Of a DNA stretch of 64,000 nucleotides, positions 1 to 64,000 are shown in pieces. The DNA is from Streptomyces umbrinus (GTDB lineage Bacteria; Actinomycetota; Actinomycetes; Streptomycetales; Streptomycetaceae). Below the pieces are notes generated by a model. That model was not told where the DNA came from. It saw only the letters and a list, made by a program, of their open reading frames with translations, and did not search any database. The stretch lies in contig NZ_JAUSZI010000002.1 in NCBI RefSeq assembly GCF_030817415.1, forward strand, positions 2,480,001 through 2,544,000, read 5' to 3'. The translations under genes and the position numbers were made by a program. Within the stretch, counting starts at the first letter, position 1; each line of letters begins with the position of its first letter.

Positions 1-621
1 CTTGGTGATCTTCGAAAGTTCTCCGACCGTCAACGCAGAACTATGTCGTTCGAGGGTGGGTTCCCCTTCGGCTACCACTGTGTTCTCCTCGGTCTCGGGA
101 GGGCCGGTCAACACTAGTGACGCTGTCATCGGAGAATTGGCCTTGATCGTGTGGAAGGCTCCTGGGCGCAGTAGATACGAGAACCCATCGAGCATGACGA
201 ACTGTGCGGTGAGCACAGGAGTGGCGTATCCCGTGTGCTGCAGGGTGTAGCTTTTCCCATGATGCTGACTGGAATATTGGTAGCGCCCAAAGGTTCCTCC
301 GTCTTCTATCCGATAGAGGCACTGCTCCAACTCGCCACACAGAATGGCGGATCTGAACGACCATCTATGCGAATGAACATGCCCCTCATCACCGGCTTCG
401 GCGTCCATCCAGACATGAAGACGCAGCGCACTGCCGTCTGGGAAGTTATTCAGCACGATCTTTGCGAATCCGTTGGTGTGCAGGTAGCTACGCTCGCACA
501 GTTCATGGAGTTCAGAGTTCGACATGGAGCTGATACGCCGCAATACCCGATCTGAATCCGGCAACGGTTTGAGGTGAATGGGCGTTTCAAGCGTTCCGGT
601 TGTCACGGCTCGGTTTCGCAT
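1..621 (-). CDS. Cupin-fold protein, partial (3' end beyond the window)
   Basis: An open frame of 207 codons starts with ATG at 621 and reaches base 1 without a stop, so the C-terminus lies outside the window. Residues 81-87 read HVHSHRW and H157 sits in a later AFHTI segment. This two-part histidine pattern, on alternating beta-strand-like sequence, is that of metal-binding cupins, including cysteine-dioxygenase-like proteins. The substrate cannot be told. The ribosome binding site is weak (AAGGGG well upstream). The gene is divergent from the MFS exporter and shares a 190-base intergenic region with it, so the two may be co-regulated. Codon use is less GC-biased than in neighbouring genes. 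The frame is clear; the cupin assignment rests on the His pattern alone. Confidence 0.6.
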   Translation of the reverse strand, partial: MRNRAVTTGTLETPIHLKPLPDSDRVLRRISSMSNSELHELCERSYLHTNGFAKIVLNNFPDGSALRLHVWMDAEAGDEGHVHSHRWSFRSAILCGELEQCLYRIEDGGTFGRYQYSSQHHGKSYTLQHTGYATPVLTAQFVMLDGFSYLLRPGAFHTIKANSPMTASLVLTGPPETEENTVVAEGEPTLERHSSALTVGELSKITK

Positions 622-704
622 ACCGCTCACTTCGCCCCCTTCTAGGTTTCGAGAGAATTAAGCTTGATTGATCGAAAATCAGCTTGGCACGAGGGCATTC
701 GATG

Positions 705-737
705 CACATATGAAGCACGTATGAGGTACGTATCCTC
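705..737 (+). promoter_or_regulatory. Three tandem 11-bp direct repeats in a divergent promoter region
   Basis: CACATATGAAG (705-715), CACGTATGAGG (716-726) and TACGTATCCTC (727-737) follow one another with an exact 11-bp period. One unit per helical turn is the layout of SARP-type activator sites (OmpR-like DNA-binding domain) in actinomycete antibiotic clusters. A possible -10 element, TACGAT, lies at 774-779, which is farther downstream than in classical SARP promoters. No SARP gene is in the immediate area. The repeats are seen; the operator role is inferred. Confidence 0.4.
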
Positions 738-811
738 AGGGAAAGCGGGGGACGCGCTGATCGTTATAGCGGTTACGATCAGGACGATGTGAAGCCGGTG
801 AATCCATTGGC

Positions 812-2128
812 GTGCAGCAAGGGGGTACGCGGGTGGGGGGTGTTGACCAACGGTTCCGCGTGCTCGTGGCCGCTACCGCTGTGTCCGCTTACGGCAATTA
901 TCTGAACCTGATCACACTGAGCCTGTTCTCGTACGAAGTCACCGGCACTGCGTTCGGTGTCGGTGCGGTGATGGCGACACGTATGGCCTCCGGTTTCCTC
1001 GCCGGGCTTGCCGCCGGGGCGCTGTCCGCGAAAGTCACCCGCCGGACCATGATGATCTGCGTGGATGTCGCTCAGGGCAGCATCATGGGCGTGCTGGCGC
1101 TTTGCGCCTCGCACACACCGCTGTTCCTTCTCCTCGGAGCGGTCGTGGTCCTGGGCGCGGGCAACACGCTCTTCACCGTGGCCCTGCGCAGTGCGGTTCC
1201 GCTCATGGTTGGCCAGGAAGCCCGTTCTCTCGCGAACGGGCTGCTGGTCACGGCGCGGTCTTTGGCGACCGTGCTCGGCTTCGCCTCGGCGGCTCCGGTC
1301 GTCGGGTTCGGCGGCTACGCACTCGCGTTCGCCATGAACGGTATGAGTTTCGCGGTGTCTGCCGCAGCTCTGCTGGTGCTGCGACCGCGCACGGACAGTG
1401 AGGCGGACGGCGCATCGGCAGGGTCGGACAGCCGAGGAAGCGCCGGATCCCTCTCCCTCGTGCGGCGCGGTATGGCGGGCCTCCCCGTCCTCTTGCTCGG
1501 CATGATCGTGCTGAGGGGCGTCGACGCCCTGGCGTCCTCCTCGCACAATGTCGCCCTGCCCCTCGTCGCACACGCCTCCGCCCCGTCCGAGCCGGCGGTG
1601 TTCATGACGCAGTTCTGGGCCGTGTGGGCGGTGGGAACCGTGCTGGCCCACCAGATGCTCAAACTCAGGCAGAGCGAGGCGGTGAGGGGTGAGCGTGCAT
1701 TCGCGGTCGGCACCTGCGCGATGTCGCTCTCCTTCGTAGCAGCGTTCACCGAATCGCCCACTTGGGCACTGATGGCGGCAGCCGTGTCAGCGGGCTTTGC
1801 GGACGGTTGTACCGAGATCATCTACACCTCGCGCCTGCAAGCCGCCCCGGACCGGCAGCGCGGTCTCTTGTTCGGGCTGTCAGCCACGGCGGAGCAGTTC
1901 GGGTTCGCGCTGGGCACGGTGACTGCCGCGGCGGCTCTCGAGGTACTGACCGCCTTGGCCGTCGTGGGCATCTTCCACGGTACGGCGGTGTGCGGAGCCC
2001 TGGGCCTTCTGCTGGTCTCCGCACACCGCCGCAGCACCGGGCCGGCCAAATCGTCCACAAATGCACTAGAGAGTCAGGGAGAGGACTGTCCAATCGTGAC
2101 GTCAAGCTGCTCCGGCAATGAGAGGTGA
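812..2128 (+). CDS. MFS transporter, probable drug or metabolite exporter
   Basis: The product (438 aa from GTG 812) has about twelve hydrophobic segments split by a hydrophilic central loop (roughly residues 190-215). This is the layout of 12-TM major facilitator proteins of the EntS/macrolide-efflux type, which export small molecules by proton antiport across the cytoplasmic membrane. GTG 833 is a likely alternative start, because AAGGGGG at 819-825 sits at proper spacing before it. The 3' end runs into IS110-derived DNA: the last nine or so codons (2102-2128) overlap a transposase remnant on the other strand, so the native C-terminus may have been replaced. Lying just upstream of the PKS-NRPS, it is a candidate exporter for that product, by position only. 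Confidence 0.8.
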   Translation: MQQGGTRVGGVDQRFRVLVAATAVSAYGNYLNLITLSLFSYEVTGTAFGVGAVMATRMASGFLAGLAAGALSAKVTRRTMMICVDVAQGSIMGVLALCASHTPLFLLLGAVVVLGAGNTLFTVALRSAVPLMVGQEARSLANGLLVTARSLATVLGFASAAPVVGFGGYALAFAMNGMSFAVSAAALLVLRPRTDSEADGASAGSDSRGSAGSLSLVRRGMAGLPVLLLGMIVLRGVDALASSSHNVALPLVAHASAPSEPAVFMTQFWAVWAVGTVLAHQMLKLRQSEAVRGERAFAVGTCAMSLSFVAAFTESPTWALMAAAVSAGFADGCTEIIYTSRLQAAPDRQRGLLFGLSATAEQFGFALGTVTAAAALEVLTALAVVGIFHGTAVCGALGLLLVSAHRRSTGPAKSSTNALESQGEDCPIVTSSCSGNER

Positions 2129-2914
2129 ACTATGGGTGCACGCTCCTTCACGGATCATCGCCCACAGAACGTTGAGCGTGCGGCGGGCACGAGCCAGCAG
2201 AGCCTGATTGTGGCCCTTCCTCTCGCTGCGCTTGCGCTCGTAATACGCCTTGGAGGCGGGGCAGGTCGTAAGGCTGACCATCGCCGGGAGGTACTTCAAC
2301 CAGAGCAAGTCGCAACGACATCGCTTGGGTCTGCGCAGGTTGCCGCTGACGCGTCCGGAGTCGCGGGGCCTGAGGGCCAGGCCCGCGAAACCGGCCATCC
2401 GGTCGGCGCAGTCGAAGGCGTCCATGTCACCGCCAGTCGCGGCGATGAACTCGGCACCGATCTCGGGGCCCATGCCGGGAAGGCTGCGGATCATCTCCAC
2501 CAGACCGTCCTGGGACTTCGCCTGGCCCATGACAGCGCCCGCCTGGACCGTGCAGGCTGCGGCCTCGGCGTCAATGGCGTCGTTCTTGCCGCCGGCTGGG
2601 CGCCGGGTCTGGCGGGACGGCCGGATGACCTCCACCACGTCCATCCTCTGTCTGCGCAAGCAGCGGGTCAGCCCGGCGCCGTAAGCACCCGTGCCCTCCG
2701 CCCCGAACCGATAAGGAATGGCGAATGTACGTACCCATCCCAAAAGGGCGCGGCGCCCGTGCGCGGCGGTCGCAACACTGATCACGTCCAGCTTTCGGCC
2801 GAACTGGTCCAGTGCAGCAGCGACGTGCACGTCAACGTACGTGTCGATCCCTACCGTGACGAGTACCTCGTCCACCCTCGTAACCCCGGCCTTGCTCACC
2901 GTCGCTCCTCGCAC
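2102..2914 (-). pseudogene. IS110-family transposase, internally deleted
   Basis: The 270-residue frame matches both ends of an IS110-type (DEDD) transposase. The N-terminal part has VTVGIDTYVDVHV, a GTGAYG segment and KNDAIDAE. The C-terminal part has the SLPGMGPEIGAEF helix-hairpin-helix-like segment and GHNQALLARARR. IS110 transposases are usually about 400 aa, and the central portion is missing: residues near TVQAGAVMGQAK jump straight to LVEMIRSLPG. It is therefore taken as a dead, in-frame deletion derivative. Its 3' end overlaps the last codons of the MFS gene on the opposite strand. Confidence 0.75.
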
Positions 2915-3332
2915 CGCGCCGACGGCCCAGCGGTGCTGGCCGAAGCAGCGCGGCCAAGACTGCGATGGGATGCCTCAAGCCCCGATCAGCGCACAGCGCA
3001 CCCGACCGGCACCGCGAAGCGGTGTACTCTGGCTGGCTTCGACGTCGGCGATCGGGCCCCACCGAATTGGCCATCGCTGGCGCCGACGGGTGTTCGATGA
3101 CGGTCCGCGGTGGCCCCACCTCGTGGGCCGTATCTGCAGGCGAGCGGTAGTGGGGCCACTTCGGGACGTTACGCGCCGCTTGCCGTCCAGGTGGGGCCAG
3201 GTGGCCAATATCGAGGGGCCGCTGACAGACGTCACAGCCACTTCGGCTGGCCAACGCGTCGCTAACAAGGCGCGGAGCCGATCTGTCTTTGGGTCCGAGC
3301 AGCCGGAGTACACCGCGGACTCGATGATGCTC
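2915..3332. other. Gene-free stretch with GGGGCCA repeats
   Basis: No convincing gene is seen. The stretch holds several scattered GTGGGGCCA/TGGCCCCAC words, at about 3111-3119, 3149-3160 and 3190-3199. Similar words recur at 20690-20740 next to recombinase debris. Repeated GGGGCCA motifs of this kind are typical of the ends of some actinomycete IS21-like elements, so this is probably leftover terminal sequence of such an element. Confidence 0.35.
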
Positions 3333-3625
3333 TCAGTCAGTCTTGCCCCCGCAGCGGTAGGTGACCGAAGCCCGGTGAACCGCCAGGCCGGTGAGGTAGG
3401 CCATCAGCTGACCACGACCGAGGAGCAGGCCGCTCAGCACGGCGGCGGCGCCGTGGTTGATGTCGACGGCCCACAGCACGTCGGTGGATATCACCAGGAC
3501 GTCGCCGATGAGCTGAAGCAGCGCGGTCTCGTCGTTCAGAACAGGGCGGGACAGCAGCCGTTCGCCGTCCGCGTTGATCACCACTCAGTGGTGAAGTTCC
3601 TTACCAATGTCCTCCCCGGCCCGGC
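3333..3625 (-). pseudogene. N-terminal remnant of a second IS110-family transposase
   Basis: The frame reads VINADGERLLSRPVLNDET, continues through an ISTDVLWAVDINHG segment and ends in GKTD, the N-terminal RuvC-like region of another IS110-type transposase. Upstream, the same frame gives DIGKELHH and then a TGA where the family has a cysteine (TGC), immediately before VVINADG. The frame stops right after GKTD, where the family continues with AKDA. This copy is thus truncated at the 3' end and carries an early nonsense codon. It differs in sequence from the 2102-2914 element. Confidence 0.6.
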
Positions 3626-3873
3626 TCTCGGGCGGGGGCACCTCCGCAAGCTCGCCGTCTCACCTTCTACCCGCAGGCGACTTCGCCGACGTTGTCCTAC
3701 AACAGCGATCGAGTCGCGTCTCCCAAGCGGCGGTCGGGTCATCGCGGGGCTCCGGTCGGCCAAGTCCTTTGAGCCGTCGAACCAGCGCCCGCATGACAGC
3801 CATCCCCAGAGCCCCTGAGCCTTCCGATCTTACGAATGACCAGATCAGACTCATGTCTTGAAAGGTAGGACAC

Positions 3874-6800
3874 ATGGACCGCCTACGGGGAAAAGCTCTG
3901 TGCCGGGGCCCTGAGCCGGATCGCAGTGAGGACGATGCGCGCGACGCAGTGCAAGCACTGCTACGGGCCGCGGACTCCGCTTCCGGCGGGGCTGTTGTCA
4001 CCATCGCCGCTGACGGTTCGGCGACCTCGCAGTCGTACGCCGAACTGCTGGACAGCGCCAGGCGGTTGCTCACAGGGCTGCGGGAGCACGGGCTGCGCGC
4101 CGGCGACGCGGTGGTGCTGTGCGGGCTGCCGCTGGCCGAGTTCTTTCCCGTCTTCTGGGCCTGTGTGCTCGGCGGCGCCCTTCCCGTGGCCATCGCGGAG
4201 AACCCCGCGCCGGGCTCACCAGGCGTCGAGCGCCTGTTACACGCCGCCCAATTACTGGACCGACCGCTGGTGTTCAGTGACGCCATCGGAGCGACGGCGC
4301 TCGCGGTGGCCGCCCCCGAGCTGCGGGTCGTGGTCGCGCAGGACTGTCTGAGCGCGCCGCCCGCGGACGACCACATCCAAGCCAATGAGTCTGACACTGC
4401 CCTGTTGATGCTGTCCTCTGGCAGCACGGGCGTGCCCAAGGCAGCACGGCTGACGCACGCCGGTCTGGCGGACTTCGCTGCGAGTACCCGGCGGATCCTG
4501 GACGTTCGCCCGGACGACACCATGGTGAACTGGCTACCGGTCGACCACAGCGGCGCGTTCCTGCTGTACCACCTGCTCGCGGTTTTCGTGGGCTGCACCA
4601 ATGTCCACGCGCCGACCGAGCTGGTCCTGTCCGAGCCCCGGCGTTGGCTCGACCTTCTCCACGAGCACCGGGCGCAGCACAGCTGGGCGCCGACCTTCGC
4701 CTACCAGCTCGTCGCGGACGCGCTTGCGGAGGGGGCAGCGGGCGGCTGGGATCTTGGCGGTGTCAAATCTCTGCTCTGCGGGGGCGAGCAGATCGTGCTG
4801 CCGGTGCTACGTCGTTTTCTCGACGCGACGGCCGCGTACGGGATCCGGGAGGGACACATCGTTCCGGTGTGGGGCATGGCAGAGACGGTCACGGCTGTCA
4901 CCTATGGGCGGCTCGACCGGCCAGGAACCGTGCACCGCCTCCTGAAAGGCAGCCTGCGCGGCGACCTGATACGGGCCGACGAGCAGACACCCGAGCATGA
5001 CTGCGTCACCTTCGTCGCGGCGGGCTCGCCGGCGCACGGGGTCACCCTTCGCATCGTGGACGACCGCGGCGATCCGGCGCCCGACGGCCGGATCGGCCGG
5101 CTTCAAGTGCACTCGCCCACCCGCCTGACCCCGGGCTACGCCAACAACCCATTGGCGGACGCGGCGGTCTTCCCCGGCGGACGTGACTGGCTCGACACCG
5201 GCGATCTGGCCTTTCTCGACGAGGGCCAGGTCGTGATCACCGGCCGCCGCAAAGATCTGATCATCATCAACGGGCACAACGTCTACTGCCACGAGATCGA
5301 GGAGGCCGCCGCCGCCGTCGCCGGCATCAGGCCGGGGGAGGTCGCCGCCTGCGGCATTCCGCACCCGGACAGCGGAACGGAGGAGCTGGCCGTGTTCTTC
5401 GTGAGCCGCGGTGCCCACGACGACGCGCGCATCACACGGGAAGTGAAGGCGGCGCTGTTCTCCCGGCTCCGCCTCACCGCCGCACATGTCCTGCCCATCC
5501 CGGACGGCGAGTTTCCGAGGACGCCCGCGGGAAAGGTGCGCCGTACCGAACTCAGGGACCGCCTGATCGGCGGCGAGCCGCAGAAGACCAACCCGTCGCG
5601 CGGCGCAGCGGACCCCGACGAGTTGACGCGGGCGGTGCAAGAGGAGATATCCGCCTTGCTGGGGCACCGGGCCGAGGTGCACGTGCCGTTCTACGAACAG
5701 GGTCTGACGTCCCTTCACCTCGTACGCCTGCGGGCGCGCCTTGAGTCGCGGTTCGCAATGCCGATCGCGCAGACCGCGTTCTTCGAACATCCCACGGCCG
5801 CCGCGCTCGCCGCGCACATGGCCGAAGCCGCCCGGGTGCCGACGGACCCCGCCCACGCCGGTGCCGAGTCCGCCGACGCCTCCGAAAACCTGGCCGCCCA
5901 GCGCGTCGCGGTCGTCGGACTCTCCGTGCGCTTCCCGGGCGCCGACACGGTGGAACGGTTCTGGGCCAACCTGCGGGACGGCGTGGACAGCATCAGCGTC
6001 TTCGAGGAAGAAGAGCTCGCGGCGGCGGGACTGTCCCCGGAGCAGCGTCGCGCACCCGACCTGGTGCCCGTCGCCGGAGTCCTCGACGGCGTCGACGAAT
6101 TCGACGCGGACTTCTTCGGGATGAGCCCCAAGGAGACCGGGCTCACACACCCAGCGCACCGGCTGTTCCTGGAGTGCTGCCACGAGGCGCTCGAGGGCGG
6201 CGGGTATGCCGCGGCTGAACCGGGGACCAGCATCGGGGTGTTCGCGGGTTCGGGCATGAACCTCTACGACCACCAGCAACCCTCGGCGACCGGTGCCCGG
6301 TACGACGGGAGCGACGCAGCCACCGGCATACAGGCCGCCGTCGGGCAGCAGCCGGACTTCCTCGCCTCCCGAGTCGCCTACCGGCTCGGGCTCACCGGCC
6401 CCGCCATCGGCGTCCAGACGGCCTGCTCGACCTCGCTGGTCGCCGTGCACCTTGCGGTCCAGTCCCTGCTGAGCGGCGAGTCGGACCTGGCGCTGGCGGG
6501 CGCCGCCGCTGTGCACCTCCCCCAGGAGACGGGCTACCGCAGCCACCCTGGCTCCATCCTGTCACCCACCGGACGCTGCCGGGCCTTCGACGCGGCCGCC
6601 GACGGAACCGTCGGCGGCAACGGCGTTGCCGCCGTCCTGCTGAAGCGACTCGACCGCGCGCTGGCCGACGGTGACACCGTGTACGCGGTGATTCTGGGCT
6701 CTGCGGTCAACAACGATGGTGCGGAAAAGGTGGGCTTCAGTGCCCCCGGCGTCGCGGGTCAGGTCGAGGTCGTACGCCAAGCGCTGCGCAGGGCGGCCGT

Positions 6801-9800
6801 CCCCGCGGACACGATCTCGTACGTGGAAGCGCACGGGACCGGCACCACGCTCGGCGATCCGATCGAGCTCGAAGCACTGAGCCGGGCCCTTGGCGAAGGC
6901 ACACGGAACACGGCCTTCTGCACCGTCGGATCAGTGAAGCCGAACATCGGACACCTCGACAGCTGTGCCGGAATGGCCGGGCTCATCAAGACGGTCCTCA
7001 TGCTGCGGCACCGCACGCTGGTGCCGACGCTGCATCTGACCCGCCCCAACCCCGAACTTCCTCTGGAAAACGGCCCGTTGGTGCTGGGCAGCGAGCTACG
7101 GCCGTGGCCGTCGCCGCACGGTGCGCCACGGCGGGCCGGGGTCAGCGCCCTCGGGGTCGGCGGCACCAACGCCCATGTGGTGCTGGAGGAGCCCCCGTCG
7201 CCGACAGAGCCCCTGGCCGCTGACACAGACCTACCCGTACTTGTTCCGGTGTCGGCCCGCGACGCGCAGGCTCTTGGCGAACTGACCGACCGGCTCAGTG
7301 ACCTGCTGCGACAGCGCCCGGAACTCGCGGCCAAGGACATTGCAGCCACCATGGCACTCGGCAGGCCACACCGCTCGGCACGGACCGCAGCCGTCGGCCG
7401 AACGCCCGAGGAACTCGCCCGCGCCCTGCAAGGGCAGCCGGTACCGCCCGGTCCGCCCGGTCCGGTCGCGTTCGCCTTCTCCGGACAGGGCAGCGCCCGC
7501 CTCGGCATGGCGAGCGGTCTCTACAGCGCGTATCCCGCGGCCCGGCGCACGCTCGACCGGTGCGAGGAGATCTATGCCGACGAGTTCGGCGGCACCCTGC
7601 TCCCGCTCCTGCTCGACGAGTCGGACCAGTCCACCGCCGAAAGCCATGTGTGGTCCACCGAGACGGCCCAGGCTGCCCTCTTCGCGCACCAGTCGTCTCT
7701 GGCCGAGGTGTGGGGCACCGCCGGTGTCCGACCCACGCTGCTGCTCGGGCACAGTGTCGGCGAGTACGCGGCTCTGCACGCGGGCGGCGCCCTGACCCTC
7801 GAGGACGGGCTGCGGCTCACCGCATGGCGCGGCAGGCTGATGCACACGATCTGTCCGCCCGGCGGCATGCTGGCGGTCCGCGTCGACACAACGGCTGCGC
7901 AGCGCATCGCACAGGCCACCGGAGCCGAACTGGCCGCAGTCAACGGGCCGCACGCCCAGGTGCTCTCCGGCTCCCCACAGGTCGTCGAGCAGACGATGCG
8001 CCTGCTGGATCAGGAAGGGCTGCAATGGCAGGCTCTCACCGTCGACCGGGCGTTCCACTCGGCCGCGGTGGAGCCGGCACTGCGCGAATTCCGTTTGCAC
8101 GCAGAGCGCGTGATGTACGAGCCGCTGCGCGTCCCCTTGGTCACCACGGCTGACGGCGAGCTGCGTCCGACGGGATGGACCGTCGACGCGGACCACCTCT
8201 GCCGACAGGCGCGGCAGCCGGTCCGCTTCGATCTGACCATGGCCGCCGCAGCGGACCACGGGTGCGAGGACTTCGTGGAGATCGGTTCCAGGGACACTCT
8301 CGCCGGCCTCGGCAGGCACTGCCTCCCCGTGAGCCGCTGGGTGAGCGGGCAGGGCCGGGGCACGCGCGCCGACCAGGTGCGCGGGCTCCTGACGGCGCTG
8401 GGCTCGCTGTACCGCGCAGGCGCCGAACTGGACTGGCGCGCGATCACAGAAGACGCAGGCAGGGTGCCACTGCCGGGGCATCCCCAGCGGCGGCGCAAGG
8501 TGGCACCCCGAGCCGTCCTGCCGACGCAGGCTCCCGGGCGCCCTCAGCAACCACCGGCCACCCCCGCGGAGCCTGCCGCGCCAAGCGAACTACTCGACCT
8601 GGTACGGGAGCTGACGGCCGACAAACTCGGCAGCGAGGCGAGGGACGTCGCACCCGACAGCTCGTTCTTCGAACTGGGCGCGGACTCCCTCTCCCTGATG
8701 GGCATGACGACGGAGCTGGAGCACCGCTACGGCGTACGCATACCCATCAGGGAACTGTTCTCCTCGGCCGACACCCCGCGCAAGCTCGCCGAACGCCTGA
8801 CGTCGCTACGGGGCGGCTCGGCCGAAGCCCCTTCGGCCGAGCCGTACGAGGAGACGGAGGTGACCGTCTCCTCGCAGCCGCACCTTCGGGAACCAGCGCA
8901 GGTTCCCGAAGGCGCCGGTGAGCACCACGACCTGTTCGCTCAGCAGCTGAGGCTGGCCGAGCACCTCGTCGATCAGGTGACCGGGGTGATCTCCCGGCAG
9001 CTCGACGTGCTCGCGTCCTCTTCCTCCACCGCTGCAGCGACTCCGGCCCCGGCACAGCGGACCCCGGCTGCCGGCCCCGTACTGCCGAAAGCCACGCCGG
9101 AGCCCGAACCAGCGCCTGCGGTACGCCCTCAACCCACTCCTGCACCCGGATGCGACTTCAGCCTGTACTTCTTCGGCGACTACCCCGAGGACGCCGACCG
9201 CGACAAATACACACTGATCATGGACGCCGCGGACTTCGCCGACCAACACGGGTTCCACGCCCTGTGGTTCCCGGAGAGGCACTTCAACTCCTTCGGCGCG
9301 CTCTTCCCCAACCCCTCCGTGCTCGCCGCCGCGCTCGCAGCCAGGACCAGCCGTGTCCGGCTGCACGCCGGTTCCGTGGTACTGCCGCTGCACCACCCGA
9401 TCCGCGTTGCGGAAGAGTGGTCGGTGGTCGACAACATCTCCGGCGGACGGGCGGGTCTGTGCTTCGCGAGCGGCTGGCACGCCACCGACTTCGCACTCGC
9501 CCCAGAACACTTCGGCCGGCACCGCGAGGTGATGTACGAGCAGTTGGCCACCGTACGGCGGCTCTGGTCGGGGCAGCCGGTCACGGTGACCGCGGGCGAC
9601 GGCGAACCCACCCAGATACAGCTGTATCCCCGCCCCGTACAGGCACAGCCCCCCATGTACGTGGCTGTGGTGGGCAACCCGGACAGCTACCGGCAGGCTG
9701 CCGCCCACGACCTGGGTGTGGTCACCAACCTGATGACGCAGACCGTCGAGCAGCTGGCGGAGAACATCGCCCTGTACCGGCGCACGCGCGCCGAGCACGG

Positions 9801-12800
9801 GCTCGATCCCGCAGCGGGCAGAGTCGTGGTGCTGGTGCACACCTATCTCGGCGACAACGCCGAGCAGGCGCGGGCCGAGGCGTACCGGCCGTTCGTGTCC
9901 TACCTGCGCTCCTCGCTGTCGCTCTTCGACCAGGTCACCAACAGCCTCGGTTTCGAGGTCGACCTGGACAACACCCCCGAGGACGATGTGGAGTTCCTCC
10001 TCGGGCGCGCCTACGAACGCTACTGCGACTCCCGCGCGCTGATCGGTAACGAGCACACGGCCGCCGAGACGGTGTCCCGGCTGGTGGACGCCGGAGCGGA
10101 CGAGATCGCCTGCTTCGTGGACTTCGGCGTGCCGAAGGAGAAGGTGCTGGCGGCCCTGCCCGCCCTCGACCGGGTCCGGCGTCGTGAGCAGCCGACTGCT
10201 AGGCAGCGAGAAGCACTTGTGCCGAAGCGGCTGCCCCTGTCGCCCGCCCAGCGCCGCATCTGGTTCCTGGAGCAACTGCACCCCGGTACCAGCATGTACC
10301 ACGAGCCCAAGGCAATCCGGCTGGACGGCCCACTGAACGTGCCAGCGCTGCAGTGGGCGCTGCAACGGGTCGCGGACCGGCATCCGGCGCTGCGTACCGT
10401 GTTCCCGGACGCCGCCGGCATTCCCTACCAGGAGGTCCGTTCCCAGGCGCGCCTCGACTGTCCGATCGACGATCACAGCGGGGAATCGGAGGAGGAGGCG
10501 CTGCGCGGCGTTCTGGAGACCGAGGGACGCCGGATCTTCGACCTGAGCGCCGGTCCGCTGGTCTCGGCCCGGCTGCTGCGCCTGTCGGAGAAGCGGCACC
10601 TGCTCTTTCTGCTGGCCCATCACATGGTCTTCGATTCGTCTTCCACAGCGGTGCTGGCCCGCGATCTCGCCGCCTGCTACCGCTCCTGGCCGAACGGCGA
10701 TACCGAACTCCCACCCTTGACCGAGGCGTCGGCGGCCGGTGAGCCCGATCCCGTGGAGATTGCCGCGTCCCTCGACTTCTGGCGGCGCAAGCTCAGCGAT
10801 GCCCCGGAACTCTCGCTGCCCACGGACCGGCCCCGCCCGCCGGTCAGGTCGGGGGCAGGGGCGAGCCTCACCCACGCGCTGAGCGCTGAACTCGTCGGCA
10901 GACTGCGGGCGTTCGCCGCCGGACACCGGGCCACCGTCTTCATGACGCTGACCAGTGCCATCGCGGCGGTGCTCGGCCGATTCAGCGGACAGCAGGAGGT
11001 GATACTGGGCACCGCGGTCACCGCCAGGCCCTCCGGCGCCGAGCACCACGTCGGCCTCTTCCTCGACACCGTGGCCCTGCGCATGGACCTTTCCGGTGAC
11101 CCGGACTTCCCGACGCTGCTGCACCGGGTGCGGGAGAGCAGCATGTCGGCGTACGAACACCAGGCTGTCCCCTTCGACGAGTTGGTCGGCACGCTGAACC
11201 CGCGCCGCGACCCGAGCCGCAATCCGCTCTTCCAGGTGTTGGTGGAGTACGAGAACGAGGGCGAGGTGGAGTTCGACCCGCCCCGGTTGACGGCGGCGCT
11301 GCTGGATATGCCGAGCGAACGCGCCCCCTTCGACCTCAGCGTGTATCTCACGCACCACCGTGACGGGGTGCGGTTCATGGTCGAGTACGACACGACTCTG
11401 TTCGACGAGAGCACGGTGCGCCGCTTCGTGGACTACGTCGAGCACACGCTGCGTCGTGCCCTCGAGGCCCCCGGCGCGCCGTTGCGCGAACTGACCGCGG
11501 TCACCGATACCGACCGGACGGCCCTGGTACGGCTGGGACACCGGGACACCCCACTGCCCGACGCCGAGGACACCCTGCACGGGCTCTTCGAACAGCAGGC
11601 GCGACGCACGCCGGACGCCGTCGCGCTGGTGAGCGGTGAAGAGAGGCTCAGCTACGGAGAGTTGGGCACGCGCGCGGGGAAGCTCGCCCGGCAACTGCGC
11701 GCCAGGGGCGCGACGCGCGGACAGCGCGTGGCAGTGCTGCTGCCCCGCGGGACGCAGCTGATCACCGCGCTGCTGGGGGTACTCAAGAGCGGCTCCGCGT
11801 ATCTGCCCCTGGACCCGTCCGTGCCCACTCCCCGACTCGCCGCCCTCCTCGACGACGGCGCACCCGTCCTGCTGCTGACATCCGATGCCCTCCTCGCCCG
11901 GCATCCGGAGCTCGCCGCCCGGCGGCCTGTGCACCTGGTGGACGATGCGGGCGACCTGGACGAAGCGGACGATGACCTGGACGACGGAGCGCGGCCAGAG
12001 GACCCGGCATACTACATCTACACCTCGGGCTCGACCGGCCATCCCAAGGGAGTCATCGTGCCCCACCGCGGACCGGCCAACCTCGTCCGCGGGCACGTGG
12101 CACGGCATCCCGCGCTGCGCACCCTGCAGTGGACGTCACCCGCGTTCGACGTCAGCGTGCAGGAGATCTTCACGACGCTGGCCTCCGGAGCCGAACTCGT
12201 GCTGATCGACGACAAGGTGCGGCACGATCCGGCGGCCGTCGCGGATGCGGTACGCCGCCACGACGTGCAGCGGATGTTCATGCCCTGCACGCCGCTGAAG
12301 TACCTGATCGATACCGGGCCCGAACTGCCGTCCCTGCGCGAGCTGTTCTCGGCGGGCGAGGCACTGCAGCTCACCGACACGTTCCGGCGTTTCCTCGCCG
12401 CGCACCCGCACTGCGCCCTGTACAATCAGTACGGCCCCACGGAGACCTCCGTCATCGTCACCTCGCACCGCGTGGACCCAAGTGGCGAGGAGTGGCCGCC
12501 GATCGGTACCCCGGTGCCGGGGGTGCGGATCCTGCTGCGGGACGGCGCAGGGCGCGAGGTGCCGGTGGGTGCCGTCGGCGAGATCCACGTGGGCGGTGCC
12601 CCGGTCGCACACGGCTATCACGCGCGGCCTGCCGAGACCGCCGCGGCCTTCCTCGACGACGCTGCCGGATCGGTGCTGTACCGAACGGGTGACCTCGGAC
12701 GCTGGCGCACGGACGGCTCCCTCCAGTACTGCGGCCGCGCCGACGACCAGGTCAAGATCCGTGGTCACCGGGTCGAACCCGCCGAGGTTCTCAGGGCGCT

Positions 12801-14652
12801 GACCGCGCTTCCCGGAGTTCGCGACGCGGCTGTCGTGCCCCGCCTCGACCGGCACGGTGAAGCGGAGGTCGTTGCCTACGTGGTCCCCGTGACACTGTCG
12901 GACGACCTCCGTCAACTGCGCACCGCACTCGGCGCGGAACTTCCGGACCACATGGTGCCGCGCCGCTGGGTACGCCTGGAACAGCTCCCGGTCAACGCGT
13001 CCGGCAAACTGGACCGCAGCAGGCTGCCCGAACCCGAGCCCGTGCTGGATGACGAGACCACGGAGGCGGACGCCGAGCCCGCCACCCGGCTGGAGAAGTC
13101 CCTGCACGAGCTGTGGTGCGACGAATTCGGTTCGTCCCAGGTGCCGGTGACCCGGTCCTTCTTCGAACTCGGCGGCCACTCACTGCGCGCCATCAGGCTG
13201 CTGAACCGGATGGCGGATCACCTGAAAGTCGAGGTGTCCATGGCCGACTTCTTCCGGGATCCGACAATCCGGGGCGTCGCGGCACGCTGGGAACGGTCCG
13301 CGCCTGAGGTGTCCGAATCCGTCACCGCCCCGGGTGAGGTGGTGGACACGGTGCCGATGACCTCCACTCTGCGCCGGCTGTGGCACCGGCATCACGAACG
13401 CGCCGACCCCGGCGTCTACAACATTGCCCACCGCATCGACCTGCACGGCGACCTGGACCACGGAATCCTGGCGCGTGCCCTGGAAGACCTGGTGCGACGC
13501 CACCACGCTCTGCGCAGTAGGGCGGTACGGCGCGACGGCCACTACGTCGTCGAGGTGCTGGCCGACGTGCCCGTGGACCTGCCGGTCACCGATCTCACCG
13601 AACACGGAGAGGACGCCGGGTTCGTCGACCGGTGGTGTCTGGACCACGCGTCCCTCGCGTTCGCGATGGACCGCGCGCCGCTGTTCCGCTTCCGGCTGGC
13701 ACGGCTCGGCCCCGATCGCTGGGTGTTGGTGACCGTGTTCCACCACGCGATCAGCGACGGCTGGTCCATGGGCATCATCTGGCATGAACTGCAGGAGTTC
13801 TACAACTCCCGGCGCAGCGGCACCGAAGCCCCGCTGGCTCCACCCGCAGCGCAGTTCACGGACTGCGCGCGAGCGGAACACCAGCTGGACGACAAGCGCA
13901 GGGCGGAACTCGAGCGATTCTGGCGCAGCGAACTCGACGGTGCACCACTGCGTTTGGAACTTCCCTACGACCGGCCGCGGCCCGAGTCACTGTCCGGTGG
14001 GGGCGCCCTGCACACCTGGGCCATCGACGGAGACACGCCCAGGCGGATCGCGGACACCGCAGCCCGTCTCGGGACAACCCCGTACACCGTGCTGGCCGCA
14101 GCGTTTGCCACCTGGGCGGCCGGACTGTGCGGCCGGCCCGACGATGTGGTGCTGGCCGCGTCCAGCGCGAACCGCACGCAGCGCGAGCGGTCGGACGTGG
14201 TCGGGCTACTGGGTGACGCCGTCCTGCTGCGCGCCCGGCTCGGCGAGGCCGACACCTTCGCCGATCTCGTGAAGCAGCTGGGCTCGACCCTCTTCACCGC
14301 GCTCGACCACCAGGAACTGCCACTGAGCCAGGTGGCGGAGCTTGTCTCGCCCGGAACCACCGACTCACTGTTCCCCACCATGCTCTTCACCGTGGTCACC
14401 ACACCGCCACCAGCGCTGGACCTGCGATCGGTGACAGCCACGGTACGCGGCCTGCCCACGTCGGGCGTAGCGCGGAACGAGCTCTACGTGGTCCTGTCGC
14501 CCGGGGATGACACCATCACTGTCACCTTCGAGTACTCCACTGACCTGTTCGAACAGGCGACCATTGAGGCGTGGGGCCACCGCTTCACTGAAGTTCTGCA
14601 GGATGCTGCGGAGAACCACTGGCGTCCACTGCGGAACCTGCGACGTCTCTGA
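3874..14652 (+). CDS. Hybrid PKS-NRPS megasynthase, AL-ACP-KS-AT-ACP-LLM-C-A-PCP-C
   Basis: This 3,592-aa assembly line is read as follows. The acyl-AMP ligase (about residues 15-570) has SSGSTGVPKA near 181 and GRRKDLIIING near 457. ACP1 carries Ser613. The KS (about 675-1105) has the Cys851, His987, His1027 triad. The AT (about 1195-1500) has GHSVGEY with Ser1294 and a RAFHS motif at 1393-1397, suggesting malonyl-CoA. ACP2 carries Ser1605. Next comes a flavin luciferase-like monooxygenase (about 1760-2105), then condensation domain C1 (about 2118-2545; HHMVFDS, with Gly replaced by Ser2255). The adenylation domain (about 2560-3060) has FDVSVQ at 2758 and Lys3045. PCP carries Ser3103, and C2 (about 3165-3590) has canonical HHAISDG. 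No KR, DH or thioesterase is present. The protein likely activates a fatty or aryl acid, adds malonate, oxidises the chain and condenses it with one amino acid. TTA codons lie at 4237 and 4252. Confidence 0.93.
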   Translation: MDRLRGKALCRGPEPDRSEDDARDAVQALLRAADSASGGAVVTIAADGSATSQSYAELLDSARRLLTGLREHGLRAGDAVVLCGLPLAEFFPVFWACVLGGALPVAIAENPAPGSPGVERLLHAAQLLDRPLVFSDAIGATALAVAAPELRVVVAQDCLSAPPADDHIQANESDTALLMLSSGSTGVPKAARLTHAGLADFAASTRRILDVRPDDTMVNWLPVDHSGAFLLYHLLAVFVGCTNVHAPTELVLSEPRRWLDLLHEHRAQHSWAPTFAYQLVADALAEGAAGGWDLGGVKSLLCGGEQIVLPVLRRFLDATAAYGIREGHIVPVWGMAETVTAVTYGRLDRPGTVHRLLKGSLRGDLIRADEQTPEHDCVTFVAAGSPAHGVTLRIVDDRGDPAPDGRIGRLQVHSPTRLTPGYANNPLADAAVFPGGRDWLDTGDLAFLDEGQVVITGRRKDLIIINGHNVYCHEIEEAAAAVAGIRPGEVAACGIPHPDSGTEELAVFFVSRGAHDDARITREVKAALFSRLRLTAAHVLPIPDGEFPRTPAGKVRRTELRDRLIGGEPQKTNPSRGAADPDELTRAVQEEISALLGHRAEVHVPFYEQGLTSLHLVRLRARLESRFAMPIAQTAFFEHPTAAALAAHMAEAARVPTDPAHAGAESADASENLAAQRVAVVGLSVRFPGADTVERFWANLRDGVDSISVFEEEELAAAGLSPEQRRAPDLVPVAGVLDGVDEFDADFFGMSPKETGLTHPAHRLFLECCHEALEGGGYAAAEPGTSIGVFAGSGMNLYDHQQPSATGARYDGSDAATGIQAAVGQQPDFLASRVAYRLGLTGPAIGVQTACSTSLVAVHLAVQSLLSGESDLALAGAAAVHLPQETGYRSHPGSILSPTGRCRAFDAAADGTVGGNGVAAVLLKRLDRALADGDTVYAVILGSAVNNDGAEKVGFSAPGVAGQVEVVRQALRRAAVPADTISYVEAHGTGTTLGDPIELEALSRALGEGTRNTAFCTVGSVKPNIGHLDSCAGMAGLIKTVLMLRHRTLVPTLHLTRPNPELPLENGPLVLGSELRPWPSPHGAPRRAGVSALGVGGTNAHVVLEEPPSPTEPLAADTDLPVLVPVSARDAQALGELTDRLSDLLRQRPELAAKDIAATMALGRPHRSARTAAVGRTPEELARALQGQPVPPGPPGPVAFAFSGQGSARLGMASGLYSAYPAARRTLDRCEEIYADEFGGTLLPLLLDESDQSTAESHVWSTETAQAALFAHQSSLAEVWGTAGVRPTLLLGHSVGEYAALHAGGALTLEDGLRLTAWRGRLMHTICPPGGMLAVRVDTTAAQRIAQATGAELAAVNGPHAQVLSGSPQVVEQTMRLLDQEGLQWQALTVDRAFHSAAVEPALREFRLHAERVMYEPLRVPLVTTADGELRPTGWTVDADHLCRQARQPVRFDLTMAAAADHGCEDFVEIGSRDTLAGLGRHCLPVSRWVSGQGRGTRADQVRGLLTALGSLYRAGAELDWRAITEDAGRVPLPGHPQRRRKVAPRAVLPTQAPGRPQQPPATPAEPAAPSELLDLVRELTADKLGSEARDVAPDSSFFELGADSLSLMGMTTELEHRYGVRIPIRELFSSADTPRKLAERLTSLRGGSAEAPSAEPYEETEVTVSSQPHLREPAQVPEGAGEHHDLFAQQLRLAEHLVDQVTGVISRQLDVLASSSSTAAATPAPAQRTPAAGPVLPKATPEPEPAPAVRPQPTPAPGCDFSLYFFGDYPEDADRDKYTLIMDAADFADQHGFHALWFPERHFNSFGALFPNPSVLAAALAARTSRVRLHAGSVVLPLHHPIRVAEEWSVVDNISGGRAGLCFASGWHATDFALAPEHFGRHREVMYEQLATVRRLWSGQPVTVTAGDGEPTQIQLYPRPVQAQPPMYVAVVGNPDSYRQAAAHDLGVVTNLMTQTVEQLAENIALYRRTRAEHGLDPAAGRVVVLVHTYLGDNAEQARAEAYRPFVSYLRSSLSLFDQVTNSLGFEVDLDNTPEDDVEFLLGRAYERYCDSRALIGNEHTAAETVSRLVDAGADEIACFVDFGVPKEKVLAALPALDRVRRREQPTARQREALVPKRLPLSPAQRRIWFLEQLHPGTSMYHEPKAIRLDGPLNVPALQWALQRVADRHPALRTVFPDAAGIPYQEVRSQARLDCPIDDHSGESEEEALRGVLETEGRRIFDLSAGPLVSARLLRLSEKRHLLFLLAHHMVFDSSSTAVLARDLAACYRSWPNGDTELPPLTEASAAGEPDPVEIAASLDFWRRKLSDAPELSLPTDRPRPPVRSGAGASLTHALSAELVGRLRAFAAGHRATVFMTLTSAIAAVLGRFSGQQEVILGTAVTARPSGAEHHVGLFLDTVALRMDLSGDPDFPTLLHRVRESSMSAYEHQAVPFDELVGTLNPRRDPSRNPLFQVLVEYENEGEVEFDPPRLTAALLDMPSERAPFDLSVYLTHHRDGVRFMVEYDTTLFDESTVRRFVDYVEHTLRRALEAPGAPLRELTAVTDTDRTALVRLGHRDTPLPDAEDTLHGLFEQQARRTPDAVALVSGEERLSYGELGTRAGKLARQLRARGATRGQRVAVLLPRGTQLITALLGVLKSGSAYLPLDPSVPTPRLAALLDDGAPVLLLTSDALLARHPELAARRPVHLVDDAGDLDEADDDLDDGARPEDPAYYIYTSGSTGHPKGVIVPHRGPANLVRGHVARHPALRTLQWTSPAFDVSVQEIFTTLASGAELVLIDDKVRHDPAAVADAVRRHDVQRMFMPCTPLKYLIDTGPELPSLRELFSAGEALQLTDTFRRFLAAHPHCALYNQYGPTETSVIVTSHRVDPSGEEWPPIGTPVPGVRILLRDGAGREVPVGAVGEIHVGGAPVAHGYHARPAETAAAFLDDAAGSVLYRTGDLGRWRTDGSLQYCGRADDQVKIRGHRVEPAEVLRALTALPGVRDAAVVPRLDRHGEAEVVAYVVPVTLSDDLRQLRTALGAELPDHMVPRRWVRLEQLPVNASGKLDRSRLPEPEPVLDDETTEADAEPATRLEKSLHELWCDEFGSSQVPVTRSFFELGGHSLRAIRLLNRMADHLKVEVSMADFFRDPTIRGVAARWERSAPEVSESVTAPGEVVDTVPMTSTLRRLWHRHHERADPGVYNIAHRIDLHGDLDHGILARALEDLVRRHHALRSRAVRRDGHYVVEVLADVPVDLPVTDLTEHGEDAGFVDRWCLDHASLAFAMDRAPLFRFRLARLGPDRWVLVTVFHHAISDGWSMGIIWHELQEFYNSRRSGTEAPLAPPAAQFTDCARAEHQLDDKRRAELERFWRSELDGAPLRLELPYDRPRPESLSGGGALHTWAIDGDTPRRIADTAARLGTTPYTVLAAAFATWAAGLCGRPDDVVLAASSANRTQRERSDVVGLLGDAVLLRARLGEADTFADLVKQLGSTLFTALDHQELPLSQVAELVSPGTTDSLFPTMLFTVVTTPPPALDLRSVTATVRGLPTSGVARNELYVVLSPGDDTITVTFEYSTDLFEQATIEAWGHRFTEVLQDAAENHWRPLRNLRRL

Positions 14653-14750
14653 ACCGGATAGGGTCCAACGTCCGGCCGGGATGATCGCAGTACGCACGGT
14701 GCTCGGGGAACCCGATGGCGGAAATGCCATGAACCCTTCCCCTGCTCATT

Positions 14751-14784
14751 GACAGCCCCAGCTCCGCATGCAGCTGGGGCTGTC
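14751..14784 (+). terminator. Strong hairpin terminator after the PKS-NRPS
   Basis: GACAGCCCCAGCT (14751-14763) pairs perfectly with AGCTGGGGCTGTC (14772-14784) around an 8-base loop, about 100 bases after the PKS-NRPS stop. There is no U-tract, which is usual for Streptomyces terminators. It indicates that the megasynthase transcript ends here and that the downstream debris is not part of its operon. Confidence 0.75.
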
Positions 14785-14799
14785 GTAGAGCCTGACACT

Positions 14800-15253
14800 C
14801 CTGGCTCCCGGGAACGCCCTGCCGAAGTCCGCCCAGCCCGGTGCGGTGAAGGCCTGTAGGAGATCTACAAACGCCGAGGACCGTGAGCACGCCGTGAAGG
14901 CGGTCGGGGCGTTCACCAAGACATACGGGACGAAGTTCCCCAAGGCCGTCAAGAAGATTACCGACGCCGGGCATAGACTGCTGGCGTTCTACGACCTTCC
15001 CGCCGAGCACTGGATCCATCTTCGGACCACGAATCCAATCGAGTCGACCTTCGCCACCGTCCGCCTGCGCACGAAGGTCACCAAGGGCATCGGCAGCGCG
15101 GCCGCCGCCCTGGCCACGGTCTTCACACTCGTCGAGTCCGCCCAGGCACGCTGGCGGGCCGTGAGCGCACCCCCCCTCGTCGCCCTCGTCCGCGCCCGAG
15201 CCCGCTTCGAACGCGGCCACCTCGTCGATCGCCTCGAAGCCCACGCAGCCTGA
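14800..15253 (+). pseudogene. IS256-family (mutator-type) transposase, C-terminal fragment
   Basis: The segment from NAEDREHAVKAVGAF through EHWIHLRTTNPIESTF, ending RFERGHLVDRLEAHAA, is the C-terminal third of an IS256-type DDE transposase. It includes the IHLRTTNPIESTFATVRLRT block with the catalytic Glu. Just upstream, a short compensated frameshift (near 14853-14869) turns the expected ALQEIYN into ACRRSTN, and the catalytic N-terminal two thirds are absent. This is a dead fragment abutting the PKS-NRPS terminator, and may mark where DNA downstream of the synthase was lost. Confidence 0.75.
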
Positions 15254-15305
15254 ACTAGCCCCACAATCCAGGGATCTTGACTACTGATCTCTCATCACTT
15301 GAGGA

Positions 15306-15813
15306 TCAGGCGGTCGGGGAGAGGAGCCCAAGGGCCGTCGCAACGTTCAACGGCAGGTCGGTCATCGTATCCAGCACCAACCGGTGATCGGGCCACAAGG
15401 CGAACTCCTCCCGCAGAGGTTCCACCACCTCCCACGTCAGCTCAGCGAAGCCCTTTCCCCAGGAACGATTCTCCAACCGACGACGGTGCACCAATGGATC
15501 CGAACACACCACCTCGATGGACACCACCGGCACACCATGATGATCCGCCAGCGACCGCTCCTGTCCCCGCGCCGCCTCCACGGCGTTGACCGCATCGACG
15601 ATCACGCCTTGGCCCATGCCGAGCACACCATCGGCCACCACCTCGGCCACGTCATACGCCGCCAGGCCCGTGGGCTGGTCACGCCCCCCCGCACGCCACA
15701 TCGCCGCCTCGATCGGGCCACGGACACGACCGGAGCAGTCAGCTTGCGCCCCAACGCCTCGGGGCGACCGAACTCTTCCCCGCACCGGGCAGCCCCGCCA
15801 TCGCGATCAACAT
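15306..15813 (-). pseudogene. Broken AAA_33/zeta-toxin-like P-loop kinase
   Basis: ATG at 15813 opens with MLIAMAGLPGAGKSS, a clean Walker A motif of small P-loop kinases, but that frame stops within about 25 codons. The next expected piece, ALGRKLTAPVVSV, is in another frame. The rest is in the third frame and runs to the stop at 15306, including PIEAAMWRAG, GQGVIVDAVNAVEAARG, EVVCSDPLVHRRRLENR and a C-terminal VLDT segment. At least two frameshifts therefore inactivate it. The family includes nucleotide and antibiotic kinases and zeta-type toxins; the substrate is unknown. Confidence 0.6.
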
Positions 15814-15873
15814 GACGACACCGTCGTACGCCCAACCGAACTGCCTGCCATCAACGCCAGAACGGTGCAGGCA

Positions 15874-16403
15874 TCCGTATCCCGAGTCATCAAGTCACCC
15901 GACGACATCCACAGGAATTGACAATTACTCCGGTCTGCGTCCACGACGTCTTCCACGGATGCAGGCCGCTGCCGATCACCGAGGGCGCGGTGGTGCTGCG
16001 CTGGCCGGCCGAACGGGAGAACGCGTACTTCACCGCGTCCCGATCTCACGCCCCCGAGACTCGCGACTGACTCAAGGACGTGAAGCGGGCCCTGGCCCTC
16101 GGCCTGCCCCTCAGAGACAGCACTGACAACCTCATGATCCTCTTCATCTGCGGTAAGCACCGCAGCTCTTCCGACCGGAAGCTTGCCCGCCGGCTACAGC
16201 GCTCTAGGCAGGACCCACAACGGGATCACCGAATCGAGGAGCAACTGCTCAGCTCCGGTAAGAGGGCCAGCGGTGGCCGAGTTGCCGACCCACGGCCGCC
16301 TCTGTGCCTGCTCCGCCTGGCTACATGGGAGGGTCGCCGGGGCGCAGTGCGGTCTGCATCACGTCCCGGCAGCGGTCCCAGGACGCGGGGACCAGGTGTC
16401 CGT
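15874..16403. other. Gene-poor stretch with coding scraps
   Basis: No intact gene is evident. On the plus strand, about 15940-16069 translates to a protein-like scrap (VHDVFHGCRPLPITEG, then VVLRWPAERENAYF) ending at a stop. On the minus strand, just before the IS3 left end, a frame reads NGHLVPASWDRCRDVMQTAL and ends RPGDPPM-stop. Both look like ends of former genes; neither is recognised. The second is cut off by the IS3 insertion at 16404. Confidence 0.3.
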
Positions 16404-16470
16404 TGAGGGGCCACGAAGTTTCCGGACAGGTACCCAATAGGGTTGTCCTGAACAAGGAAACGAGGAAGAA

Positions 16471-16761
16471 GTGGCGCCACCCAGTAAGTACTCGCCGGAG
16501 TTCCGCGAGGAAGCCGTCCAGATCGCGTTGAGGTCGAGCAAGACGATCTCTGAAGTCGCCCGGGAGCTTGAGCTGAACTCGGAGACGCTACGCGGCTGGG
16601 TGAAGAAGCACCAGAAGCAGCAGGAACCGGCCCCCGATGCGGAACTGACGGTGAACGAGCGGGCGCGCCTGAAGGAACTCGAACGACGCAACCGCGAGCT
16701 GGAGATGGAAGTTACCTTCCTGAAAAAAGCCGCAGCGTACTTCGCGAAGGATCCCCGGTAG
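16471..16761 (+). CDS. IS3-family transposase OrfA
   Basis: The 96-residue protein has the HTH_Tnp_1 fold (KYSPEFREEAVQIAL, then TISEVARELELNSETLRGWV) followed by a leucine-zipper-like coiled coil (about residues 60-90). It binds the IS ends. It starts at GTG 16471 after GAGGAAG. Near its 3' end a run of six adenines (CTG AAA AAA GCC, about 16721-16729) forms an A-AAA-AAG slippery site. The -1 frame from there is open through AREGSPVASKYEFIDEM into OrfB, so the active transposase is expected as an OrfAB frameshift fusion. Confidence 0.9.
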   Translation: MAPPSKYSPEFREEAVQIALRSSKTISEVARELELNSETLRGWVKKHQKQQEPAPDAELTVNERARLKELERRNRELEMEVTFLKKAAAYFAKDPR

Positions 16762-16787
16762 CAAGCAAGTACGAGTTCATCGACGAG

Positions 16788-17651
16788 ATGCGGCTCGACA
16801 CCGAGGAGTACGCCTACAGCGTCGAGTTCATGTGCGGCCGACTCGGCGTGTCCAGGTCCGGCTACTACGACTGGCGATCCCGCCCGGAATCCGCAACGGC
16901 CCAGCGGCGCGAAGAATTGAAACTGCTCATCAAGAAAGCCTTCGACATATCCGACAGCACCTACGGGCACCGGCGCATCCAGGCTCAACTGGATCGCTGG
17001 GGCGTCGCCGCGGGCATGGAGCTGGTCCGCTGCCTCATGCGTGAACTGGGCCTGGTGCCCTGCCAGCCAAGGCCGAAGAGGTTCGGCCTCACCCAGGCCG
17101 CAGCCGGCCAGGTACCGGATCTGGTGGGCCGTGACTTCACCGCAGATGCGCCTGGCGAAAAGCTCGTCGGTGACATCACCTACATCACGACCGGGGAAGG
17201 CTGGCTGTACCTCGCGACGGTCATCGACTGCTGCACGAAGGAAGTTATCGGTTACGCGATGGACGACCACTACCAAACCTCGCTGATATCCAGGGCGATC
17301 CGCAACGCGGCACGGAACAGAAGCCTCTCGGCGGGAGCGATATTTCACTCGGACCGCGGAAGCAACTACATGTCAGCCGAGTTCGGGAAGACGCTCAACC
17401 GGTTCGGACTGCGCAGGTCTTCCGGCCGTACCGGGATCTGTTTCGACAATGCCATGGCCGAATCGTTCTTCGGCGTGTTGAAGAACGAGCGCGTATCTCG
17501 GGTCACTTACCTGACCCGAGAGGCTGCCCGGCAGGACATCACTCGGTACATTGAATTCTGGTACAATCGCAAACGCCTCCACTCGGCGGTGGGTTACCGC
17601 CCTCCACGTGAAGTCCACGCCGAGTACGAAAAGTTGCGAATCGCCGCGTGA
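16788..17651 (+). CDS. IS3-family transposase OrfB (DDE integrase domain)
   Basis: The 287-aa frame has an HTH_21 segment near the N-terminus (SDSTYGHRRIQAQL) and the rve catalytic core: GDITYI with the first Asp, IFHSDRGSNYMS with the second, and DNAMAESFFGVLKNE with the Glu. All three catalytic residues are present. ATG 16788 is a nominal start; translation is more likely by -1 frameshift from OrfA, because the same frame is open upstream for at least 20 codons. Length and motifs match intact IS3/IS150-group elements. Confidence 0.9.
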   Translation: MRLDTEEYAYSVEFMCGRLGVSRSGYYDWRSRPESATAQRREELKLLIKKAFDISDSTYGHRRIQAQLDRWGVAAGMELVRCLMRELGLVPCQPRPKRFGLTQAAAGQVPDLVGRDFTADAPGEKLVGDITYITTGEGWLYLATVIDCCTKEVIGYAMDDHYQTSLISRAIRNAARNRSLSAGAIFHSDRGSNYMSAEFGKTLNRFGLRRSSGRTGICFDNAMAESFFGVLKNERVSRVTYLTREAARQDITRYIEFWYNRKRLHSAVGYRPPREVHAEYEKLRIAA

Positions 17652-17699
17652 AATAGACAGTCAGACGCCTGTCCGGAAAGCACGTGGCCCCTCAGTCCA

Positions 17700-17945
17700 G
17701 CCCGCCAGCGGGCAGCGGACGTGGACCGTGATCGACGAGAAGTACCGGACAGTCGCCCCCGTCGAAGAGTGGTTGGAGGCCCACCGGTTCTTGTGGTCGC
17801 CGAACACCGTCCGCGGCTATGCGACCTCACTGGCCCAGTGGTGGACGTTTCTTGAACAGCGCGACGAGACCGCGAAGTGGCAGGACCTCGGGCTCCCGGC
17901 CGTCGCCGGGTTCCTGTCCTGGCTGCGCAACGGCCGCACCGTTGA
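17700..17945 (+). pseudogene. Tyrosine recombinase, N-terminal fragment
   Basis: The frame containing WTVIDEKYRTVAPVEEWLEA, then SPNTVRGYATSLAQWWTFLE and AVAGFLSWLRNGRTV, is the SAM-like DNA-binding (core-binding) domain of a site-specific tyrosine recombinase. Homology stops near 17945, where sequence of an IS21 istA gene on the other strand begins. The catalytic domain is missing. It is unrelated in detail to the intact recombinase at 19378-20391. Confidence 0.6.
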
Positions 17946-18159
17946 TCAGCGGCGCGACCTCGTCCACCGCCTTCCGGCGGGGCCGGCCGTTCGACACCCT
18001 CCTCGGTGGCGCGGCAGGGGCCTGCCCGGACAGATACTTGCGGACCGTCTTCCTGTTCAGGCCCGTCTCCTTGGCGACCTCCGTCAAAGTCACCGCACCG
18101 GACTCGAACAGGGCACGGAAGCGCCGGAGTTCCAACCAGCGTTGTGGGTCCAAGACCAT
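17945..18159 (-). pseudogene. IS21-type IstA transposase, N-terminal fragment
   Basis: From ATG 18159 the frame reads MVLDPQRWLELRRFRALFES, then AVTLTEVAKETGLNRKTVRKYL, an N-terminal HTH characteristic of IS21-like IstA proteins. It breaks after the VDEVAPLI segment at the junction with the recombinase fragment on the opposite strand. No catalytic domain or IstB partner follows, so it is a remnant. Confidence 0.6.
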
Positions 18160-18289
18160 CGTCAGCTGCCCTCCGCCGCCCCTTGCCAACCAGCAGCAGA
18201 GTGCCGAGCAACAGGACTCACCACATCAACAAGCGGCCCTTTTCACTCGTACGTGACTGGCCGCGTTCACACGTACGCCGACACCCCGG

Positions 18290-18776
18290 TCCGCCTCGAC
18301 GGCAGCATCCTGGCGGCGATCACCCGCGAGTAGCCAGACACCATCACCAAGACCGGCGGCCGGCCGCTCTGCCCATAGCCCAGCGGGATGTCCGCCTCCG
18401 GAAACCACAGGTCGCACTTGGCCAGCTCACCGGGCTGATAGACCGTCCGCGAGACCGGATCCACCGGAACGTAGGCGGGCCGCAGCTCGCGCACCCTCTC
18501 CTTCAAGATGGTCATCCCGCGTTCCCAGCCGATCCGCTCGGCGATCACGGTCGCCGGCATCGTCGGCGTCTCTCTGAGCAGCTCGCGGATCTGCACCTCG
18601 ACCGCGTCGACCGCCGAGCCCTTCAACGGTCTCTCGTACTTCGGCGGCCGGTCATGCGCGAGCGCCCGCTTCACCGTGTTCTTCGAGATACCAAGGTGCC
18701 GGGCGATCGCCCGGATCGGCATCTGCTCGGCCCGGTGCAACCGACGGATCTCTGCCCAGTCCTCCACAAGGATCAC
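18290..18776 (-). pseudogene. Second IS21-type IstA fragment
   Basis: From GTG 18776 the protein reads MILVEDWAEIRRLHRAEQ, IRAIARHLGISKNTVKRALA and RPPKYERP. It continues through the linker (TPTMPATVIAERIGWERG) into the start of the DDE core (GELAKCDLWFPEADIPLGYG, PVLVMVSGYSRVIAARMLPS). It is cut off near 18290, before the rest of the catalytic core. It is clearly a different IS21 lineage from the neighbouring fragment. Translation of the intervening hundred bases shows nothing recognisable. Confidence 0.65.
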
Positions 18777-18864
18777 CTCTTCCTCCTGGCCTTGATCAAC
18801 AAGGCCAGAGTCAGACGAAGATCACCACATGAGTCACTTTTGATCCGCCGTCAGAGGGTCCGCG

Positions 18865-18996
18865 TTAAGCCGACGCCGACAAAACCGCCTTGGCGGCCTG
18901 CTCGTTTAGCCTGCGCCAGCACCGGCAGCAGTACTGGCGGTCGAGATATCCGACCGGGGCACCGCAGGTGACGCAGTCGCGTTGCTTCTTGCCCAT
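18865..18996 (-). CDS. Small zinc-ribbon protein, 43 aa
   Basis: ATG 18996 opens a 43-codon frame ending with TAA: MGKKQRDCVTCGAPVGYLDR, then QYCCRCWRRLNEQAAKAV and a short tail. Two CxxC-type pairs (CVTC and CCRC) suggest a treble-clef or zinc-ribbon fold. Longer proteins beginning this way accompany recombinase and XRE genes in other actinomycetes, to my recollection, so this may be a shortened copy. It lies 13 bases after the XRE gene on the same strand. Its function is unknown; a DNA-binding accessory role to the recombinase is a guess. Confidence 0.5.
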   Translation of the reverse strand: MGKKQRDCVTCGAPVGYLDRQYCCRCWRRLNEQAAKAVLSASA

Positions 18997-19009
18997 AGCA
19001 GCCCGCCGG

Positions 19010-19324
19010 TCACAAAGGCGGCATCGACCGGCCCCTGGCGGAGGCGGCCTGCGGCAGGTCGGCTACTGGATGAGGAGGTGTGATGGGCCGTTCGACGGGG
19101 GTGGTGTCGACCTCGATCAGGTCGTTGGGGGTGCACTCCAGCGCGGTGCACAACGCGGCCAGCGTGGTCATCTTCACTTGAGAGGGTTCCTTGGTGAACA
19201 GCGCGGACACCGATGCCGAGGACAGTTCCAGGCCGGCCTTCTCGGCCAGCAGCCGCCGCAGTTCCGTCCCGGTCCACACCTCGCGCTGGGCGGCGGCCAT
19301 CCGCAGCCGCCATTGGATCTTCAT
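19010..19324 (-). CDS. XRE-type HTH regulator
   Basis: The 104-aa product starts at ATG 19324 (MKIQWRLRMAAAQREVWTGT) after GGAAGGACACC. It is an XRE-like helix-turn-helix: TELRRLLAEKAGLELSSASV, SALFTKEPSQVKMTTLAALC and TALECTPNDLIEVD, the SinR/Cro-like pattern often called HTH_26. The C-terminal tail after about residue 78 is Pro-rich and probably disordered. It follows the recombinase gene by 53 bases on the same strand and precedes the small zinc-ribbon gene. This three-gene set looks like an integration module, with this protein a candidate regulator of the recombinase. Confidence 0.75.
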   Translation of the reverse strand: MKIQWRLRMAAAQREVWTGTELRRLLAEKAGLELSSASVSALFTKEPSQVKMTTLAALCTALECTPNDLIEVDTTPVERPITPPHPVADLPQAASARGRSMPPL

Positions 19325-19377
19325 GCCGTGGTGTCCTTCCCGGTCAGCTCGGCCAATGTGCTGGCGACAGCGCGTTG

Positions 19378-20391
19378 CTAGGCGTCCTCGATGAAGGTCG
19401 CGGAGGGCCGGACATATCGCATGGTCGAGCTGACGGTCCAGTGACCGAGCATCTGCTGGATCGCGACGAGATCGACGCCGCGTTCGTAGTTGTGCGTCGC
19501 GCAGGCTCTTCGCAGAGCATGCGGGCTGAACCGCTCGGATGCCGGGCGCCCTTCGAGTTCCATCAGATAGCGGAGTCGGTTGCGGATGGTCCCGCGATGC
19601 AGGCTGCCGCCGGACTCGTCGGCGAAGAGCACCGGCGAGTCGGGGAACTTGGGCCGCACGTCCTCCAGGAACCACCGCAGCACCAGGTCCAGCCCGTCGA
19701 GCATGGGCACCCACCGAGGCCGCGGCCCGGACGTGTGTGCTCCCTTGCCGAAGCGGACGTGGAGCTTGCCGAACGGGCCTCGGGTGAAGTGCAGGTCCGG
19801 CTTCTCCAGGAGCGACGCTTCCTCGGAGCGGAGCCCAGCGTGATACAGCGTCCGGAACATCGCATAATCCCGGGCGGCGGGTCCGTACTTTCTCGCGGTG
19901 GCGATCCGCTGCTTCATGAAGTCGAAGAACTCCGTCACCCGCTCCGGTGTCGGAGGCGGCAGCAGAGCGGGCGAGTCGTCCCCGACATGCCGGGAAGCGT
20001 TGAACTCGTCGACTGGGCAGACGAGGCGGACTCCGAACGCGGCCTCGATCTCGACAGCTTTGCGGGCCTGCAGGAACCGGTGAAAGCCCTTGAAGATCTG
20101 CACATACTCGCGCCGGGTGGACGTCGCCCGACCCCTCACCCCCAAGTCACCGACCACGCGGTCGATGTCCTCCGGCGTCACCTCCCACGCGGGCCGCCCC
20201 AGCGCAGCCAGGGTTCGCTCCAGCAGACCGACGTCGTTGTCGATGGTCACCGGGCTGAACCCGCGGGCCCGCCACGAGGCGACGAACGCGTCGACGCACG
20301 CGGCCTGGAACTGCCACGGGTCCGTCGCCAGCGGCTCCTGCGGGACAGCCCCGCCCGCGATGACCTGCAGTCTCGCCTCGGCCACCGGCAC
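19378..20391 (-). CDS. Site-specific tyrosine recombinase/integrase
   Basis: The 337-aa protein has an N-terminal core-binding domain (about residues 25-125) and a complete catalytic domain. Visible residues include the first Arg in LYHAGLRSEEASLL, a FGKGAHT Lys region, the HALRRACATH box, the GHWTVSSTMRY box and the Tyr nucleophile in MRYVRP. It cuts and rejoins DNA at specific sites (an XerD/phage-integrase relative). It appears intact, unlike nearby mobile genes. It is followed on the same strand by XRE and zinc-ribbon genes. No tRNA gene or att duplication could be found by eye, so its target site is not known. Confidence 0.88.
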   Translation of the reverse strand: MPVAEARLQVIAGGAVPQEPLATDPWQFQAACVDAFVASWRARGFSPVTIDNDVGLLERTLAALGRPAWEVTPEDIDRVVGDLGVRGRATSTRREYVQIFKGFHRFLQARKAVEIEAAFGVRLVCPVDEFNASRHVGDDSPALLPPPTPERVTEFFDFMKQRIATARKYGPAARDYAMFRTLYHAGLRSEEASLLEKPDLHFTRGPFGKLHVRFGKGAHTSGPRPRWVPMLDGLDLVLRWFLEDVRPKFPDSPVLFADESGGSLHRGTIRNRLRYLMELEGRPASERFSPHALRRACATHNYERGVDLVAIQQMLGHWTVSSTMRYVRPSATFIEDA

Positions 20392-20955
20392 ACCTTCCTC
20401 GCACCTGAACGGTCAAGGCAGCACCTGGACATTCGGGCTGCTGCCACGAGAACCAACGAGGACCGCAGGAACGGGAAACGGCCAGGTGACAGGGGCAACC
20501 CTTGTGAGGGAACAAGTGCCAGCCCCAGATGGCTGGACAAAACCCTTCAGCGACCCCCGACTCTGCGCGATCATCGAGACCGGCACCCAGTCGTACCGCC
20601 TCGCCCACACGAAGGCACAGCAGCAACTCAAAGTGCCAAATAGCCGACTTCGTCGCCCCATCGACTGGTTCCACGTCAAGCCGTTCCTCGGGGCCACTTC
20701 GGGCCGCCCGTGTCGGCTAAACGATCTCCAAGTGGGGCCAGCGCAGGCCGCCTTGGTGGTGCCTGCTGCTCAAACCGCCCGAGCCACACCAGCGTGCCCT
20801 CGCCCAGTACGGCACCGTCGACGGCGTCCGCTTCCGGCTCGGCGACGCCGTCGAGCACCTACGCCACTGCCCCCCGGCCACGCCTTCGGTGCCGACTTAA
20901 GGTGTGACTGAGGCTGAACGGTACGTGGCCTCGGCCGCCCACTCCACCTCCGCGG
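20392..20955. other. Gene-free stretch with recombinase/IS debris
   Basis: No supported gene is present. GGGGCCA-type words recur at 20692-20698 and 20733-20739 (compare 2915-3332). On the plus strand, about 20757-20899 gives a protein-like scrap (LLLKPPEPHQRALAQYGTVD, then GVRFRLGDAVEHLRHCPP) ending at a stop; it is not recognised and is probably a gene fragment. Confidence 0.3.
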
Positions 20956-21012
20956 GTGGCCCTGCTCCCCCTCGCGGCGTTGCGCACGGCAAGCCAGCAT
21001 TACCCATGGGTT

Positions 21013-21040
21013 CCATTATCCATGCAGGCATGGATAATGG
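21013..21040 (+). promoter_or_regulatory. Perfect 28-bp inverted repeat upstream of the terpene synthase
   Basis: CCATTATCCATGC (21013-21025) and GCATGGATAATGG (21028-21040) form a perfect 13-bp inverted repeat around AG, 38 bases before the GTG start. CCCATGGG lies just upstream (21003-21010). Its position suits a repressor operator for the diterpene operon. The IclR-type gene at the end of the locus is the obvious candidate regulator, by inference. Confidence 0.6.
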
Positions 21041-21078
21041 GATCTCTCTGCCGTGGTCGGCAACTCTGGAGGGTCCCA

Positions 21079-22215
21079 GTGCACGTAACACAACTCGCGA
21101 GTTCCACACTGCCTCCGCAGCATCGGTTCTACCTGCCGGAGCTGCCCCGCCTACTCCCCGTCGCCTACCACCCAAGCGCCGCTCAGATCGAGATCACCTC
21201 GAACGGCTGGATACGCCAGTTCCTCGGCGGCTGCTTCAGTAGCGAGGCGGAACTGCTCAGGTTTCTTCGCCAAAGGAACGGCCTGTACGGCCCTCTGACC
21301 GTTCCTCACACCACTGCGGAACGCGCCCAGAACATCGCCGACTGGTACCAGTACGTCACTGTCATCGACAGCTTCGTCTCGGACCGCTCGAACCTCGGTG
21401 CGAATCATGCCGGCGCCAGTGAGATCTTCGCCGAGATCACAGCCGTCTTCCGAGACGGCACCAGCGCTGCGGAGGACTTCCCCTACGGCAGTGCCGCGCA
21501 GGACCTCTGGCGGCGTATCAGCCCAGGCTTGAGCACCGCGCAAACCGTGCGGTTCGCTACCAGCTTGGACGCGTTTCTACGTGGGTGCGCAACCGAGATT
21601 CAGTCGAAGCTCAACGGCGAAGTTCCCGATTTCGACGCCTGCATGGCCATCCGGGTGGACAGCTTCGGCTGCGCGTTCCTCCAGCTACTGACCGAATATG
21701 CGGCGGATATAGACATGACCGGCCTGATTCCGTCTGGGGCGTTTGACGAGGTGCATGCGCACGGAATGCGACAGCTGATCATCGTCAATGACCTTCTCTC
21801 CTGGCGCAAGGAACACGCACAGGAGGACACCATGACCACGGTTCGAGTCCTGCTCACCCACGAGGGCCTCGACCTGCAGACGGCGGTTAATCGGTTGTGC
21901 CAGTTGGTCGAGCATCACGAGACGGAGTACATAGCCGCCAGGGACCACATCCTCGAGAGCCGCCTCGCAAAGCGGCCGGACGTTGTTGCCTACCTTGATG
22001 GGCTCGACTCGCTGATCGCCGGCAGCCAGGAGTTCGAGTACCTCACGCCACGCTACTTCGGCGATGGCGCCGTGTGGGACGGCACAACAGCGGGCTGGCT
22101 AAGCCTCGATGCACCAATAGCCAGATTCACTCCAACCCCAACTGGCGCCAGTGAGCGGACCGTCGGATCGCCGGAAGTATCAGGCGATCAGCCGGCCGAA
22201 GGAGTCAGCGCGTGA
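21079..22215 (+). CDS. Class I terpene synthase (probable diterpene cyclase) with degenerate Asp-rich motif
   Basis: The start is GTG 21079, preceded by GGAGGG (21068-21073) at 5-base spacing; the frame is open upstream but lacks ribosome binding sites. The 378-aa product has the alpha-helical fold signature of bacterial terpene cyclases. An NSE-type metal site reads N237-D-L-L-S241-W-R-K-E245, and a C-terminal Arg-Tyr pair is R325-Y326. Where DDxxD or DDxxxE is expected (IADWYQYVTVID, then SFVSD) it reads D97-S-F-V-S-D102, so the second Asp is Ser. Linkage to a GGPP synthase suggests GGPP as substrate and a diterpene product. The stop overlaps the P450 start (GTGA), indicating translational coupling. 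Confidence 0.82.
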   Translation: MHVTQLASSTLPPQHRFYLPELPRLLPVAYHPSAAQIEITSNGWIRQFLGGCFSSEAELLRFLRQRNGLYGPLTVPHTTAERAQNIADWYQYVTVIDSFVSDRSNLGANHAGASEIFAEITAVFRDGTSAAEDFPYGSAAQDLWRRISPGLSTAQTVRFATSLDAFLRGCATEIQSKLNGEVPDFDACMAIRVDSFGCAFLQLLTEYAADIDMTGLIPSGAFDEVHAHGMRQLIIVNDLLSWRKEHAQEDTMTTVRVLLTHEGLDLQTAVNRLCQLVEHHETEYIAARDHILESRLAKRPDVVAYLDGLDSLIAGSQEFEYLTPRYFGDGAVWDGTTAGWLSLDAPIARFTPTPTGASERTVGSPEVSGDQPAEGVSA

Positions 22216-23669
22216 ATTCCGACCCCCGAGGATCCTTGCAGGTGAAGAGGTCCGGAATCGCTCCAGGCGCACTCCCCCTGCTGGGTCATGCACTGCCTCT
22301 GTGGCGTCGGCCATTGGAGTTCCTCAGCGAGTTGCCCGACCACGGCGACCTTGTCGAACTCCGGCTCGGCCCCAAACGGGCCTACATTGCATGCGATCCG
22401 GAGACGACCCGACAGATGCTGCTCCAACCTCGCATCTTCGACAAAGGGGGGCCACTCTTCGAGACAGCACGGCGACTCGTGGGGAACGGTCTGGTGGCAT
22501 CGCTGTGGGAAGAGCACCGGAGACAGCGCCGCATGGTACAGCCGTCGTTTCACCAAGCACGTATGCCGAAGTACGCCGAACTGATGCTCAAAGAGATCGA
22601 CCAAGAACTGGCCTCCTGGGCTCCAGGACACACCGTCGACATTCTCCAGGCGATGCACGACCTGACGCTGAGAATCGCGGCCCGGACCATGTTCAGCAGC
22701 CTCATCAGTGACGAAACTGCGACTAAGGTCCAGGAGTTCATGCCGGTCATACTCCGTGGCGTCTACGTCCGCACGGTTGCACCAGTCGATTGGCTACATA
22801 AGCTTCCAACGGCGGCGAACCGCCGTTACGACTACGCGTCAGCCGGTATGAAGCATGTCATCACTCAGATGATCAACGACCACCACCGAAGCGGGACGGA
22901 CCGCGGCGACCTGTTGTCCATGCTGATGAGCGCCCGTGATGGCGAAGATGGCGACCGGCTGAGTGACGAGGAGATCCACAATCAGGTCATGACGCTGATC
23001 GTCGGAGGCACCGAGACCACTGGCAACGCGACGGCTTCCGCTTTGCAGATGCTGGCCTTGAACCCCGATGTCGAACGGCGCATGCACACCGAAGTCGATG
23101 AAGTCCTCGGCGGTCGCCAGCCCAGCTTCGAGGACCTACCCCGCCTCGACTACTGCTATCGAGTGTTGTACGAAACCTTGCGCCTGCGCCCACCTGTGTG
23201 GCTCGTGACGCGAACAACCACCAGGGACACAGAACTTGCAGGGCGACAACTACGCTCGGGGACAACCCTCTTCTACAGCCCCTACCTCCTGCACTTGAAT
23301 CCCGATCTGTTCCCAGAGCCGGAACGGTTCGATCCCGACCGGTGGCTGCCGGGACGCAACGTCGATCTACCCCCGGGCGCCATGCTTCCCTTCGGGTTGG
23401 GCAGCCGAAAGTGCATCGGCGACAAATTCGGCCTGGCAGAGATCACATTGACCCTGGCAGCCATCGCCTCGCGCTGGCAACTGCGGATCGTCCCGGGTGA
23501 GCCGACCAAGACGCGTACCGCTCCGGAAATGACTCTGGGGACAGGGCCTCTGACCATGGTCGTCGAGCGTCGTGTATCCACTCGCCCGACGACCGGGGGC
23601 CCGTCCGAGTCCGCCCCACCTCCGAGTAGAGGCTGTCCGTACTCAAGGACAGACGAGTCCCAAGGGTGA
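22212..23669 (+). CDS. Cytochrome P450, terpene oxidase
   Basis: The 485-aa P450 has the I-helix oxygen motif GGTETT, the K-helix ExxR (E321-T-L-R324), a PERFDPDRW segment and the heme-ligand loop FGLGSRKCIG with Cys401. The sequence style (LPLLGHALPLWRRPLEFLSE at the N-terminus) resembles the pentalenene-oxygenase group of soluble actinomycete P450s, which hydroxylate terpene skeletons stepwise. It starts at GTG 22212, overlapping the cyclase stop by four bases, so it almost certainly oxidises that cyclase's product. The C-terminal 30 residues are low-complexity. No ferredoxin gene is adjacent. Confidence 0.9.
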   Translation: MNSDPRGSLQVKRSGIAPGALPLLGHALPLWRRPLEFLSELPDHGDLVELRLGPKRAYIACDPETTRQMLLQPRIFDKGGPLFETARRLVGNGLVASLWEEHRRQRRMVQPSFHQARMPKYAELMLKEIDQELASWAPGHTVDILQAMHDLTLRIAARTMFSSLISDETATKVQEFMPVILRGVYVRTVAPVDWLHKLPTAANRRYDYASAGMKHVITQMINDHHRSGTDRGDLLSMLMSARDGEDGDRLSDEEIHNQVMTLIVGGTETTGNATASALQMLALNPDVERRMHTEVDEVLGGRQPSFEDLPRLDYCYRVLYETLRLRPPVWLVTRTTTRDTELAGRQLRSGTTLFYSPYLLHLNPDLFPEPERFDPDRWLPGRNVDLPPGAMLPFGLGSRKCIGDKFGLAEITLTLAAIASRWQLRIVPGEPTKTRTAPEMTLGTGPLTMVVERRVSTRPTTGGPSESAPPPSRGCPYSRTDESQG

Positions 23670-23753
23670 CGATCATCGGGTCACCGGTGAGTTCTACCGC
23701 GGCGTTTGGTGATGGCTCGGGCAATCCGCGGGCCGACCGTGCCGATGACCAAC

Positions 23754-23777
23754 TCCATAGATATAGAAATCTATGGA
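23754..23777 (+). promoter_or_regulatory. Inverted repeat upstream of the GGPP synthase
   Basis: TCCATAGAT (23754-23762) and ATCTATGGA (23769-23777) form a perfect 9-bp inverted repeat around ATAGAA, about 100 bases before the GGPP synthase start. The half-site resembles the TCCATGC half-site of the cyclase operator at 21013-21040 (shared TCCAT/ATGGA core), although the spacing differs. It is a candidate operator in the 211-base gap between P450 and GGPP synthase. Confidence 0.5.
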
Positions 23778-23880
23778 TAAGGAGATTTATCAGGGGTCCC
23801 GAGTGCTTGGGCAGCGGCGTGCATCGTCCACCCCTGAGCCACACACTTTGGGCGCACTCGACGGGAAGCGAGGTAGCGGA

Positions 23881-24888
23881 ATGCCTGTCCACGACAGCCT
23901 GTTACTGCTTGACGACGTTGAACCTCTCGGCCAACTCGTGGCCGACGAGCTGGAGAAGCGCTGGGCAGACGGGACCGGAGCGCTCGATGCGATCTGCCAC
24001 TACTCCCTGGTGCCTACTGGGAAGTTGTTCCGGCCCATCCTCCTGCTGGACTCGGCGCGGGCGGTCGGCGGCGACGCGGCCGCCGTGCTGCCCGCCGCCG
24101 CGGGGGCGGAGTGTGGCCACGTCGCGAGCCTCATACATGACGACATCATTGACCAGGACGATCTCCGCCGGGGACGCCCCTCGGTGCAGAACAAGTACGG
24201 AATCAACGACGCTATCGTCGCCGGGGACGCCCTGCTCTTCGACCACTTCGCCTCCCTCGCCGAATGCCGGCAGACGGGAGTGCCGGACAGTCGCGTCGCC
24301 GCGGCGCTGGAGGCCGTTGCACGGGCCGGATTGGATCTCTGCCGCGGGCAGAGCCTCGAAGCGGAATTGACCGCCAGTCGCAGGTTCGACGCTGCCACCT
24401 ATCTTCAGGTGGCCATGCTCAAGACGGCCGCCTTTTTCAGGGGCTCCTGCGAAAGCGGCGCCCTTCTCGGTGGTGGTTCACCGGACCAGGTGGAAGCACT
24501 TCGGCTCTACGGTGAATCGATCGGTACGGCCTTCCAGATACACGACGACCTTCTGGCTTACCTGAGTAAGAGTGACGTAACAGGCAAGCCCGACATCAGT
24601 GATGTGCAGAATGGCCGCGTGACGCTTCCCGTGATCATTGCCTACGAGGCGGGCACCGCCGAGCAGAGGCAACAGATCTCGAATGCACTGTTCTTCTCGG
24701 CGGATCCGGAGCAAGGTCTCACGGCACTGACCAAAATCACCAGCGAAACGGGCGCAGTCGCCGCAGCGTCACGCATGGCGCGAACCTATGCCGAGACCGC
24801 CAAGAACGCAGTCCTGACCCTCCCTGCCTCCCCGAGCCGAGATCGACTGATCTTCTTCGCTGATGCGGTCATCAGCCGAGACTACTGA
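23881..24888 (+). CDS. Geranylgeranyl diphosphate synthase-type polyprenyl synthetase
   Basis: The 335-aa product from ATG 23881 (MPVHDSLLLLDD) follows AAGCGAGG; the frame is also open from 23773 but lacks a good site there. It makes linear prenyl diphosphates by condensing IPP with allylic diphosphates. The first Asp-rich motif is D87-D-I-I-D91 in LIHDDIIDQDDLRRGRPS. The second is D222-D-L-L-A, with the last Asp replaced as in several CrtE-type GGPP synthases. KxxxD and QNGRVTLP segments follow. A TTA codon at 23902 (Leu8) suggests bldA control. It supplies the cyclase two genes upstream; C20 chain length is inferred from context. Confidence 0.88.
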   Translation: MPVHDSLLLLDDVEPLGQLVADELEKRWADGTGALDAICHYSLVPTGKLFRPILLLDSARAVGGDAAAVLPAAAGAECGHVASLIHDDIIDQDDLRRGRPSVQNKYGINDAIVAGDALLFDHFASLAECRQTGVPDSRVAAALEAVARAGLDLCRGQSLEAELTASRRFDAATYLQVAMLKTAAFFRGSCESGALLGGGSPDQVEALRLYGESIGTAFQIHDDLLAYLSKSDVTGKPDISDVQNGRVTLPVIIAYEAGTAEQRQQISNALFFSADPEQGLTALTKITSETGAVAAASRMARTYAETAKNAVLTLPASPSRDRLIFFADAVISRDY

Positions 24889-24909
24889 TGTCGTCTGTCC
24901 TGCACGGCA

Positions 24910-25719
24910 GTGGAGAGGAGGCTGGAACGTGGAGGACATCCCGTCAGGCGCAGTGGAATAGCTGCGATGGTGTTGGAGGCCTTTCCACCGGGGCGAACAG
25001 CGATCGGTGTGACTGAGCTTGCCCGCCGGTGCGGCCTGGCGAAGGCGACAACACACAGAACTCTGCGAATTCTGGAGACCATAGGAATGGTCGAGCGCCA
25101 GGAGGCCGGCTACCTCCTGGGATGTCTCATCAGGCGGCTCGCCGATATCCATGACGGCCGGTCGCCATCACAACTCCGGGATTGTGTTCTGCCCTACATG
25201 CTTGATCTCTACGAAGAAACGCACTTGACGGTCCATCTTGGCGTATGGACTGGTGAGAGTGTCCTCATCGGAGAACCTCCGCGGGAAGACAGACAGACGC
25301 ATCTTCCCGGAGGTGGAAGCACGTATCCTTGTTCACTGCCCTGCCCTGCCCTGCCCTGCCCTGCCCTGCCCTGCCCTGCCCTGCCCTGCCCTGCCCTGGG
25401 AAGGGTGCTTCTGGCACACACCGATGACTACTCCCGGCTTCGGGTCCTCCGGGCCAGGCTGCGCCACTTCACGGCAGAGACTGTCGTGTCACCGGGGCTC
25501 CTGGAACGGGAGTTGGCAGCCGTCCGCGCGGAGGGGCTGGCTTGCAGCTGGAACCAATCTCTTCCCGACATAGCGGATATAGCCGCACCAATCCAGGACG
25601 CCGACGAATGCGTGGTGGCCGCGATCTCCGTGTCGGGTCCCTTGGATGCTTCGACATCGACACCGCGGCCCGTCATGTCCGTCGTACCGCTCGCGCTGCG
25701 TCCTTGTCACCCTGCCTGA
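24910..25719 (+). CDS. IclR-type regulator with internal pentanucleotide repeat; frame is patchwork, possibly a pseudogene
   Basis: An IclR-type winged HTH is clear (AIGVTELARRCGLAKATTHR, then TLRILETIGMVERQ). The ligand-binding domain is scrambled by indels. After ESVLI the expected ENLRGKTDRRIFPEVEAR continues one frame over. Twelve CTGCC repeats (25336-25395) follow, and then ALGRVLLAHTDDY returns in the first frame. Near the end, the expected GCFDIDTAARHVRR lies in another frame after about 25646. The 5' end also looks shifted: GAGGAGG and GTG 24929 give VEDIPSGAVE and then a stop. The annotated 269-aa frame thus stays open but contains out-of-frame stretches. Position suggests control of the diterpene genes. 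Confidence 0.6.
   Translation: MERRLERGGHPVRRSGIAAMVLEAFPPGRTAIGVTELARRCGLAKATTHRTLRILETIGMVERQEAGYLLGCLIRRLADIHDGRSPSQLRDCVLPYMLDLYEETHLTVHLGVWTGESVLIGEPPREDRQTHLPGGGSTYPCSLPCPALPCPALPCPALPCPALGRVLLAHTDDYSRLRVLRARLRHFTAETVVSPGLLERELAAVRAEGLACSWNQSLPDIADIAAPIQDADECVVAAISVSGPLDASTSTPRPVMSVVPLALRPCHPA
25336..25395 (+). repeat. Twelve perfect CTGCC repeats inside the IclR-type gene
   Basis: Sixty bases consist of twelve uninterrupted CTGCC units, coding for a (Pro-Cys-Pro-Ala-Leu)-type run. A five-base unit in a coding frame changes the reading frame with each gain or loss, the arrangement seen in slipped-strand phase variation of other bacteria. Whether it varies here is unknown. Confidence 0.9.
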
Positions 25720-25794
25720 CTGAGGCTCCCAGGCCAGCGGGGCGCGTCGACAGTATCAACTCGTCTCTACAATGCGTCTGAACCAATCAGCACT

Positions 25795-25834
25795 CCACTG
25801 GCTTGCCTGAAGCGTCAAACAGGCAGGCCAGTGG
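25795..25834 (+). terminator. Hairpin terminator after the diterpene locus
   Basis: CCACTGGCTTGCCTG (25795-25809) pairs with CAGGCAGGCCAGTGG (25820-25834) over 15 positions with one G-U, around a 10-base loop. It lies about 75 bases after the IclR stop and before the IS630 element, so it closes the diterpene transcript. Confidence 0.7.
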
Positions 25835-25894
25835 TCTAAGCGGTCTGGGTGATGTCGGTTGCGGTGTGGGTAGGCGTCCTGCGGGAGGGACGCG

Positions 25895-26909
25895 ATGCCG
25901 AAGAACCTCCATCTCGAGCTGACCGATGATCAGCGTTGCGACCTGCGTGGGTTATTGGGCCGACGCGACCTGGCCCGGCATACCCGGCTGCGTGCGGAGT
26001 GCGTCCGGCTGCTCGACCGGGGAAGGACGGTGACCGAGGTCGCCGACCTGCTGGAGTGCAACCCGGTCACCGTCCGCGCCGCCGTCCACCGCTTCGAGAA
26101 GGGCGGGCTGGACGCGCTGCCGGACGCGCCCCGGCCCGGCCGGCCCGCCAGGATCCTGGGTCCCGAGGACCGCGCCGAGCTGGCCGACCTGCTGGACACA
26201 TCGGCCGCCGCAGGGATCACCTGGACCGCCCCGGCCCTGCGCGACTGGCTCCGCGACGAGCGGGGCGTGGAAATCTCCGCGTACTGGCTGTGGGAACTGC
26301 TGCGCCGTGACGGGTTCCGCTGGAAACGCACCCGCGACAGCGTCCGGCACCAGGCCGATCCCGTCCTCCAGCAGGCCGCCCGGGCCGAGCTGGGGGACTT
26401 GCGGCCTTGCGGCAGGCCGCCGACGCCGGACAAGGCGACCTGATCTTCCTGGACGAGTCCGGGTTCGCTCCGACCATGCCCACCGGCTACACCTGGTCAA
26501 GGATCGGGCAACGGGTGGTGGTCCCACGCGAGGACACCAGAAACCGTCGGGTCAACGTGCTCGGCGCCCAAGTCGTCGGTAGTGCCCCCGACCTGGTCTG
26601 GCAGCACACCAGCGGCAAGTTCGATGCCGGCGTGCTGCTGGAGTTCGTCTGCGTGCGGCTGGCGGGGCCAAGGCGTTCAAGGGGCGCCGACGCCAGCTGG
26701 CGAAGATCGGGGTGGAACTGTTCTACCTGCCGCCATACAGCCCGGAGTTGAACGACATCGAGCTGGTCTGGCGCCAGGCGAAGTACCAGGACTACCCACA
26801 GCGCGCCCAGACCAGCACCGAGGCCATCGGCGCCGCCGTCGACCGGGCGATGCGGCGGCAACGCGAACGGATCCGACAAGCAACACCGAACTTCACCCAA
26901 GCCGCTTAG
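25895..26909 (+). pseudogene. IS630-family transposase with two frameshifts
   Basis: The N-terminal part (from ATG 25895: MPKNLHLELTDDQRCDLRGL) carries the HTH pair typical of IS630/Tc1 transposases. A one-base loss near 26405 shifts the frame before RQAADAGQGDLIFLDESGFA, the first catalytic Asp region. A second shift near 26667 precedes AKAFKGRRRQLAKIGVELFY, then LPPYSPELNDIELVWRQAK with the terminal catalytic residue, ending at TAG 26909. Put together, the three frames give a full-length protein of about 340 aa. One -1 frameshift can be programmed in this family, but two make inactivity likely. Confidence 0.8.
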
Positions 26910-26944
26910 AGCCGGGGAGCCGCTTCGGCCCTTCGATGCAGTAC

Positions 26945-27607
26945 TCAAACCGATTCGGACGTGATGGGCAGGCCGTCCACACGCCACTCCAGCATGCCGT
27001 CGACCAGTCGGCGCGCCTTGCGCCCCCGGCTGTTGAGAAGCCGTACCGCGTCGTGAGCCAGGACGCAGTAGCTTCCGCGGCAGTAAGCCACTATCTCCCT
27101 GTCCGATGGCAGAGCCGTGAGCCGGTCGTCCAACTCCTCCAGCGGCACGCTGAAAGCTCCTGGGATGTGGCCGGCCACATATTCCTCGTGTGACCGTACG
27201 TCGAGGACGATCACGCTGCCTTCCTTCGCCCGAGCGAGCAGCTCCTCGCGACCGATGGCTTCTGTCGCCTCTCCGAGGTAGACAGCGCGTGCTCGTTCCG
27301 TGTCTGCGATGTGCGTCTGGGCCACATTACGGATCAACACGTACAACGCGGCGACATCTTCACCCGAGAGTCTGTAGTAGACACGCGTGCCCTCTCGACG
27401 GGTTGTCACGACGCCCGCTCGCTTAAGGGCTTGAAGGTGCGCGGACGCGGTGGTCAGGCCGAGCTCCGCCGCCTTGGCCAGCGAGTCCACCGTCCGCTCA
27501 CCCTGTGCGATGAGATCGAGCAGTTCCAGGCGCTTGCCGCTGCCGAATGCTTTCCCTACACGGGCGAACTGTTCGTAAAGCTCCGCCTTGAGACCCGAGT
27601 CACCCAT
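26945..27607 (-). CDS. ArsR-family HTH fused to a rhodanese domain
   Basis: The start is ATG 27607 after GAGGAG (27614-27619); an alternative GTG at 27613 abuts that site. The 220-aa protein has an ArsR winged HTH (about residues 5-85; ERTVDSLAKAAELGLTTASA, HLQALKRAGVVTTRREGTRV). A rhodanese domain follows (about 115-215) with VIVLDVRSHEEYVAGHIPGA and the active-site loop AYCRGSYC. Such fusions sense reactive sulfur or metals, in which the rhodanese Cys may carry the signal; the regulated gene is usually adjacent. No sulfur or metal gene is next to it here, only a decayed paralogue at 27958-28230. Confidence 0.88.
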   Translation of the reverse strand: MGDSGLKAELYEQFARVGKAFGSGKRLELLDLIAQGERTVDSLAKAAELGLTTASAHLQALKRAGVVTTRREGTRVYYRLSGEDVAALYVLIRNVAQTHIADTERARAVYLGEATEAIGREELLARAKEGSVIVLDVRSHEEYVAGHIPGAFSVPLEELDDRLTALPSDREIVAYCRGSYCVLAHDAVRLLNSRGRKARRLVDGMLEWRVDGLPITSESV

Positions 27608-27802
27608 ATCCACTCCTCAAGCATTTTCAAGAATAGAGTAACAGTGGGCTTGTCGACCTTGCCAGTTGGCCGCAACATATGGTTGGCCGAGCCAACCGTC
27701 GATGGCGCGAACATGTCATACCCCGACGAAGGTCCACACGCTCGCGCGGCCCTCGCCCTGGAACGCAGGCCCTCAAAATAGGGGCCATCGCCGCCTCCTC
27801 GC

Positions 27803-27866
27803 CCCGCCAGCCCGCCAGCCCGCCAGCCCGCCAGCCCGCCAGCCCGCCAGCCCGCCAGCCCGCCAG
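27803..27866 (+). repeat. Eight perfect CCCGCCAG tandem repeats
   Basis: Sixty-four bases consist of eight perfect CCCGCCAG octamers between the ArsR-rhodanese gene and its decayed paralogue. The frames through it are not protein-like (Gly/Trp/Arg or Pro/Ala/Ser runs), so the array is best treated as a non-coding tandem repeat. The unit length would suit slippage or a repeat-binding protein; neither is shown. Confidence 0.9.
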
Positions 27867-27957
27867 AGGACAAGACCAGCGGAAGCACTGCGCCCACACC
27901 ACGGTTTGGCCGATGCTTTGCCCTCACAGTGCGGCGAGAACACACTGCGACCACACG

Positions 27958-28230
27958 TCACGCCCCACCGGATTCGACGGGCAAGTCAGCCAGCCGCCAT
28001 TCCAGCATCCCGTCCGCCAGCCGCAGCGACTGTCGGCCACGAGCGGTGAGCAGCCGGCCCGTCTCCCGGGATAGCATGCAATTGGCCCCACGGCGGTATG
28101 CGACGACCTCGATGGCGGCGGGCAACTCCCCCAGCCGGACCTCGAGCTCCTCCAGTGGGATCGACAGCGCTCCGGGAATGTGTCCCGCGAGGTACTCCTC
28201 CAGCGGTCGGACATCGAGCACGGTGGCCAT
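27958..28230 (-). pseudogene. Decayed rhodanese-domain paralogue
   Basis: The 90-residue frame (MATVLDVRPLEEYLAGHIPG, then LADGMLEWRLADLPVES) is clearly homologous to the C-terminal half of the ArsR-rhodanese protein at 26945-27607. The active-site loop AYCRGxYC has become AYRRGANC, so the catalytic Cys is lost. Upstream on the same strand, a short ArsR-like N-terminal scrap (VATLKAALFDTLANAGSE, GTG after GGAGGA near 28296) ends at a stop, and the HTH itself is missing. This fits a duplicate that lost its HTH by deletion and then its catalytic Cys. Confidence 0.6.
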
Positions 28231-28309
28231 GCCGCCCGCTACTCGCTACCCGCGTTGGCGAGCGTGTCGAAGAGAGCCGCCTTGAGCGTGGCCACGCATT
28301 CCTCCATAC

Positions 28310-28319
28310 ATCCATGGAT
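28310..28319. promoter_or_regulatory. ATCCATGGAT palindrome upstream of the decayed rhodanese gene
   Basis: This 10-bp palindrome, followed by AT-rich sequence (TATATTAG), lies just upstream of the remnant ArsR start. Its half-site ATCCATG also forms the core of the terpene-synthase operator at 21013-21040. It is a possible operator; the similarity may be chance because the motif is short. Confidence 0.3.
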
Positions 28320-29331
28320 TATATTAGTACTGAGGCGATTGCTGGTGCCGGGCTCCATCGCCGCGCACACCGGACTCCGTCCGGAACCCTCAGTCCGTGA
28401 GCGGCGAAGAGGAGGGGGAACTGCTCGATCTTCGCGCAGTAGGCTGCACAGGCTTCCTCGTCGATCTGCTTCTCGAGTTCGGTCTGGGCGGAGTCGGTGA
28501 AACTCTCAGCAGGTCACACGTCTTGCGGCCTGCCCGGCGCCGCGGTCCGGCGTCAACGACCCCCGGTGCGGTCCACGTACAGGACCGCGTTCATGATCTC
28601 GCGCAGGTCGAGCTCGGGGTGGCCATGTCGGTGGCGGCGACTTCGCCGTAGCCAGCGGCCTCGTTGAGGCCCATGGCCAGACTCGTTGTGGCGAAGGAGG
28701 TGGTCCAGAAGATGCCCGGCGACGTGTGCGTGTTCATCCGCTGGACGGTGCGGGGCCATCGTCCCGGCAGCGCGGGCCATGACGGCAAGAACGTCTTCAC
28801 GCGCGGCACCGAGATGTCCGTCCAGCCCGGAGGACAGCGCGATCGTGTCCACGCACGTCTGGGTCAACCCGACGAAGTCGTACGCCTCCCATCGCACACT
28901 CGACGAGTCTCTGGCCCGGTTCAGACGCACATCGAAAATCGGCGATAAGTGCGCAAGTGTTCGACGGCGACGGGCGGCGGTACTCGTCAGCGGAGATTTG
29001 GTGCCGTTCACATGCGCCCCCTCAGTCGGTCGTCGGATTCCGCCGTCGACTCCCCGATGCAGAAGAGTATGTCCAGCCACCGACACCACGATCCCTTCCA
29101 AGATGGAGGCCGAGAGCGACCGCAGCACACGCGCGGCCGAAGGGATGCCCATACAGGGCGTGCGACCTGGTTCCCAGCGCCACGCCCGATCCTGCTCCCC
29201 GCCTGTTACTCGCGGCCCCCCAGCCTGGCTACAGCAGCTCACACGAGAAGAGGTTTTCCGACTCTACGAGGCTCCGCATGCGGAAGCGGCAAAGACTGGC
29301 TTTGCCTCAATTTCCGGCGGAAGGAAACATC
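28320..29331. other. Gene-free stretch with three minus-strand gene fragments
   Basis: No intact gene is supported. Minus-strand coding scraps are: about 28355-28515, FTDSAQTELEKQIDEEACAA followed by YCAKIEQFPLLFAAHGLRVP (unknown); 28553-28630, ELDLREIMNAVLYVDRTGG, resembling the N-terminus of IS5/IS1182-type transposases; and about 28690-28945, VRWEAYDFVGLTQTCVDTIA followed by GLDGHLGAAREDVLAVMARA (unknown). About 28950-29330 shows nothing recognisable except the leader of the next gene. Confidence 0.35.
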
Positions 29332-30261
29332 ATGGCAACCAATTCGCTTCGGGCCGATACCGCGACCGTCGGCCCCTGCCAGAAACAGGCCGACTCCGAG
29401 CCGGCACGAACGCCGGCCCAGGCATCACCTCAGGCCCGGTACCCCCGGCACACGCACGACGCATGGGCCCTCCCCATCGAGGTCCTACAGAACGCCCTGG
29501 GCGCGGAGACCTTCGAGAAGGAACTGCACGACGACGAAAAGGCCTTGCTCATCGCCCACCGCGACCGACTCCTCGTGGTCACGGTCCCAGGGCTGCCCGA
29601 CAAGTCGAGGGAGCACCTCGTTCGGCTGCTCCTCACCGAGTACATCAGGCACGGCTGGGCTGCCATCACGCTGGACTCACAGCAGAACGCGAGGTTCGGC
29701 GAAAGCCTCGAAGACGAGGCTCGCCCGATCGAGGCGTACAAGGGCGATCCCCCGGACGCGCGCGTGAAACGGATCACGGACGTGCGCAACCTCTACGACG
29801 GGTCCGTCTACGCACCGTTGCACGGCTGGCGCAGCGACGAGGAGGCAATCGCGGCGCTGCGCGAACTGATCACCGACGCTCTCGACGGCGTGGCCGAGGA
29901 CATCCCCGAGGGGGCGTATCCGCTCCCCGACGCCATCGGTGCTGCAGTCACCATCGGCTACGACGAACACGGAAAGCCCCACCCCCTGGTCTGGGTTCGC
30001 GCCGACCTCCCCAGCGGACTGCGCGCGGATCTGTGGGGGTATTGCACCGCCTTGGCCGTCGGCTTCCACCACGTGGACGTGGAACCCGACGAGAACGGCA
30101 TCTACTACGTGGGGACGGAGCGCTCCCCAGTAATCGGCCCTGGTACGGCACTGCTCGCGGCGGTCACCCTGCAGCGGCTGGGGCGCCGACCTGAGGACTG
30201 CGCCTTCCCTCTTTTCTCGTCCCCCGACCAAGCCGAGATGGCGCCGCCGTTGGCGGCATGA
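29332..30261 (+). CDS. Hypothetical protein, 309 aa
   Basis: ATG 29332 follows GGAAGGA (29319-29325) at good spacing; the frame is open upstream to 28957, but that part is unlike protein. The product is soluble and acidic, with no signal peptide or membrane segment. The first 40 residues are Pro/Ala-rich and probably disordered. A globular part follows, with DAWALPIEVLQNALGAETFE, KALLIAHRDRLLVVTVPGLP and AAVTIGYDEHGKPHPLVWVR. I do not recognise the family. A strong palindrome at 30321-30356 ends the transcript. It stands alone between mobile debris and the tad locus. Confidence 0.7.
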   Translation: MATNSLRADTATVGPCQKQADSEPARTPAQASPQARYPRHTHDAWALPIEVLQNALGAETFEKELHDDEKALLIAHRDRLLVVTVPGLPDKSREHLVRLLLTEYIRHGWAAITLDSQQNARFGESLEDEARPIEAYKGDPPDARVKRITDVRNLYDGSVYAPLHGWRSDEEAIAALRELITDALDGVAEDIPEGAYPLPDAIGAAVTIGYDEHGKPHPLVWVRADLPSGLRADLWGYCTALAVGFHHVDVEPDENGIYYVGTERSPVIGPGTALLAAVTLQRLGRRPEDCAFPLFSSPDQAEMAPPLAA

Positions 30262-30320
30262 GCCGGACGTCCGGGTGTGGTCGGCATCCACGGACCACAC
30301 CCGGAGGAACAGTGGTCGCC

Positions 30321-30356
30321 GACTGCAGGGGCACGCAGCTGCGTGCCCCTGCAGTC
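30321..30356 (+). terminator. 36-bp perfect palindrome, terminator
   Basis: GACTGCAGGGGCACGCAG (30321-30338) is followed directly by its exact reverse complement (30339-30356), 60 bases after the hypothetical gene's stop. As RNA this folds into a very stable stem with a minimal loop, the typical form of a strong Streptomyces terminator. Confidence 0.75.
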
Positions 30357-30677
30357 AATCCGGCTACGGTCGCCGCCAGAAGTGGCCTTGGACGTGAGGC
30401 CGGGAAAGCCAGCCCTGGGACAGCCACACTCCGTGCCCGCCGCGTCCGGCCTTCCCGGCGGCGCTACGGGCCACCGCCGCGCTCTCCGATTCCTCGAGCT
30501 CCCACTATCCGGCAGTGTGCTGGCCCTTCGTACGGCAGCCACCACTCCCCCGACCTGGCAGCAGCTCCGTTCCATAGCCACCTCATGCAACGGTGTTGCC
30601 GCTTTGTTGATCGAGGCTGGCATTGATCTGTCCGCCCCTCGCCGAGCTGCACGGCGGCCCTCGGGGCCACACCGCAC
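30357..30677. other. Gene-free stretch
   Basis: Nothing convincing is seen here beyond frames with shadow-like composition. It lies between the 30321-30356 terminator and a helicase-associated fragment. Confidence 0.3.
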
Positions 30678-31109
30678 ATGCTGCAGGTGATCATCGGCCT
30701 CGTGGACGAACGTGCCCAGCACGAAGCGGAGTGCGACGCCCTCGCCAAGACGAAGACTCGACCTACGGTCCTGGCGCCGCCATGGGGGCGGGCCGAAAAG
30801 CCGCACCTCTCTCGCTGCGACGGCGTTCACGATGTCAACCCGGCTCTCGTGGACCAGGCCTGCCACGGACCCGGGTTGGGAGATGATAGAGAACGGCACG
30901 AACAGCTGGGTGCATTCGACCCGTTCGGCTGCCCGGCCTGGCCCACGGAGTGGCAGCGCGCCTCCCACCTCGCCCGCCGACACCTAGAGCCAGGCTGCGA
31001 ACTGCCCACCGAATCCGGCGACGTCGTGCCCCAGGGCGAGGGCCTCGGACAGTGGACGCGTCAGCGATATCCGTTGTTCTGCGGCGAGTACTACAGCGCC
31101 CCCGTCTGA
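30678..31109 (+). pseudogene. Fragment with a helicase-associated (HA) repeat
   Basis: The C-terminal part of this 143-residue frame (WPTEWQRASHLARRHLEPGC, then ELPTESGDVVPQGEGLGQWT) matches the roughly 65-aa helicase-associated repeat that occurs in series at the C-terminus of large actinomycete DEAD-box helicases (W...hl...hG...vp...g..lG.W pattern). Only one repeat is present and no helicase core precedes it. The N-terminal half is not recognisable. It is therefore a fragment of a former helicase gene, and its tail converges on the tad-locus LysM/BTAD gene. Confidence 0.5.
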
Positions 31110-33889
31110 CGGACATGCCTCCGAGGCGTGCTGAGGGACCGGGTGGCTGGTTCGGGTTCGAGGCCGAGGTCGGCGAGGTGCCGCCGGAGGCGGGTGTAAG
31201 TGTGCCGGGCGGCGTCGTGGCGTCCGGCGGCTTGGCAGAGGCGGATGGTGTGCTGGGCCAGCCGTTCATGATCAGGGTGAATGGTGCTCAGGTGTTCCAG
31301 CAGCGTCAGAACAGCGTCCTGCTCGCGTGACGTGGCGTCGGCGCCCTCGGCCTGACGGGCCAGGCGGAGCACGGCGTCGGTGGCTTTCACGGCGCAGTGT
31401 TCGCGGATCGCGTCCGCCCACAGGTAGTCCCCGCCTTGGGCGAAGGGCCCGCGGTAGTGGGCCAGGGCGTCGCGCACGGCGGACAGGGCATCGTCCTCTT
31501 TTTTGTCCACGCCGGAGACGGAAAACGCCTCTTTCAGGCAGTGGGCAAAGTCCGCGAGATCTGTTTCCACGAGCTCCGGATGGAGTTTGTGGAGTTCCCC
31601 TTGGAGCACGATGAATTCCTGCGCGGTGATCCCGGTCGCGGCTCGCAGGGCGCGGCGTACGGCGCGGCGCAGGTTTTTCAGCGCATTGTGGTCGCAGCCG
31701 GGATCGAGGTGGAGTTTGTCGGCGATGTCGGAGGCGAGGAGCCCTGTGGGGTGGGCGGCGAGCAGAGCGAGGAATTCGTGGACTTCCCCCCGCAGATTGG
31801 TGCCGACCGGGTCCTGGTGGCCGCGGGCATACAGGGTGATTGGTCCGAGGACGTGGAGGCGTACCGGCTTGGTCTGGGCGGGCCGCGAAACCTCGACCGC
31901 GTGCGGGCGTGCGGGTGCCTCCGCCGTGGGCGTGGCGGGGATGTCGGGGTGCTCGCCGTCGGGGGGCGGGCTGGTGGGGATGGGGAGGATGCGCTGACGA
32001 GGGCGCTGGCCGTGGGCGGTGAGGAGGACTTCGGCCATGTCCCGCCCGGCCTCGGGCGTGAGGTGGAACAGCCTCAAGGGGCTGGAGGGTTGATCGTGGC
32101 CGTCGGGGTGGGCGGTGGTGCCGTCGTCGGCGATGTGCCACAGGACGGCGCCGGGCAACGGGGCACCCAGGGTAAGGATGATCAGTGTGCCGGGGCGGCT
32201 GCAGGCGGCCAGGGCCTGCAGCTGTGCAGTGTGGGCGGCGTCCGGAACGGTGAGCAGGACCAGGGTGCCCGGGCCGGTCTTCGGAGCTGAGTTGGTGCTC
32301 GCTGGCTCGGTGGCCGCAGGGTCGGTGTCCTGTTCATCCTGTGTGCGGGCGTGGGTGACCAGGTGCTGCTCGGCGGCTCGGATGGTCTCTGCGGTGTCGC
32401 TCTGAGCCAGGGCCGTGAACTGGGCGGGGAGTCCGGGCAGCAGGCTCTCGGCTAGGTGTTCGGGGACGATGACCGTGACGGGCGGCGGCCCGGGGCGCTG
32501 GCGTTCGGCGGCGGTGAGGATGCCTGCGAGCAGGGCGCGGGCGGCGCCCTCGGAGCCGGGACCGGTCCAGGCGCAGCCTCCGGGCAGAGCCAGTTCGTCG
32601 AGGGAGACCTCAGCGTTGTCCCGGACGCCGATGGTGACTGTGCCCGCACTGCGGGGTTTCTGGGGCGGGGTGCGATAGGTGACCAGCGCGTCGGGGTCCT
32701 GGGGGCGACGAGGCCGGGTGGCCGCGTGGGCGGCCTGCGCGGCTTTGTCCACCAGCGGGCTCAGGGCGGGCACCTCTGTCTCCCGGTCGGGCTCCCGCAG
32801 ACGATGTTGGTGCCAGTACCAGTAGCGGCGCGCGGCCAGCAGGCCGGCCGCCGCGGTGATGCCGATCAGGCTCGCCTCCCCGAGGCCGATAGCGGCCGGG
32901 CCCGGAATGTCCGTCTTGCGGGCTGCGGTTTCAGCGGGCCGGCCAGACTCTGCGTCGACGTGACATGCGCCTGCCTCGTGGCTGGCGTCCGTGCCTTGGT
33001 CGGGAGTTGGCTGTGTCGGCGCGGTCTCGGTGGGTGGCGCAGAAGGCGGTGAAGGCATGGCATCGGGGACGGGGGCAGGCGTCGGCGACGGGGTGGCGTT
33101 CTGGGCGACCGGGATGGTCAGTTCCCAGCCGGGCTTGATCAGGTCCGGGTCGGTGAGCTGGGCTCCGTCGCTTTGTACGCGGTCCTTGTTCAGCGCGTAG
33201 ATCCGCGGCCAGGTGAGCGCGTCTCCCATGTGCGTGTGCGCGATGTCCCACAGGGTGTCGCCCTCGATGACCGTGTACTCGATGTACCGGACTTCCCCGG
33301 CGGTGCCAGGCGGGCCGGGATGCTCCGGATCGAGCCCGGCCGACGTAGCCCCCGCCACGACTGTCACGGCGACAGCAGGAAAAGTGGGCTGGCGGACCGG
33401 AGCAGGCAGGAGTGTAGCCGTCGCGGCGATGCGCACACGTTCCTCGCCGGGCGAGGAGGGCTGCTGAGCGCCGACCGGCTGCGGGCGCCACAGACCGATC
33501 AGGGCAATAACCAGGGTGCCGATGCACAGCGCGGCCAGAGATCCCTTCACCGACAGGGCGGCCACATGCTCATCGTGGGCATGGCGGTCGCGCAGCAGCT
33601 GGGGGAGATGGGTCGTGTACCAGCAGGTCTCGCGGACCACGGTGCAGGCGAAGGCGGCCCAGCACACCCAGCCCACCACGGCCAGCAGGTCGATCATCAG
33701 CGGGTCGCCGACCGGCTGCATCAGCCGTCGGCCGAACTCCCCAAGGGAGGAGACGTGTTCGGGCCAAGGAAGGCCGGTGGCCTTCCACAGGACGTAGGGC
33801 ATCCCGGCCAGCAGGGCGAGCGTGAGGGCCAGGGTGCCGCCCGCCGTGAGCGCCGCGGTCAGCCGCTGGGGAGCGTAGGGGTGAGTCAT
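31091..33889 (-). CDS. Membrane protein with LysM and C-terminal BTAD domains, tad locus
   Basis: The start is ATG 33889 (MTHPYAPQRLTAALTAGG); a longer frame upstream is Arg-rich shadow. The 932-aa product has three N-terminal membrane segments within the first 130 or so residues. A LysM domain follows (YTVIEGDTLWDIAHTHMGDA, about 205-265), then a Pro-rich linker, another membrane segment (IGITAAAGLLAARRYW) and a cytoplasmic-looking region. The C-terminal part is a winged-helix plus bacterial transcriptional activation domain (VRLHVLGPITLYARG onward, TPR-like end). Such LysM-BTAD proteins accompany actinomycete tad/Flp loci. They may link cell-wall peptidoglycan to regulation, which is inference. 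It is last in the minus-strand array. Confidence 0.8.
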   Translation of the reverse strand: MTHPYAPQRLTAALTAGGTLALTLALLAGMPYVLWKATGLPWPEHVSSLGEFGRRLMQPVGDPLMIDLLAVVGWVCWAAFACTVVRETCWYTTHLPQLLRDRHAHDEHVAALSVKGSLAALCIGTLVIALIGLWRPQPVGAQQPSSPGEERVRIAATATLLPAPVRQPTFPAVAVTVVAGATSAGLDPEHPGPPGTAGEVRYIEYTVIEGDTLWDIAHTHMGDALTWPRIYALNKDRVQSDGAQLTDPDLIKPGWELTIPVAQNATPSPTPAPVPDAMPSPPSAPPTETAPTQPTPDQGTDASHEAGACHVDAESGRPAETAARKTDIPGPAAIGLGEASLIGITAAAGLLAARRYWYWHQHRLREPDRETEVPALSPLVDKAAQAAHAATRPRRPQDPDALVTYRTPPQKPRSAGTVTIGVRDNAEVSLDELALPGGCAWTGPGSEGAARALLAGILTAAERQRPGPPPVTVIVPEHLAESLLPGLPAQFTALAQSDTAETIRAAEQHLVTHARTQDEQDTDPAATEPASTNSAPKTGPGTLVLLTVPDAAHTAQLQALAACSRPGTLIILTLGAPLPGAVLWHIADDGTTAHPDGHDQPSSPLRLFHLTPEAGRDMAEVLLTAHGQRPRQRILPIPTSPPPDGEHPDIPATPTAEAPARPHAVEVSRPAQTKPVRLHVLGPITLYARGHQDPVGTNLRGEVHEFLALLAAHPTGLLASDIADKLHLDPGCDHNALKNLRRAVRRALRAATGITAQEFIVLQGELHKLHPELVETDLADFAHCLKEAFSVSGVDKKEDDALSAVRDALAHYRGPFAQGGDYLWADAIREHCAVKATDAVLRLARQAEGADATSREQDAVLTLLEHLSTIHPDHERLAQHTIRLCQAAGRHDAARHTYTRLRRHLADLGLEPEPATRSLSTPRRHVRQTGAL

Positions 33890-33933
33890 CGCCGGTTCGC
33901 TCTCTTCGGCCGGGAAGGGGTAGTGAACGGTCG

Positions 33934-34383
33934 TTAGGGGGTGGCGCGTTCGGCGTGTGCGGTACCAGTCGCGTGCACGGTGAGGGTGCGCACGCCGATC
34001 AGCTGGAGGATCTGGGTGCGCTGGTGGTGGGTGACCCGGACGGCCACGGCATTGCCTTTGACCGACGCGGTGCCGCTGTCGCCGGTGGAGGCGACATACG
34101 CGCGGGCTGCCGCTGCGGCCTTGTCGTGTACGAGCCGAACGTCGGCGCCGCGGCGCAGCTGTCCGACGTCGAGTTGCTGGGCGCCGGTGCGGGCCGCTTC
34201 CTGCGCCGCGTCCAGCGCCTGGGCCTTGCCGGCCAGGGCGAGCCCGCCGTCGACGACGATGCCGGCGAACAGCCACAGCGCGGCGAAGATGCCGACGACG
34301 AACGCTGTGATCTGCCCCTGGTCGTCCCCGGCCGCCAGCCGAGTGCGGACCTGCGCCAGATGCGCTCGCACGCGTCGCTTCAC
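33934..34383 (-). CDS. TadG-like pilus-associated protein
   Basis: The chosen GTG 34383 gives 149 aa. The N-terminus carries DDQGQITAFVVGIFAALWLF followed by AGIVVDGGLALAGKAQALDA. This is the single membrane segment and AQ..D..A pattern of TadE/TadG minor pseudopilins (Tad_N type), which are inserted in the membrane and help build or export Flp pili. The rest is a small extracellular beta-rich domain. The ribosome binding site is poor, so the start is uncertain. It lies 44 bases upstream of the LysM/BTAD gene on the same strand, separated from the other tad genes by two plus-strand genes. Confidence 0.75.
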   Translation of the reverse strand: MKRRVRAHLAQVRTRLAAGDDQGQITAFVVGIFAALWLFAGIVVDGGLALAGKAQALDAAQEAARTGAQQLDVGQLRRGADVRLVHDKAAAAARAYVASTGDSGTASVKGNAVAVRVTHHQRTQILQLIGVRTLTVHATGTAHAERATP

Positions 34384-34539
34384 ACTCTTGTCGGAAAATC
34401 CGTGGGTTCGGGATCGCCCTCTGCCGGAGGGTTCGTTCGGTCTGCCGTCATCGCCGGCTTCGTCGGCTCCGGCCCGCCGGTATGAGCGCGCCCCGTCTCG
34501 CCGGACGCCAGGCCCATTCGGTCCCTTAGCCTCACGGCT

Positions 34540-35073
34540 ATGCCCACCGATCACACCGTCTGCCACTGCGTCATCTGTCATCCCGCCGACGGACTGGACC
34601 CCCGAACCCAGGAGACCGTCGACGCCATCAACGAGCACGGCTGGCAGGTCATCATGATCCCCGCCGATGACCAGAGCCTGGGCTGGGCTTATTCCGTCGG
34701 CCTGTGGCACGGGCACTGGATCTCCGAGCTGGCGATGTTCGGTCTGGACATCCACCTGATGCAGAGGCTCCTCAACGACCTGGGCCGACGGACCGTCGAA
34801 GGACAGCCTCTGGAGGCCGATCAGGAAAGGCACGACATCGCCAGCGTCCCGGTCGTGCTCAAACCGGTCGACTACCGCTGGTACAAAGCATTCTTCGGCA
34901 CCGCGATCAGCTTCTACCGCAAACCTCCGTTCCCGTTTCTCCAGGTCGTCTGGCCCACTCGCGAGGGTGCCTTGCCCTGGCAGGCCGGTGGAGAAGACCT
35001 CCTTGGCCGCCAACCCCAGCTGTCGCTGCACCCCGACGAACACCCCGTCGGGGTATGGACCCAGGACCTGTGA
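34540..35073 (+). CDS. DUF4262-type protein
   Basis: The 177-aa soluble protein begins MPTDHTVCHCVICHPADGLD, with a Cys cluster (C-x-C-x2-C), then GWQVIMIPADDQSLGWAYSV, GLWHGHWISELAMFGLD and KAFFGTAISFY. This matches DUF4262, a widespread actinomycete family of unknown function. It reads opposite to the surrounding tad genes and pairs with the next small gene, so it is probably an inserted two-gene unit rather than part of the pilus machinery. Confidence 0.75.
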   Translation: MPTDHTVCHCVICHPADGLDPRTQETVDAINEHGWQVIMIPADDQSLGWAYSVGLWHGHWISELAMFGLDIHLMQRLLNDLGRRTVEGQPLEADQERHDIASVPVVLKPVDYRWYKAFFGTAISFYRKPPFPFLQVVWPTREGALPWQAGGEDLLGRQPQLSLHPDEHPVGVWTQDL

Positions 35074-35109
35074 GCCGACGGCCACCGCTGGGTCGCGGAC
35101 AATGACGCC

Positions 35110-35445
35110 ATGACACGCTGGTTGCGCAGCTACTGGGCCGAGGAAGACACCTGGTTCCACTTCGAGGCCGGCGCCGACGGCTGGGTCATACGCCAGGTTG
35201 AACTCCAAGGACCGTTCGAAAAACCCGTCGCGGCAGCCTCGTTGGCCGAATGGGAAGCCGCCCAGCAGGCCGGAGCCCTCGCAGACTACGAAGCGACGTT
35301 CGGTGCCACGGCGGAGGTTCCCGTCCACGAGTGGGACGCGCACGAGCCGCAGGACCTCACCGCCCAAGAGTTCGAGACTGTCTGGCTCACCGCACGCGCC
35401 ATCTGCCAAGCAGGAGCCCGAGCACGCCCGACGCATAAAGCGTGA
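35110..35445 (+). CDS. Hypothetical protein, 111 aa
   Basis: The small acidic protein (MTRWLRSYWAEEDTWFHFEA, then VIRQVELQGPFEKPVAAASL) has no membrane segment or known motif. It follows the DUF4262 gene by 36 bases on the same strand and converges on a TadE-like gene. Similar small proteins of this style are common hypothetical genes in Streptomyces. Its function is unknown. Confidence 0.6.
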   Translation: MTRWLRSYWAEEDTWFHFEAGADGWVIRQVELQGPFEKPVAAASLAEWEAAQQAGALADYEATFGATAEVPVHEWDAHEPQDLTAQEFETVWLTARAICQAGARARPTHKA

Positions 35446-35465
35446 ACCCAAGCATCCCCGCGCGC

Positions 35466-35963
35466 TCACTGCTCACCACCCACACTTCGGTTCCCGCTCA
35501 CCGGCACTTCAGAATTCGCGAACCCAAGAGCTCTGCTCCGATACGTGTCCACGACGGAGAAGGCGGTGCCGGCCAGGGGCACATGTCCGGGCAGCCCGGT
35601 GCGGGTGAGATCGCCCAGGTCGGCGGTGCAGGAGACTCGTGCTGTCACGGTGGCGCCCGGCGTGAGACCACCGGTGGTGAGACGGACGCTGGGACGGGTG
35701 CAGGATGCTCCTGCCGCGCGCAGTGCCGCGCCCGCCGCCTGCTGCGCCTGGGCGCGGGCATCTTTCTCGGTGCGGGTCAGAGAGGCGGCGCGGGCGGCCT
35801 GGTGGGCGGCGTCCGCCACGATGAGGCGAGCATCAACGAGCAGTCCAAGTGCCACCACGACCAGGAGGACCAGGACGAGCAGCGGCGTGACGAGCACCAA
35901 CTCCACCGCAGCCGATCCCCGCTCCCGGTCGTCGCGCACGTGGCGGCGCATCTGCCGGTTCAT
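35466..35963 (-). CDS. TadE-family pseudopilin, second copy
   Basis: The 165-aa protein begins MNRQMRRHVRDDRERGSAAV, then ELVLVTPLLVLVLLVVVALG. The GSAAVEL motif followed by one long membrane helix is the hallmark of TadE-like minor pseudopilins cleaved by a prepilin peptidase. Two extracellular Cys residues (SCT..., SCTAD) could form a disulfide. Its start overlaps the stop of the upstream TadE-like gene by four bases (ATGA), so the two are translationally coupled. The C-terminal tail after about residue 140 is unlike the family. Confidence 0.85.
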   Translation of the reverse strand: MNRQMRRHVRDDRERGSAAVELVLVTPLLVLVLLVVVALGLLVDARLIVADAAHQAARAASLTRTEKDARAQAQQAAGAALRAAGASCTRPSVRLTTGGLTPGATVTARVSCTADLGDLTRTGLPGHVPLAGTAFSVVDTYRSRALGFANSEVPVSGNRSVGGEQ

Positions 35964-36373
35964 GGCTGGCCTCCGGTGGGGGTGGTGATCCGCTCGGTGG
36001 GGCCGGATGCGTTGCCGGAGGCGTGCAGCGCCAGCCCCGGGACGGGGAGCACGCGGATCACCGTCCCCTGCACGTGCACGGTGGTCTGGGTGGTGGTGCG
36101 CTCGGCGGTCACGGACGGGGTGGTCAGGACCCGGCTGCCCAGTGCGGCAAGACTGCGCTGGGCCTGCGTCCGGCCGTCCGCTGCGGTGCCGTCCTGCGTG
36201 CGGGCGGCCGCCAGGGCTCGCTGGGCCGCGTACTGGGCGATGTGGCGTGCGTGCCAGACCAGCGCGAACTGCACCACCAGCAGCGCGATCAGCAGCAGCG
36301 CTGGGACGACGAGCACCAGCTGCGTACTGGCCGCTCCTCGGTCACCTCGCGGCGTGCGCGGGAATGCCGTCAC
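35960..36373 (-). CDS. TadE-family pseudopilin, first copy
   Basis: The 137-aa protein has MTAFPRTPRGDRGAASTQLV, then LVVPALLLIALLVVQFALVW. This is a GAAST-Q-L processing site, with Gln in place of the usual Glu at the +5-like position, and one membrane helix. It lies three bases downstream of the Flp-like pilin gene and overlaps the second TadE copy by four bases. It is a predicted minor subunit of a Flp-type surface appendage. No peptidase gene for processing is visible in this window. Confidence 0.85.
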   Translation of the reverse strand: MTAFPRTPRGDRGAASTQLVLVVPALLLIALLVVQFALVWHARHIAQYAAQRALAAARTQDGTAADGRTQAQRSLAALGSRVLTTPSVTAERTTTQTTVHVQGTVIRVLPVPGLALHASGNASGPTERITTPTGGQP

Positions 36374-36376
36374 GAA

Positions 36377-36574
36377 CTAGCCGCCCAGGTCGATGCCGTT
36401 GGCCTTGCCCAGCACCTTGGCAGCGATGATGCCCACCACGCTCAGGGCCAGGATCGCCAGCAGGGCGGTGACCACGATGGTCTCGGTGGTGTAGCCCGCA
36501 TCCGAGCGGGTGTGCCCGCGGACGTCGGCCAGGTGGGCGCGTACCAGGCGGGCCAGGGTGTCGAGTGGGAACAT
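36377..36574 (-). CDS. Flp-type pilin-like small membrane protein
   Basis: The 65-aa product MFPLDTLARLVRAHLADVRG continues HTRSDAGYTTETIVVTALLA and ILALSVVGIIAAKVLG. The AGYTTET stretch before a single hydrophobic helix resembles the type IVb prepilin processing site (Gly, then Glu a few residues on), and size and position between TadC and TadE genes fit the major Flp subunit. After cleavage the mature peptide would be about 38 aa. Confidence 0.75.
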   Translation of the reverse strand: MFPLDTLARLVRAHLADVRGHTRSDAGYTTETIVVTALLAILALSVVGIIAAKVLGKANGIDLGG

Positions 36575-36616
36575 GGCGCGTGCTCTCTCTACTGGTTTCG
36601 TACGGTGGGCGGGGCG

Positions 36617-37516
36617 TCAGCTGATCGACATGACGTGGGCGAGGGCCGGGTAGCCGATCAGCAGCAGGAACGCGGCGAACAGCCCGACCACGGGCAGGGA
36701 CATCTGCTCGGTGGCCGCCTGCGCGGCCCCGTCGGCCTCCGAGATCCTGCGCCGTCGCATCGCGCGCGCCTTCGCCGCGAGCGAGCCGCGGATCTTGGCG
36801 CCCTCGCTGCCCGCGAGGGTCAGCGTGGAGGCGAGCTCGGTCAGATCACTCACGGCCAGCTGGCGTCCCAGATCTCCCAGGTGGGGCCAGGGGCTGGTAC
36901 GGGTGAGCTGCGCGATGTGCAGGGCGTGTCGCAGCCGCGCCGCCGCCCACCCGTGTGGTGCGGCGATGGCCTGGGCGAGGGCCTGCTGGACGCCGGCGCC
37001 GCCCGCGAGCGCGATGACCGTCAGGTCCAGGATGAGGCTCAGGCAATGGCGCATCTCGCGGCGCCGCCGGACGGCCTGCTGGCGTACCGACAGGTCGGGG
37101 GCGAAGAACAGCACCACGGCCAGGGCGAGTGAGCCGGCCAAAGGCATCCACCAGCCCGCCGCGATACCGGCCCCCAGGCGCAGCAACAGCACGGCGGCCC
37201 AGGGGGCGAGGAGCCCGGCGGTGGCGCAGACCGCCTTGCCCGCCAGATGCTGCTCCTCGCTGGTGCCGCAGACGGCCAGGTCCGCGCGCAGTGAGGCAGT
37301 GGGGAAGCCGAGCGCCCGAACGAGCGGTACGGCGCGCTTGCCCAGCCGGGTGGCCCACTCCGTGTCATCCGTGTCTTGCGTGCGTGATTCAGCAGGTGGC
37401 GGGGGCGTGTTGAGGGCGGTGAGGACGTCGGCGAGGGCGGGACGGGGCGGACGCAGCCCGTAGACGAGAGCGGTTGCCCCTGCGCCAAACAGGGCGCCGA
37501 GCAGCATGACGATCAT
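36617..37516 (-). CDS. TadC-like inner-membrane platform protein
   Basis: The 299-aa protein has an N-terminal membrane helix (MIVMLLGALFGAGATALVYG), two central helices, and a T2SSF domain (about 150-290: QQAVRRRREMRHCLSLILDL, GGAGVQQALAQAIAAPHG). A C-terminal helix follows (LPVVGLFAAFLLLIGYPAL). With TadB it forms the cytoplasmic-membrane platform on which the CpaF ATPase acts. It overlaps the TadB stop by four bases (ATGA). Confidence 0.88.
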   Translation of the reverse strand: MIVMLLGALFGAGATALVYGLRPPRPALADVLTALNTPPPPAESRTQDTDDTEWATRLGKRAVPLVRALGFPTASLRADLAVCGTSEEQHLAGKAVCATAGLLAPWAAVLLLRLGAGIAAGWWMPLAGSLALAVVLFFAPDLSVRQQAVRRRREMRHCLSLILDLTVIALAGGAGVQQALAQAIAAPHGWAAARLRHALHIAQLTRTSPWPHLGDLGRQLAVSDLTELASTLTLAGSEGAKIRGSLAAKARAMRRRRISEADGAAQAATEQMSLPVVGLFAAFLLLIGYPALAHVMSIS

Positions 37517-38427
37517 CGTGTGCCTCCCGGCTCGGTGCCCGCCGCAGTGCCGGGGGTGGCTTTGCTGATGAGGCGGATGGGTTCCTCGATGCGGCCGATT
37601 GCGGTGAGGTAGGTGAAGCTGGCGGCGAAGAGGGCTCCCACCACCGCGAGGACCAGCTGTCCGGTCAGTGTGTTGAAGGGGTCCAGGTAGGGGCGGTTGA
37701 GGACCACGAGACCTACCGCCATGCCGAGGGTGACGGTCACGGTGACGCGCACCCCGGTGCGCACGCTCGCCCGTCCGGCGTCGATGCGCTGGCGCATGGC
37801 CACCTGCTCGCGTACCGACTCCGCCAGCTCGCCCAGCAGCGGAGCGAGTTGGCTGGCTTGCTGCTCGGCGGCCATCACCAGCGCGGTCACCACCACATCG
37901 GCCAACGGGTCATCGACGTCCTCGGCGAACGCCCGCAGCGCGGCTGGCAGCGGACGTCCCGACCGGACGGCTGTGGCCAGCTCCCGCATCTCGGATTCGA
38001 GCGCGGCCGGAGCGATGTCCGCGGTCGCCAGCACCGCCTGCTCCAGACCCGCCGCGGCAGAGAGCGTGTCGCGCAGCATCTCCGTCCACGTGGCCAGCGC
38101 CTCCATGCGTTCCGTCCGCCGTGCCGCTGGCCGGTCCGGGCCGAGCAGGCCGGGCAGGGTAAGCAGGGCGATGGTGGTCAGCACCGCCGCCACCGGCCAT
38201 GCCGTCAGCGCCCCCGTGACCACCCCGGCCACCGTCGCGATCACCACGCGCCGTGTGGTCCAGTCCGTCGGCAGTCGCGCTTCCAGCGCACGCCACAGGC
38301 CTGGCCGTTGCTCGGGGGCCGCGCGCCGCACCGCGCCGTAGCCGATGGCCACGAGGCCGAGGCCGAATACCGTCCCGCACGCTACCGCGACCCCCGTCCA
38401 CGTGCCGGGGCCCAGCAGGCTGTTCAT
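37513..38427 (-). CDS. TadB-like inner-membrane platform protein
   Basis: The start is ATG 38427 (MNSLLGPGTWTGVAVACGTV), overlapping the CpaF stop by four bases (ATGA); a GTG at 38445 in the same frame is less likely. The 304-aa protein has paired membrane helices at both ends around a T2SSF domain (WTEMLRDTLSAAAGLEQAVL, DPLADVVVTALVMAAEQQAS, LAPLLGELAESVREQVAMRQ). It is the partner of TadC in the secretion platform. Confidence 0.88.
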   Translation of the reverse strand: MNSLLGPGTWTGVAVACGTVFGLGLVAIGYGAVRRAAPEQRPGLWRALEARLPTDWTTRRVVIATVAGVVTGALTAWPVAAVLTTIALLTLPGLLGPDRPAARRTERMEALATWTEMLRDTLSAAAGLEQAVLATADIAPAALESEMRELATAVRSGRPLPAALRAFAEDVDDPLADVVVTALVMAAEQQASQLAPLLGELAESVREQVAMRQRIDAGRASVRTGVRVTVTVTLGMAVGLVVLNRPYLDPFNTLTGQLVLAVVGALFAASFTYLTAIGRIEEPIRLISKATPGTAAGTEPGGTR

Positions 38428-38880
38428 GATGCTGCTCCCCACCACTGGAAGGCGGCGCTCTGCGCGTCGAGCCCTACCGCCACCAGGTCGGCGAGGGTCT
38501 CGGTGCGTAGCGGGGTGGCGGGCACCGCGCGCCCGTCGGGGCCGGGCCGGTAGACCTCGTTGGAGACGATCTGTGCCCCGTCCGCGTCGATGACCTCGCG
38601 CACCGAGTCGATGATCCGCCGCCCCGCGGCGTCCCAGCCCAGGTGGACGACGAAGTGGACCGCGGAGGCCACCATCAGGTTCGTCGCCTCAAGCGTGAGC
38701 CGTTCCGGGGACTGCGCGGCGTAGGAGGCGAGTTTGGTGAACACCCCGCGTGAGGTGGAGGCGTGGATGGTGGACAGGGAGCCGTCGTTGCCCTGGCTCA
38801 TGGCGTTGCACATGGGGATGACCTCGGCCCCGCGGATCTCTCCGACGATGACCCGGTCCGGGGACATGCGCAGCCCCCAC
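38424..38880 (-). pseudogene. CpaF/TadA motor ATPase, C-terminal part cut by IS3
   Basis: This is the distal third of the tad ATPase: WGLRMSPDRVIVGEIRGAE (Walker B region), EVIPMCNAMSQGNDGSLSTI with the HAS His box (TIHAS), then EATNLMVASAVHFVVHL. It is separated from its promoter-proximal part (40204-41102) by an IS3 element. The frame also runs a little into the IS (to 38945). Without translation from upstream it is unlikely to be made as a working ATPase. Confidence 0.9.
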
Positions 38881-38950
38881 TGAGGTTCCCCCTGCCGGTC
38901 GGACAGCTTGATACTGGGACGGATGGTCCCGGAGGAAGCAGTCACAGGTA

Positions 38951-39256
38951 GTGAGCCAGAAGAGCAACATGAGTAAGCGGTACACGGCCGAGTTCAAGCG
39001 GGACGCGGTCGCCTTGGCGTTGTCCTCGGAGAAGACGGTCACCGAGGTGGCGAGGGATCTGGGCGTGAGTCCGGAAGGGCTGCGCGGGTGGGTGAAGCAG
39101 GCGAAGATCGACCGCGGTGAGGGGCCCGCCGGGGCTTTGACCACTGCGGAGCGTGAGGAGCTGGTCCGGCTGCGGCGGAAGGTCCGCGAGCAGGAGGCCA
39201 CGATCGAGGTTCTGGGAAAAGCGACCGCCTTCTTCGCTCAGGACAAGATGAGGTAG
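38951..39256 (+). CDS. IS3-family transposase OrfA (in cpaF element)
   Basis: The 101-aa HTH protein reads KRYTAEFKRDAVALALSSEK, TVTEVARDLGVSPEGLRGWV, followed by a Leu-rich coiled coil. ATG 38969 (MSKRYTAEF) is an alternative start. A slippery GGGAAAAG at about 39217-39224 precedes the stop, and the -1 frame is open through QDEVGTAARCHLIDAEKAS into OrfB, so the active enzyme is expected by programmed -1 frameshifting. Confidence 0.88.
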   Translation: MSQKSNMSKRYTAEFKRDAVALALSSEKTVTEVARDLGVSPEGLRGWVKQAKIDRGEGPAGALTTAEREELVRLRRKVREQEATIEVLGKATAFFAQDKMR

Positions 39257-39258
39257 GC

Positions 39259-40170
39259 ACCGCGGCACGGTGTCACCTCATCGATGCGGAGAAGGCATCG
39301 GAGGGGAATCTCGCAGGTCACAGCGTTGCGTTTCTGTGCCGTGTGCTGGGGGTGTCCCGTTCCACCTACTACGCGCACAGGGCGGCAGGGCCGGCCCGGG
39401 CGGTGCGGGAGCGGGCCGAGGAGGTGCTGGTGGGCGAGATCCGGGTGCTGCATGCCGGATCTCGCGGTGCCTACGGGGCCCCGCGTGTCCACGCCGCCCT
39501 GCGGCGGGCCGGGCGGGCGGTGAACTCCAAGAAGGTCGAGCGGCTGATGCGCAAACACCGGATCGCCGGGATCACCCGCCGCCGGCGTCGGGGCCTGACC
39601 CGGCAGGCGAAGCGGGCGGTGTTCGCGCTCGACCTGATCGGCCGGGACTTCACCGCACCCCGGCCCGGGATGCGCTTGGTCGGAGACATGACCGAACTTG
39701 TCACGCTGGAAGGCAAGTTGTATCTGGCGACCTGCATCGATCTCGCGACGCGGGAGGTGGTCGGCTGGGCGATGGCCGACCACCACCGCGCCGAGCTGCC
39801 GGTCGCTGCCCTGCGGATGGCGGCCGGGCGTGGCGGCCTGGAGTACCGCTGCATCATGCACACGGATCGCGGCAGTGAATACACGAGTGACGAATTCCGC
39901 ACCGAAATAGGCAAGTTGCGCATGAGGCAGTCGATGGGACGCGTCGGCTCTTGTTACGATAACGCCGCCGCGGAAAGCTGGTTCGCCATCCTGAAAGCGG
40001 AGATCGGGACGACCGTGTGGGAGACCCGCGAGGCGGCCCGGGCCGACGTTTTCCGCTACATCGAGGTCGAGTACAACCGCAGCCGACTCCGTCGGCACCC
40101 CGACTACGGGTACGTCACCCCGCTCGAAACGAGATCCCTGCTCAGGCAGAACCTCGCCCCGGCAGCGTAA
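39259..40170 (+). CDS. IS3-family transposase OrfB (in cpaF element)
   Basis: Read in the -1 frame relative to OrfA, this gives VGTAARCHLIDAEKASEGNL, VAFLCRVLGVSRSTYYAHRA, an HTH_21 segment (GSRGAYGAPRVHAALRRAGR) and the DDE core. The core reads MRLVGDMTELVTLEGKLYLA with the first Asp, CIMHTDRGSEYTSDEF with the second and DNAAAESWFAILKAEIG with the Glu. The start coordinate marks where the frame becomes clearly OrfB-like; there is no independent ribosome binding site, and an isolated start would be near 39340. All catalytic residues are present. Confidence 0.85.
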   Translation, partial: TAARCHLIDAEKASEGNLAGHSVAFLCRVLGVSRSTYYAHRAAGPARAVRERAEEVLVGEIRVLHAGSRGAYGAPRVHAALRRAGRAVNSKKVERLMRKHRIAGITRRRRRGLTRQAKRAVFALDLIGRDFTAPRPGMRLVGDMTELVTLEGKLYLATCIDLATREVVGWAMADHHRAELPVAALRMAAGRGGLEYRCIMHTDRGSEYTSDEFRTEIGKLRMRQSMGRVGSCYDNAAAESWFAILKAEIGTTVWETREAARADVFRYIEVEYNRSRLRRHPDYGYVTPLETRSLLRQNLAPAA

Positions 40171-40203
40171 ACACCCGCTGTCCAGTTCGCGGGGGGAACT
40201 TCA

Positions 40204-41102
40204 CACCGCACCAGTTCCGCCTGGTCGATGCCGCCCTGTCCCTCGATGTTCGGCTCGCGGGCCTGCATGGCCACCACGTTCGGGTGCGCCACCACATGGG
40301 CGTCCAGGCCGAGTTCGAAGGTGTCCTCGATCGTCACGAGCCGCTCTTCGGGCGGGATCTCGTGGGCGAAGGCCCGCAGCACGGTGGTCTTGCCGACATT
40401 GGTGCCGCCGCCGATGACGATGTTCTTGCGCGCCCGCACCAGCGCTCTCAGGAACGCGGCGAGCTGCTCGTCGCACACGCCCAGCCGCACCAGCTCCCTC
40501 ATCGAGGCGGCCGGGAAGCGGTGACGGCGGATCGTCAGCGACACCCGGCCGGTCACCGCCATCACCGCGAACAGCCGGGACCCGTCAGGCAGTTGCAGGT
40601 TAAGGCGGGGCATGCCCCGGTCGAAGCGCCGCTCCTCCTCGCCCGCATGGGCCGCGAGCGTACGGACCAGGTCCACGAGTTCCGCATCCGAAGCAGCCAC
40701 CGGGTTCTCGCGGCGCCATGCCCCGGCCGCGTCCTTGACCCACACCACATCGCAGCCATTCACGCAGATGTTCTCGATCCCCGCATCGGCCAGCAGCCGC
40801 TCCAGGCTGCCGGTGCCAAACAGCGCATCCCTGACGGCCTGGGCGATCCGCTCCTCGGCTGCGGCGTCGATCACCGCCCGGCCCTGGGCCAGAGCCTGAC
40901 GCCGCTGGGTACCCAGTTCCTCAGTCAGCAGCCGTCCCACGGTGGCCCGGCGCGCCGTCTCATCCTCCGCCGGCAAACCCGCAGATTCGCGCTCGCCCGC
41001 GTAGGCCGTCAGCCGGGCAGCCACCCGCTGGCGCACCAGATGCGCCAGCTCCCGTTCACCACCAAAGGGCACCGCACCCGGCGCCATCAGCTGCTCGCTC
41101 AT
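40204..41102 (-). pseudogene. cpaF: CpaF/TadA motor ATPase, N-terminal part cut by IS3
   Basis: From ATG 41102 (MSEQLMAPGAVPFGGERELA) the frame covers the N-terminal domain and the nucleotide-binding core: GGGTNVGKTTVLRAFAHEIP (Walker A, Lys238), TIEDTFELGLD (Asp box) and EPNIEGQGGIDQAELVR, where the IS3 begins. The frame then runs about 33 codons into the IS and stops at 40104. Rejoined with 38424-38880 it gives 450 aa, the normal size of CpaF, the hexameric ATPase powering Flp pilus assembly. The truncated protein lacks Walker B and the His box and should be inactive. Confidence 0.92.
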
Positions 41103-41185
41103 GATCCGCTTCCTTCGACTCCCGGTACCTGCACCAGACCGGTCCAGCTCGGTCCCATCAGCCGCGTCCCGTCGTCCTCGCTCAT
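41099..41185 (-). CDS. 28-aa coupled small ORF between tadZ-like and cpaF
   Basis: ATG 41185 overlaps the TadZ-like stop (ATGA), and the frame ends in TGA overlapping the CpaF start (ATGA 41102-41099). It thus exactly fills the gap with four-base overlaps on both sides. The peptide is MSEDDGTRLMGPSWTGLVQV followed by PGVEGSGS. It has no known domain. The spacing is that of a translationally coupled gene and is unlikely by chance. It could be a short accessory peptide or purely a coupling leader for CpaF. Confidence 0.55.
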   Translation of the reverse strand: MSEDDGTRLMGPSWTGLVQVPGVEGSGS

Positions 41186-41943
41186 GCGACCGCCGTCCCC
41201 GTCTCGTGCACCGGCGGCGCTGCCAGTCGGCGGGCCAGCGTTCGTGCTGCGGTCATCAGCGGTGGCGGGCGGAACCCGGCAGTGCGCCGCCCGCCGGGCT
41301 CAGCGCTGTTCATCGCGGCCACGCTCTTGGCGTCCCAGGGCAGGAAGAGCACCCGCTCGATACCGAGCGTCTGCTCGATCTCCGCTGCCGGGTACGGGCA
41401 CGGCCCGACCACAGCCAGCGTCAGCTGCTCGGCATACGAGTGCGCGTCCAGGCCGTACACGGACACATGGGTCAGCGGTTCCGCTCCGCCCCGTGCCACC
41501 AGCACGACCTGATCGGCCGCAGCAAGCAGCGGCTCGACGTCTTCGGTCAGGCGTCCCACGTCCAGCAGCACCGTGCCCCGGTCCCGGTCGTCCCCCAGCA
41601 GCACGCGCCGCCCGGTCTCGGCGGCCAGCAGCCGCACGGCCTCCCGGCACGGCCCGCGGCCCGGCACCGCGGCCACCGCCCGTACCCCGAAGGGCAGTTC
41701 GCTCGCCGCCCCCAGCAGGGAGCCCGGATACGGCTTTCCGGCCGCCGCCGCGACATCCAGCAGCGAGGGTGCCGTCGGCAGACCGAAGCGGATCATGAGG
41801 TCACCGCCGGAAGGATCCGCCTCCACCATCACCGGCCGCACCCCGCCGTCCGCCTCCGGCGGCCACGCGGCAGCCAGCGCCAGCGCCGCCGTCGTCACCC
41901 CCGGAGCGCCCGTCACCGATCCGATAACGACCAGCCGCCTCAC
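41182..41943 (-). CDS. TadZ/CpaE-like ParA-type protein
   Basis: The 253-aa protein begins MRRLVVIGSVTGAPGVTTAA. This is a degenerate P-loop with GAPGVTT where ParA/MinD has KGGxGKT, so the signature Lys is absent. Later segments MVEADPSGGDLMIRFGL and VLLDVGRLTEDVEPLLAAAD match the switch regions of the SIMIBI ATPase fold. CpaE/TadZ proteins of this kind localise the tad machinery to the membrane or pole. GTG 41943 overlaps the SAF gene stop (GTGA), and its own stop overlaps the 28-aa ORF. Confidence 0.8.
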   Translation of the reverse strand: MRRLVVIGSVTGAPGVTTAALALAAAWPPEADGGVRPVMVEADPSGGDLMIRFGLPTAPSLLDVAAAAGKPYPGSLLGAASELPFGVRAVAAVPGRGPCREAVRLLAAETGRRVLLGDDRDRGTVLLDVGRLTEDVEPLLAAADQVVLVARGGAEPLTHVSVYGLDAHSYAEQLTLAVVGPCPYPAAEIEQTLGIERVLFLPWDAKSVAAMNSAEPGGRRTAGFRPPPLMTAARTLARRLAAPPVHETGTAVA

Positions 41944-42644
41944 GGAGCCTCACGCCCCTCCGCGGGAAGCACCACCACACGCGGATGCTCCAACTGCGCC
42001 GCACGCCGCGCCGCGCCGGTCTCGACCAGCACCGTCACCACCCGCGGCCCGCCCGCCGACTCCGCCGCCCGAACCCCCGTCACCGTCCCCGCCACCGCCG
42101 AGGCCGCCTTCTCCTCCGCCTCGTCCGTCGCCGCTCCGGAACCGGACGGACCGGAAAGGAGAGCGACCCGCTCCCCGCGACCGAGATCCGGGGGCGCACC
42201 GCCCGGCTCCACTGCGAGCGCCACCTGCGAGAACCCCTTCGGCGGGAAGGCAGCACTCGTGCCCACCTGCCCGGGTGCCAGCAGCGCCCCGGCCACCAAC
42301 GGCACCTTCGCCCGCCGTCCCAGCACCATGCCGCGGTCCGCGAGGGAGACCACGCCCACGTCCGCCGCCACCTCCACGACGCGCAGATCTCCCGGCTTCA
42401 GCACCCGACCGGACGGCACATCGCGGGCCAGCACCAAAACCCGCTCCCGCTCCCCCACCGCCTGCGCCACCAGTGTGAAGCCGACCGCCGAGACCACCAC
42501 CGCCCCCACCCCGGCCCACGCCCAACCCAGCCTGCGCCGACGGGCGCCCGTCACAGCCGGAGGCTGCTCCGGACCAGTCCGGCGGGCTCCCGGCACCTGG
42601 AACCCGCCGCCCTTCAGGCCCGAAGAAGACATGGAGGTACCCAC
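41940..42644 (-). CDS. CpaB/RcpC-like SAF-domain protein
   Basis: GTG 42644 follows GCGAGGTGA at good spacing (ATG 42632 is possible). The 234-aa protein has one membrane helix (LGWAWAGVGAVVVSAVGFTL), then an extracytoplasmic SAF domain (RVLVLARDVPSGRVLKPGDL, GMVLGRRAKVPLVAGALLAP) and a second small domain. CpaB-type proteins contribute to pilus assembly in the cell envelope. It overlaps the TadZ-like gene by four bases. Confidence 0.82.
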   Translation of the reverse strand: MGTSMSSSGLKGGGFQVPGARRTGPEQPPAVTGARRRRLGWAWAGVGAVVVSAVGFTLVAQAVGERERVLVLARDVPSGRVLKPGDLRVVEVAADVGVVSLADRGMVLGRRAKVPLVAGALLAPGQVGTSAAFPPKGFSQVALAVEPGGAPPDLGRGERVALLSGPSGSGAATDEAEEKAASAVAGTVTGVRAAESAGGPRVVTVLVETGAARRAAQLEHPRVVVLPAEGREAP

Positions 42645-42724
42645 GATTCACCTCGCGATCAAGAGAATTCCGACTTACACCGACCCGGCACGCCCGTCGC
42701 ACGCCACGCCGTCACACCAAGCCG

Positions 42725-43567
42725 TCAGCGCGTCACGACGGTCTGTACCTCATCCACCACCAGCTGCTGTTCGGCCGTCATCACCAGCCCCGGCACTACG
42801 CCCGTCTGCCCGGCCCCCTGCCACTCGACGTCCCAGGTCACCTGCACCGACACCGAGTACGCCTTGCCCGGCGCGGACAGCGAAGCGCGCCGATATGTGT
42901 AACCGCAGTCCGGCGACGACGCCTTGGGGCTGTACGTGTCCGAGTACGGGGTCCCCGGACCACGGCACACCACGGAGCCGCCCTCACCCATCGACCACAA
43001 CGCCTTCTGCGGCCGGGCCGTCGCCGTCACCTTCACGCCCTTCACCGCAGCTGACACCGACACCGGCTCCCACGTCCCGTCCTCCACCCATATCCACGTG
43101 GGCACGTGAACCACCTGCACGAAATCCTCATCCGGACTCGTACGAATCAACGGCACCGGCAACTCCAACCGCTCCACCGCCCGCCGGACAACCACCTCCA
43201 CAGGAACCTGTCGCCCACCGCCCGGCTCCGGCTTCTTCTTCGTTTCGCCGTCGAAGCGCGGCAAGATCCCCATGCCTCGGCCCAAGTCGAACTCCCAACC
43301 ACTCGACGTCACCGTCGGCGGCCTCTGCGGCCCTCCACCACCGCCGGGTCTCACCGCTTCTCCATGAGGCACCGACCTACGCTTCATGGAACTGCCCGGG
43401 CTCCTCTTGACACTCTGTGCCTCTGCGTCGCACGCACCAGGAACGCACGCCAGACCAGCTCCTGTGCTCAACCCATCCTCGGCCACTGCGTCTTTTGCCG
43501 GCGTGAGCAAGACCGCAATGGACAGGGCGACCACTGCCGTCGGCAAGGCGGGACCGGGCCTCAGCAC
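42725..43567 (-). CDS. Secreted tad-locus protein of unknown function
   Basis: The 280-aa product begins with a signal-peptide-like stretch (MLRPGPALPTAVVALSIAVL, then LTPAKDAVAEDG). A Gly/Pro-rich spacer and a beta-rich extracytoplasmic part follow (VVHVPTWIWVEDGTWEPVSV, AYSVSVQVTWDVEWQGAGQT). Homologues in Streptomyces tad loci are often labelled ATP/GTP-binding, but no nucleotide-binding motif is visible here. Its start overlaps the end of the lipoprotein gene by seven bases, so the two are coupled. Confidence 0.7.
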   Translation of the reverse strand: MLRPGPALPTAVVALSIAVLLTPAKDAVAEDGLSTGAGLACVPGACDAEAQSVKRSPGSSMKRRSVPHGEAVRPGGGGGPQRPPTVTSSGWEFDLGRGMGILPRFDGETKKKPEPGGGRQVPVEVVVRRAVERLELPVPLIRTSPDEDFVQVVHVPTWIWVEDGTWEPVSVSAAVKGVKVTATARPQKALWSMGEGGSVVCRGPGTPYSDTYSPKASSPDCGYTYRRASLSAPGKAYSVSVQVTWDVEWQGAGQTGVVPGLVMTAEQQLVVDEVQTVVTR

Positions 43568-44133
43568 GTGCCCACCTGATCGATGTGCAGGCGTTCAACA
43601 CGCCAGACCCCTCCACGCTGCCGGACGGTTGCATCAACGCGATGGTGCCCGCCGGGCACGTCGTTCTCGAGCTTGCCGTCTTTGGTGTAATGCAGCCAGT
43701 CAGTGGCATCGGCGCAGTCCCGGATCACCGCCCTCGTGACCTCACTGTTCTCTGCTGAGGGATCGAGACGAAGTTGCCCGTTGGTGACGACATCCTTCTT
43801 GCGGTCTTCCCTCATCATGTAGCGGAGCAGCTCCAGCGCCCCTTCAGAGGCATGAGCCCTCAGTCGCGGATGCTTCGGATCAGATGTGGCCGCAGCGGCA
43901 GCGAGGTCGTCCCACATCGCCCGGTAGGCGGCGAGCGCCTCTGCATGATCTGCATCCGGAGGCGGGGGTGGTCCCGGCGGCGTACGAGACACCCGCGTTT
44001 CGAGCGTGCCCTCCGGCAACGGTTTAGCGTCTGATGAACCGGTCGTGCAGCCCGCTAGTAACAGTCCCATCATCGCCAAGCTCGCTCCTGCTAGGAGCGC
44101 ATTAGCCCGCCGCCGCGTCCTCACCATCCCCAC
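43561..44133 (-). CDS. Predicted lipoprotein
   Basis: The 190-aa product has an N-terminal signal (VRTRRRANALLAGASLAMMG) and a clear lipobox LLAGC (Cys about residue 29). It is therefore exported and anchored to the outer face of the membrane by lipid. A Pro-rich linker (PPGPPPPPD) and a globular domain follow (EALAAYRAMWDDLAAAAATS, DATVRQRGGVWRVERLHID), similar to the SnoaL-like extracytoplasmic domains seen in actinomycete lipoproteins. It is first in the minus-strand tad array, coupled to the secreted protein downstream. Confidence 0.75.
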   Translation of the reverse strand: MGMVRTRRRANALLAGASLAMMGLLLAGCTTGSSDAKPLPEGTLETRVSRTPPGPPPPPDADHAEALAAYRAMWDDLAAAAATSDPKHPRLRAHASEGALELLRYMMREDRKKDVVTNGQLRLDPSAENSEVTRAVIRDCADATDWLHYTKDGKLENDVPGGHHRVDATVRQRGGVWRVERLHIDQVGTC

Positions 44134-44384
44134 TTTCCGTCACCCTATACAGCCGGGAGACCACTCTAAGTGACCATATGCGACTGGAGGTACCCTGCGA
44201 CGCGCTCCCCAACCGCAAAGGAAGAGTGAATTCCGCACGGCCGCTTGACGGTGTGTCACCTTGATGCCGCTTTGACGCAGAGGAATCGGGACCTGCCGAT
44301 AGTTCGAGCGGCCCCGATTCCAAGGGCGACATGTAAGCCTGGTGCACCATCCCTGCTACAGCTCTGCAGCGAAGGGTCCGAGCT
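44134..44384. other. Intergenic region upstream of the tad array
   Basis: About 250 bases lie between the lipoprotein start and the stop of the anti-sigma-type ATPase gene. It should contain the promoter for the minus-strand tad array. No confident promoter hexamers or repeats were found by eye. Confidence 0.3.
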
Positions 44385-44879
44385 CTACGAGGGTCCGAAT
44401 CGGTCACGAGGAGCGGCAGGCAGGGCCAGCCAGGCTGTTTTCGTCCCCTTCTGGCCTCGGAACCCCCATACACCCTTGGTCAGTTCGTGGACGATGTGCA
44501 GGCCGCGCCCGCGCTCGGACAGCAACGCGCACAGCGCCTCCAGACCACCGCCCCGGTCCTGCTCCGCTGGGGAGAACGGCGCCTCCGCCGGGAATACGGG
44601 AATCGCCGGAATGCGAGGATCACGGTCCTCTACTTCACAGATGACCTCCGCGTCGGTGCGCCGCAGCCGCAACTCATACGGCCCCACCGCGTGCTCGGTG
44701 GCGTTGGCGACAAACTCGGAGACGGCCAGCACAGCGTCACTGATCACCTCGCCGTCATAGCCGAGTTGGCCGAGGGCGCGGCGCAAGGCAGCCCGGGCGT
44801 GCGCCGGGGCGTTGGGGGTGCAGCTCGTCCAGCGCCACACGACACTCGGAGTGACACTCAGCCCGGGGTGGGAGGTCAT
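44385..44879 (-). CDS. Anti-sigma-factor-type ATP-binding protein (HATPase)
   Basis: The start is ATG 44879 (MTSHPGLSVTPSVVWRWTSC) after GGGAGGG. The 164-aa protein has the RsbW-like GHKL fold: DAVLAVSEFVANATEHAVGP (N-box), CEVEDRDPRIP (G1 region) and GGGLEALCALLSERG with GRGLHIV (G2). Streptomyces carry many such kinases; some phosphorylate anti-anti-sigma factors, others pair with different partners. It overlaps the upstream small gene by four bases (ATGA). Confidence 0.85.
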   Translation of the reverse strand: MTSHPGLSVTPSVVWRWTSCTPNAPAHARAALRRALGQLGYDGEVISDAVLAVSEFVANATEHAVGPYELRLRRTDAEVICEVEDRDPRIPAIPVFPAEAPFSPAEQDRGGGLEALCALLSERGRGLHIVHELTKGVWGFRGQKGTKTAWLALPAAPRDRFGPS

Positions 44880-45169
44880 CGCCGCCCTCCCCGGGCCGCG
44901 TGGCGGCCTCGCACGACGCGGCGATGGCGGCCACGCCCGGGACGTACGCAATCACGCGCTTCGAGCAGCGCGGTCGGGCCAGCCACCGTCACGAACGGCA
45001 GCAACAGCACAACGGTGTACAGAATCGGCACCACGTCAGGGACCTCCCCGGCGATCACGGCTGGGACGCGACCACCACACCGTGGGTCCACGAAGAGCGG
45101 AACCCCTCTCTGACCAGTGCTTTCGAGCACTTTTCGCTGCGCCAAGCACATCAGTCTGCAAATGATCAA
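44876..45169 (-). CDS. Small hypothetical protein coupled to the HATPase gene
   Basis: The frame (up to 97 aa) ends with a TGA overlapping the ATPase start (ATGA), which argues that it is translated. The core reads VLESTGQRGVPLFVDPRCGG, RVPAVIAGEVPDVVPILYTV. The stretch VPILYTVVLLLPFVTVAG may be a membrane segment. The start is uncertain: TTG 45169, ATG 45151 and a GTG near 45108 (after GAGAGGGG) are all possible. No family is recognised. Confidence 0.45.
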   Translation of the reverse strand: MIICRLMCLAQRKVLESTGQRGVPLFVDPRCGGRVPAVIAGEVPDVVPILYTVVLLLPFVTVAGPTALLEARDCVRPGRGRHRRVVRGRHAARGGRR

Positions 45170-45357
45170 CGCTCAGTCCGCCGTCCGGGGCCGGCGATGA
45201 GCGCGTCTGCGGAGCACGCCCATTTCGGCGGGCTCGCCCGTCCGGTCGGCGATATCGAGTCCGCGCATGCGTCCCTGCACCGTGGCCGTAACCGCGGTGC
45301 AGGGAGCGATCCTGGCAGTTCTTCAGCACCAATCGGGAGATTGACGGCGATCGACGT

Positions 45358-46299
45358 TCAGGACGGCGTGAGTGGACGCGCGGCTTGGGCTCGGCCGAGC
45401 AGGAGTCGGTTCGCGGGCAGGCCGCGGTCGATGTACAGGTCGACGTTGGCGGGCGGGGCACCCCTGGCGAGCGGGTCGAGTCCCACGGCGACGGCGAGTT
45501 CGCCTCGCTCGGTCAGCAGCCGGGCGAGCCGGGGATGTGCTGGCACTTGTACGCCGAACTGTGAGGCGTCGGGGCGCAGCAAGATGCGGGCGCCGGGGTG
45601 GAGCGTCACCCGCGGCCCAATGTCAGTAAGCGGCTGATCGGCCTCGACGAGGCCGAAGGCGTCGGCGAGAATACGCATCTGCTGCTCGATCAGCTCGCCT
45701 GTCTCACCATGGCGCCGCACAGGCGGGTGCGCGAGCAGCACGATTCCGAGCGGGTCGCCGTGGGCATCGGAGCTGATCCAGGACCAAACGCCGAGCGAGG
45801 CGAACAGACCTGCTGATGCCAGCGCAGTCTCGGAGCTGGTCGTCATTGGCATGTGATCGCGTGGCGGCGGATCAGGGGCATTGACTTTGAACTCGGCCCA
45901 TACCGTCTTGCCATCCTCCTGACGGAAGGCAACACCCCAGTCGTCGGCGAGTGCGCCGACGAGGAAGAGCCCGCGCCCTTGACAGTCGTCGGCTGTTGCG
46001 AGCCGCACGGTCGGAGTTTCGTCGCCCTGGTCGCACACCTCGACACGCAGCCGCTCACTGCGGCAGGCCACCCGCACGAGGAAGTCCCGGTCAGCGGGGG
46101 CGCCGTGCTTGAGCGCGTTCGTGGCGAGTTCGGAGACGCAGATGAGGACATCGTCGAGCCGATCGTCGAGCTCCCACTCGGTGAGGGTGTCGGCGACGAA
46201 GGTGCGCGCGCACGCGGCGGAGGCCGGATGGCTGGAGAAGCGCCTCTCTCGTGACTGCTGCACGGGCCGCCTACCTGCGCGTTTCGGTGCCGCGGGCAT
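45358..46299 (-). CDS. HATPase-domain regulator with C-terminal extension
   Basis: The start is ATG 46299 (MPAAPKRAGRRPVQQSRERR). The 313-aa protein has an N-terminal RsbW-like ATPase domain (about residues 10-135: LDDVLICVSELATNALKHGA, RVEVCDQGDETPTVRLAT, GRGLFLVGALADDWGV). About 170 residues follow that I do not recognise (FGLVEADQPLTDIGPRVTLH, GELAVAVGLDPLARGAPPAN). The extension is unusual compared with ordinary 140-aa RsbW-like proteins. Its start overlaps the upstream small gene by 29 bases. Confidence 0.78.
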   Translation of the reverse strand: MPAAPKRAGRRPVQQSRERRFSSHPASAACARTFVADTLTEWELDDRLDDVLICVSELATNALKHGAPADRDFLVRVACRSERLRVEVCDQGDETPTVRLATADDCQGRGLFLVGALADDWGVAFRQEDGKTVWAEFKVNAPDPPPRDHMPMTTSSETALASAGLFASLGVWSWISSDAHGDPLGIVLLAHPPVRRHGETGELIEQQMRILADAFGLVEADQPLTDIGPRVTLHPGARILLRPDASQFGVQVPAHPRLARLLTERGELAVAVGLDPLARGAPPANVDLYIDRGLPANRLLLGRAQAARPLTPS

Positions 46300-46540
46300 A
46301 TGCGTCGCCCAGGAGGCCCAGCAGGTAGGCGAGCCGCTGCGCAGCGCCTGGCTCGTCGCCGGCCTCGCCCAGCTCGTACCCCCAGCCGGTGACATATCGT
46401 CCGTCAAGAGCACCGACCCCCTCGACAAGGGCCAGGTTGAGCTGGTTCGTAACGCTAACTGTCTGATCATCTACATTTATTACCGACAGTCCCCATGCCC
46501 TGAGTTGTTCCGCGAGAATGACCGATGCGGTGGCGTCCAT
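46271..46540 (-). CDS. Small hypothetical protein, 89 aa
   Basis: The frame MDATASVILAEQLRAWGLSV continues INVDDQTVSVTNQLNLALVE and ends in AYLLGLLGDAYARGTETRR. It overlaps the start of the HATPase gene, as a coupled upstream gene would. The 5' third is noticeably less GC-rich than its surroundings. The family is unknown. It is divergent from the SLOG gene, with about 60 bases between them. Confidence 0.55.
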   Translation of the reverse strand: MDATASVILAEQLRAWGLSVINVDDQTVSVTNQLNLALVEGVGALDGRYVTGWGYELGEAGDEPGAAQRLAYLLGLLGDAYARGTETRR

Positions 46541-46603
46541 GCGCCGATCTCACCGCAGTCCTGGGCGTTCCGGTATCTGACAACCTATGACACGGAGTTG
46601 ATC

Positions 46604-47062
46604 ATGGCTCTGACTGTGGCGATTACCGGCACGCGGTCAACGGGACACCGTGAACTCGCCTGGTACACGGAGCTGTTCGCCCAGTTCCTGGGGGCCTTTG
46701 CCGGTAATCAAGCGCACTTCCACATCGGGGGCGCGAAGGGCATCGACAGCCTGTCCCTGCTGTGGCTTGCGGAGAACTCGAAGGCAAGGGTCACGATCGT
46801 CGCGCCGGGCACGGTCGCGCAGCAGCCGGCCGAAGCGCGACAGGCAATCCAGTGCTGCCGCGAGCGGATCGCCGAGATCGTCGAGCTGGGTGCCGCAGAG
46901 CTGGGGACACCGGCGTATCACGCACGTAATCGGTGGATGGTGGACCGCTCCGACATGGTGATCGGCTTTCCGCTAGACGGTCCCGAAGGCACGTCCGGTA
47001 CGTGGCAGACCCTCAACTACAGTGCCCAACAGGGGAAACCTCGGCTGATCGTGCCCGTGTAA
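46604..47062 (+). CDS. SLOG/DprA-like nucleotide-binding protein
   Basis: The start is ATG 46604 after GGAG (46594-46597). The 152-aa Rossmann-like protein has MALTVAITGTRSTGHRELAW, then QAHFHIGGAKGIDSLSLLWL (the GGAxGID loop typical of SLOG/DprA and TIR-associated families), RVTIVAPGTVAQQPAEARQA, YHARNRWMVDRSDMVIGFPL and a C-terminal GTSGTWQTLNYS. SLOG proteins bind nucleotide or nucleotide-derived ligands. It is followed after 25 bases by an XRE-TPR regulator. Confidence 0.75.
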   Translation: MALTVAITGTRSTGHRELAWYTELFAQFLGAFAGNQAHFHIGGAKGIDSLSLLWLAENSKARVTIVAPGTVAQQPAEARQAIQCCRERIAEIVELGAAELGTPAYHARNRWMVDRSDMVIGFPLDGPEGTSGTWQTLNYSAQQGKPRLIVPV

Positions 47063-47087
47063 CCCGTGCAGCGGGCATCATGTAGGC

Positions 47088-48431
47088 ATGACCGCGCACG
47101 ACAGGCGTGTCGGCGCCGCCACACTCAAGCGGCTCAGGCTGTCCCGCTGTTGGTCACTGGCGGACACCGCGCGAGCAATCATCGACGCGGCGTCCCGGCT
47201 CGGGCAGCCCCTCGGCTCCAGCGTCCCCAGTGTGCAGCGGTCCGTGGCCCGGTGGGAGAGCCCGACGGCGCCGATCATGCCGGGCGAGCGTTATCAGCTC
47301 CTACTCGCTCACATCTATGCAGACGGCTCAGACGGACAGCACAGTCTCGGCCGTGGCTCGGACTTCGCCGAACTACTCGACGCCCTTGCCCACCTGGGGG
47401 AAAGTGAGCGTCGGCTTCACGAGCTGCGCGCGCTGCTCGTGCGAACAGCTACTGATGCGGGCGGCGGTTTGCTCGCGCTGCTCGGTCCGACGACGCAGCG
47501 CGCCATGACTGCAGCGCTCGCCGAGCCGTCCCACGTCGACAAGGAGCTGCTCTCCGGGATGCGCGCCGCGATCGGCGACGTGAACGGGCAAGTTGGCAGC
47601 ATCCCGTTTGTGCGGCTGCAACTGCTGCTCGCCCCCGTTGTCGAATGCTGTCGCCGAGTGCTCGCGGGCGCCGTACCCGCGCCGCTGCTCCCCGATCTGC
47701 GCTCGATCGCCGCAGAGGCATACACCCTCGCCGGCCGCCTCGCCTTCGAGACCCGGGACGACGAAGCATCACGCGCTCTGTACTCCGCGGCCACCGACAC
47801 AGCCGGCCGCATCGGCAACCCGTGGCGGCGCGCGATCGTCCACATGAGCCACGCCCTGGTCACCCTCTACACGACGCCTGGTATCGACGCCGCGCGCAAC
47901 CTCGTCGATGCCGCGGTACGCGACGCACGAGCCGGTGCGAGCATCGCCGTCCGGGCGCGTGCGCACGCACTGCAGGCGGAGATCGCCTCACGCGCGGGAG
48001 CTCAACGGCATGCGCAGGCTGCCCTGTCGCTGGCCTGGTTCGACATGGAGGGCGACCAGGACGGCGATCCGTCGGCGATCAGTTTCTCGCCCGCCCACCT
48101 GCGCGGCTTCGACGGGCTGTGCGAGTTGTACGTCGGCGATCCCGCAGTGGCTCACGATGCGTTCGCCAGGTCCGCCCACGCGCTCACCACGCAGCGCGAT
48201 CGGGTGCAGCGCACCATCGTCACCACCGATCAGGCGCTCGCCCGCATCCGACTCGGCGACCCGCACTCCGCCGCCGATCTGTTGCACCAGTGCATCGACG
48301 GGGCATCAAGCGCTGGCGGCCGAGTCGCCACCATCCGGCTGCGCCGAGCACGCCACGAGCTGCGCCCATGGCGTACCGAGGGCTTCGTCGCCGACCTCGA
48401 CGACCACCTCATCGGCACCCTCGGCGCGTAG
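47088..48431 (+). CDS. XRE-type HTH plus TPR-like regulator
   Basis: The 447-aa protein has an N-terminal HTH (about residues 10-75: GAATLKRLRLSRCWSLADTA, VPSVQRSVARWESPTAPIMP). A long helical region of TPR-like repeats follows (LRSIAAEAYTLAGRLAFETR, AALSLAWFDMEGDQDGD, AHDAFARSAHALTTQRDRVQ). This is a common actinomycete architecture in regulators of secondary metabolism and signalling, often paired with small ligand-binding proteins. It lies 25 bases after the SLOG gene, so the two probably share a transcript. Confidence 0.8.
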   Translation: MTAHDRRVGAATLKRLRLSRCWSLADTARAIIDAASRLGQPLGSSVPSVQRSVARWESPTAPIMPGERYQLLLAHIYADGSDGQHSLGRGSDFAELLDALAHLGESERRLHELRALLVRTATDAGGGLLALLGPTTQRAMTAALAEPSHVDKELLSGMRAAIGDVNGQVGSIPFVRLQLLLAPVVECCRRVLAGAVPAPLLPDLRSIAAEAYTLAGRLAFETRDDEASRALYSAATDTAGRIGNPWRRAIVHMSHALVTLYTTPGIDAARNLVDAAVRDARAGASIAVRARAHALQAEIASRAGAQRHAQAALSLAWFDMEGDQDGDPSAISFSPAHLRGFDGLCELYVGDPAVAHDAFARSAHALTTQRDRVQRTIVTTDQALARIRLGDPHSAADLLHQCIDGASSAGGRVATIRLRRARHELRPWRTEGFVADLDDHLIGTLGA

Positions 48432-48874
48432 GGCACCAATATCGCGCACCACCATCGTTCAGCCAATGTCCACATGGCCGGTGGACCATCCCTGCGGACA
48501 TCGAGCTGACGAGCCTCGGCCAGCGCAGTGAAAGCCCAGAGGGCAGCCGCCCGCACATGGTCCGGAATGGTGCATGAACATGCCGTCAGTTGACCGCCTG
48601 GGCAGCCCCTTGCCGTAGGCCGAGTCCCTGACCATTGCGAACGGTGGCGGAGAGCAGACGGCGAGATGCCATGTTCCGGCAGGATCCTTCTGGAGACAGT
48701 GCGCACACTAGCCGAGTCACGGCAGTGACTGGTTTTCTGGGGCGCTGTTGAGATCCCGTCGCCCGCGGCAGATGATGTTCACGAGCATCGGTATCCCGGT
48801 GCCTGGTGATCGGTAGCGGCTGAACGGGGACGTAAGGTGCTGCGACGGCGTACCAGCGTCCTGCCTGGTTCTTC
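48432..48874. other. Gene-free stretch upstream of the STAND gene
   Basis: About 440 bases hold no convincing gene. On the minus strand, about 48435-48580 has a protein-like scrap (IPDHVRAAALWAFTALAEAR, QLDVRRDGPPAMWTLAERWW), possibly the remains of a small gene. No clear promoter motif for the downstream gene was found. Confidence 0.3.
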
Positions 48875-51800
48875 ATGAGGAACCGTCTGCAGCTGCTGCT
48901 CCAGGTCATGTTGGTGCTGGTCGCAAGTCTGCTGGGTATCGTCACCAACTACGCTACCAACGAGAACGACGTTCCCTGGCTCCTGCACCTGCTGCAACAG
49001 GTCGCGATACCGGCCATCGGCCTGCTGATCGTCACGATGGTGGTTGTGCAGGTCGTCGTCTACCGGCTGGAAAACCCCGCGCCACCGCCAACAGACTGGC
49101 CCCGCGACCGGGTCCCGTACCCTGGTCTGGACGCTTTTGTGGAGGACGAGGCCGCGGTCTTCTTCGGCAGACGGGCCCAGTCCGAGGATCTGACGCATCG
49201 GCTTCACGCAGTACAGGACCGGCCTGCCGACAGATTCCTTGTGCTCGTCGGTGCGTCAGGGAGCGGCAAGTCGTCCCTGGTGAGAGCAGGTGTGATGCCG
49301 CGGCTGCGCGGTCGACGCTGGTCGGTCCTGCCCGCCTTCTCCCCTGGTCCCAACCCCCTTGGGGCCTTGGCCTCCGCCATCGCCACCGCTGGCGGGGAGC
49401 CCGAGTCCGTAAACGCGGTACTGCGGCGTCTTCGGCTGGACCCCACTGCACTGCTCGCCGAGCTGTCCGGACTGCGTGGGGGCAGGTTTCGCCGCATGCT
49501 CCTCGTGGTCGATCAGTTCGAAGAGGTCATCACGCTCGCCGGCGAGCGTGAACGCACGCAGTTCCTCGACGCCCTCCACGCCTGCGTAACGCGGGATTCC
49601 CGGATCCGGGTGCTCGCCACGCTGCGCGTGGACTTCCTCGGACAACTCCTCGGCACGGACCACGCCGAGCTCTTCCAACATCCGGTCGCCATCGGCGCAC
49701 TCGGCAGGAGCCAGCTCGGCCAGGCGGTGGAGCAACCGGGCACGCTGGTGGGCTTGTCCTTCGCGCCCGGCGTCGTGGAAGCCATCGTCAACGACGCGGG
49801 CACTGACGACGCGCTGCCGCTGCTCGCCTATCTGCTGCAGGAGCTCTACTTCGCCTCTGGTCCCGGTGAGATGGTCACCGAGGAGCTCTATCACCGCCTC
49901 GGCGGTGTGGCCGGCGCCCTCGCCCGGCAAGCCGACCACACCGTGGCGGAGCTCGGTGCCGAGGGCGACAGCATCGACTTCGTGCTGAGGGTGCTGCTGC
50001 GCTTCGTCACTGTCCAAGGCCAGGAGGTGGCCCGGCGGCGCGTGCCGCTCGCCGAGCTGACAGCACAGGAACGACGCGTCGTGGACGCCTTCGTCGAGGC
50101 ACGCCTGCTGATGTCCGACGTACGCGTCGCCCAGGAGCCCTACGCCCAGGTGACGCACGAGGCGCTGTTTCGCCAGTGGGCCCCCTTACGGCAGGAGGTT
50201 GAGGCGCGCGCCGAGCAGCTACGCCAGCGCGCGGAACTCGAACAGTGGGCGGAGGACTGGGAGCGCTCCGGCCGCAGCGCCGACTACCTGCTCACCGGCG
50301 AGAGGTTGACCCTGGCCCAACGCTGGCTGCTCATCCTGCAAGAGACCGGGCAAGCCGCGGAGGCGACGCAGTCGCTCGTGGAGTCCTCGCAACGGCATGA
50401 TCTCGCCTTCCTGCGCCGCGTCTCAGACAGCATCGGGCAGTACGCGCTCGGCGCCGTGGAACAGCAGCCGGAGCAGTCCCTTCTGCTGACGCTGGCAGCA
50501 CTGGGCGAATGCACACCGACAGCAGCCGCCCGGCGTGGCCTGATGACGGCTCTGGCATCCAGCCACCTACGCACCCAACTCGACGGCCACACCGACACCG
50601 TCCGTCACATCGCCTGGTCACCGAACGGCCTCCTGTTGGCCACCGCGTCGCGAGACGGCACCGCCAGAGTCTTCGACGCGCAGTCCGGTCGCTCGCTGCG
50701 GGTCCTCCCCTCCGAGGGCGCCATGGTCGAGGGCGTAGCCTGGTCGCCGGACTCCACCCAGATCGCCACCGTGGGCCGCGACCACGTCGTACGGATCTGG
50801 GACGCCGCATCCGGAGAGCCTCTGCGGTTACTCACCGGCGCCTCCTACATCGGGCGACAGGTCGCCTGGTCACCCAACGGACGCTGGATAGCCGGCACTT
50901 CACGCGACCAGACGGTCCGCGTGTGGGCCGCCAATACAGGTGACCTCGTCCACGAGCTGCACGGACATCACGACGACGTGTGGGGCATCGCCTGGTCCCC
51001 AGACAGCACACGCCTGGCCTCGGCCTCACACGATCAGACCGCCCTCGTGTGGGACCTGTCCACCGGCACGTCGGTGACGACGCTGACCGGCCACTCCGAC
51101 TTCGTGGAGGGCATCGCCTGGTCCCCGGACGGACGTCTCATCGCCACCGGCTCCGGTGACCACACTGTGCGGATCTTCGACGCAGAGAGCGGCGCACTGC
51201 GGCTCCTGGTACGCGGCCACACGGACTACGTCTGGAACGTCGCCTGGTCACCCGACGGGCAGATGCTCGCCTCGGCCTCCTCTGACCAGACCGTACGGAT
51301 CGTCGACGCCCACGACGCGAGAGTCATCGCCGTCCTGCGCGGACACACCGACACGGTCTGGGGAGTGACGTGGTCCCCATCGGGTGGCCAGCTCGCCACC
51401 AGCTCCACCGACGGCACCGGACGCGTATGGGACCTGCGGCCACACGGCGCCGAAAGCTTGCTTCTCGACGGGCACCGCGGACCCGTGAACCAGGCGGCTT
51501 GGTCTCGCGACGACACCCGCATCGCCACCGCGTCGGACGACGGAATAGTGCGCGTCTGGGACGCCGCCACAGGCGCCCTGTCCGGCCCCGTGGTCGAACA
51601 GACGGACCGCGTTTGGAGCGCCGCGTGGTCACCGCTCGACGACCGGCTGGCCATTAGCACCAACGACGGCGTCTTTCGCATCGTCCACACGAGCCAGGAC
51701 AACGCCCTCGACCACCGGGGAGCCGTCGTCGAGTCGGTCGCCTGGTCCCCCGACGGCAACCGCATCGCCACCGGGGACCACGACGGAACCGTGCGTGTCT

Positions 51801-52414
51801 GGTCGTCCCAAGCCGGGGCGGAGCTAAGTTCCCTGGCAGGGCACCAGGACTGGATCAACCGCATCGCGTGGTCCTCCAGCGGCCGCCTGCTGGCCAGCGC
51901 TTCGGACGACCGTACGTGCCGACTCTGGGACGTGGCCGAATGCCGACAGCTCACCGTGCTCCGCGGTCACGACAACTACGTCGACGACGTCGCCTGGTCA
52001 CCCGACGAACAGCGCATCGCCACCGCTTCCGGGGACTGGACGGCCGCAGTCTGGAATACCACGACGGGCCGCCACATCGAGAGCCTTAAGGGCCACGAGG
52101 GACGGGTGCGCGCCATCGACTGGTCCCCAGACGGCCGACTCATCGCCACCGGATCCGACGACCGCACGGTGCGCATCTGGTCGTCCGCCACCTTCGAGGA
52201 GATCGCCATCGTGGGCGTGCACCAGGACAAAGTGGCCTCGGTCGCCTGGTCCCGGGACGGCACGCGCCTACTCACCGCGTCCTTCGACGGCACCGCCCGC
52301 GTGTGGCCCGCCGACCCCGACTTCAACCGCCTGGAGGCGGGAGCCCGCGGTCGGGTCTTCCGCGTCCTCAGCGACGACGAGCGGCGACACCACATGCTGC
52401 CGCTGGCCCGGTGA
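48875..52414 (+). CDS. Membrane-anchored STAND-type NTPase with 14 WD40 repeats
   Basis: This is a 1,179-aa protein. Two N-terminal membrane helices come first (LQLLLQVMLVLVASLLGIVT and an IPAIGLLIVTMVVVQVVVY segment). An nSTAND1-like P-loop module follows: PYPGLDAFVEDEAAVFFGRR, VLVGASGSGKSSLVRAG with Lys132, and RMLLVVDQFEEVI as Walker B. A helical arm follows, then fourteen WD40 repeats from about residue 565 (each with a VxxxAWSPDG...RVWD-type core), enough for two seven-bladed propellers. Such proteins sense a ligand through the propeller and oligomerise on nucleotide binding. Relatives act in signalling or as anti-phage sensors. TTA codons lie at 50186 and 50828. Confidence 0.88.
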   Translation: MRNRLQLLLQVMLVLVASLLGIVTNYATNENDVPWLLHLLQQVAIPAIGLLIVTMVVVQVVVYRLENPAPPPTDWPRDRVPYPGLDAFVEDEAAVFFGRRAQSEDLTHRLHAVQDRPADRFLVLVGASGSGKSSLVRAGVMPRLRGRRWSVLPAFSPGPNPLGALASAIATAGGEPESVNAVLRRLRLDPTALLAELSGLRGGRFRRMLLVVDQFEEVITLAGERERTQFLDALHACVTRDSRIRVLATLRVDFLGQLLGTDHAELFQHPVAIGALGRSQLGQAVEQPGTLVGLSFAPGVVEAIVNDAGTDDALPLLAYLLQELYFASGPGEMVTEELYHRLGGVAGALARQADHTVAELGAEGDSIDFVLRVLLRFVTVQGQEVARRRVPLAELTAQERRVVDAFVEARLLMSDVRVAQEPYAQVTHEALFRQWAPLRQEVEARAEQLRQRAELEQWAEDWERSGRSADYLLTGERLTLAQRWLLILQETGQAAEATQSLVESSQRHDLAFLRRVSDSIGQYALGAVEQQPEQSLLLTLAALGECTPTAAARRGLMTALASSHLRTQLDGHTDTVRHIAWSPNGLLLATASRDGTARVFDAQSGRSLRVLPSEGAMVEGVAWSPDSTQIATVGRDHVVRIWDAASGEPLRLLTGASYIGRQVAWSPNGRWIAGTSRDQTVRVWAANTGDLVHELHGHHDDVWGIAWSPDSTRLASASHDQTALVWDLSTGTSVTTLTGHSDFVEGIAWSPDGRLIATGSGDHTVRIFDAESGALRLLVRGHTDYVWNVAWSPDGQMLASASSDQTVRIVDAHDARVIAVLRGHTDTVWGVTWSPSGGQLATSSTDGTGRVWDLRPHGAESLLLDGHRGPVNQAAWSRDDTRIATASDDGIVRVWDAATGALSGPVVEQTDRVWSAAWSPLDDRLAISTNDGVFRIVHTSQDNALDHRGAVVESVAWSPDGNRIATGDHDGTVRVWSSQAGAELSSLAGHQDWINRIAWSSSGRLLASASDDRTCRLWDVAECRQLTVLRGHDNYVDDVAWSPDEQRIATASGDWTAAVWNTTTGRHIESLKGHEGRVRAIDWSPDGRLIATGSDDRTVRIWSSATFEEIAIVGVHQDKVASVAWSRDGTRLLTASFDGTARVWPADPDFNRLEAGARGRVFRVLSDDERRHHMLPLAR

Positions 52415-52723
52415 TCACAACTGCGGCTCGACCGCCTCGACCGTGCGGTCATCGGTGTGCACCAGGTACTCGTCCGGATCGAGATTCATCGCCTTCCGCT
52501 CCGGCGAGGCCCAGTAGAGCGCGTTGCGGTCGGCGAAGGTCTCCGGGCCCTCGTAGGAGATGAGCCACACGAACTGGTTGCGCTCGCGGTCCACCCAGGC
52601 GCCGCCGATGGAGAAGCCCAGCTCCAGGCGAAGCGGCACGATTTCCGCACGCCACCGCTCCACCCACTCGTCGAGCATGCCCTCCCGGACGGTGTAGGTG
52701 CGCAGCTGGGTGGTCTTGGGCAT
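52415..52723 (-). CDS. NIPSNAP/EthD-like dimeric alpha-beta barrel protein
   Basis: The start is ATG 52723 (MPKTTQLRTYTVREGMLDEW) after GGGAGGGA; the frame is open further upstream but not protein-like. The 102-aa protein reads VERWRAEIVPLRLELGFSIG, GAWVDRERNQFVWLISYEGP and ERKAMNLDPDEYLV, the ferredoxin-like barrel of NIPSNAP-type proteins common in actinomycetes. The function of these is usually unknown (small-molecule binding or oxygenase-like). It is convergent with the STAND gene. Confidence 0.8.
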   Translation of the reverse strand: MPKTTQLRTYTVREGMLDEWVERWRAEIVPLRLELGFSIGGAWVDRERNQFVWLISYEGPETFADRNALYWASPERKAMNLDPDEYLVHTDDRTVEAVEPQL

Positions 52724-53070
52724 ACGAGTCCCTCCCCATTCGCAGTTCTCGGACCGCAGAGTATGTGTCGGAGCGAGGCCATCGGTACTTACCGAAAGGG
52801 CCGGAACGGCCACTGTTGGCTTTCACCGCAGTATGCGCCCGATGGGGAACCGCAGTCGACGTGCCTCCCCATCCGGAGACATCACCAGTGGCTGACACCC
52901 GACCACAGGTTCAACCCGACGGGAAACCGGGCTACAGGCCCATCGGCAGGAGACCCAAGCCGACACAGGCCCTCCCACGCCTCCTCCGATCGCGGAACCG
53001 GACGGCGACATCGCTGAGGAGGACTGACTCAGCAGGCGCCAGCGGCACTGAGCATGCTGTCGGCCACTGC
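52724..53070. other. Gene-free stretch after the pPIWI-RE operon
   Basis: About 350 bases hold no supported gene. A weakly palindromic GC-rich section near 52990-53050 could hold the operon's terminator, but no clean hairpin is seen. Confidence 0.25.
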
Positions 53071-55851
53071 TTACGCCTCGCTCTCAGACCCGTCCTCGTC
53101 GCCGTGCTCGGGCGTGGCCCCGATCGAGGCCGTCCCCGGATCGGCTTGCTCCGTGTCTTCCATGGGCTCGGCGTACTTCGCGGCGAGCCGGGCGAGGTGC
53201 AGGGCGAGTGGAAGCTGGAGCGCGTTGGCATAGTCGTCCGGGAAGCGCTGCTGGTGGACGTACATGGCCCACTGCTCCGGATCGTCGCCTGGTTGGAGTG
53301 CTGCCATGCAGAGGTCCAGGATTTCGGGATTCCACGCCGGCGTACCTGGCATGCGTAGAGACCGTCCGGCTGTGTTCCGGTGCTCGGTGAACTTACTGAT
53401 GTCACGGGGGTGTCCGTGCTGGCTGGCCTTGTCCGAGGTGCTCGCGAAGAGACGATTGTCCTGCGGCGCGTCAGCGGGCACCCAGAGCCCCTTGGCAACC
53501 CCGGCGCCCACGTCCCCGTCGGGTGCCCACCACTGCGGTGTCTCCTCCCGGTCGTGGCTCGCGATGCGGACGACCCGCAGGCGGCGGCCGTGCGCGGCAA
53601 GCCGCTGAAGTGGTCCGGCGCCCAGGCTCAGGCGGTCGACGGCCAGCCCGGGGTTGGTCAACCACGGCCAGCGCTGGCGGGTGTTCTGTGCGTGGGTGAG
53701 GACGAGGGTCGGCTCGCCGCGCAGCTTGTACAGCGTCTGCTTGACGAACAGGGCGGTTGCGTCTTCCTGCTGCTTCCGCGTCCTGAGATCTGTGCTGCGG
53801 ATCTTTCCGGTGAGGCTGCGCAGCAACTCGGGGTACGGCACCCAGTCCGACGTTTCCGCCGTACGGCCGAGCACACAGTCCTGGCCAGGACGGATGAGTA
53901 CGGCGATCGGGGTGAACTGCGGGTATTTGTTGTCGCGGCTGACGTTGCGCTTGACGAGCCAGAAGGCGAGCTGGTTCAGGGCCTCCGGGATGGCCGCACC
54001 GAGTGAATGCTCGGGCAGGAACCGCATCCCGAGCTGCCGCAGGCCATCGCTCCAGGCAGCCTTGGCCCGGTGCGGGTCCGAAACAGCCTCTGGCTTGGTG
54101 CCGTCCGGGTCCGGGAGGTCCAAGAACTGGCTGACCAGGCCGGCGTCAGCAAGCCCCACACGCAGCGCGGACTTAGGGTCGCTGGTGCGACGCCGGAAGC
54201 CGTCCTTGCCCTCCAACTCGACGAATGCCAGCTGAGGGTGCGTGCCCAGATCGGTCGTCCAGGTGCGCATTGCGTCACGCGCCGCACGCCGTCGCGTATC
54301 CATGGCGGCGTCCCATTCGTCGCCGCGCCGCAGAGTGCTGCCCTCACCCAGCGGGCCGACGAGTTCCCCGGCCTGCCGGACGTGGAGACGCACGGTCAGG
54401 TCGGGATGGTCCCACTGCCACAGGTCGGGGCCACCGGCCGTGCGGTGCTGCGCGAGGCCGAGGTTCTCCTCGGCAGCCGCGACCAGGTGGTCGCGCATGG
54501 TATCGGTCTGGTGCAGCAGTACGGCGGTGAGCCCAGCGGGGCCGACGGCGCGCACGAGAAGGGGGCGCCGTCGGGCGGCGTTGCGCGCCTGCCGCTCGAC
54601 ATTCTCCCGGTCGATCCTCGCCTTGTCCTCGTCGGTGGCCTTCTTCGGCACGGAGGCGGTGGACTCGAGCACGTTGTGCGGAGTCTGGCGCCGGATCCCG
54701 CTGCGCCGGGATGTGCTGACGCGCATGAACTCAGGTGACAGTGCCGCCGTGGCCCACTCCGTCAGGCGCCGTCGCTCCTGCGGCGCGATTCCGGCCTGTA
54801 CCCCGTGTCGTCCCATCATCGTGTGGTGCACCACTGCGGCGGTGACGCCGTCCCGGCCGGTGAGCCAGGTCTCCGGCTCCTTGGCCATGAGGTCGGGTGA
54901 GGGGAAGCGGGGGACGGCAGAGATCTGGTTCAGCATCCCCTCCGGCCCTCCCTGAACCCACGCGTAGCCCCCGGTCTGGGGCACCCAGCGCAGGCCGCCG
55001 ACCGCGAACCGTTCCGGGGCGGGTCCGTCGGGCACAAGGCTCTGGTCTGCCAGCAGGTAGACGGAGGCGCTTCCCCGCTGCGGCAGCCAGACGGGACCAC
55101 GTACCCATCGGCGTACACCGGTGGAGATGTGGATGCGGGGAGTCGGGTCGAAGGGAGCGGTGCGCAGACAGATCCGGATGTACGCGGAGTAGTTCCACAC
55201 CTTGGCCTTCGCACCACGTCCGGTGGGGTGCTCCAGCGGCGGCCAGGAGACGAGCTCGGCCCCGGGAGCTCCTGCGTCCATCGCGACCTGCCGGAACGAA
55301 AGCCGCTCGCCGAAGTGCTCGTAGGCCGGTACCTGACGTGCGATGCGGGCGGCGAGGACCTCGGGCAGAAGCCGCCACAGGTGGTCGGCGGGCACGGCGG
55401 TGCCGCCGTCACCGACGGTCTGCTCCAGCATGTCGACGCTGAGGAGATCCCACTCCAGGCCGTCGATGTCCAGCAGGGAGGCGGTCTCCTTGACTTTGGC
55501 GTGTCCCTCGGGGCCCGGCTGCAGATCGCGCAGCCAGGCGTGGATGAAGGTGCTCATCACCGCCTTGGGATAGGGGGCGTTCGCGTACAGCCAGGGCCAG
55601 CCGTCGTCGAGTGGGGCCCTCTTGGCCACGGATACCAAGTCGGGGGCAACGGCGGCGATCACCTGGTTGAGCCGCTTGATGGGCACCGACACCTTGCCAC
55701 GGTCGCGCCGCTCGGGCTTGCCGTGCTGCCAGTGGTCCTTGAGAGGGTCCCGCCAGGCTCGGGGGAAGGCGAGTGCGTAGTGGGGCATGAGGAAGGGATC
55801 GCCGCCCGGTGTGGGGACGAAGGCGGCCGGCTGGATGTGGTCGTAGGCCAT
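53071..55851 (-). CDS. pPIWI-RE protein (prokaryotic PIWI/Argonaute-related)
   Basis: The 926-aa product starts MAYDHIQPAAFVPTPGGDPF and ends in an acidic tail (TEQADPGTASIGATPEHGDE). Length, operon partners and several blocks fit the pPIWI-RE family, which has an N-terminal X module, a MID-like domain and a C-terminal RNase H-fold PIWI domain with the conserved Arg and Glu that give the name. The blocks include NKYPQFTPIAVLIRPGQ, then TLVLTHAQNTRQRWPWLTN and RFPDDYANALQLPLALHLAR. The published family is predicted to bind RNA or R-loop nucleic acid and guide an associated nuclease and helicase against invading DNA. It lies 103 bases after the helicase gene on the same strand. The family assignment rests mainly on context plus these blocks. 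Confidence 0.8.
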   Translation of the reverse strand: MAYDHIQPAAFVPTPGGDPFLMPHYALAFPRAWRDPLKDHWQHGKPERRDRGKVSVPIKRLNQVIAAVAPDLVSVAKRAPLDDGWPWLYANAPYPKAVMSTFIHAWLRDLQPGPEGHAKVKETASLLDIDGLEWDLLSVDMLEQTVGDGGTAVPADHLWRLLPEVLAARIARQVPAYEHFGERLSFRQVAMDAGAPGAELVSWPPLEHPTGRGAKAKVWNYSAYIRICLRTAPFDPTPRIHISTGVRRWVRGPVWLPQRGSASVYLLADQSLVPDGPAPERFAVGGLRWVPQTGGYAWVQGGPEGMLNQISAVPRFPSPDLMAKEPETWLTGRDGVTAAVVHHTMMGRHGVQAGIAPQERRRLTEWATAALSPEFMRVSTSRRSGIRRQTPHNVLESTASVPKKATDEDKARIDRENVERQARNAARRRPLLVRAVGPAGLTAVLLHQTDTMRDHLVAAAEENLGLAQHRTAGGPDLWQWDHPDLTVRLHVRQAGELVGPLGEGSTLRRGDEWDAAMDTRRRAARDAMRTWTTDLGTHPQLAFVELEGKDGFRRRTSDPKSALRVGLADAGLVSQFLDLPDPDGTKPEAVSDPHRAKAAWSDGLRQLGMRFLPEHSLGAAIPEALNQLAFWLVKRNVSRDNKYPQFTPIAVLIRPGQDCVLGRTAETSDWVPYPELLRSLTGKIRSTDLRTRKQQEDATALFVKQTLYKLRGEPTLVLTHAQNTRQRWPWLTNPGLAVDRLSLGAGPLQRLAAHGRRLRVVRIASHDREETPQWWAPDGDVGAGVAKGLWVPADAPQDNRLFASTSDKASQHGHPRDISKFTEHRNTAGRSLRMPGTPAWNPEILDLCMAALQPGDDPEQWAMYVHQQRFPDDYANALQLPLALHLARLAAKYAEPMEDTEQADPGTASIGATPEHGDEDGSESEA

Positions 55852-55954
55852 GGCGGGGTGGGTCTCCGTTCGAATCGGGGAGAAGTGTCAGTGAGTGTCA
55901 TTCCGATGCGCGAGAGTGCGTCGATGCGCTGGCGCGGGAGTGCCGGCGGGGGCG

Positions 55955-58900
55955 TCAATCCATGTCCGCCAGTGCCTTGTAGAGCGGCTCGTACAAGGCC
56001 TCGACCAGGGACTTGTCGATCGCGGGCATGGCGGATTCGGCACTGAAGTAGGGGGCGAGGAGTGCGTGCATGCTCGCCAGCAGGCTGGTGGCGGGGGTGT
56101 CGGTGGCCGCGAGGCCCGCCTCGCGTGGTGAGAAGGCGGCGTCGACGAATACGACGCGAGCAGGCACTCCGCCCCGCACGAGGCGGCCGATGACCTGCCA
56201 CATCACGACCAGCTGGTCCCAGGTGAACGCCTCCTTCTCGGCCTTGGGGAGGCTGGTCCACGACAGTCGGCGAGTCAGGAAGCGGTTCCAGGCGCGGCGG
56301 GCGTCACGCCGGAAGGCGAGCCCCGCCCGGTCGGGGGTGCCTTCCCGGCGGGCCAGGCGCCGCAGGCCCTCGCCCGTGCCACGGATCTGCCGTACCGCCC
56401 AGTCGTTGACGGCCTGCACGGCGAGTGCGATGTCGTCGGGACGGGGGTGTGGGCGGGCCAGGAAGTAGACGGTGCCGATGGCTGCCTTGCCTCCGGGAAC
56501 GACAATGTTGTGGCCGCGTTCGACGGCGAGGAGCGGGGCGACGAGAAGTTCCCCGTCGGCCTGGCCTCCGCGCGCCCAGCCCGCCACGTCGCCCCGTCGC
56601 AGAGCCTTCGCCTCGGCGGTATGCGGCAGGGCGCTCCAGGCCGTGTCGAGGTCGGCGTCGTCGGAGACGAGCCGGGAGACCCGACCGGCCCATTCGGGGA
56701 TCGAGTTGAGGTACGCGGCGGCCCTGCGGGCCTCCTCGTAGCTGCCGACGAGGAGCAGCAGGCGGCGCCTATCGAGGTCTTCGATGTCGTCGAGTTCCTG
56801 CTGGAGGGCGCTGACCGAGCCGGTGAGGCTGCGGTCGGGCTCGGCGAGCTGGTGCAGCATCTGGACTAGGGCGGCCGGGCGTTCCTCCGGGTCGCAGCCG
56901 GACAGCCGCAGCGGTCTTGTACTTCCGGGCCAGTACAGGAACTCCTTGCGGAACTCGGTGTCGAGGATGGCGCGCACCTCCTCCTTGTGCGGGCGCAGCA
57001 CCGCATCGACATCGGCGTGCACGTGGTAGCGGCTGGAGGTCCCGGCCCAGCTGGTGGCGGACATCAGCATCAGATGCGGGCCAGGCCGTCCGTCGACGGC
57101 TGGCAGGTCGGGCAGACCGAGCAGCAGTTCGCGTCCCACACCGTTGCAGCGGAAGAAGCGCAATTCGCCACTCTGCTCGCCCTCTTTTCTCCTCTCGTCC
57201 AGCTGGAACTGGAAGCCGAGGACGTTGCCCATGGGCGACTCGGACATCACGGGCTCGTAGTCACGGGGCGGGCGACGGGAGAGCACATTGGAGGCGGACT
57301 CCAGGTTGAGGACCGCCTCGACGCGCTGCCAGAGCCCGGTCATGAAGTTGAGCCGATGGTGCAAAGCGGCGAGGACCAAGGTGAGTTCGAACCGGGGCAC
57401 ATGGGGGTCGGGTCCGGCTTCGACTCGTACGGCACCGTTGAGGAGCCGCTCCAGCACGGGCCGCACCTGGGTGCGAGTGTCGGAGCCGTGAGGGGCGTGC
57501 AGTAGACCGAGGGTGAGATGGACGAGCTCGTTGACGAGCACGGTCTCCGCCGGATCTGTCTCGGGTTCGGTGCCAGCGGTACGGGGCTGGAGCGGGTCGT
57601 CACGGAAGCGGTTGAGTACGCCGTCGATCCGCTCGCGCTGCGCAAGGCGCCGGGCCTCGGGCATCCCCTCGGACACGGTGCTCTCGTCCACGTCCTTGAG
57701 GTCAGGGAACCAGGCGTTGATGAGCCACTGGTGGAGGGTGACCGCGCTGAAGTAGTCCTGAGTGATCCAGTGGCGCAGCGCGTGGTTCTGGATGAGGCGC
57801 GAGTACAGCCGGTCGGTGGCGTGGCGCACGGTGTGAGTAGCGTTCGTCCAGTCGTCGATGTCCCGTGCCGAGAGCTGGAGTCGCGCCTGCCCGGCGAGTT
57901 CGGCAAGGGCATGGGCAGCGACCTCGTCGATCCACGAGTTCGGGGCGCGTCCGGCGAGAGTGGTGGCGGGGGCGAACGCCGTGTCGAGCTGCATCTGCAC
58001 CCGGTCCGCCTCATCCACGATGACCAAGTCGCTCATCCGGCAGGCGAGTTCGAGGTAACGCAGCCGCTGCTGCTGAAGCTGTTCGGGCACGGCAGTGTGG
58101 ACGAGACTCGCGGGAGTGGCAACCCACACCCGGGCGTCGACGAGTTGACGGGCCGCGTGATGGCGAGGGCAGCGGGACCACAGGGGGCAGCCGTGACGCC
58201 GCGGGCGTTCGTCGTCCGTGGACGCGGCACTCGCAGCGGGTTCAGCGGCCGCTGCCCCGTCGAGGGCCTCCCCATCATCATCGGGATCTGCCTCGGAACC
58301 CTCCCCGCCGAACAGCCCTTCCCGCGGGTCCACCGTCTCCGTGGGTGTCCGGCGCACCTCGTAGAGGTTTCCGCACGGCGCCTCGCCGACGCGCAGCGGT
58401 CGCTCCGCCTCCATGCCGCGCAGGGCATCGAGTGGGCAGGCGCTGTTGACGTGGTCGAAACCGTCGTGCCAGTGGGTGAGCAGGCTTGGGGTGCCGCTCG
58501 ACGCGATGCGCCGGTGGAGTCGCTGGATGTGGCGCTCGCGCGTGGAGTGGCCGAGTACTGGTGCGGTCGGCACGCCCAGACGGTCCAGGAGTCCGGTGAC
58601 GGACAGGGCTTCGGCGACATCGCCGACGACGACGGTGATCCGCAGCCCACGTTCGGTGACGGCCCAGAAGGTGAGGATGTCACGCAGGGTGCTCTTGCCG
58701 GCGCCGACCATGCCGACGAGGTGGAGGAGCCGGTCGATGCGCAGGGTGTCGCTCTGCTCGAACTTTCCTTGTCCCTCGTCGCGTACGAACAGCTCGACGC
58801 GCCTCAGGCGCTGGAGCCAGTGGCCATACGCAATGTCCGGGGTCTTTGACTCGATCACGTCCATACGGCGCGCGGCGGCTTCCAGTTCGCGCCACTCGAC

Positions 58901-59494
58901 GGTGATCGGCTCACCCTTGCCGGGCAGCGGCGCATCGAGGTCATGTGCGGCCGTCGGTCCGTCCGGAAGCAGGTCCTCTGTGAAGGTGACGGCGTACCGG
59001 CGGTCGCGGACGGGGAAGACGTAGTCTCCGGCCTGGGCGTGCGGCAGTCGGTGACGCGCGTACGGGGGCGGCTCCCCGAGCACCTTCTCGTAGCGCTCGA
59101 AGCGGCGTGCGGCCCGCGCGGGCGAGCGACGCACGGGCACGGACTCCGCCGATGCGAGATCGTATCCGCGCAGTTCCTGGGGAACGGCGAGGTAGGACTC
59201 GAGGGCGTGCAGCCATTCCCGGCGCCTGCGCAGGGGCAGCAGGTAGTGCCGGGCTCGCCGGACGCGCAGTCGCTGCGCGTCGGTGGTGATGTCGCCGAAC
59301 GCCTCCCCGAACGGGTAGCCACTGACGAGTGTCCACGTGTCGATGGCGGCCCGGCCCGGCATGACCGACTCCAGGAGGTACAGGCCGAGTTCCACATCTA
59401 GTAGATCGCCGGGGTTGAAGGAGCGGGGTCCGTCCTGCCATGCGTCCTTCAAGGGGGCGGTCAGCCCGCGGTGCCAACCGCTGCGGTCACGCAT
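55955..59494 (-). CDS. pPIWI-RE-associated DinG/XPD-like helicase
   Basis: ATG 59494 overlaps the REase gene stop by eight bases. The 1,179-aa protein has Walker A LVGMVGAGKSTLRDI (Lys267) and a DEAD box LVIVDEADRVQMQLD (about 492-496). Motif III-like LMSATSWAG and motif VI MWQVIGRLVRGG (about 1104) follow. Between motifs I and II, four Cys in HVNSACPL, APCGNLYE and GCPLWSRCPRH resemble the XPD/DinG iron-sulfur cluster site, with the spacing stretched. It should unwind DNA or RNA:DNA hybrids using ATP. A helicase of this type is the standard partner of pPIWI-RE. Confidence 0.88.
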   Translation of the reverse strand: MRDRSGWHRGLTAPLKDAWQDGPRSFNPGDLLDVELGLYLLESVMPGRAAIDTWTLVSGYPFGEAFGDITTDAQRLRVRRARHYLLPLRRRREWLHALESYLAVPQELRGYDLASAESVPVRRSPARAARRFERYEKVLGEPPPYARHRLPHAQAGDYVFPVRDRRYAVTFTEDLLPDGPTAAHDLDAPLPGKGEPITVEWRELEAAARRMDVIESKTPDIAYGHWLQRLRRVELFVRDEGQGKFEQSDTLRIDRLLHLVGMVGAGKSTLRDILTFWAVTERGLRITVVVGDVAEALSVTGLLDRLGVPTAPVLGHSTRERHIQRLHRRIASSGTPSLLTHWHDGFDHVNSACPLDALRGMEAERPLRVGEAPCGNLYEVRRTPTETVDPREGLFGGEGSEADPDDDGEALDGAAAAEPAASAASTDDERPRRHGCPLWSRCPRHHAARQLVDARVWVATPASLVHTAVPEQLQQQRLRYLELACRMSDLVIVDEADRVQMQLDTAFAPATTLAGRAPNSWIDEVAAHALAELAGQARLQLSARDIDDWTNATHTVRHATDRLYSRLIQNHALRHWITQDYFSAVTLHQWLINAWFPDLKDVDESTVSEGMPEARRLAQRERIDGVLNRFRDDPLQPRTAGTEPETDPAETVLVNELVHLTLGLLHAPHGSDTRTQVRPVLERLLNGAVRVEAGPDPHVPRFELTLVLAALHHRLNFMTGLWQRVEAVLNLESASNVLSRRPPRDYEPVMSESPMGNVLGFQFQLDERRKEGEQSGELRFFRCNGVGRELLLGLPDLPAVDGRPGPHLMLMSATSWAGTSSRYHVHADVDAVLRPHKEEVRAILDTEFRKEFLYWPGSTRPLRLSGCDPEERPAALVQMLHQLAEPDRSLTGSVSALQQELDDIEDLDRRRLLLLVGSYEEARRAAAYLNSIPEWAGRVSRLVSDDADLDTAWSALPHTAEAKALRRGDVAGWARGGQADGELLVAPLLAVERGHNIVVPGGKAAIGTVYFLARPHPRPDDIALAVQAVNDWAVRQIRGTGEGLRRLARREGTPDRAGLAFRRDARRAWNRFLTRRLSWTSLPKAEKEAFTWDQLVVMWQVIGRLVRGGVPARVVFVDAAFSPREAGLAATDTPATSLLASMHALLAPYFSAESAMPAIDKSLVEALYEPLYKALADMD

Positions 59495-60698
59495 CGAGCT
59501 CTCCTTCCTGGGGTTTCGGTGTCGTTCGCTGTACTCTCCGTGCTGTCCGGGGCGTCGGCCGGGCGGTTCCCGGCTCGGTGTGCCGCATGGTGCGGGCCAG
59601 GGTGCTTTTCGCCTGCCGCACGACCTCCTCGTCCGTGAGCAGGCTGACGTGGCCTTCGACTCCCTCGGGCAGATGGTGGTGGAAGACTTCGCGGTAGCCG
59701 TCCCGCTCCTTGAACCTGTAGGAGGGCACGACGAGCAACCCCCGGTCGTAGGGCGGTTCGCCGCGCAGGGCGGTGGTGGTCCGGCCAAGCAGCGCGGGGT
59801 TGGCTCGGTCCTTGACGTCGACGCCCCACGCCCGGCCGTCGGGAAAGACCACACGGAGGTCGTACGCGTCGAAGTTGGGCCACATCGCGACGTCGAGGCC
59901 GAGTCCCACAAGCCGCTGTTCCAGGTCGGTCTCGGCCAGTCCGGGGCCGGTGATGAAGACACGAAGCGGCCTGGTGAGGAGGTACAGACCGCCGTCGGCC
60001 CCGGGTTTGAGGCGTTCTCCGACGGCCACGGGCCTCCTGCGGCAGCGGTCGAGCGTGCAGGCGTATCCGTCGTCCCGCAAGGGCACCAGCAGACACCCGC
60101 AACCGGCGCACAGCGTGCACTGCCCATGGCTGACGTAGGTGGCGGTGACCGGCTCGTAGCACCGCTTCACGGTGTCGAGCAGCAGTGACAGGTCCAAGTC
60201 GGCGCTGAGCAGGGCGAGTTCGACACCTGTCAGGACGGGGCGCTCGATGAGCAGCCTGCGGAAGGCGGTGTAGGAGTCGGGGGCCTTGGCCGCCCGGCAC
60301 AGGGTGAGCGCCTCTTTGAGTAGTGCGTTCTCGATCTGCTCGGCGGCCGGATCTGGTGCGAAGATGGCCCACTCCAGGCACTCCTGGGCGGGGGCGCCGG
60401 TGTCCGCGTCGACCAGCCGCAGGTCACCGATGTGCTGGTCTTCGAAGAGGTACGGCCACCAGTCTGCCAGTGGGCGTGCAGCCGCCCACCGGGCGAGCTG
60501 CGGCACACTGCCGGGGGCCGGACGCCCGGTGCGCAGGCAGACGAGGACGAGATGGTTGTAGGCGGCCTGCACGACATCGGGGTAGACGGGATCGCCGGGC
60601 GTGCGCAGCCGGGACAGGCGTACCAAGGCAGTAGCGACCAGCCTCAGCAGCCGCTCGGACTCGGCATCTGCGACATCCGGGGGTTCAACGGCGGCCAC
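59487..60698 (-). CDS. pPIWI-RE-associated restriction-endonuclease-fold protein
   Basis: GTG 60698 follows AGGAGGTG (60704-60710); the longer open frame upstream is shadow of the preceding gene. The 403-aa protein has a helical N-terminal half and a zinc-ribbon-like Cys cluster (CTLCAGCGCLLVP, then CTLDRC). The PD-(D/E)XK-type core is FDAYDLRVVFPDGRAWGVDV with the catalytic-like DVK (Lys296). It is the predicted DNA-cutting subunit of the pPIWI-RE module. Its stop overlaps the helicase start, and its start lies inside the end of the upstream nuclease gene, showing tight coupling. Confidence 0.82.
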   Translation of the reverse strand: MAAVEPPDVADAESERLLRLVATALVRLSRLRTPGDPVYPDVVQAAYNHLVLVCLRTGRPAPGSVPQLARWAAARPLADWWPYLFEDQHIGDLRLVDADTGAPAQECLEWAIFAPDPAAEQIENALLKEALTLCRAAKAPDSYTAFRRLLIERPVLTGVELALLSADLDLSLLLDTVKRCYEPVTATYVSHGQCTLCAGCGCLLVPLRDDGYACTLDRCRRRPVAVGERLKPGADGGLYLLTRPLRVFITGPGLAETDLEQRLVGLGLDVAMWPNFDAYDLRVVFPDGRAWGVDVKDRANPALLGRTTTALRGEPPYDRGLLVVPSYRFKERDGYREVFHHHLPEGVEGHVSLLTDEEVVRQAKSTLARTMRHTEPGTARPTPRTARRVQRTTPKPQEGELDA

Positions 60699-62295
60699 GA
60701 CGCACCTCCTCGGGGGCGCTCGCGCACCACTCGGTAACAGGGCAGGTGCGGCAGTGGGCGCCGGGCCTGGGCGTGAAGACCTCGTCGCCGCGCCACGCAT
60801 CGACGTACTCCCGCACAAGCCGACGGGCGGCCTCGACGCGCTCGGGCTCGTTGCACGGCTCGATGTACGAAGGGTCGCCACTGTCCGGCCGCAGCACCTC
60901 CAGCTCGACCCGCGAGCCCGCAGGGTCGCCGCCGAAGGCCCCTTCGGCAAGAAGGACGACGGCGAGGGCGAGTTGCGGGTCGGTGGTGAAGGGGTCCCGG
61001 CCCATCCAGGCATCCGCGCTCTGAGTCGTCTTGGTCTCGCGCCACACCCATGAGCCATGCTCCAGGTAGAGCAGGTCCGGTTTCACGATCAGGACGGCAT
61101 GGGCGTACGGGTCGTAGAAGGCGCGCCGGGGCTCGGGCAGCACGGTCGTGACGCCGTCGTTGAGGAGCGGGCACATGTCGATGTGTTGGGCGAGCATGCG
61201 GGACCCGATGCGCGACCACTCATCGGTCATGCGCAGCTCCCCGTCACCCCAGGCGGTGTCGCCCCAGGGCATGTCCGCGCCCCCACACGGCGTCAGGAGA
61301 CCGCTCCTGTGGTTGGCCTCCAGATGGGCGTGGACGGCCTTGCCGAGCTGGTTCTCCGGGGAGTACTCGCGGGTCCGGGGGAGGTGCTGGGCGTAGGAGA
61401 AGTACATCTGCGGACACTTGCGGTAGTAGCGCAGGTGGCTGGCGGACAGCTCCCGCAGTGGGAAGGGGCCTCGGCCGGCGGGGATGCCGAGCAGGCCGGG
61501 CAAACGAACCGGAGCGTCACAGGTCTCCAGCCGACGGCAGCCCACGCAGCTGCCGCCGGGTGTTGCAGGGCCGCCACCCACGATCTCCTTGACGCGCGCT
61601 TCTGCATGCTCTTCGTAGTAGGCGCGGACCGTGTCGGGCCCGCCCTCGAAGAGGAGCCGGTACGAGCCGTCGTGCAGCCCGGTGAGGGCCACGCGCACGT
61701 GGTCGACGGGCTCGGCACCGAGGAGCCGATACGGGTGCCAGGGCTTGGCGCCCTGCCGTGCGGGTTCCCCGAGGGCGGCGGCGAGGGCGGCGATCGCGAT
61801 GCGGTCCTTCGGGACAGACCGGGGGTCGGCGCTGCCGTAGCAGAGGAAGGAGAACTCGCGAAGCCGCCGTCCCGGGTTGTGGTGGCAGGCCCCCCAGCCG
61901 GTCAGCTCCCACGTCCGCCCGTCTACCTCCCGCATCCGCACCCACGGGCCGGGAGCGGGAATCACAGGCGGCGCCTCCTTGGGCCGGTCGCGTTCGAGCC
62001 ACCGCGCGACGGCGTGCCGCAGGAAGCGGCGCTGGGCCCGGTGGAGGGAACGCCCGGCAGAGTCTTCGGCCTGCCGTACGGCGTCCTGTGGGGCCATGCC
62101 CTCGCACTCGACGAGCCGCACAGCGGCGAGGACGAGGCCGAGGACGAAGTTCTCCAGATACGGCTTCGGCCGCTCAACGCGGCGGCCAGGCCAGGCGTTC
62201 GGCCGCGTCTTGCCCTCTGCGAAGCGCAGGCAAGTGTACTGCTCGTCCGCCGCGTGCGAAGCCTGCACCCGGATCAGCGCGCCGCTGCCGGTCAT
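60685..62295 (-). CDS. PD-(D/E)XK (Cas4/RecB-like) nuclease, first gene of the pPIWI-RE operon
   Basis: ATG 62295 (MTGSGALIRVQASHAADEQY) follows GGAGGGG very closely, so the start could be a little different. The 536-aa protein has SASHLRYYRKCPQMYFSYAQ, a RecB-family N-terminal block. The active site is VKPDLLYLEHGSWVWRETKT, with Asp407, Glu420 and Lys422. A C-terminal triplet in HCRTCPVTEWC, together with the upstream Cys in YRKCP, recalls the 4Fe-4S ring of Cas4/AddB nucleases. A further CVGCRRLETC lies in the middle. Its stop overlaps the REase start by 14 bases. It is not part of the minimal three-gene pPIWI-RE core and may add end-processing or spacer-like activity. Confidence 0.82.
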   Translation of the reverse strand: MTGSGALIRVQASHAADEQYTCLRFAEGKTRPNAWPGRRVERPKPYLENFVLGLVLAAVRLVECEGMAPQDAVRQAEDSAGRSLHRAQRRFLRHAVARWLERDRPKEAPPVIPAPGPWVRMREVDGRTWELTGWGACHHNPGRRLREFSFLCYGSADPRSVPKDRIAIAALAAALGEPARQGAKPWHPYRLLGAEPVDHVRVALTGLHDGSYRLLFEGGPDTVRAYYEEHAEARVKEIVGGGPATPGGSCVGCRRLETCDAPVRLPGLLGIPAGRGPFPLRELSASHLRYYRKCPQMYFSYAQHLPRTREYSPENQLGKAVHAHLEANHRSGLLTPCGGADMPWGDTAWGDGELRMTDEWSRIGSRMLAQHIDMCPLLNDGVTTVLPEPRRAFYDPYAHAVLIVKPDLLYLEHGSWVWRETKTTQSADAWMGRDPFTTDPQLALAVVLLAEGAFGGDPAGSRVELEVLRPDSGDPSYIEPCNEPERVEAARRLVREYVDAWRGDEVFTPRPGAHCRTCPVTEWCASAPEEVRRGRR

Positions 62296-62569
62296 CCCCT
62301 CCGGGGGTGGCCACTCCGCCCCTGCTGCTCCGCCCCTGCCTCTGTCCTGCACGGTCCGTCTCCCTCGGCAACTGCGGTGCCCACGGCACACTCCACCCGT
62401 CGCTGCGGCCCCCTGAGGCGACCGTAGTAAGACCGTACCAGAGTGTGAATATAGCCAACCAAAATCTGTGATCTAAGTTCGACGCTACTGTGATCCTGTT
62501 CGACTCACGCGAATTCGCGTAGGGTCGACTGCACCCCCCGAGCTGCCGGAAGACGAGGAGCCGAGGAGC
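62296..62569. promoter_or_regulatory. Divergent control region of the defence locus
   Basis: This gap separates the pPIWI-RE operon from the methylase. It contains two direct repeats, CTGTGATCTAAGTTCGAC (62466-62483) and CTGTGATCCTGTTCGAC (62488-62504), 22 bases apart. The palindrome ACGCGAATTCGCGT lies at 62507-62520. TTCGAC (62499-62504) with TAGGGT (62520-62525) could serve as a -35/-10 pair for the methylase, though the 15-base spacing is short. The repeats overlap this, suggesting repression, perhaps by the methylase's own N-terminal HTH. Confidence 0.5.
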
Positions 62570-64000
62570 ATGACGACAGGCCGAGTGGAGGTGACCGCGG
62601 CGGACATCGCCCGGTTCGCCGAGGTGAAACCGACCGCCGTCAGCAACTGGCGCAAGCGGCACAACGACTTCCCCCAACCCGTTGGCGGCACCGACCGCAG
62701 CCCCCGTTTCGACCTCGCCGAGGTCGAAGAGTGGCTTGGACGCCAGGGCAAGGCCCGGCGTATCGCGGTGGCCGAGCGGCTGTGGCAAAGCTTCGAATCC
62801 GCAAGGGTTGGCAGCGCCGCCGAGGACGCCCTGGCCCTCACCGGCCTGCTCCTGTTCCACCTCCACCGCCATCCCGGTACACAGAGCCCGCACGACAAGG
62901 CGGGCATGGTCCAGCTGATGGAGCGCGCCGAGCACACCTTCGCCGAGGCTCCCGGCGGCACGGTCGGCAGTCTCGGCGAACTCCTCAGCCCCCTTCAGTA
63001 CGAGCTCGGTGCCCGGTTGCTCTCCCTCCTGGTCACCGCTACCGAGGCCGCGGCGGCCGATGGCGCGCGCGCCACCTTCGACGACCTGTGCGCCCGCTTC
63101 TTGCACCAGGGCTCACGTTCCAGCCTCGCCGCCACACCCCGAGAACTCGCCGACCTGATGGTCACCCTCGCCGGGGCGCCCACCGACGGCGCGGTGCTCG
63201 ACGCCTCCTGCGGCAGCGGAACCTTCCTCCTCGCCGCCGCCGACGCGGGTGCCACCCGCGTCCAGGGTCAGGAGCTCAGCCACTCCCTCGCCCTCTTCGC
63301 CGCCCTCCGCCTGGCCTTCCGTAACACCGATCCGGCAGCGACGGCCGTCTCCTTCGACGTGCACACCGGCGACTTCCTGCGCCGCCCCGCCTTCCGTTCC
63401 GGGCGCGCGGCGGCCGTCGTCGGTCACCCACCGTTCGCCGACCGCAACTGGGGCCACGAAGAGCTTGTCGACCATGTGAGCTGGGAGTACGGCTTCCCAC
63501 CCCGCGGCGAGTCGGAACTCGCCTGGATCCAGCAGACCCTCGCCCATGCCGCTCCGGGTGCGCCGGTAGTCCTCCTCCTGCCCCCGGCGGTCGCCTTCCG
63601 CCCCTCTGGCCGCCGCATCCGACAGGAGCTGCTGCGCCGGGGCGCGCTACGCGCGGTGCTCTCCCTTCCCGCCGGCTACGCGGCCCACTACGCGCTCGCC
63701 CTCCAGATCTGGGTCCTGCGCCGCCCTGAACTGGGTGAACTGCCGCCTGCCCACGTCCTGATGACAGACACCGGGAACGAGCAGGATCCGCGCAGCATGA
63801 TCCAGGATCTCTGGGTGCGGTACGTAGCGGCGGCCGACGACGCTTCCTCGTTCCTGGAGCGCCCCGGCGTGGCTCGGTCGGTCCCTGTGATGGATCTCCT
63901 CGACGACGATGTCGACTTGACCCCGCGCCGTCATCTGCCCCAGCCCGCCGCACTCGGCGTGAGTGCCGAAACACTGGACGCGGCTCGTACCACCGTGGAC
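62570..64000 (+). CDS. N6-adenine-type DNA methylase with N-terminal HTH, partial at right edge
   Basis: ATG 62570 (MTTGRVEVTAADIARFAEVK) has GAGGAG upstream; 477 codons are visible and the frame runs off the window. Residues 8-65 form an excisionase/MerR-like HTH (PTAVSNWRKRHNDFPQPVGG). Next comes a class I methyltransferase: motif I VLDASCGSGTFLLAA (CGSGTF at 214-219) and motif IV VVGHPPFADRNWG. Here the expected Asn of NPPF is His286, an unusual substitution at the base-binding catalytic position. The architecture resembles type I/BREX-like adenine methylases (HsdM/PglX relatives). It is divergent from the pPIWI-RE operon and probably protects host DNA or regulates the locus. Confidence 0.8.
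   Translation, partial: MTTGRVEVTAADIARFAEVKPTAVSNWRKRHNDFPQPVGGTDRSPRFDLAEVEEWLGRQGKARRIAVAERLWQSFESARVGSAAEDALALTGLLLFHLHRHPGTQSPHDKAGMVQLMERAEHTFAEAPGGTVGSLGELLSPLQYELGARLLSLLVTATEAAAADGARATFDDLCARFLHQGSRSSLAATPRELADLMVTLAGAPTDGAVLDASCGSGTFLLAAADAGATRVQGQELSHSLALFAALRLAFRNTDPAATAVSFDVHTGDFLRRPAFRSGRAAAVVGHPPFADRNWGHEELVDHVSWEYGFPPRGESELAWIQQTLAHAAPGAPVVLLLPPAVAFRPSGRRIRQELLRRGALRAVLSLPAGYAAHYALALQIWVLRRPELGELPPAHVLMTDTGNEQDPRSMIQDLWVRYVAAADDASSFLERPGVARSVPVMDLLDDDVDLTPRRHLPQPAALGVSAETLDAARTTVD

Follow-up and report, generated by a model that had tools for sequence, protein, structure and literature searches.

Among the closest described relatives of the locus analysed here is the pPIWI-RE three-gene system of Burroughs, Iyer and Aravind (2013, PMC3702460). 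In the accessible parts of that paper, a further nuclease is not described and the lack of a methylase is noted; in the authors' proposal, pPIWI acts as the sensor of RNA-DNA hybrids and brings in DinG and the REase. A member of the same pPIWI-RE family, PsPIWI-RE of Pseudomonas stutzeri, has D525/D610 as its catalytic pair, according to the accessible text of PMC10991935.

The locus lies at the end of the window, by which we mean the whole 64,000-nucleotide stretch of Streptomyces umbrinus DNA that was analysed. All five genes named in a preliminary description of this DNA were located where it had placed them, four on the minus strand and one, the methylase-like gene MT, divergent from them:

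53071-55851, minus strand: pPIWI-RE protein (P0001, here pPIWI), 926 aa, with X, MID and RNase H domains
55955-59494, minus strand: DinG-like helicase with a Z domain (DinG), 1179 aa, ATG at 59494
59487-60698, minus strand: REase with a Y domain, 403 aa, GTG at 60698
60685-62295, minus strand: NUC (P0004), a PD-(D/E)XK, RecB/Cas4-like nuclease, 536 aa, ATG at 62295
62296-62569, no strand: divergent NUC-MT intergenic region, with two GATCACA copies
62570-64774, plus strand: MT (P0008), 734 aa, running past the window end at 64000, with an HTH, an HsdM-like domain and an HsdS-like half

The mechanical open reading frames of DinG (1390 aa) and the REase (523 aa) were over-long, and an alternative upstream start of NUC, GTG at 62391, is possible. 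NUC and the REase overlap by 14 bases and the REase and DinG by 8 bases, and a gap of 103 bases separates DinG from pPIWI. On the minus strand, one GATCACA copy lies at 62495-62489 and the other, at a distance of 22 bases, at 62473-62467; both are kept in three other species.

Profile searches with Pfam and PADLOC bore out the preliminary assignment of a Cas4/RecB-like nuclease, a REase, a DinG-like helicase and a pPIWI protein. The pPIWI protein matched pPIWI_RE_X (1.9e-89), MID_pPIWI_RE (4.3e-30) and RNaseH_pPIWI_RE (9.2e-63), in the order X-MID-RNase H that marks the pPIWI-RE family. Also above the Pfam cut-off were pPIWI_RE_Z (8e-43), pPIWI_RE_Y (3.2e-37), pPIWI_RE_REase (4.4e-34), PDDEXK_1 in NUC (2.5e-23) and N6_Mtase in MT (1.6e-24). 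Chance is excluded as the source of these domain matches. All four core proteins strongly matched the Ppr models of PADLOC-DB (PprPIWI 8.9e-180, PprDinG 4e-250, PprRE 6.3e-80, PprPDDEXK 2.6e-79), completing the four-protein Ppr set; NCBIfam had no model for them. MT and the kinase discussed below matched PADLOC models of other systems (MTase_I, PD-T4-6, mad2, mad6) and no Ppr model.

The locus shares with the three-gene system, as far as the accessible text of PMC3702460 describes it, the closely spaced, one-strand order REase > DinG > pPIWI, the X/Y/Z domains and the zinc-ribbon cysteines. It differs in having NUC as first gene, a divergent MT and a cognate kinase. Because NUC precedes the REase and MT is divergent, and both recur, we regard the locus as a variant and not as the 2013 triad. 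The nuclease and the methylase had been put forward as additions to the minimal description; both are indeed absent from the parts of the 2013 paper that could be consulted, but the nuclease is modelled as PprPDDEXK in PADLOC-DB (2023). Since that database models all four proteins, the four-gene core is not new, and we discarded the idea that it was undescribed. NUC, MT and the kinase are not mentioned as partners in the accessible parts of the papers on this family among the matches listed (PMC3702460, PMC10991935); subscription journals and preprints lay mostly outside this search, and an earlier mention is possible. A paper on EVE/DCD domains (PMC7641849) was set aside as irrelevant to pPIWI-RE, 'piwi-re' standing there for 'Piwi-related'.

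We then considered the fold and active site of pPIWI. Sequence searches matched neither pPIWI nor NUC to a solved structure. The predicted model of pPIWI matched the Argonaute/PIWI fold, and the claim that the 926-aa protein is a PIWI protein therefore stood. This model places beta-1 at 626-635, and where an active RNase H domain has its aspartates, pPIWI has W631 (beta-1) and H720 (beta-4). They lie 89 residues apart, compared to 85 for the Asp pair of PsPIWI-RE; D525 and D610, through which PsPIWI-RE cuts, are both missing here. An Asp at 628-635 on beta-1 was absent from 123/123 aligned pPIWI proteins. The beta-4 column (720) holds H here and in 61/123 and D in 35/123; the Asp is kept in 20/29 SARP-type rows, in 12/23 NUC-less rows and in two Nostoc pPIWI proteins. 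At the columns taken for the family's conserved Arg and Glu, R762 is present, and D846 stands where 94/100 NUC-type relatives have Glu, both columns being placed by spacing only. With W631 and H720, pPIWI is predicted to be nuclease-dead. P0001 was also matched on plasmids (7 records), and in the two of these that were inspected, both from Nostoc, no nuclease is annotated before the REase.

At this locus, the catalytic motifs of the other core proteins are intact. NUC carries D407/E420/K422/Q441 and seven cysteines in 97/97 aligned proteins, including the Cas4/AddB-type pattern C294, C515, C518 and C524 and a second CxxCxxxxxC; the PD-(D/E)XK residues and the four-cysteine pattern together are those of a Cas4/RecB-like nuclease. 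Walker A, DEAD and motif VI of DinG are intact, with key residues in 100/100, and its translation shows cysteines that are candidates for the iron-binding region of DinG. The REase has zinc-ribbon cysteines and intact D280/D294/K296, and the D/D/K set is intact in 35/39 MT+kinase, 20/20 C-module and 33/33 NUC-less loci. In SARP-type loci, by contrast, the REase lacks the catalytic Lys in 29/29, while NUC stays intact. Outside these SARP+kinase loci the REase is mostly intact and the beta-4 Asp mostly His, with NUC intact throughout. Judged by residues, the active sites of REase and pPIWI look interchangeable between loci, the REase appearing dead where pPIWI often keeps the beta-4 Asp. The partner in the SARP+kinase loci, for instance L047 and L042, is a SARP/NB-ARC/TPR regulator, next to a REase whose active site is lost.

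In a further step, we surveyed the linkage of these genes. RNaseH_pPIWI_RE was found in 70/246 Streptomyces genomes and the REase domain in 55/246, and pPIWI-RE occurred in 6/396 genomes of the phylum. With five candidates scored per genome, P0004-like NUC gave 35 strong matches (at least 122 bits) in the 246 genomes, the remainder reaching 23 bits at most, and these are exactly the 35 NUC-bearing pPIWI-RE loci of our table. The table combined 74 fetched neighbourhoods with this locus (75 rows), and presence was scored by tblastn, since gene calling missed NUC in L108, L110 and L156. Among the NUC-bearing loci, 15 had MT+kinase, 9 SARP+kinase and 8 a C module; MT alone was scored in two, L058 and the locus studied here, and another partner in one, L079. 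Among the 40 NUC-less rows, 36 had nothing, 3 had MT matches that are the HsdM of type I systems and 1 had a kinase; six of the 40 were fragments or had no upstream sequence (L081, L103-L107), and L087 had no called REase or DinG. MT was present in 17/35 NUC loci versus 0/33 distinct REase-bearing NUC-less loci (Fisher 1.3e-6, kinship ignored). This test overstates the independent evidence because the NUC-bearing operons form essentially one pPIWI clade, and the tree is the fairer view of MT linkage.

NUC loci from GTDB species gave a second, named set, the best 80 of 146, all titled Actinomycetota, a group that the set favours because the search patterns were drawn from Streptomyces. Of the 79 loci with the core in reach, 24 had MT+kinase, 23 had SARP+kinase and 15 had the C module. 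MT alone was seen in 5 and no module in 8; a kinase alone was seen in 4, of which at least three are on contigs ending near the kinase. The genus and named sets overlap, L058 and L126 being one contig, for instance, and their counts cannot be added. Thus, NUC and MT recur, and the possibility raised at the outset, that they would be unlinked in all other pPIWI-RE loci, did not hold.

Two further arrangements were seen in these sets. The C module (for example L067:2505-7430) consists of four conserved genes divergent from NUC. Their products have 299, 374, 503 and 447 aa; the fourth is an SF1-type helicase, and the other three gave no Pfam or PADLOC match; C-module loci (8 genus and 15 named rows, overlapping) contain neither MT nor kinase. 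In L079, a 1034-aa caspase-DEAD helicase protein is encoded at 5608-8712, divergent from the NUC-bearing operon.

The pPIWI and MT trees are quick trees with long-branch warnings. NUC-bearing loci grouped together in the pPIWI tree (support 96, 100 rows), with the very long-branched NUC-less L092 included and L079 outside. SARP+kinase rows formed one clade (support 100) and MT+kinase rows nearly one (support 97, L070 outside); this locus fell in a third clade (support 99) with C-module loci, eight unlabelled loci and L058/L120. Module labels changed 12 times on the tree, compared to a mean of 75.1 after shuffling. Co-divergence was measured in 27 MT+kinase loci, out of 29 with all five genes, after near-copies were dropped. 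Pairwise distances correlated at 0.95 for pPIWI-DinG, 0.94 for pPIWI-NUC, 0.93 for pPIWI-MT, 0.89 for pPIWI-kinase and 0.88 for MT-kinase, and 0/2000 permutations reached any of these values. Since the correlations are near those of the operon genes themselves, MT and the kinase are inherited almost as tightly as the operon, and they look like long-standing partners of this operon kind. The genus linkage, the tree and the co-divergence ruled out that MT stands beside NUC as a chance neighbour. Its presence in 17 loci is likewise not explained by its belonging to a common family (matches in 182/246 Streptomyces genomes, four candidates scored per genome), since it was found in 0/33 NUC-less operons.

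Our favoured reading, which we consider about equally likely to be right or wrong, is that the locus may serve in defence, as a pPIWI-RE cassette of an actinobacterial subtype with four genes (NUC-REase-DinG-pPIWI), under the control of an MT/kinase module inherited along with it. Several observations weigh against it. No module was recognised in 8/79 named loci, and C-module loci lack MT and kinase; the NUC-bearing operons are essentially a single pPIWI clade. At this locus, the kinase is separated from MT by about 8 kb with four genes, and MT falls outside the main MT+kinase clade, in a subfamily in which 56/62 rows are database proteins taken without gene context.

We next considered MT itself. 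Its HsdM-like domain had as best solved match the M subunit of PacII (7vru, 2.3e-51), a non-canonical type I R-M enzyme of M1M2S composition, and its HsdS-like half-specificity domain matched 5ybb_D (9.5e-12) and 3okg_A (1.1e-11). The predicted model (pLDDT 87.3) had type I methylases as top Foldseek matches. MT differs from PacII in the HTH at its N-terminus, in the half-specificity domain fused to it and at motif IV, which reads HPPF and not NPPF/NPPY; it thus lacks the NPP(F/Y) of an active N6-adenine DNA methylase. Motif I (DASCGSGT), the SAM pocket, is present, with the D..CG core in nearly all listed relatives' patterns. In the accessible part of the PacII study (PMC9613975), double mutants of the motif IV Asn and aromatic residue were inactive.

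These features bear on whether, as in restriction-modification, an active MT marks host DNA while NUC and REase cut unmarked DNA found through pPIWI and DinG, an explanation we regard as unlikely. The recurrence of MT with NUC, the strong HsdM match together with the half-specificity domain, and the kept motif I are consistent with it. Among NUC-linked MTs, moreover, the motif IV Asn is found in 26/41 and full NPPF in 16/41, so that some linked MTs may be active, which also counts against our favoured reading. However, NPPF or NPPY occurs in only those 16/41, in 3/19 unlinked MTs (HPPF in 15/19) and in 40 of 119 database relatives (APPF 45, NPPF 40, HPPF 15), and the SARP+kinase and C modules beside NUC hold no MT. 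The suggestion that the methylase marks self DNA is weakened by the HPPF of this protein and by the erosion of motif IV in most relatives. Together with the PacII mutants, these make MT likelier a reader or regulator than a protecting methylase.

Only this genome and G078 had MT matches above 400 bits (four candidates per genome), and both copies adjoin NUC; no plasmid match was found at 1e-60. In the MT tree, the 28 MTs of MT+kinase loci formed one clade (support 100), unlinked chromosomal MTs another, and a third clade (support 99) held the four MTs with type I-like surroundings. One of these four, L202, has a second methylase-like match and no HsdR match. The MT studied here belongs to a fourth subfamily with L108-L110, L058 and L120. 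L058 also encodes a second MT-family protein (17110-18813, 567 aa, DPPV) directly after pPIWI. An MT-family gene and a kinase also occur as a chromosomal pair on one strand without pPIWI-RE; this was seen in L204 (G000:C2:5011000-5024000) and in 13 of the 18 further unlinked MT loci that were fetched.

Beyond the window, MT is followed by HsdM (59 bases downstream), HsdS and HsdR in the same direction, AIPR in the opposite direction and the kinase P0013. A blastn comparison revealed a 22.6-kb block common to Streptomyces aureoverticillatus, S. samsunensis and S. typhae. Its edges are sharp. With the numbering of the window, the left edge falls at 52892-53066, or 5-179 bases beyond the stop of pPIWI, and the right edge at 75625-75631, or 11-17 bases beyond the stop of P0013. 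The flanks differ in the four species, and the only match outside the block was a separate stretch of 726 bases in S. typhae. Breaks within the block lie over HsdS in 2/3 species. Integration scars were not seen: the two ends of the block in this genome share no 11-base repeat, direct or inverted, and neither carries a tRNA gene; a single tRNA-Arg lies well inside one flank (L244). An nSTAND1-WD40 protein is encoded directly outside the left edge (48875-52414), and a 3592-aa open reading frame occupies window positions 3874-14652. The nuclease and methylase of the preliminary description stand as recurrent partners, but the kinase and the type I R-M genes lay beyond its view.

MT might instead belong to the downstream type I system, perhaps as a mixed M1/M2 pair with HsdM, its adjacency to NUC being incidental. 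MT, HsdM, HsdS and HsdR do run in one direction here and in the three related species, unlinked MTs precede a second methylase-like gene in 4/19 cases and HsdR in 3/19, and the best solved match of MT is a two-M enzyme. We nevertheless find this distinctly improbable: MTs with a type I setting form their own clade, apart from MT here; in L058, L120 and L126, a related MT diverges from NUC and type I genes are absent; and in L051/L180 the order is NUC-MT-kinase with nothing between.

Still more doubtful is a role outside defence, in DNA replication or repair. Deletion of PIWI-RE in Pseudomonas stutzeri raised ciprofloxacin sensitivity, as stated in the accessible part of PMC10991935. The patchy presence in genus and phylum, the sharp edges of the block, whose flanks differ among the four species, and the defence-type neighbours (type I R-M and AIPR) argue against such a role.

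In the favoured reading, the kinase forms the control module together with MT. P0013 is a Ser/Thr kinase with TPR-like repeats, and the kinase is adjacent in 3/3 other species that share the block. When the kinases of this genome were matched to a profile of pPIWI-linked kinases, P0013 ranked second among 64, and the top-ranked kinase adjoins the chromosomal MT paralogue. After the kinase domain, a DPTx(x)[FYW][RH] signature was found in 38/56 distinct NUC-adjacent kinases (50/56 in a loose form) and in 0/11 other kinases of the same loci. In this genome, P0013 alone carries it among 25 kinases inspected, two of which are without a catalytic loop by pattern. The kinase is divergent from the operon in 39/39 rows with MT and kinase (genus and named sets, overlapping), and the order here, NUC-MT-[HsdMSR, AIPR]-kinase, equals the L051/L180 order plus an insert. 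MADS and Pgl/BREX-2 are defence systems with a methylase plus a Ser/Thr kinase, and the locus here likewise pairs a methylase-like protein with a kinase. In contrast to both, the core here consists of pPIWI-RE, DinG and two PD-(D/E)XK nucleases. P0008 matched mad2 weakly (7.7e-18), and the mad6 match of P0013 (9.2e-61) is within the general kinase signal. A literature search on the kinase and MADS returned unrelated papers only.

The reading as a defence cassette builds on gene content and order, fold, linkage, co-divergence, the sharp-edged block, the lost aspartates and the intact NUC, REase and DinG motifs, all evident from sequence, and would work as follows. Without cutting, pPIWI would bind either a guide or an RNA-DNA hybrid (R-loop) formed on invading DNA, and DinG would open or travel along that structure. 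REase and NUC would destroy DNA, with NUC as the constant effector. MT may use its specificity domain and SAM pocket to read DNA sequence, repress or license the divergent operon and signal to the kinase, which would switch the nucleases. The sensing part is taken from PMC3702460, within its accessible text, and the roles of NUC, MT and kinase are added here. More tentatively, the locus could be a six-gene immune machine of Actinomycetota, in which a nuclease-dead pPIWI and DinG recognise, two PD-(D/E)XK nucleases execute, and a pseudo-methylase and a kinase (DPTxPFR) arm the system.

For the pPIWI-RE operons, a group related to Argonaute, hardly any biology has been tested so far. One of their branches always comes with an extra nuclease and mostly with one of three control modules. 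Together with the co-divergence of MT and kinase with pPIWI, this makes a defined gene set for cloning out of a vague operon, and it predicts which parts would be enzymes and which only readers. If the reading is true, one system would link recognition of the guide type with signalling by a kinase and DNA reading by a methylase-like protein.
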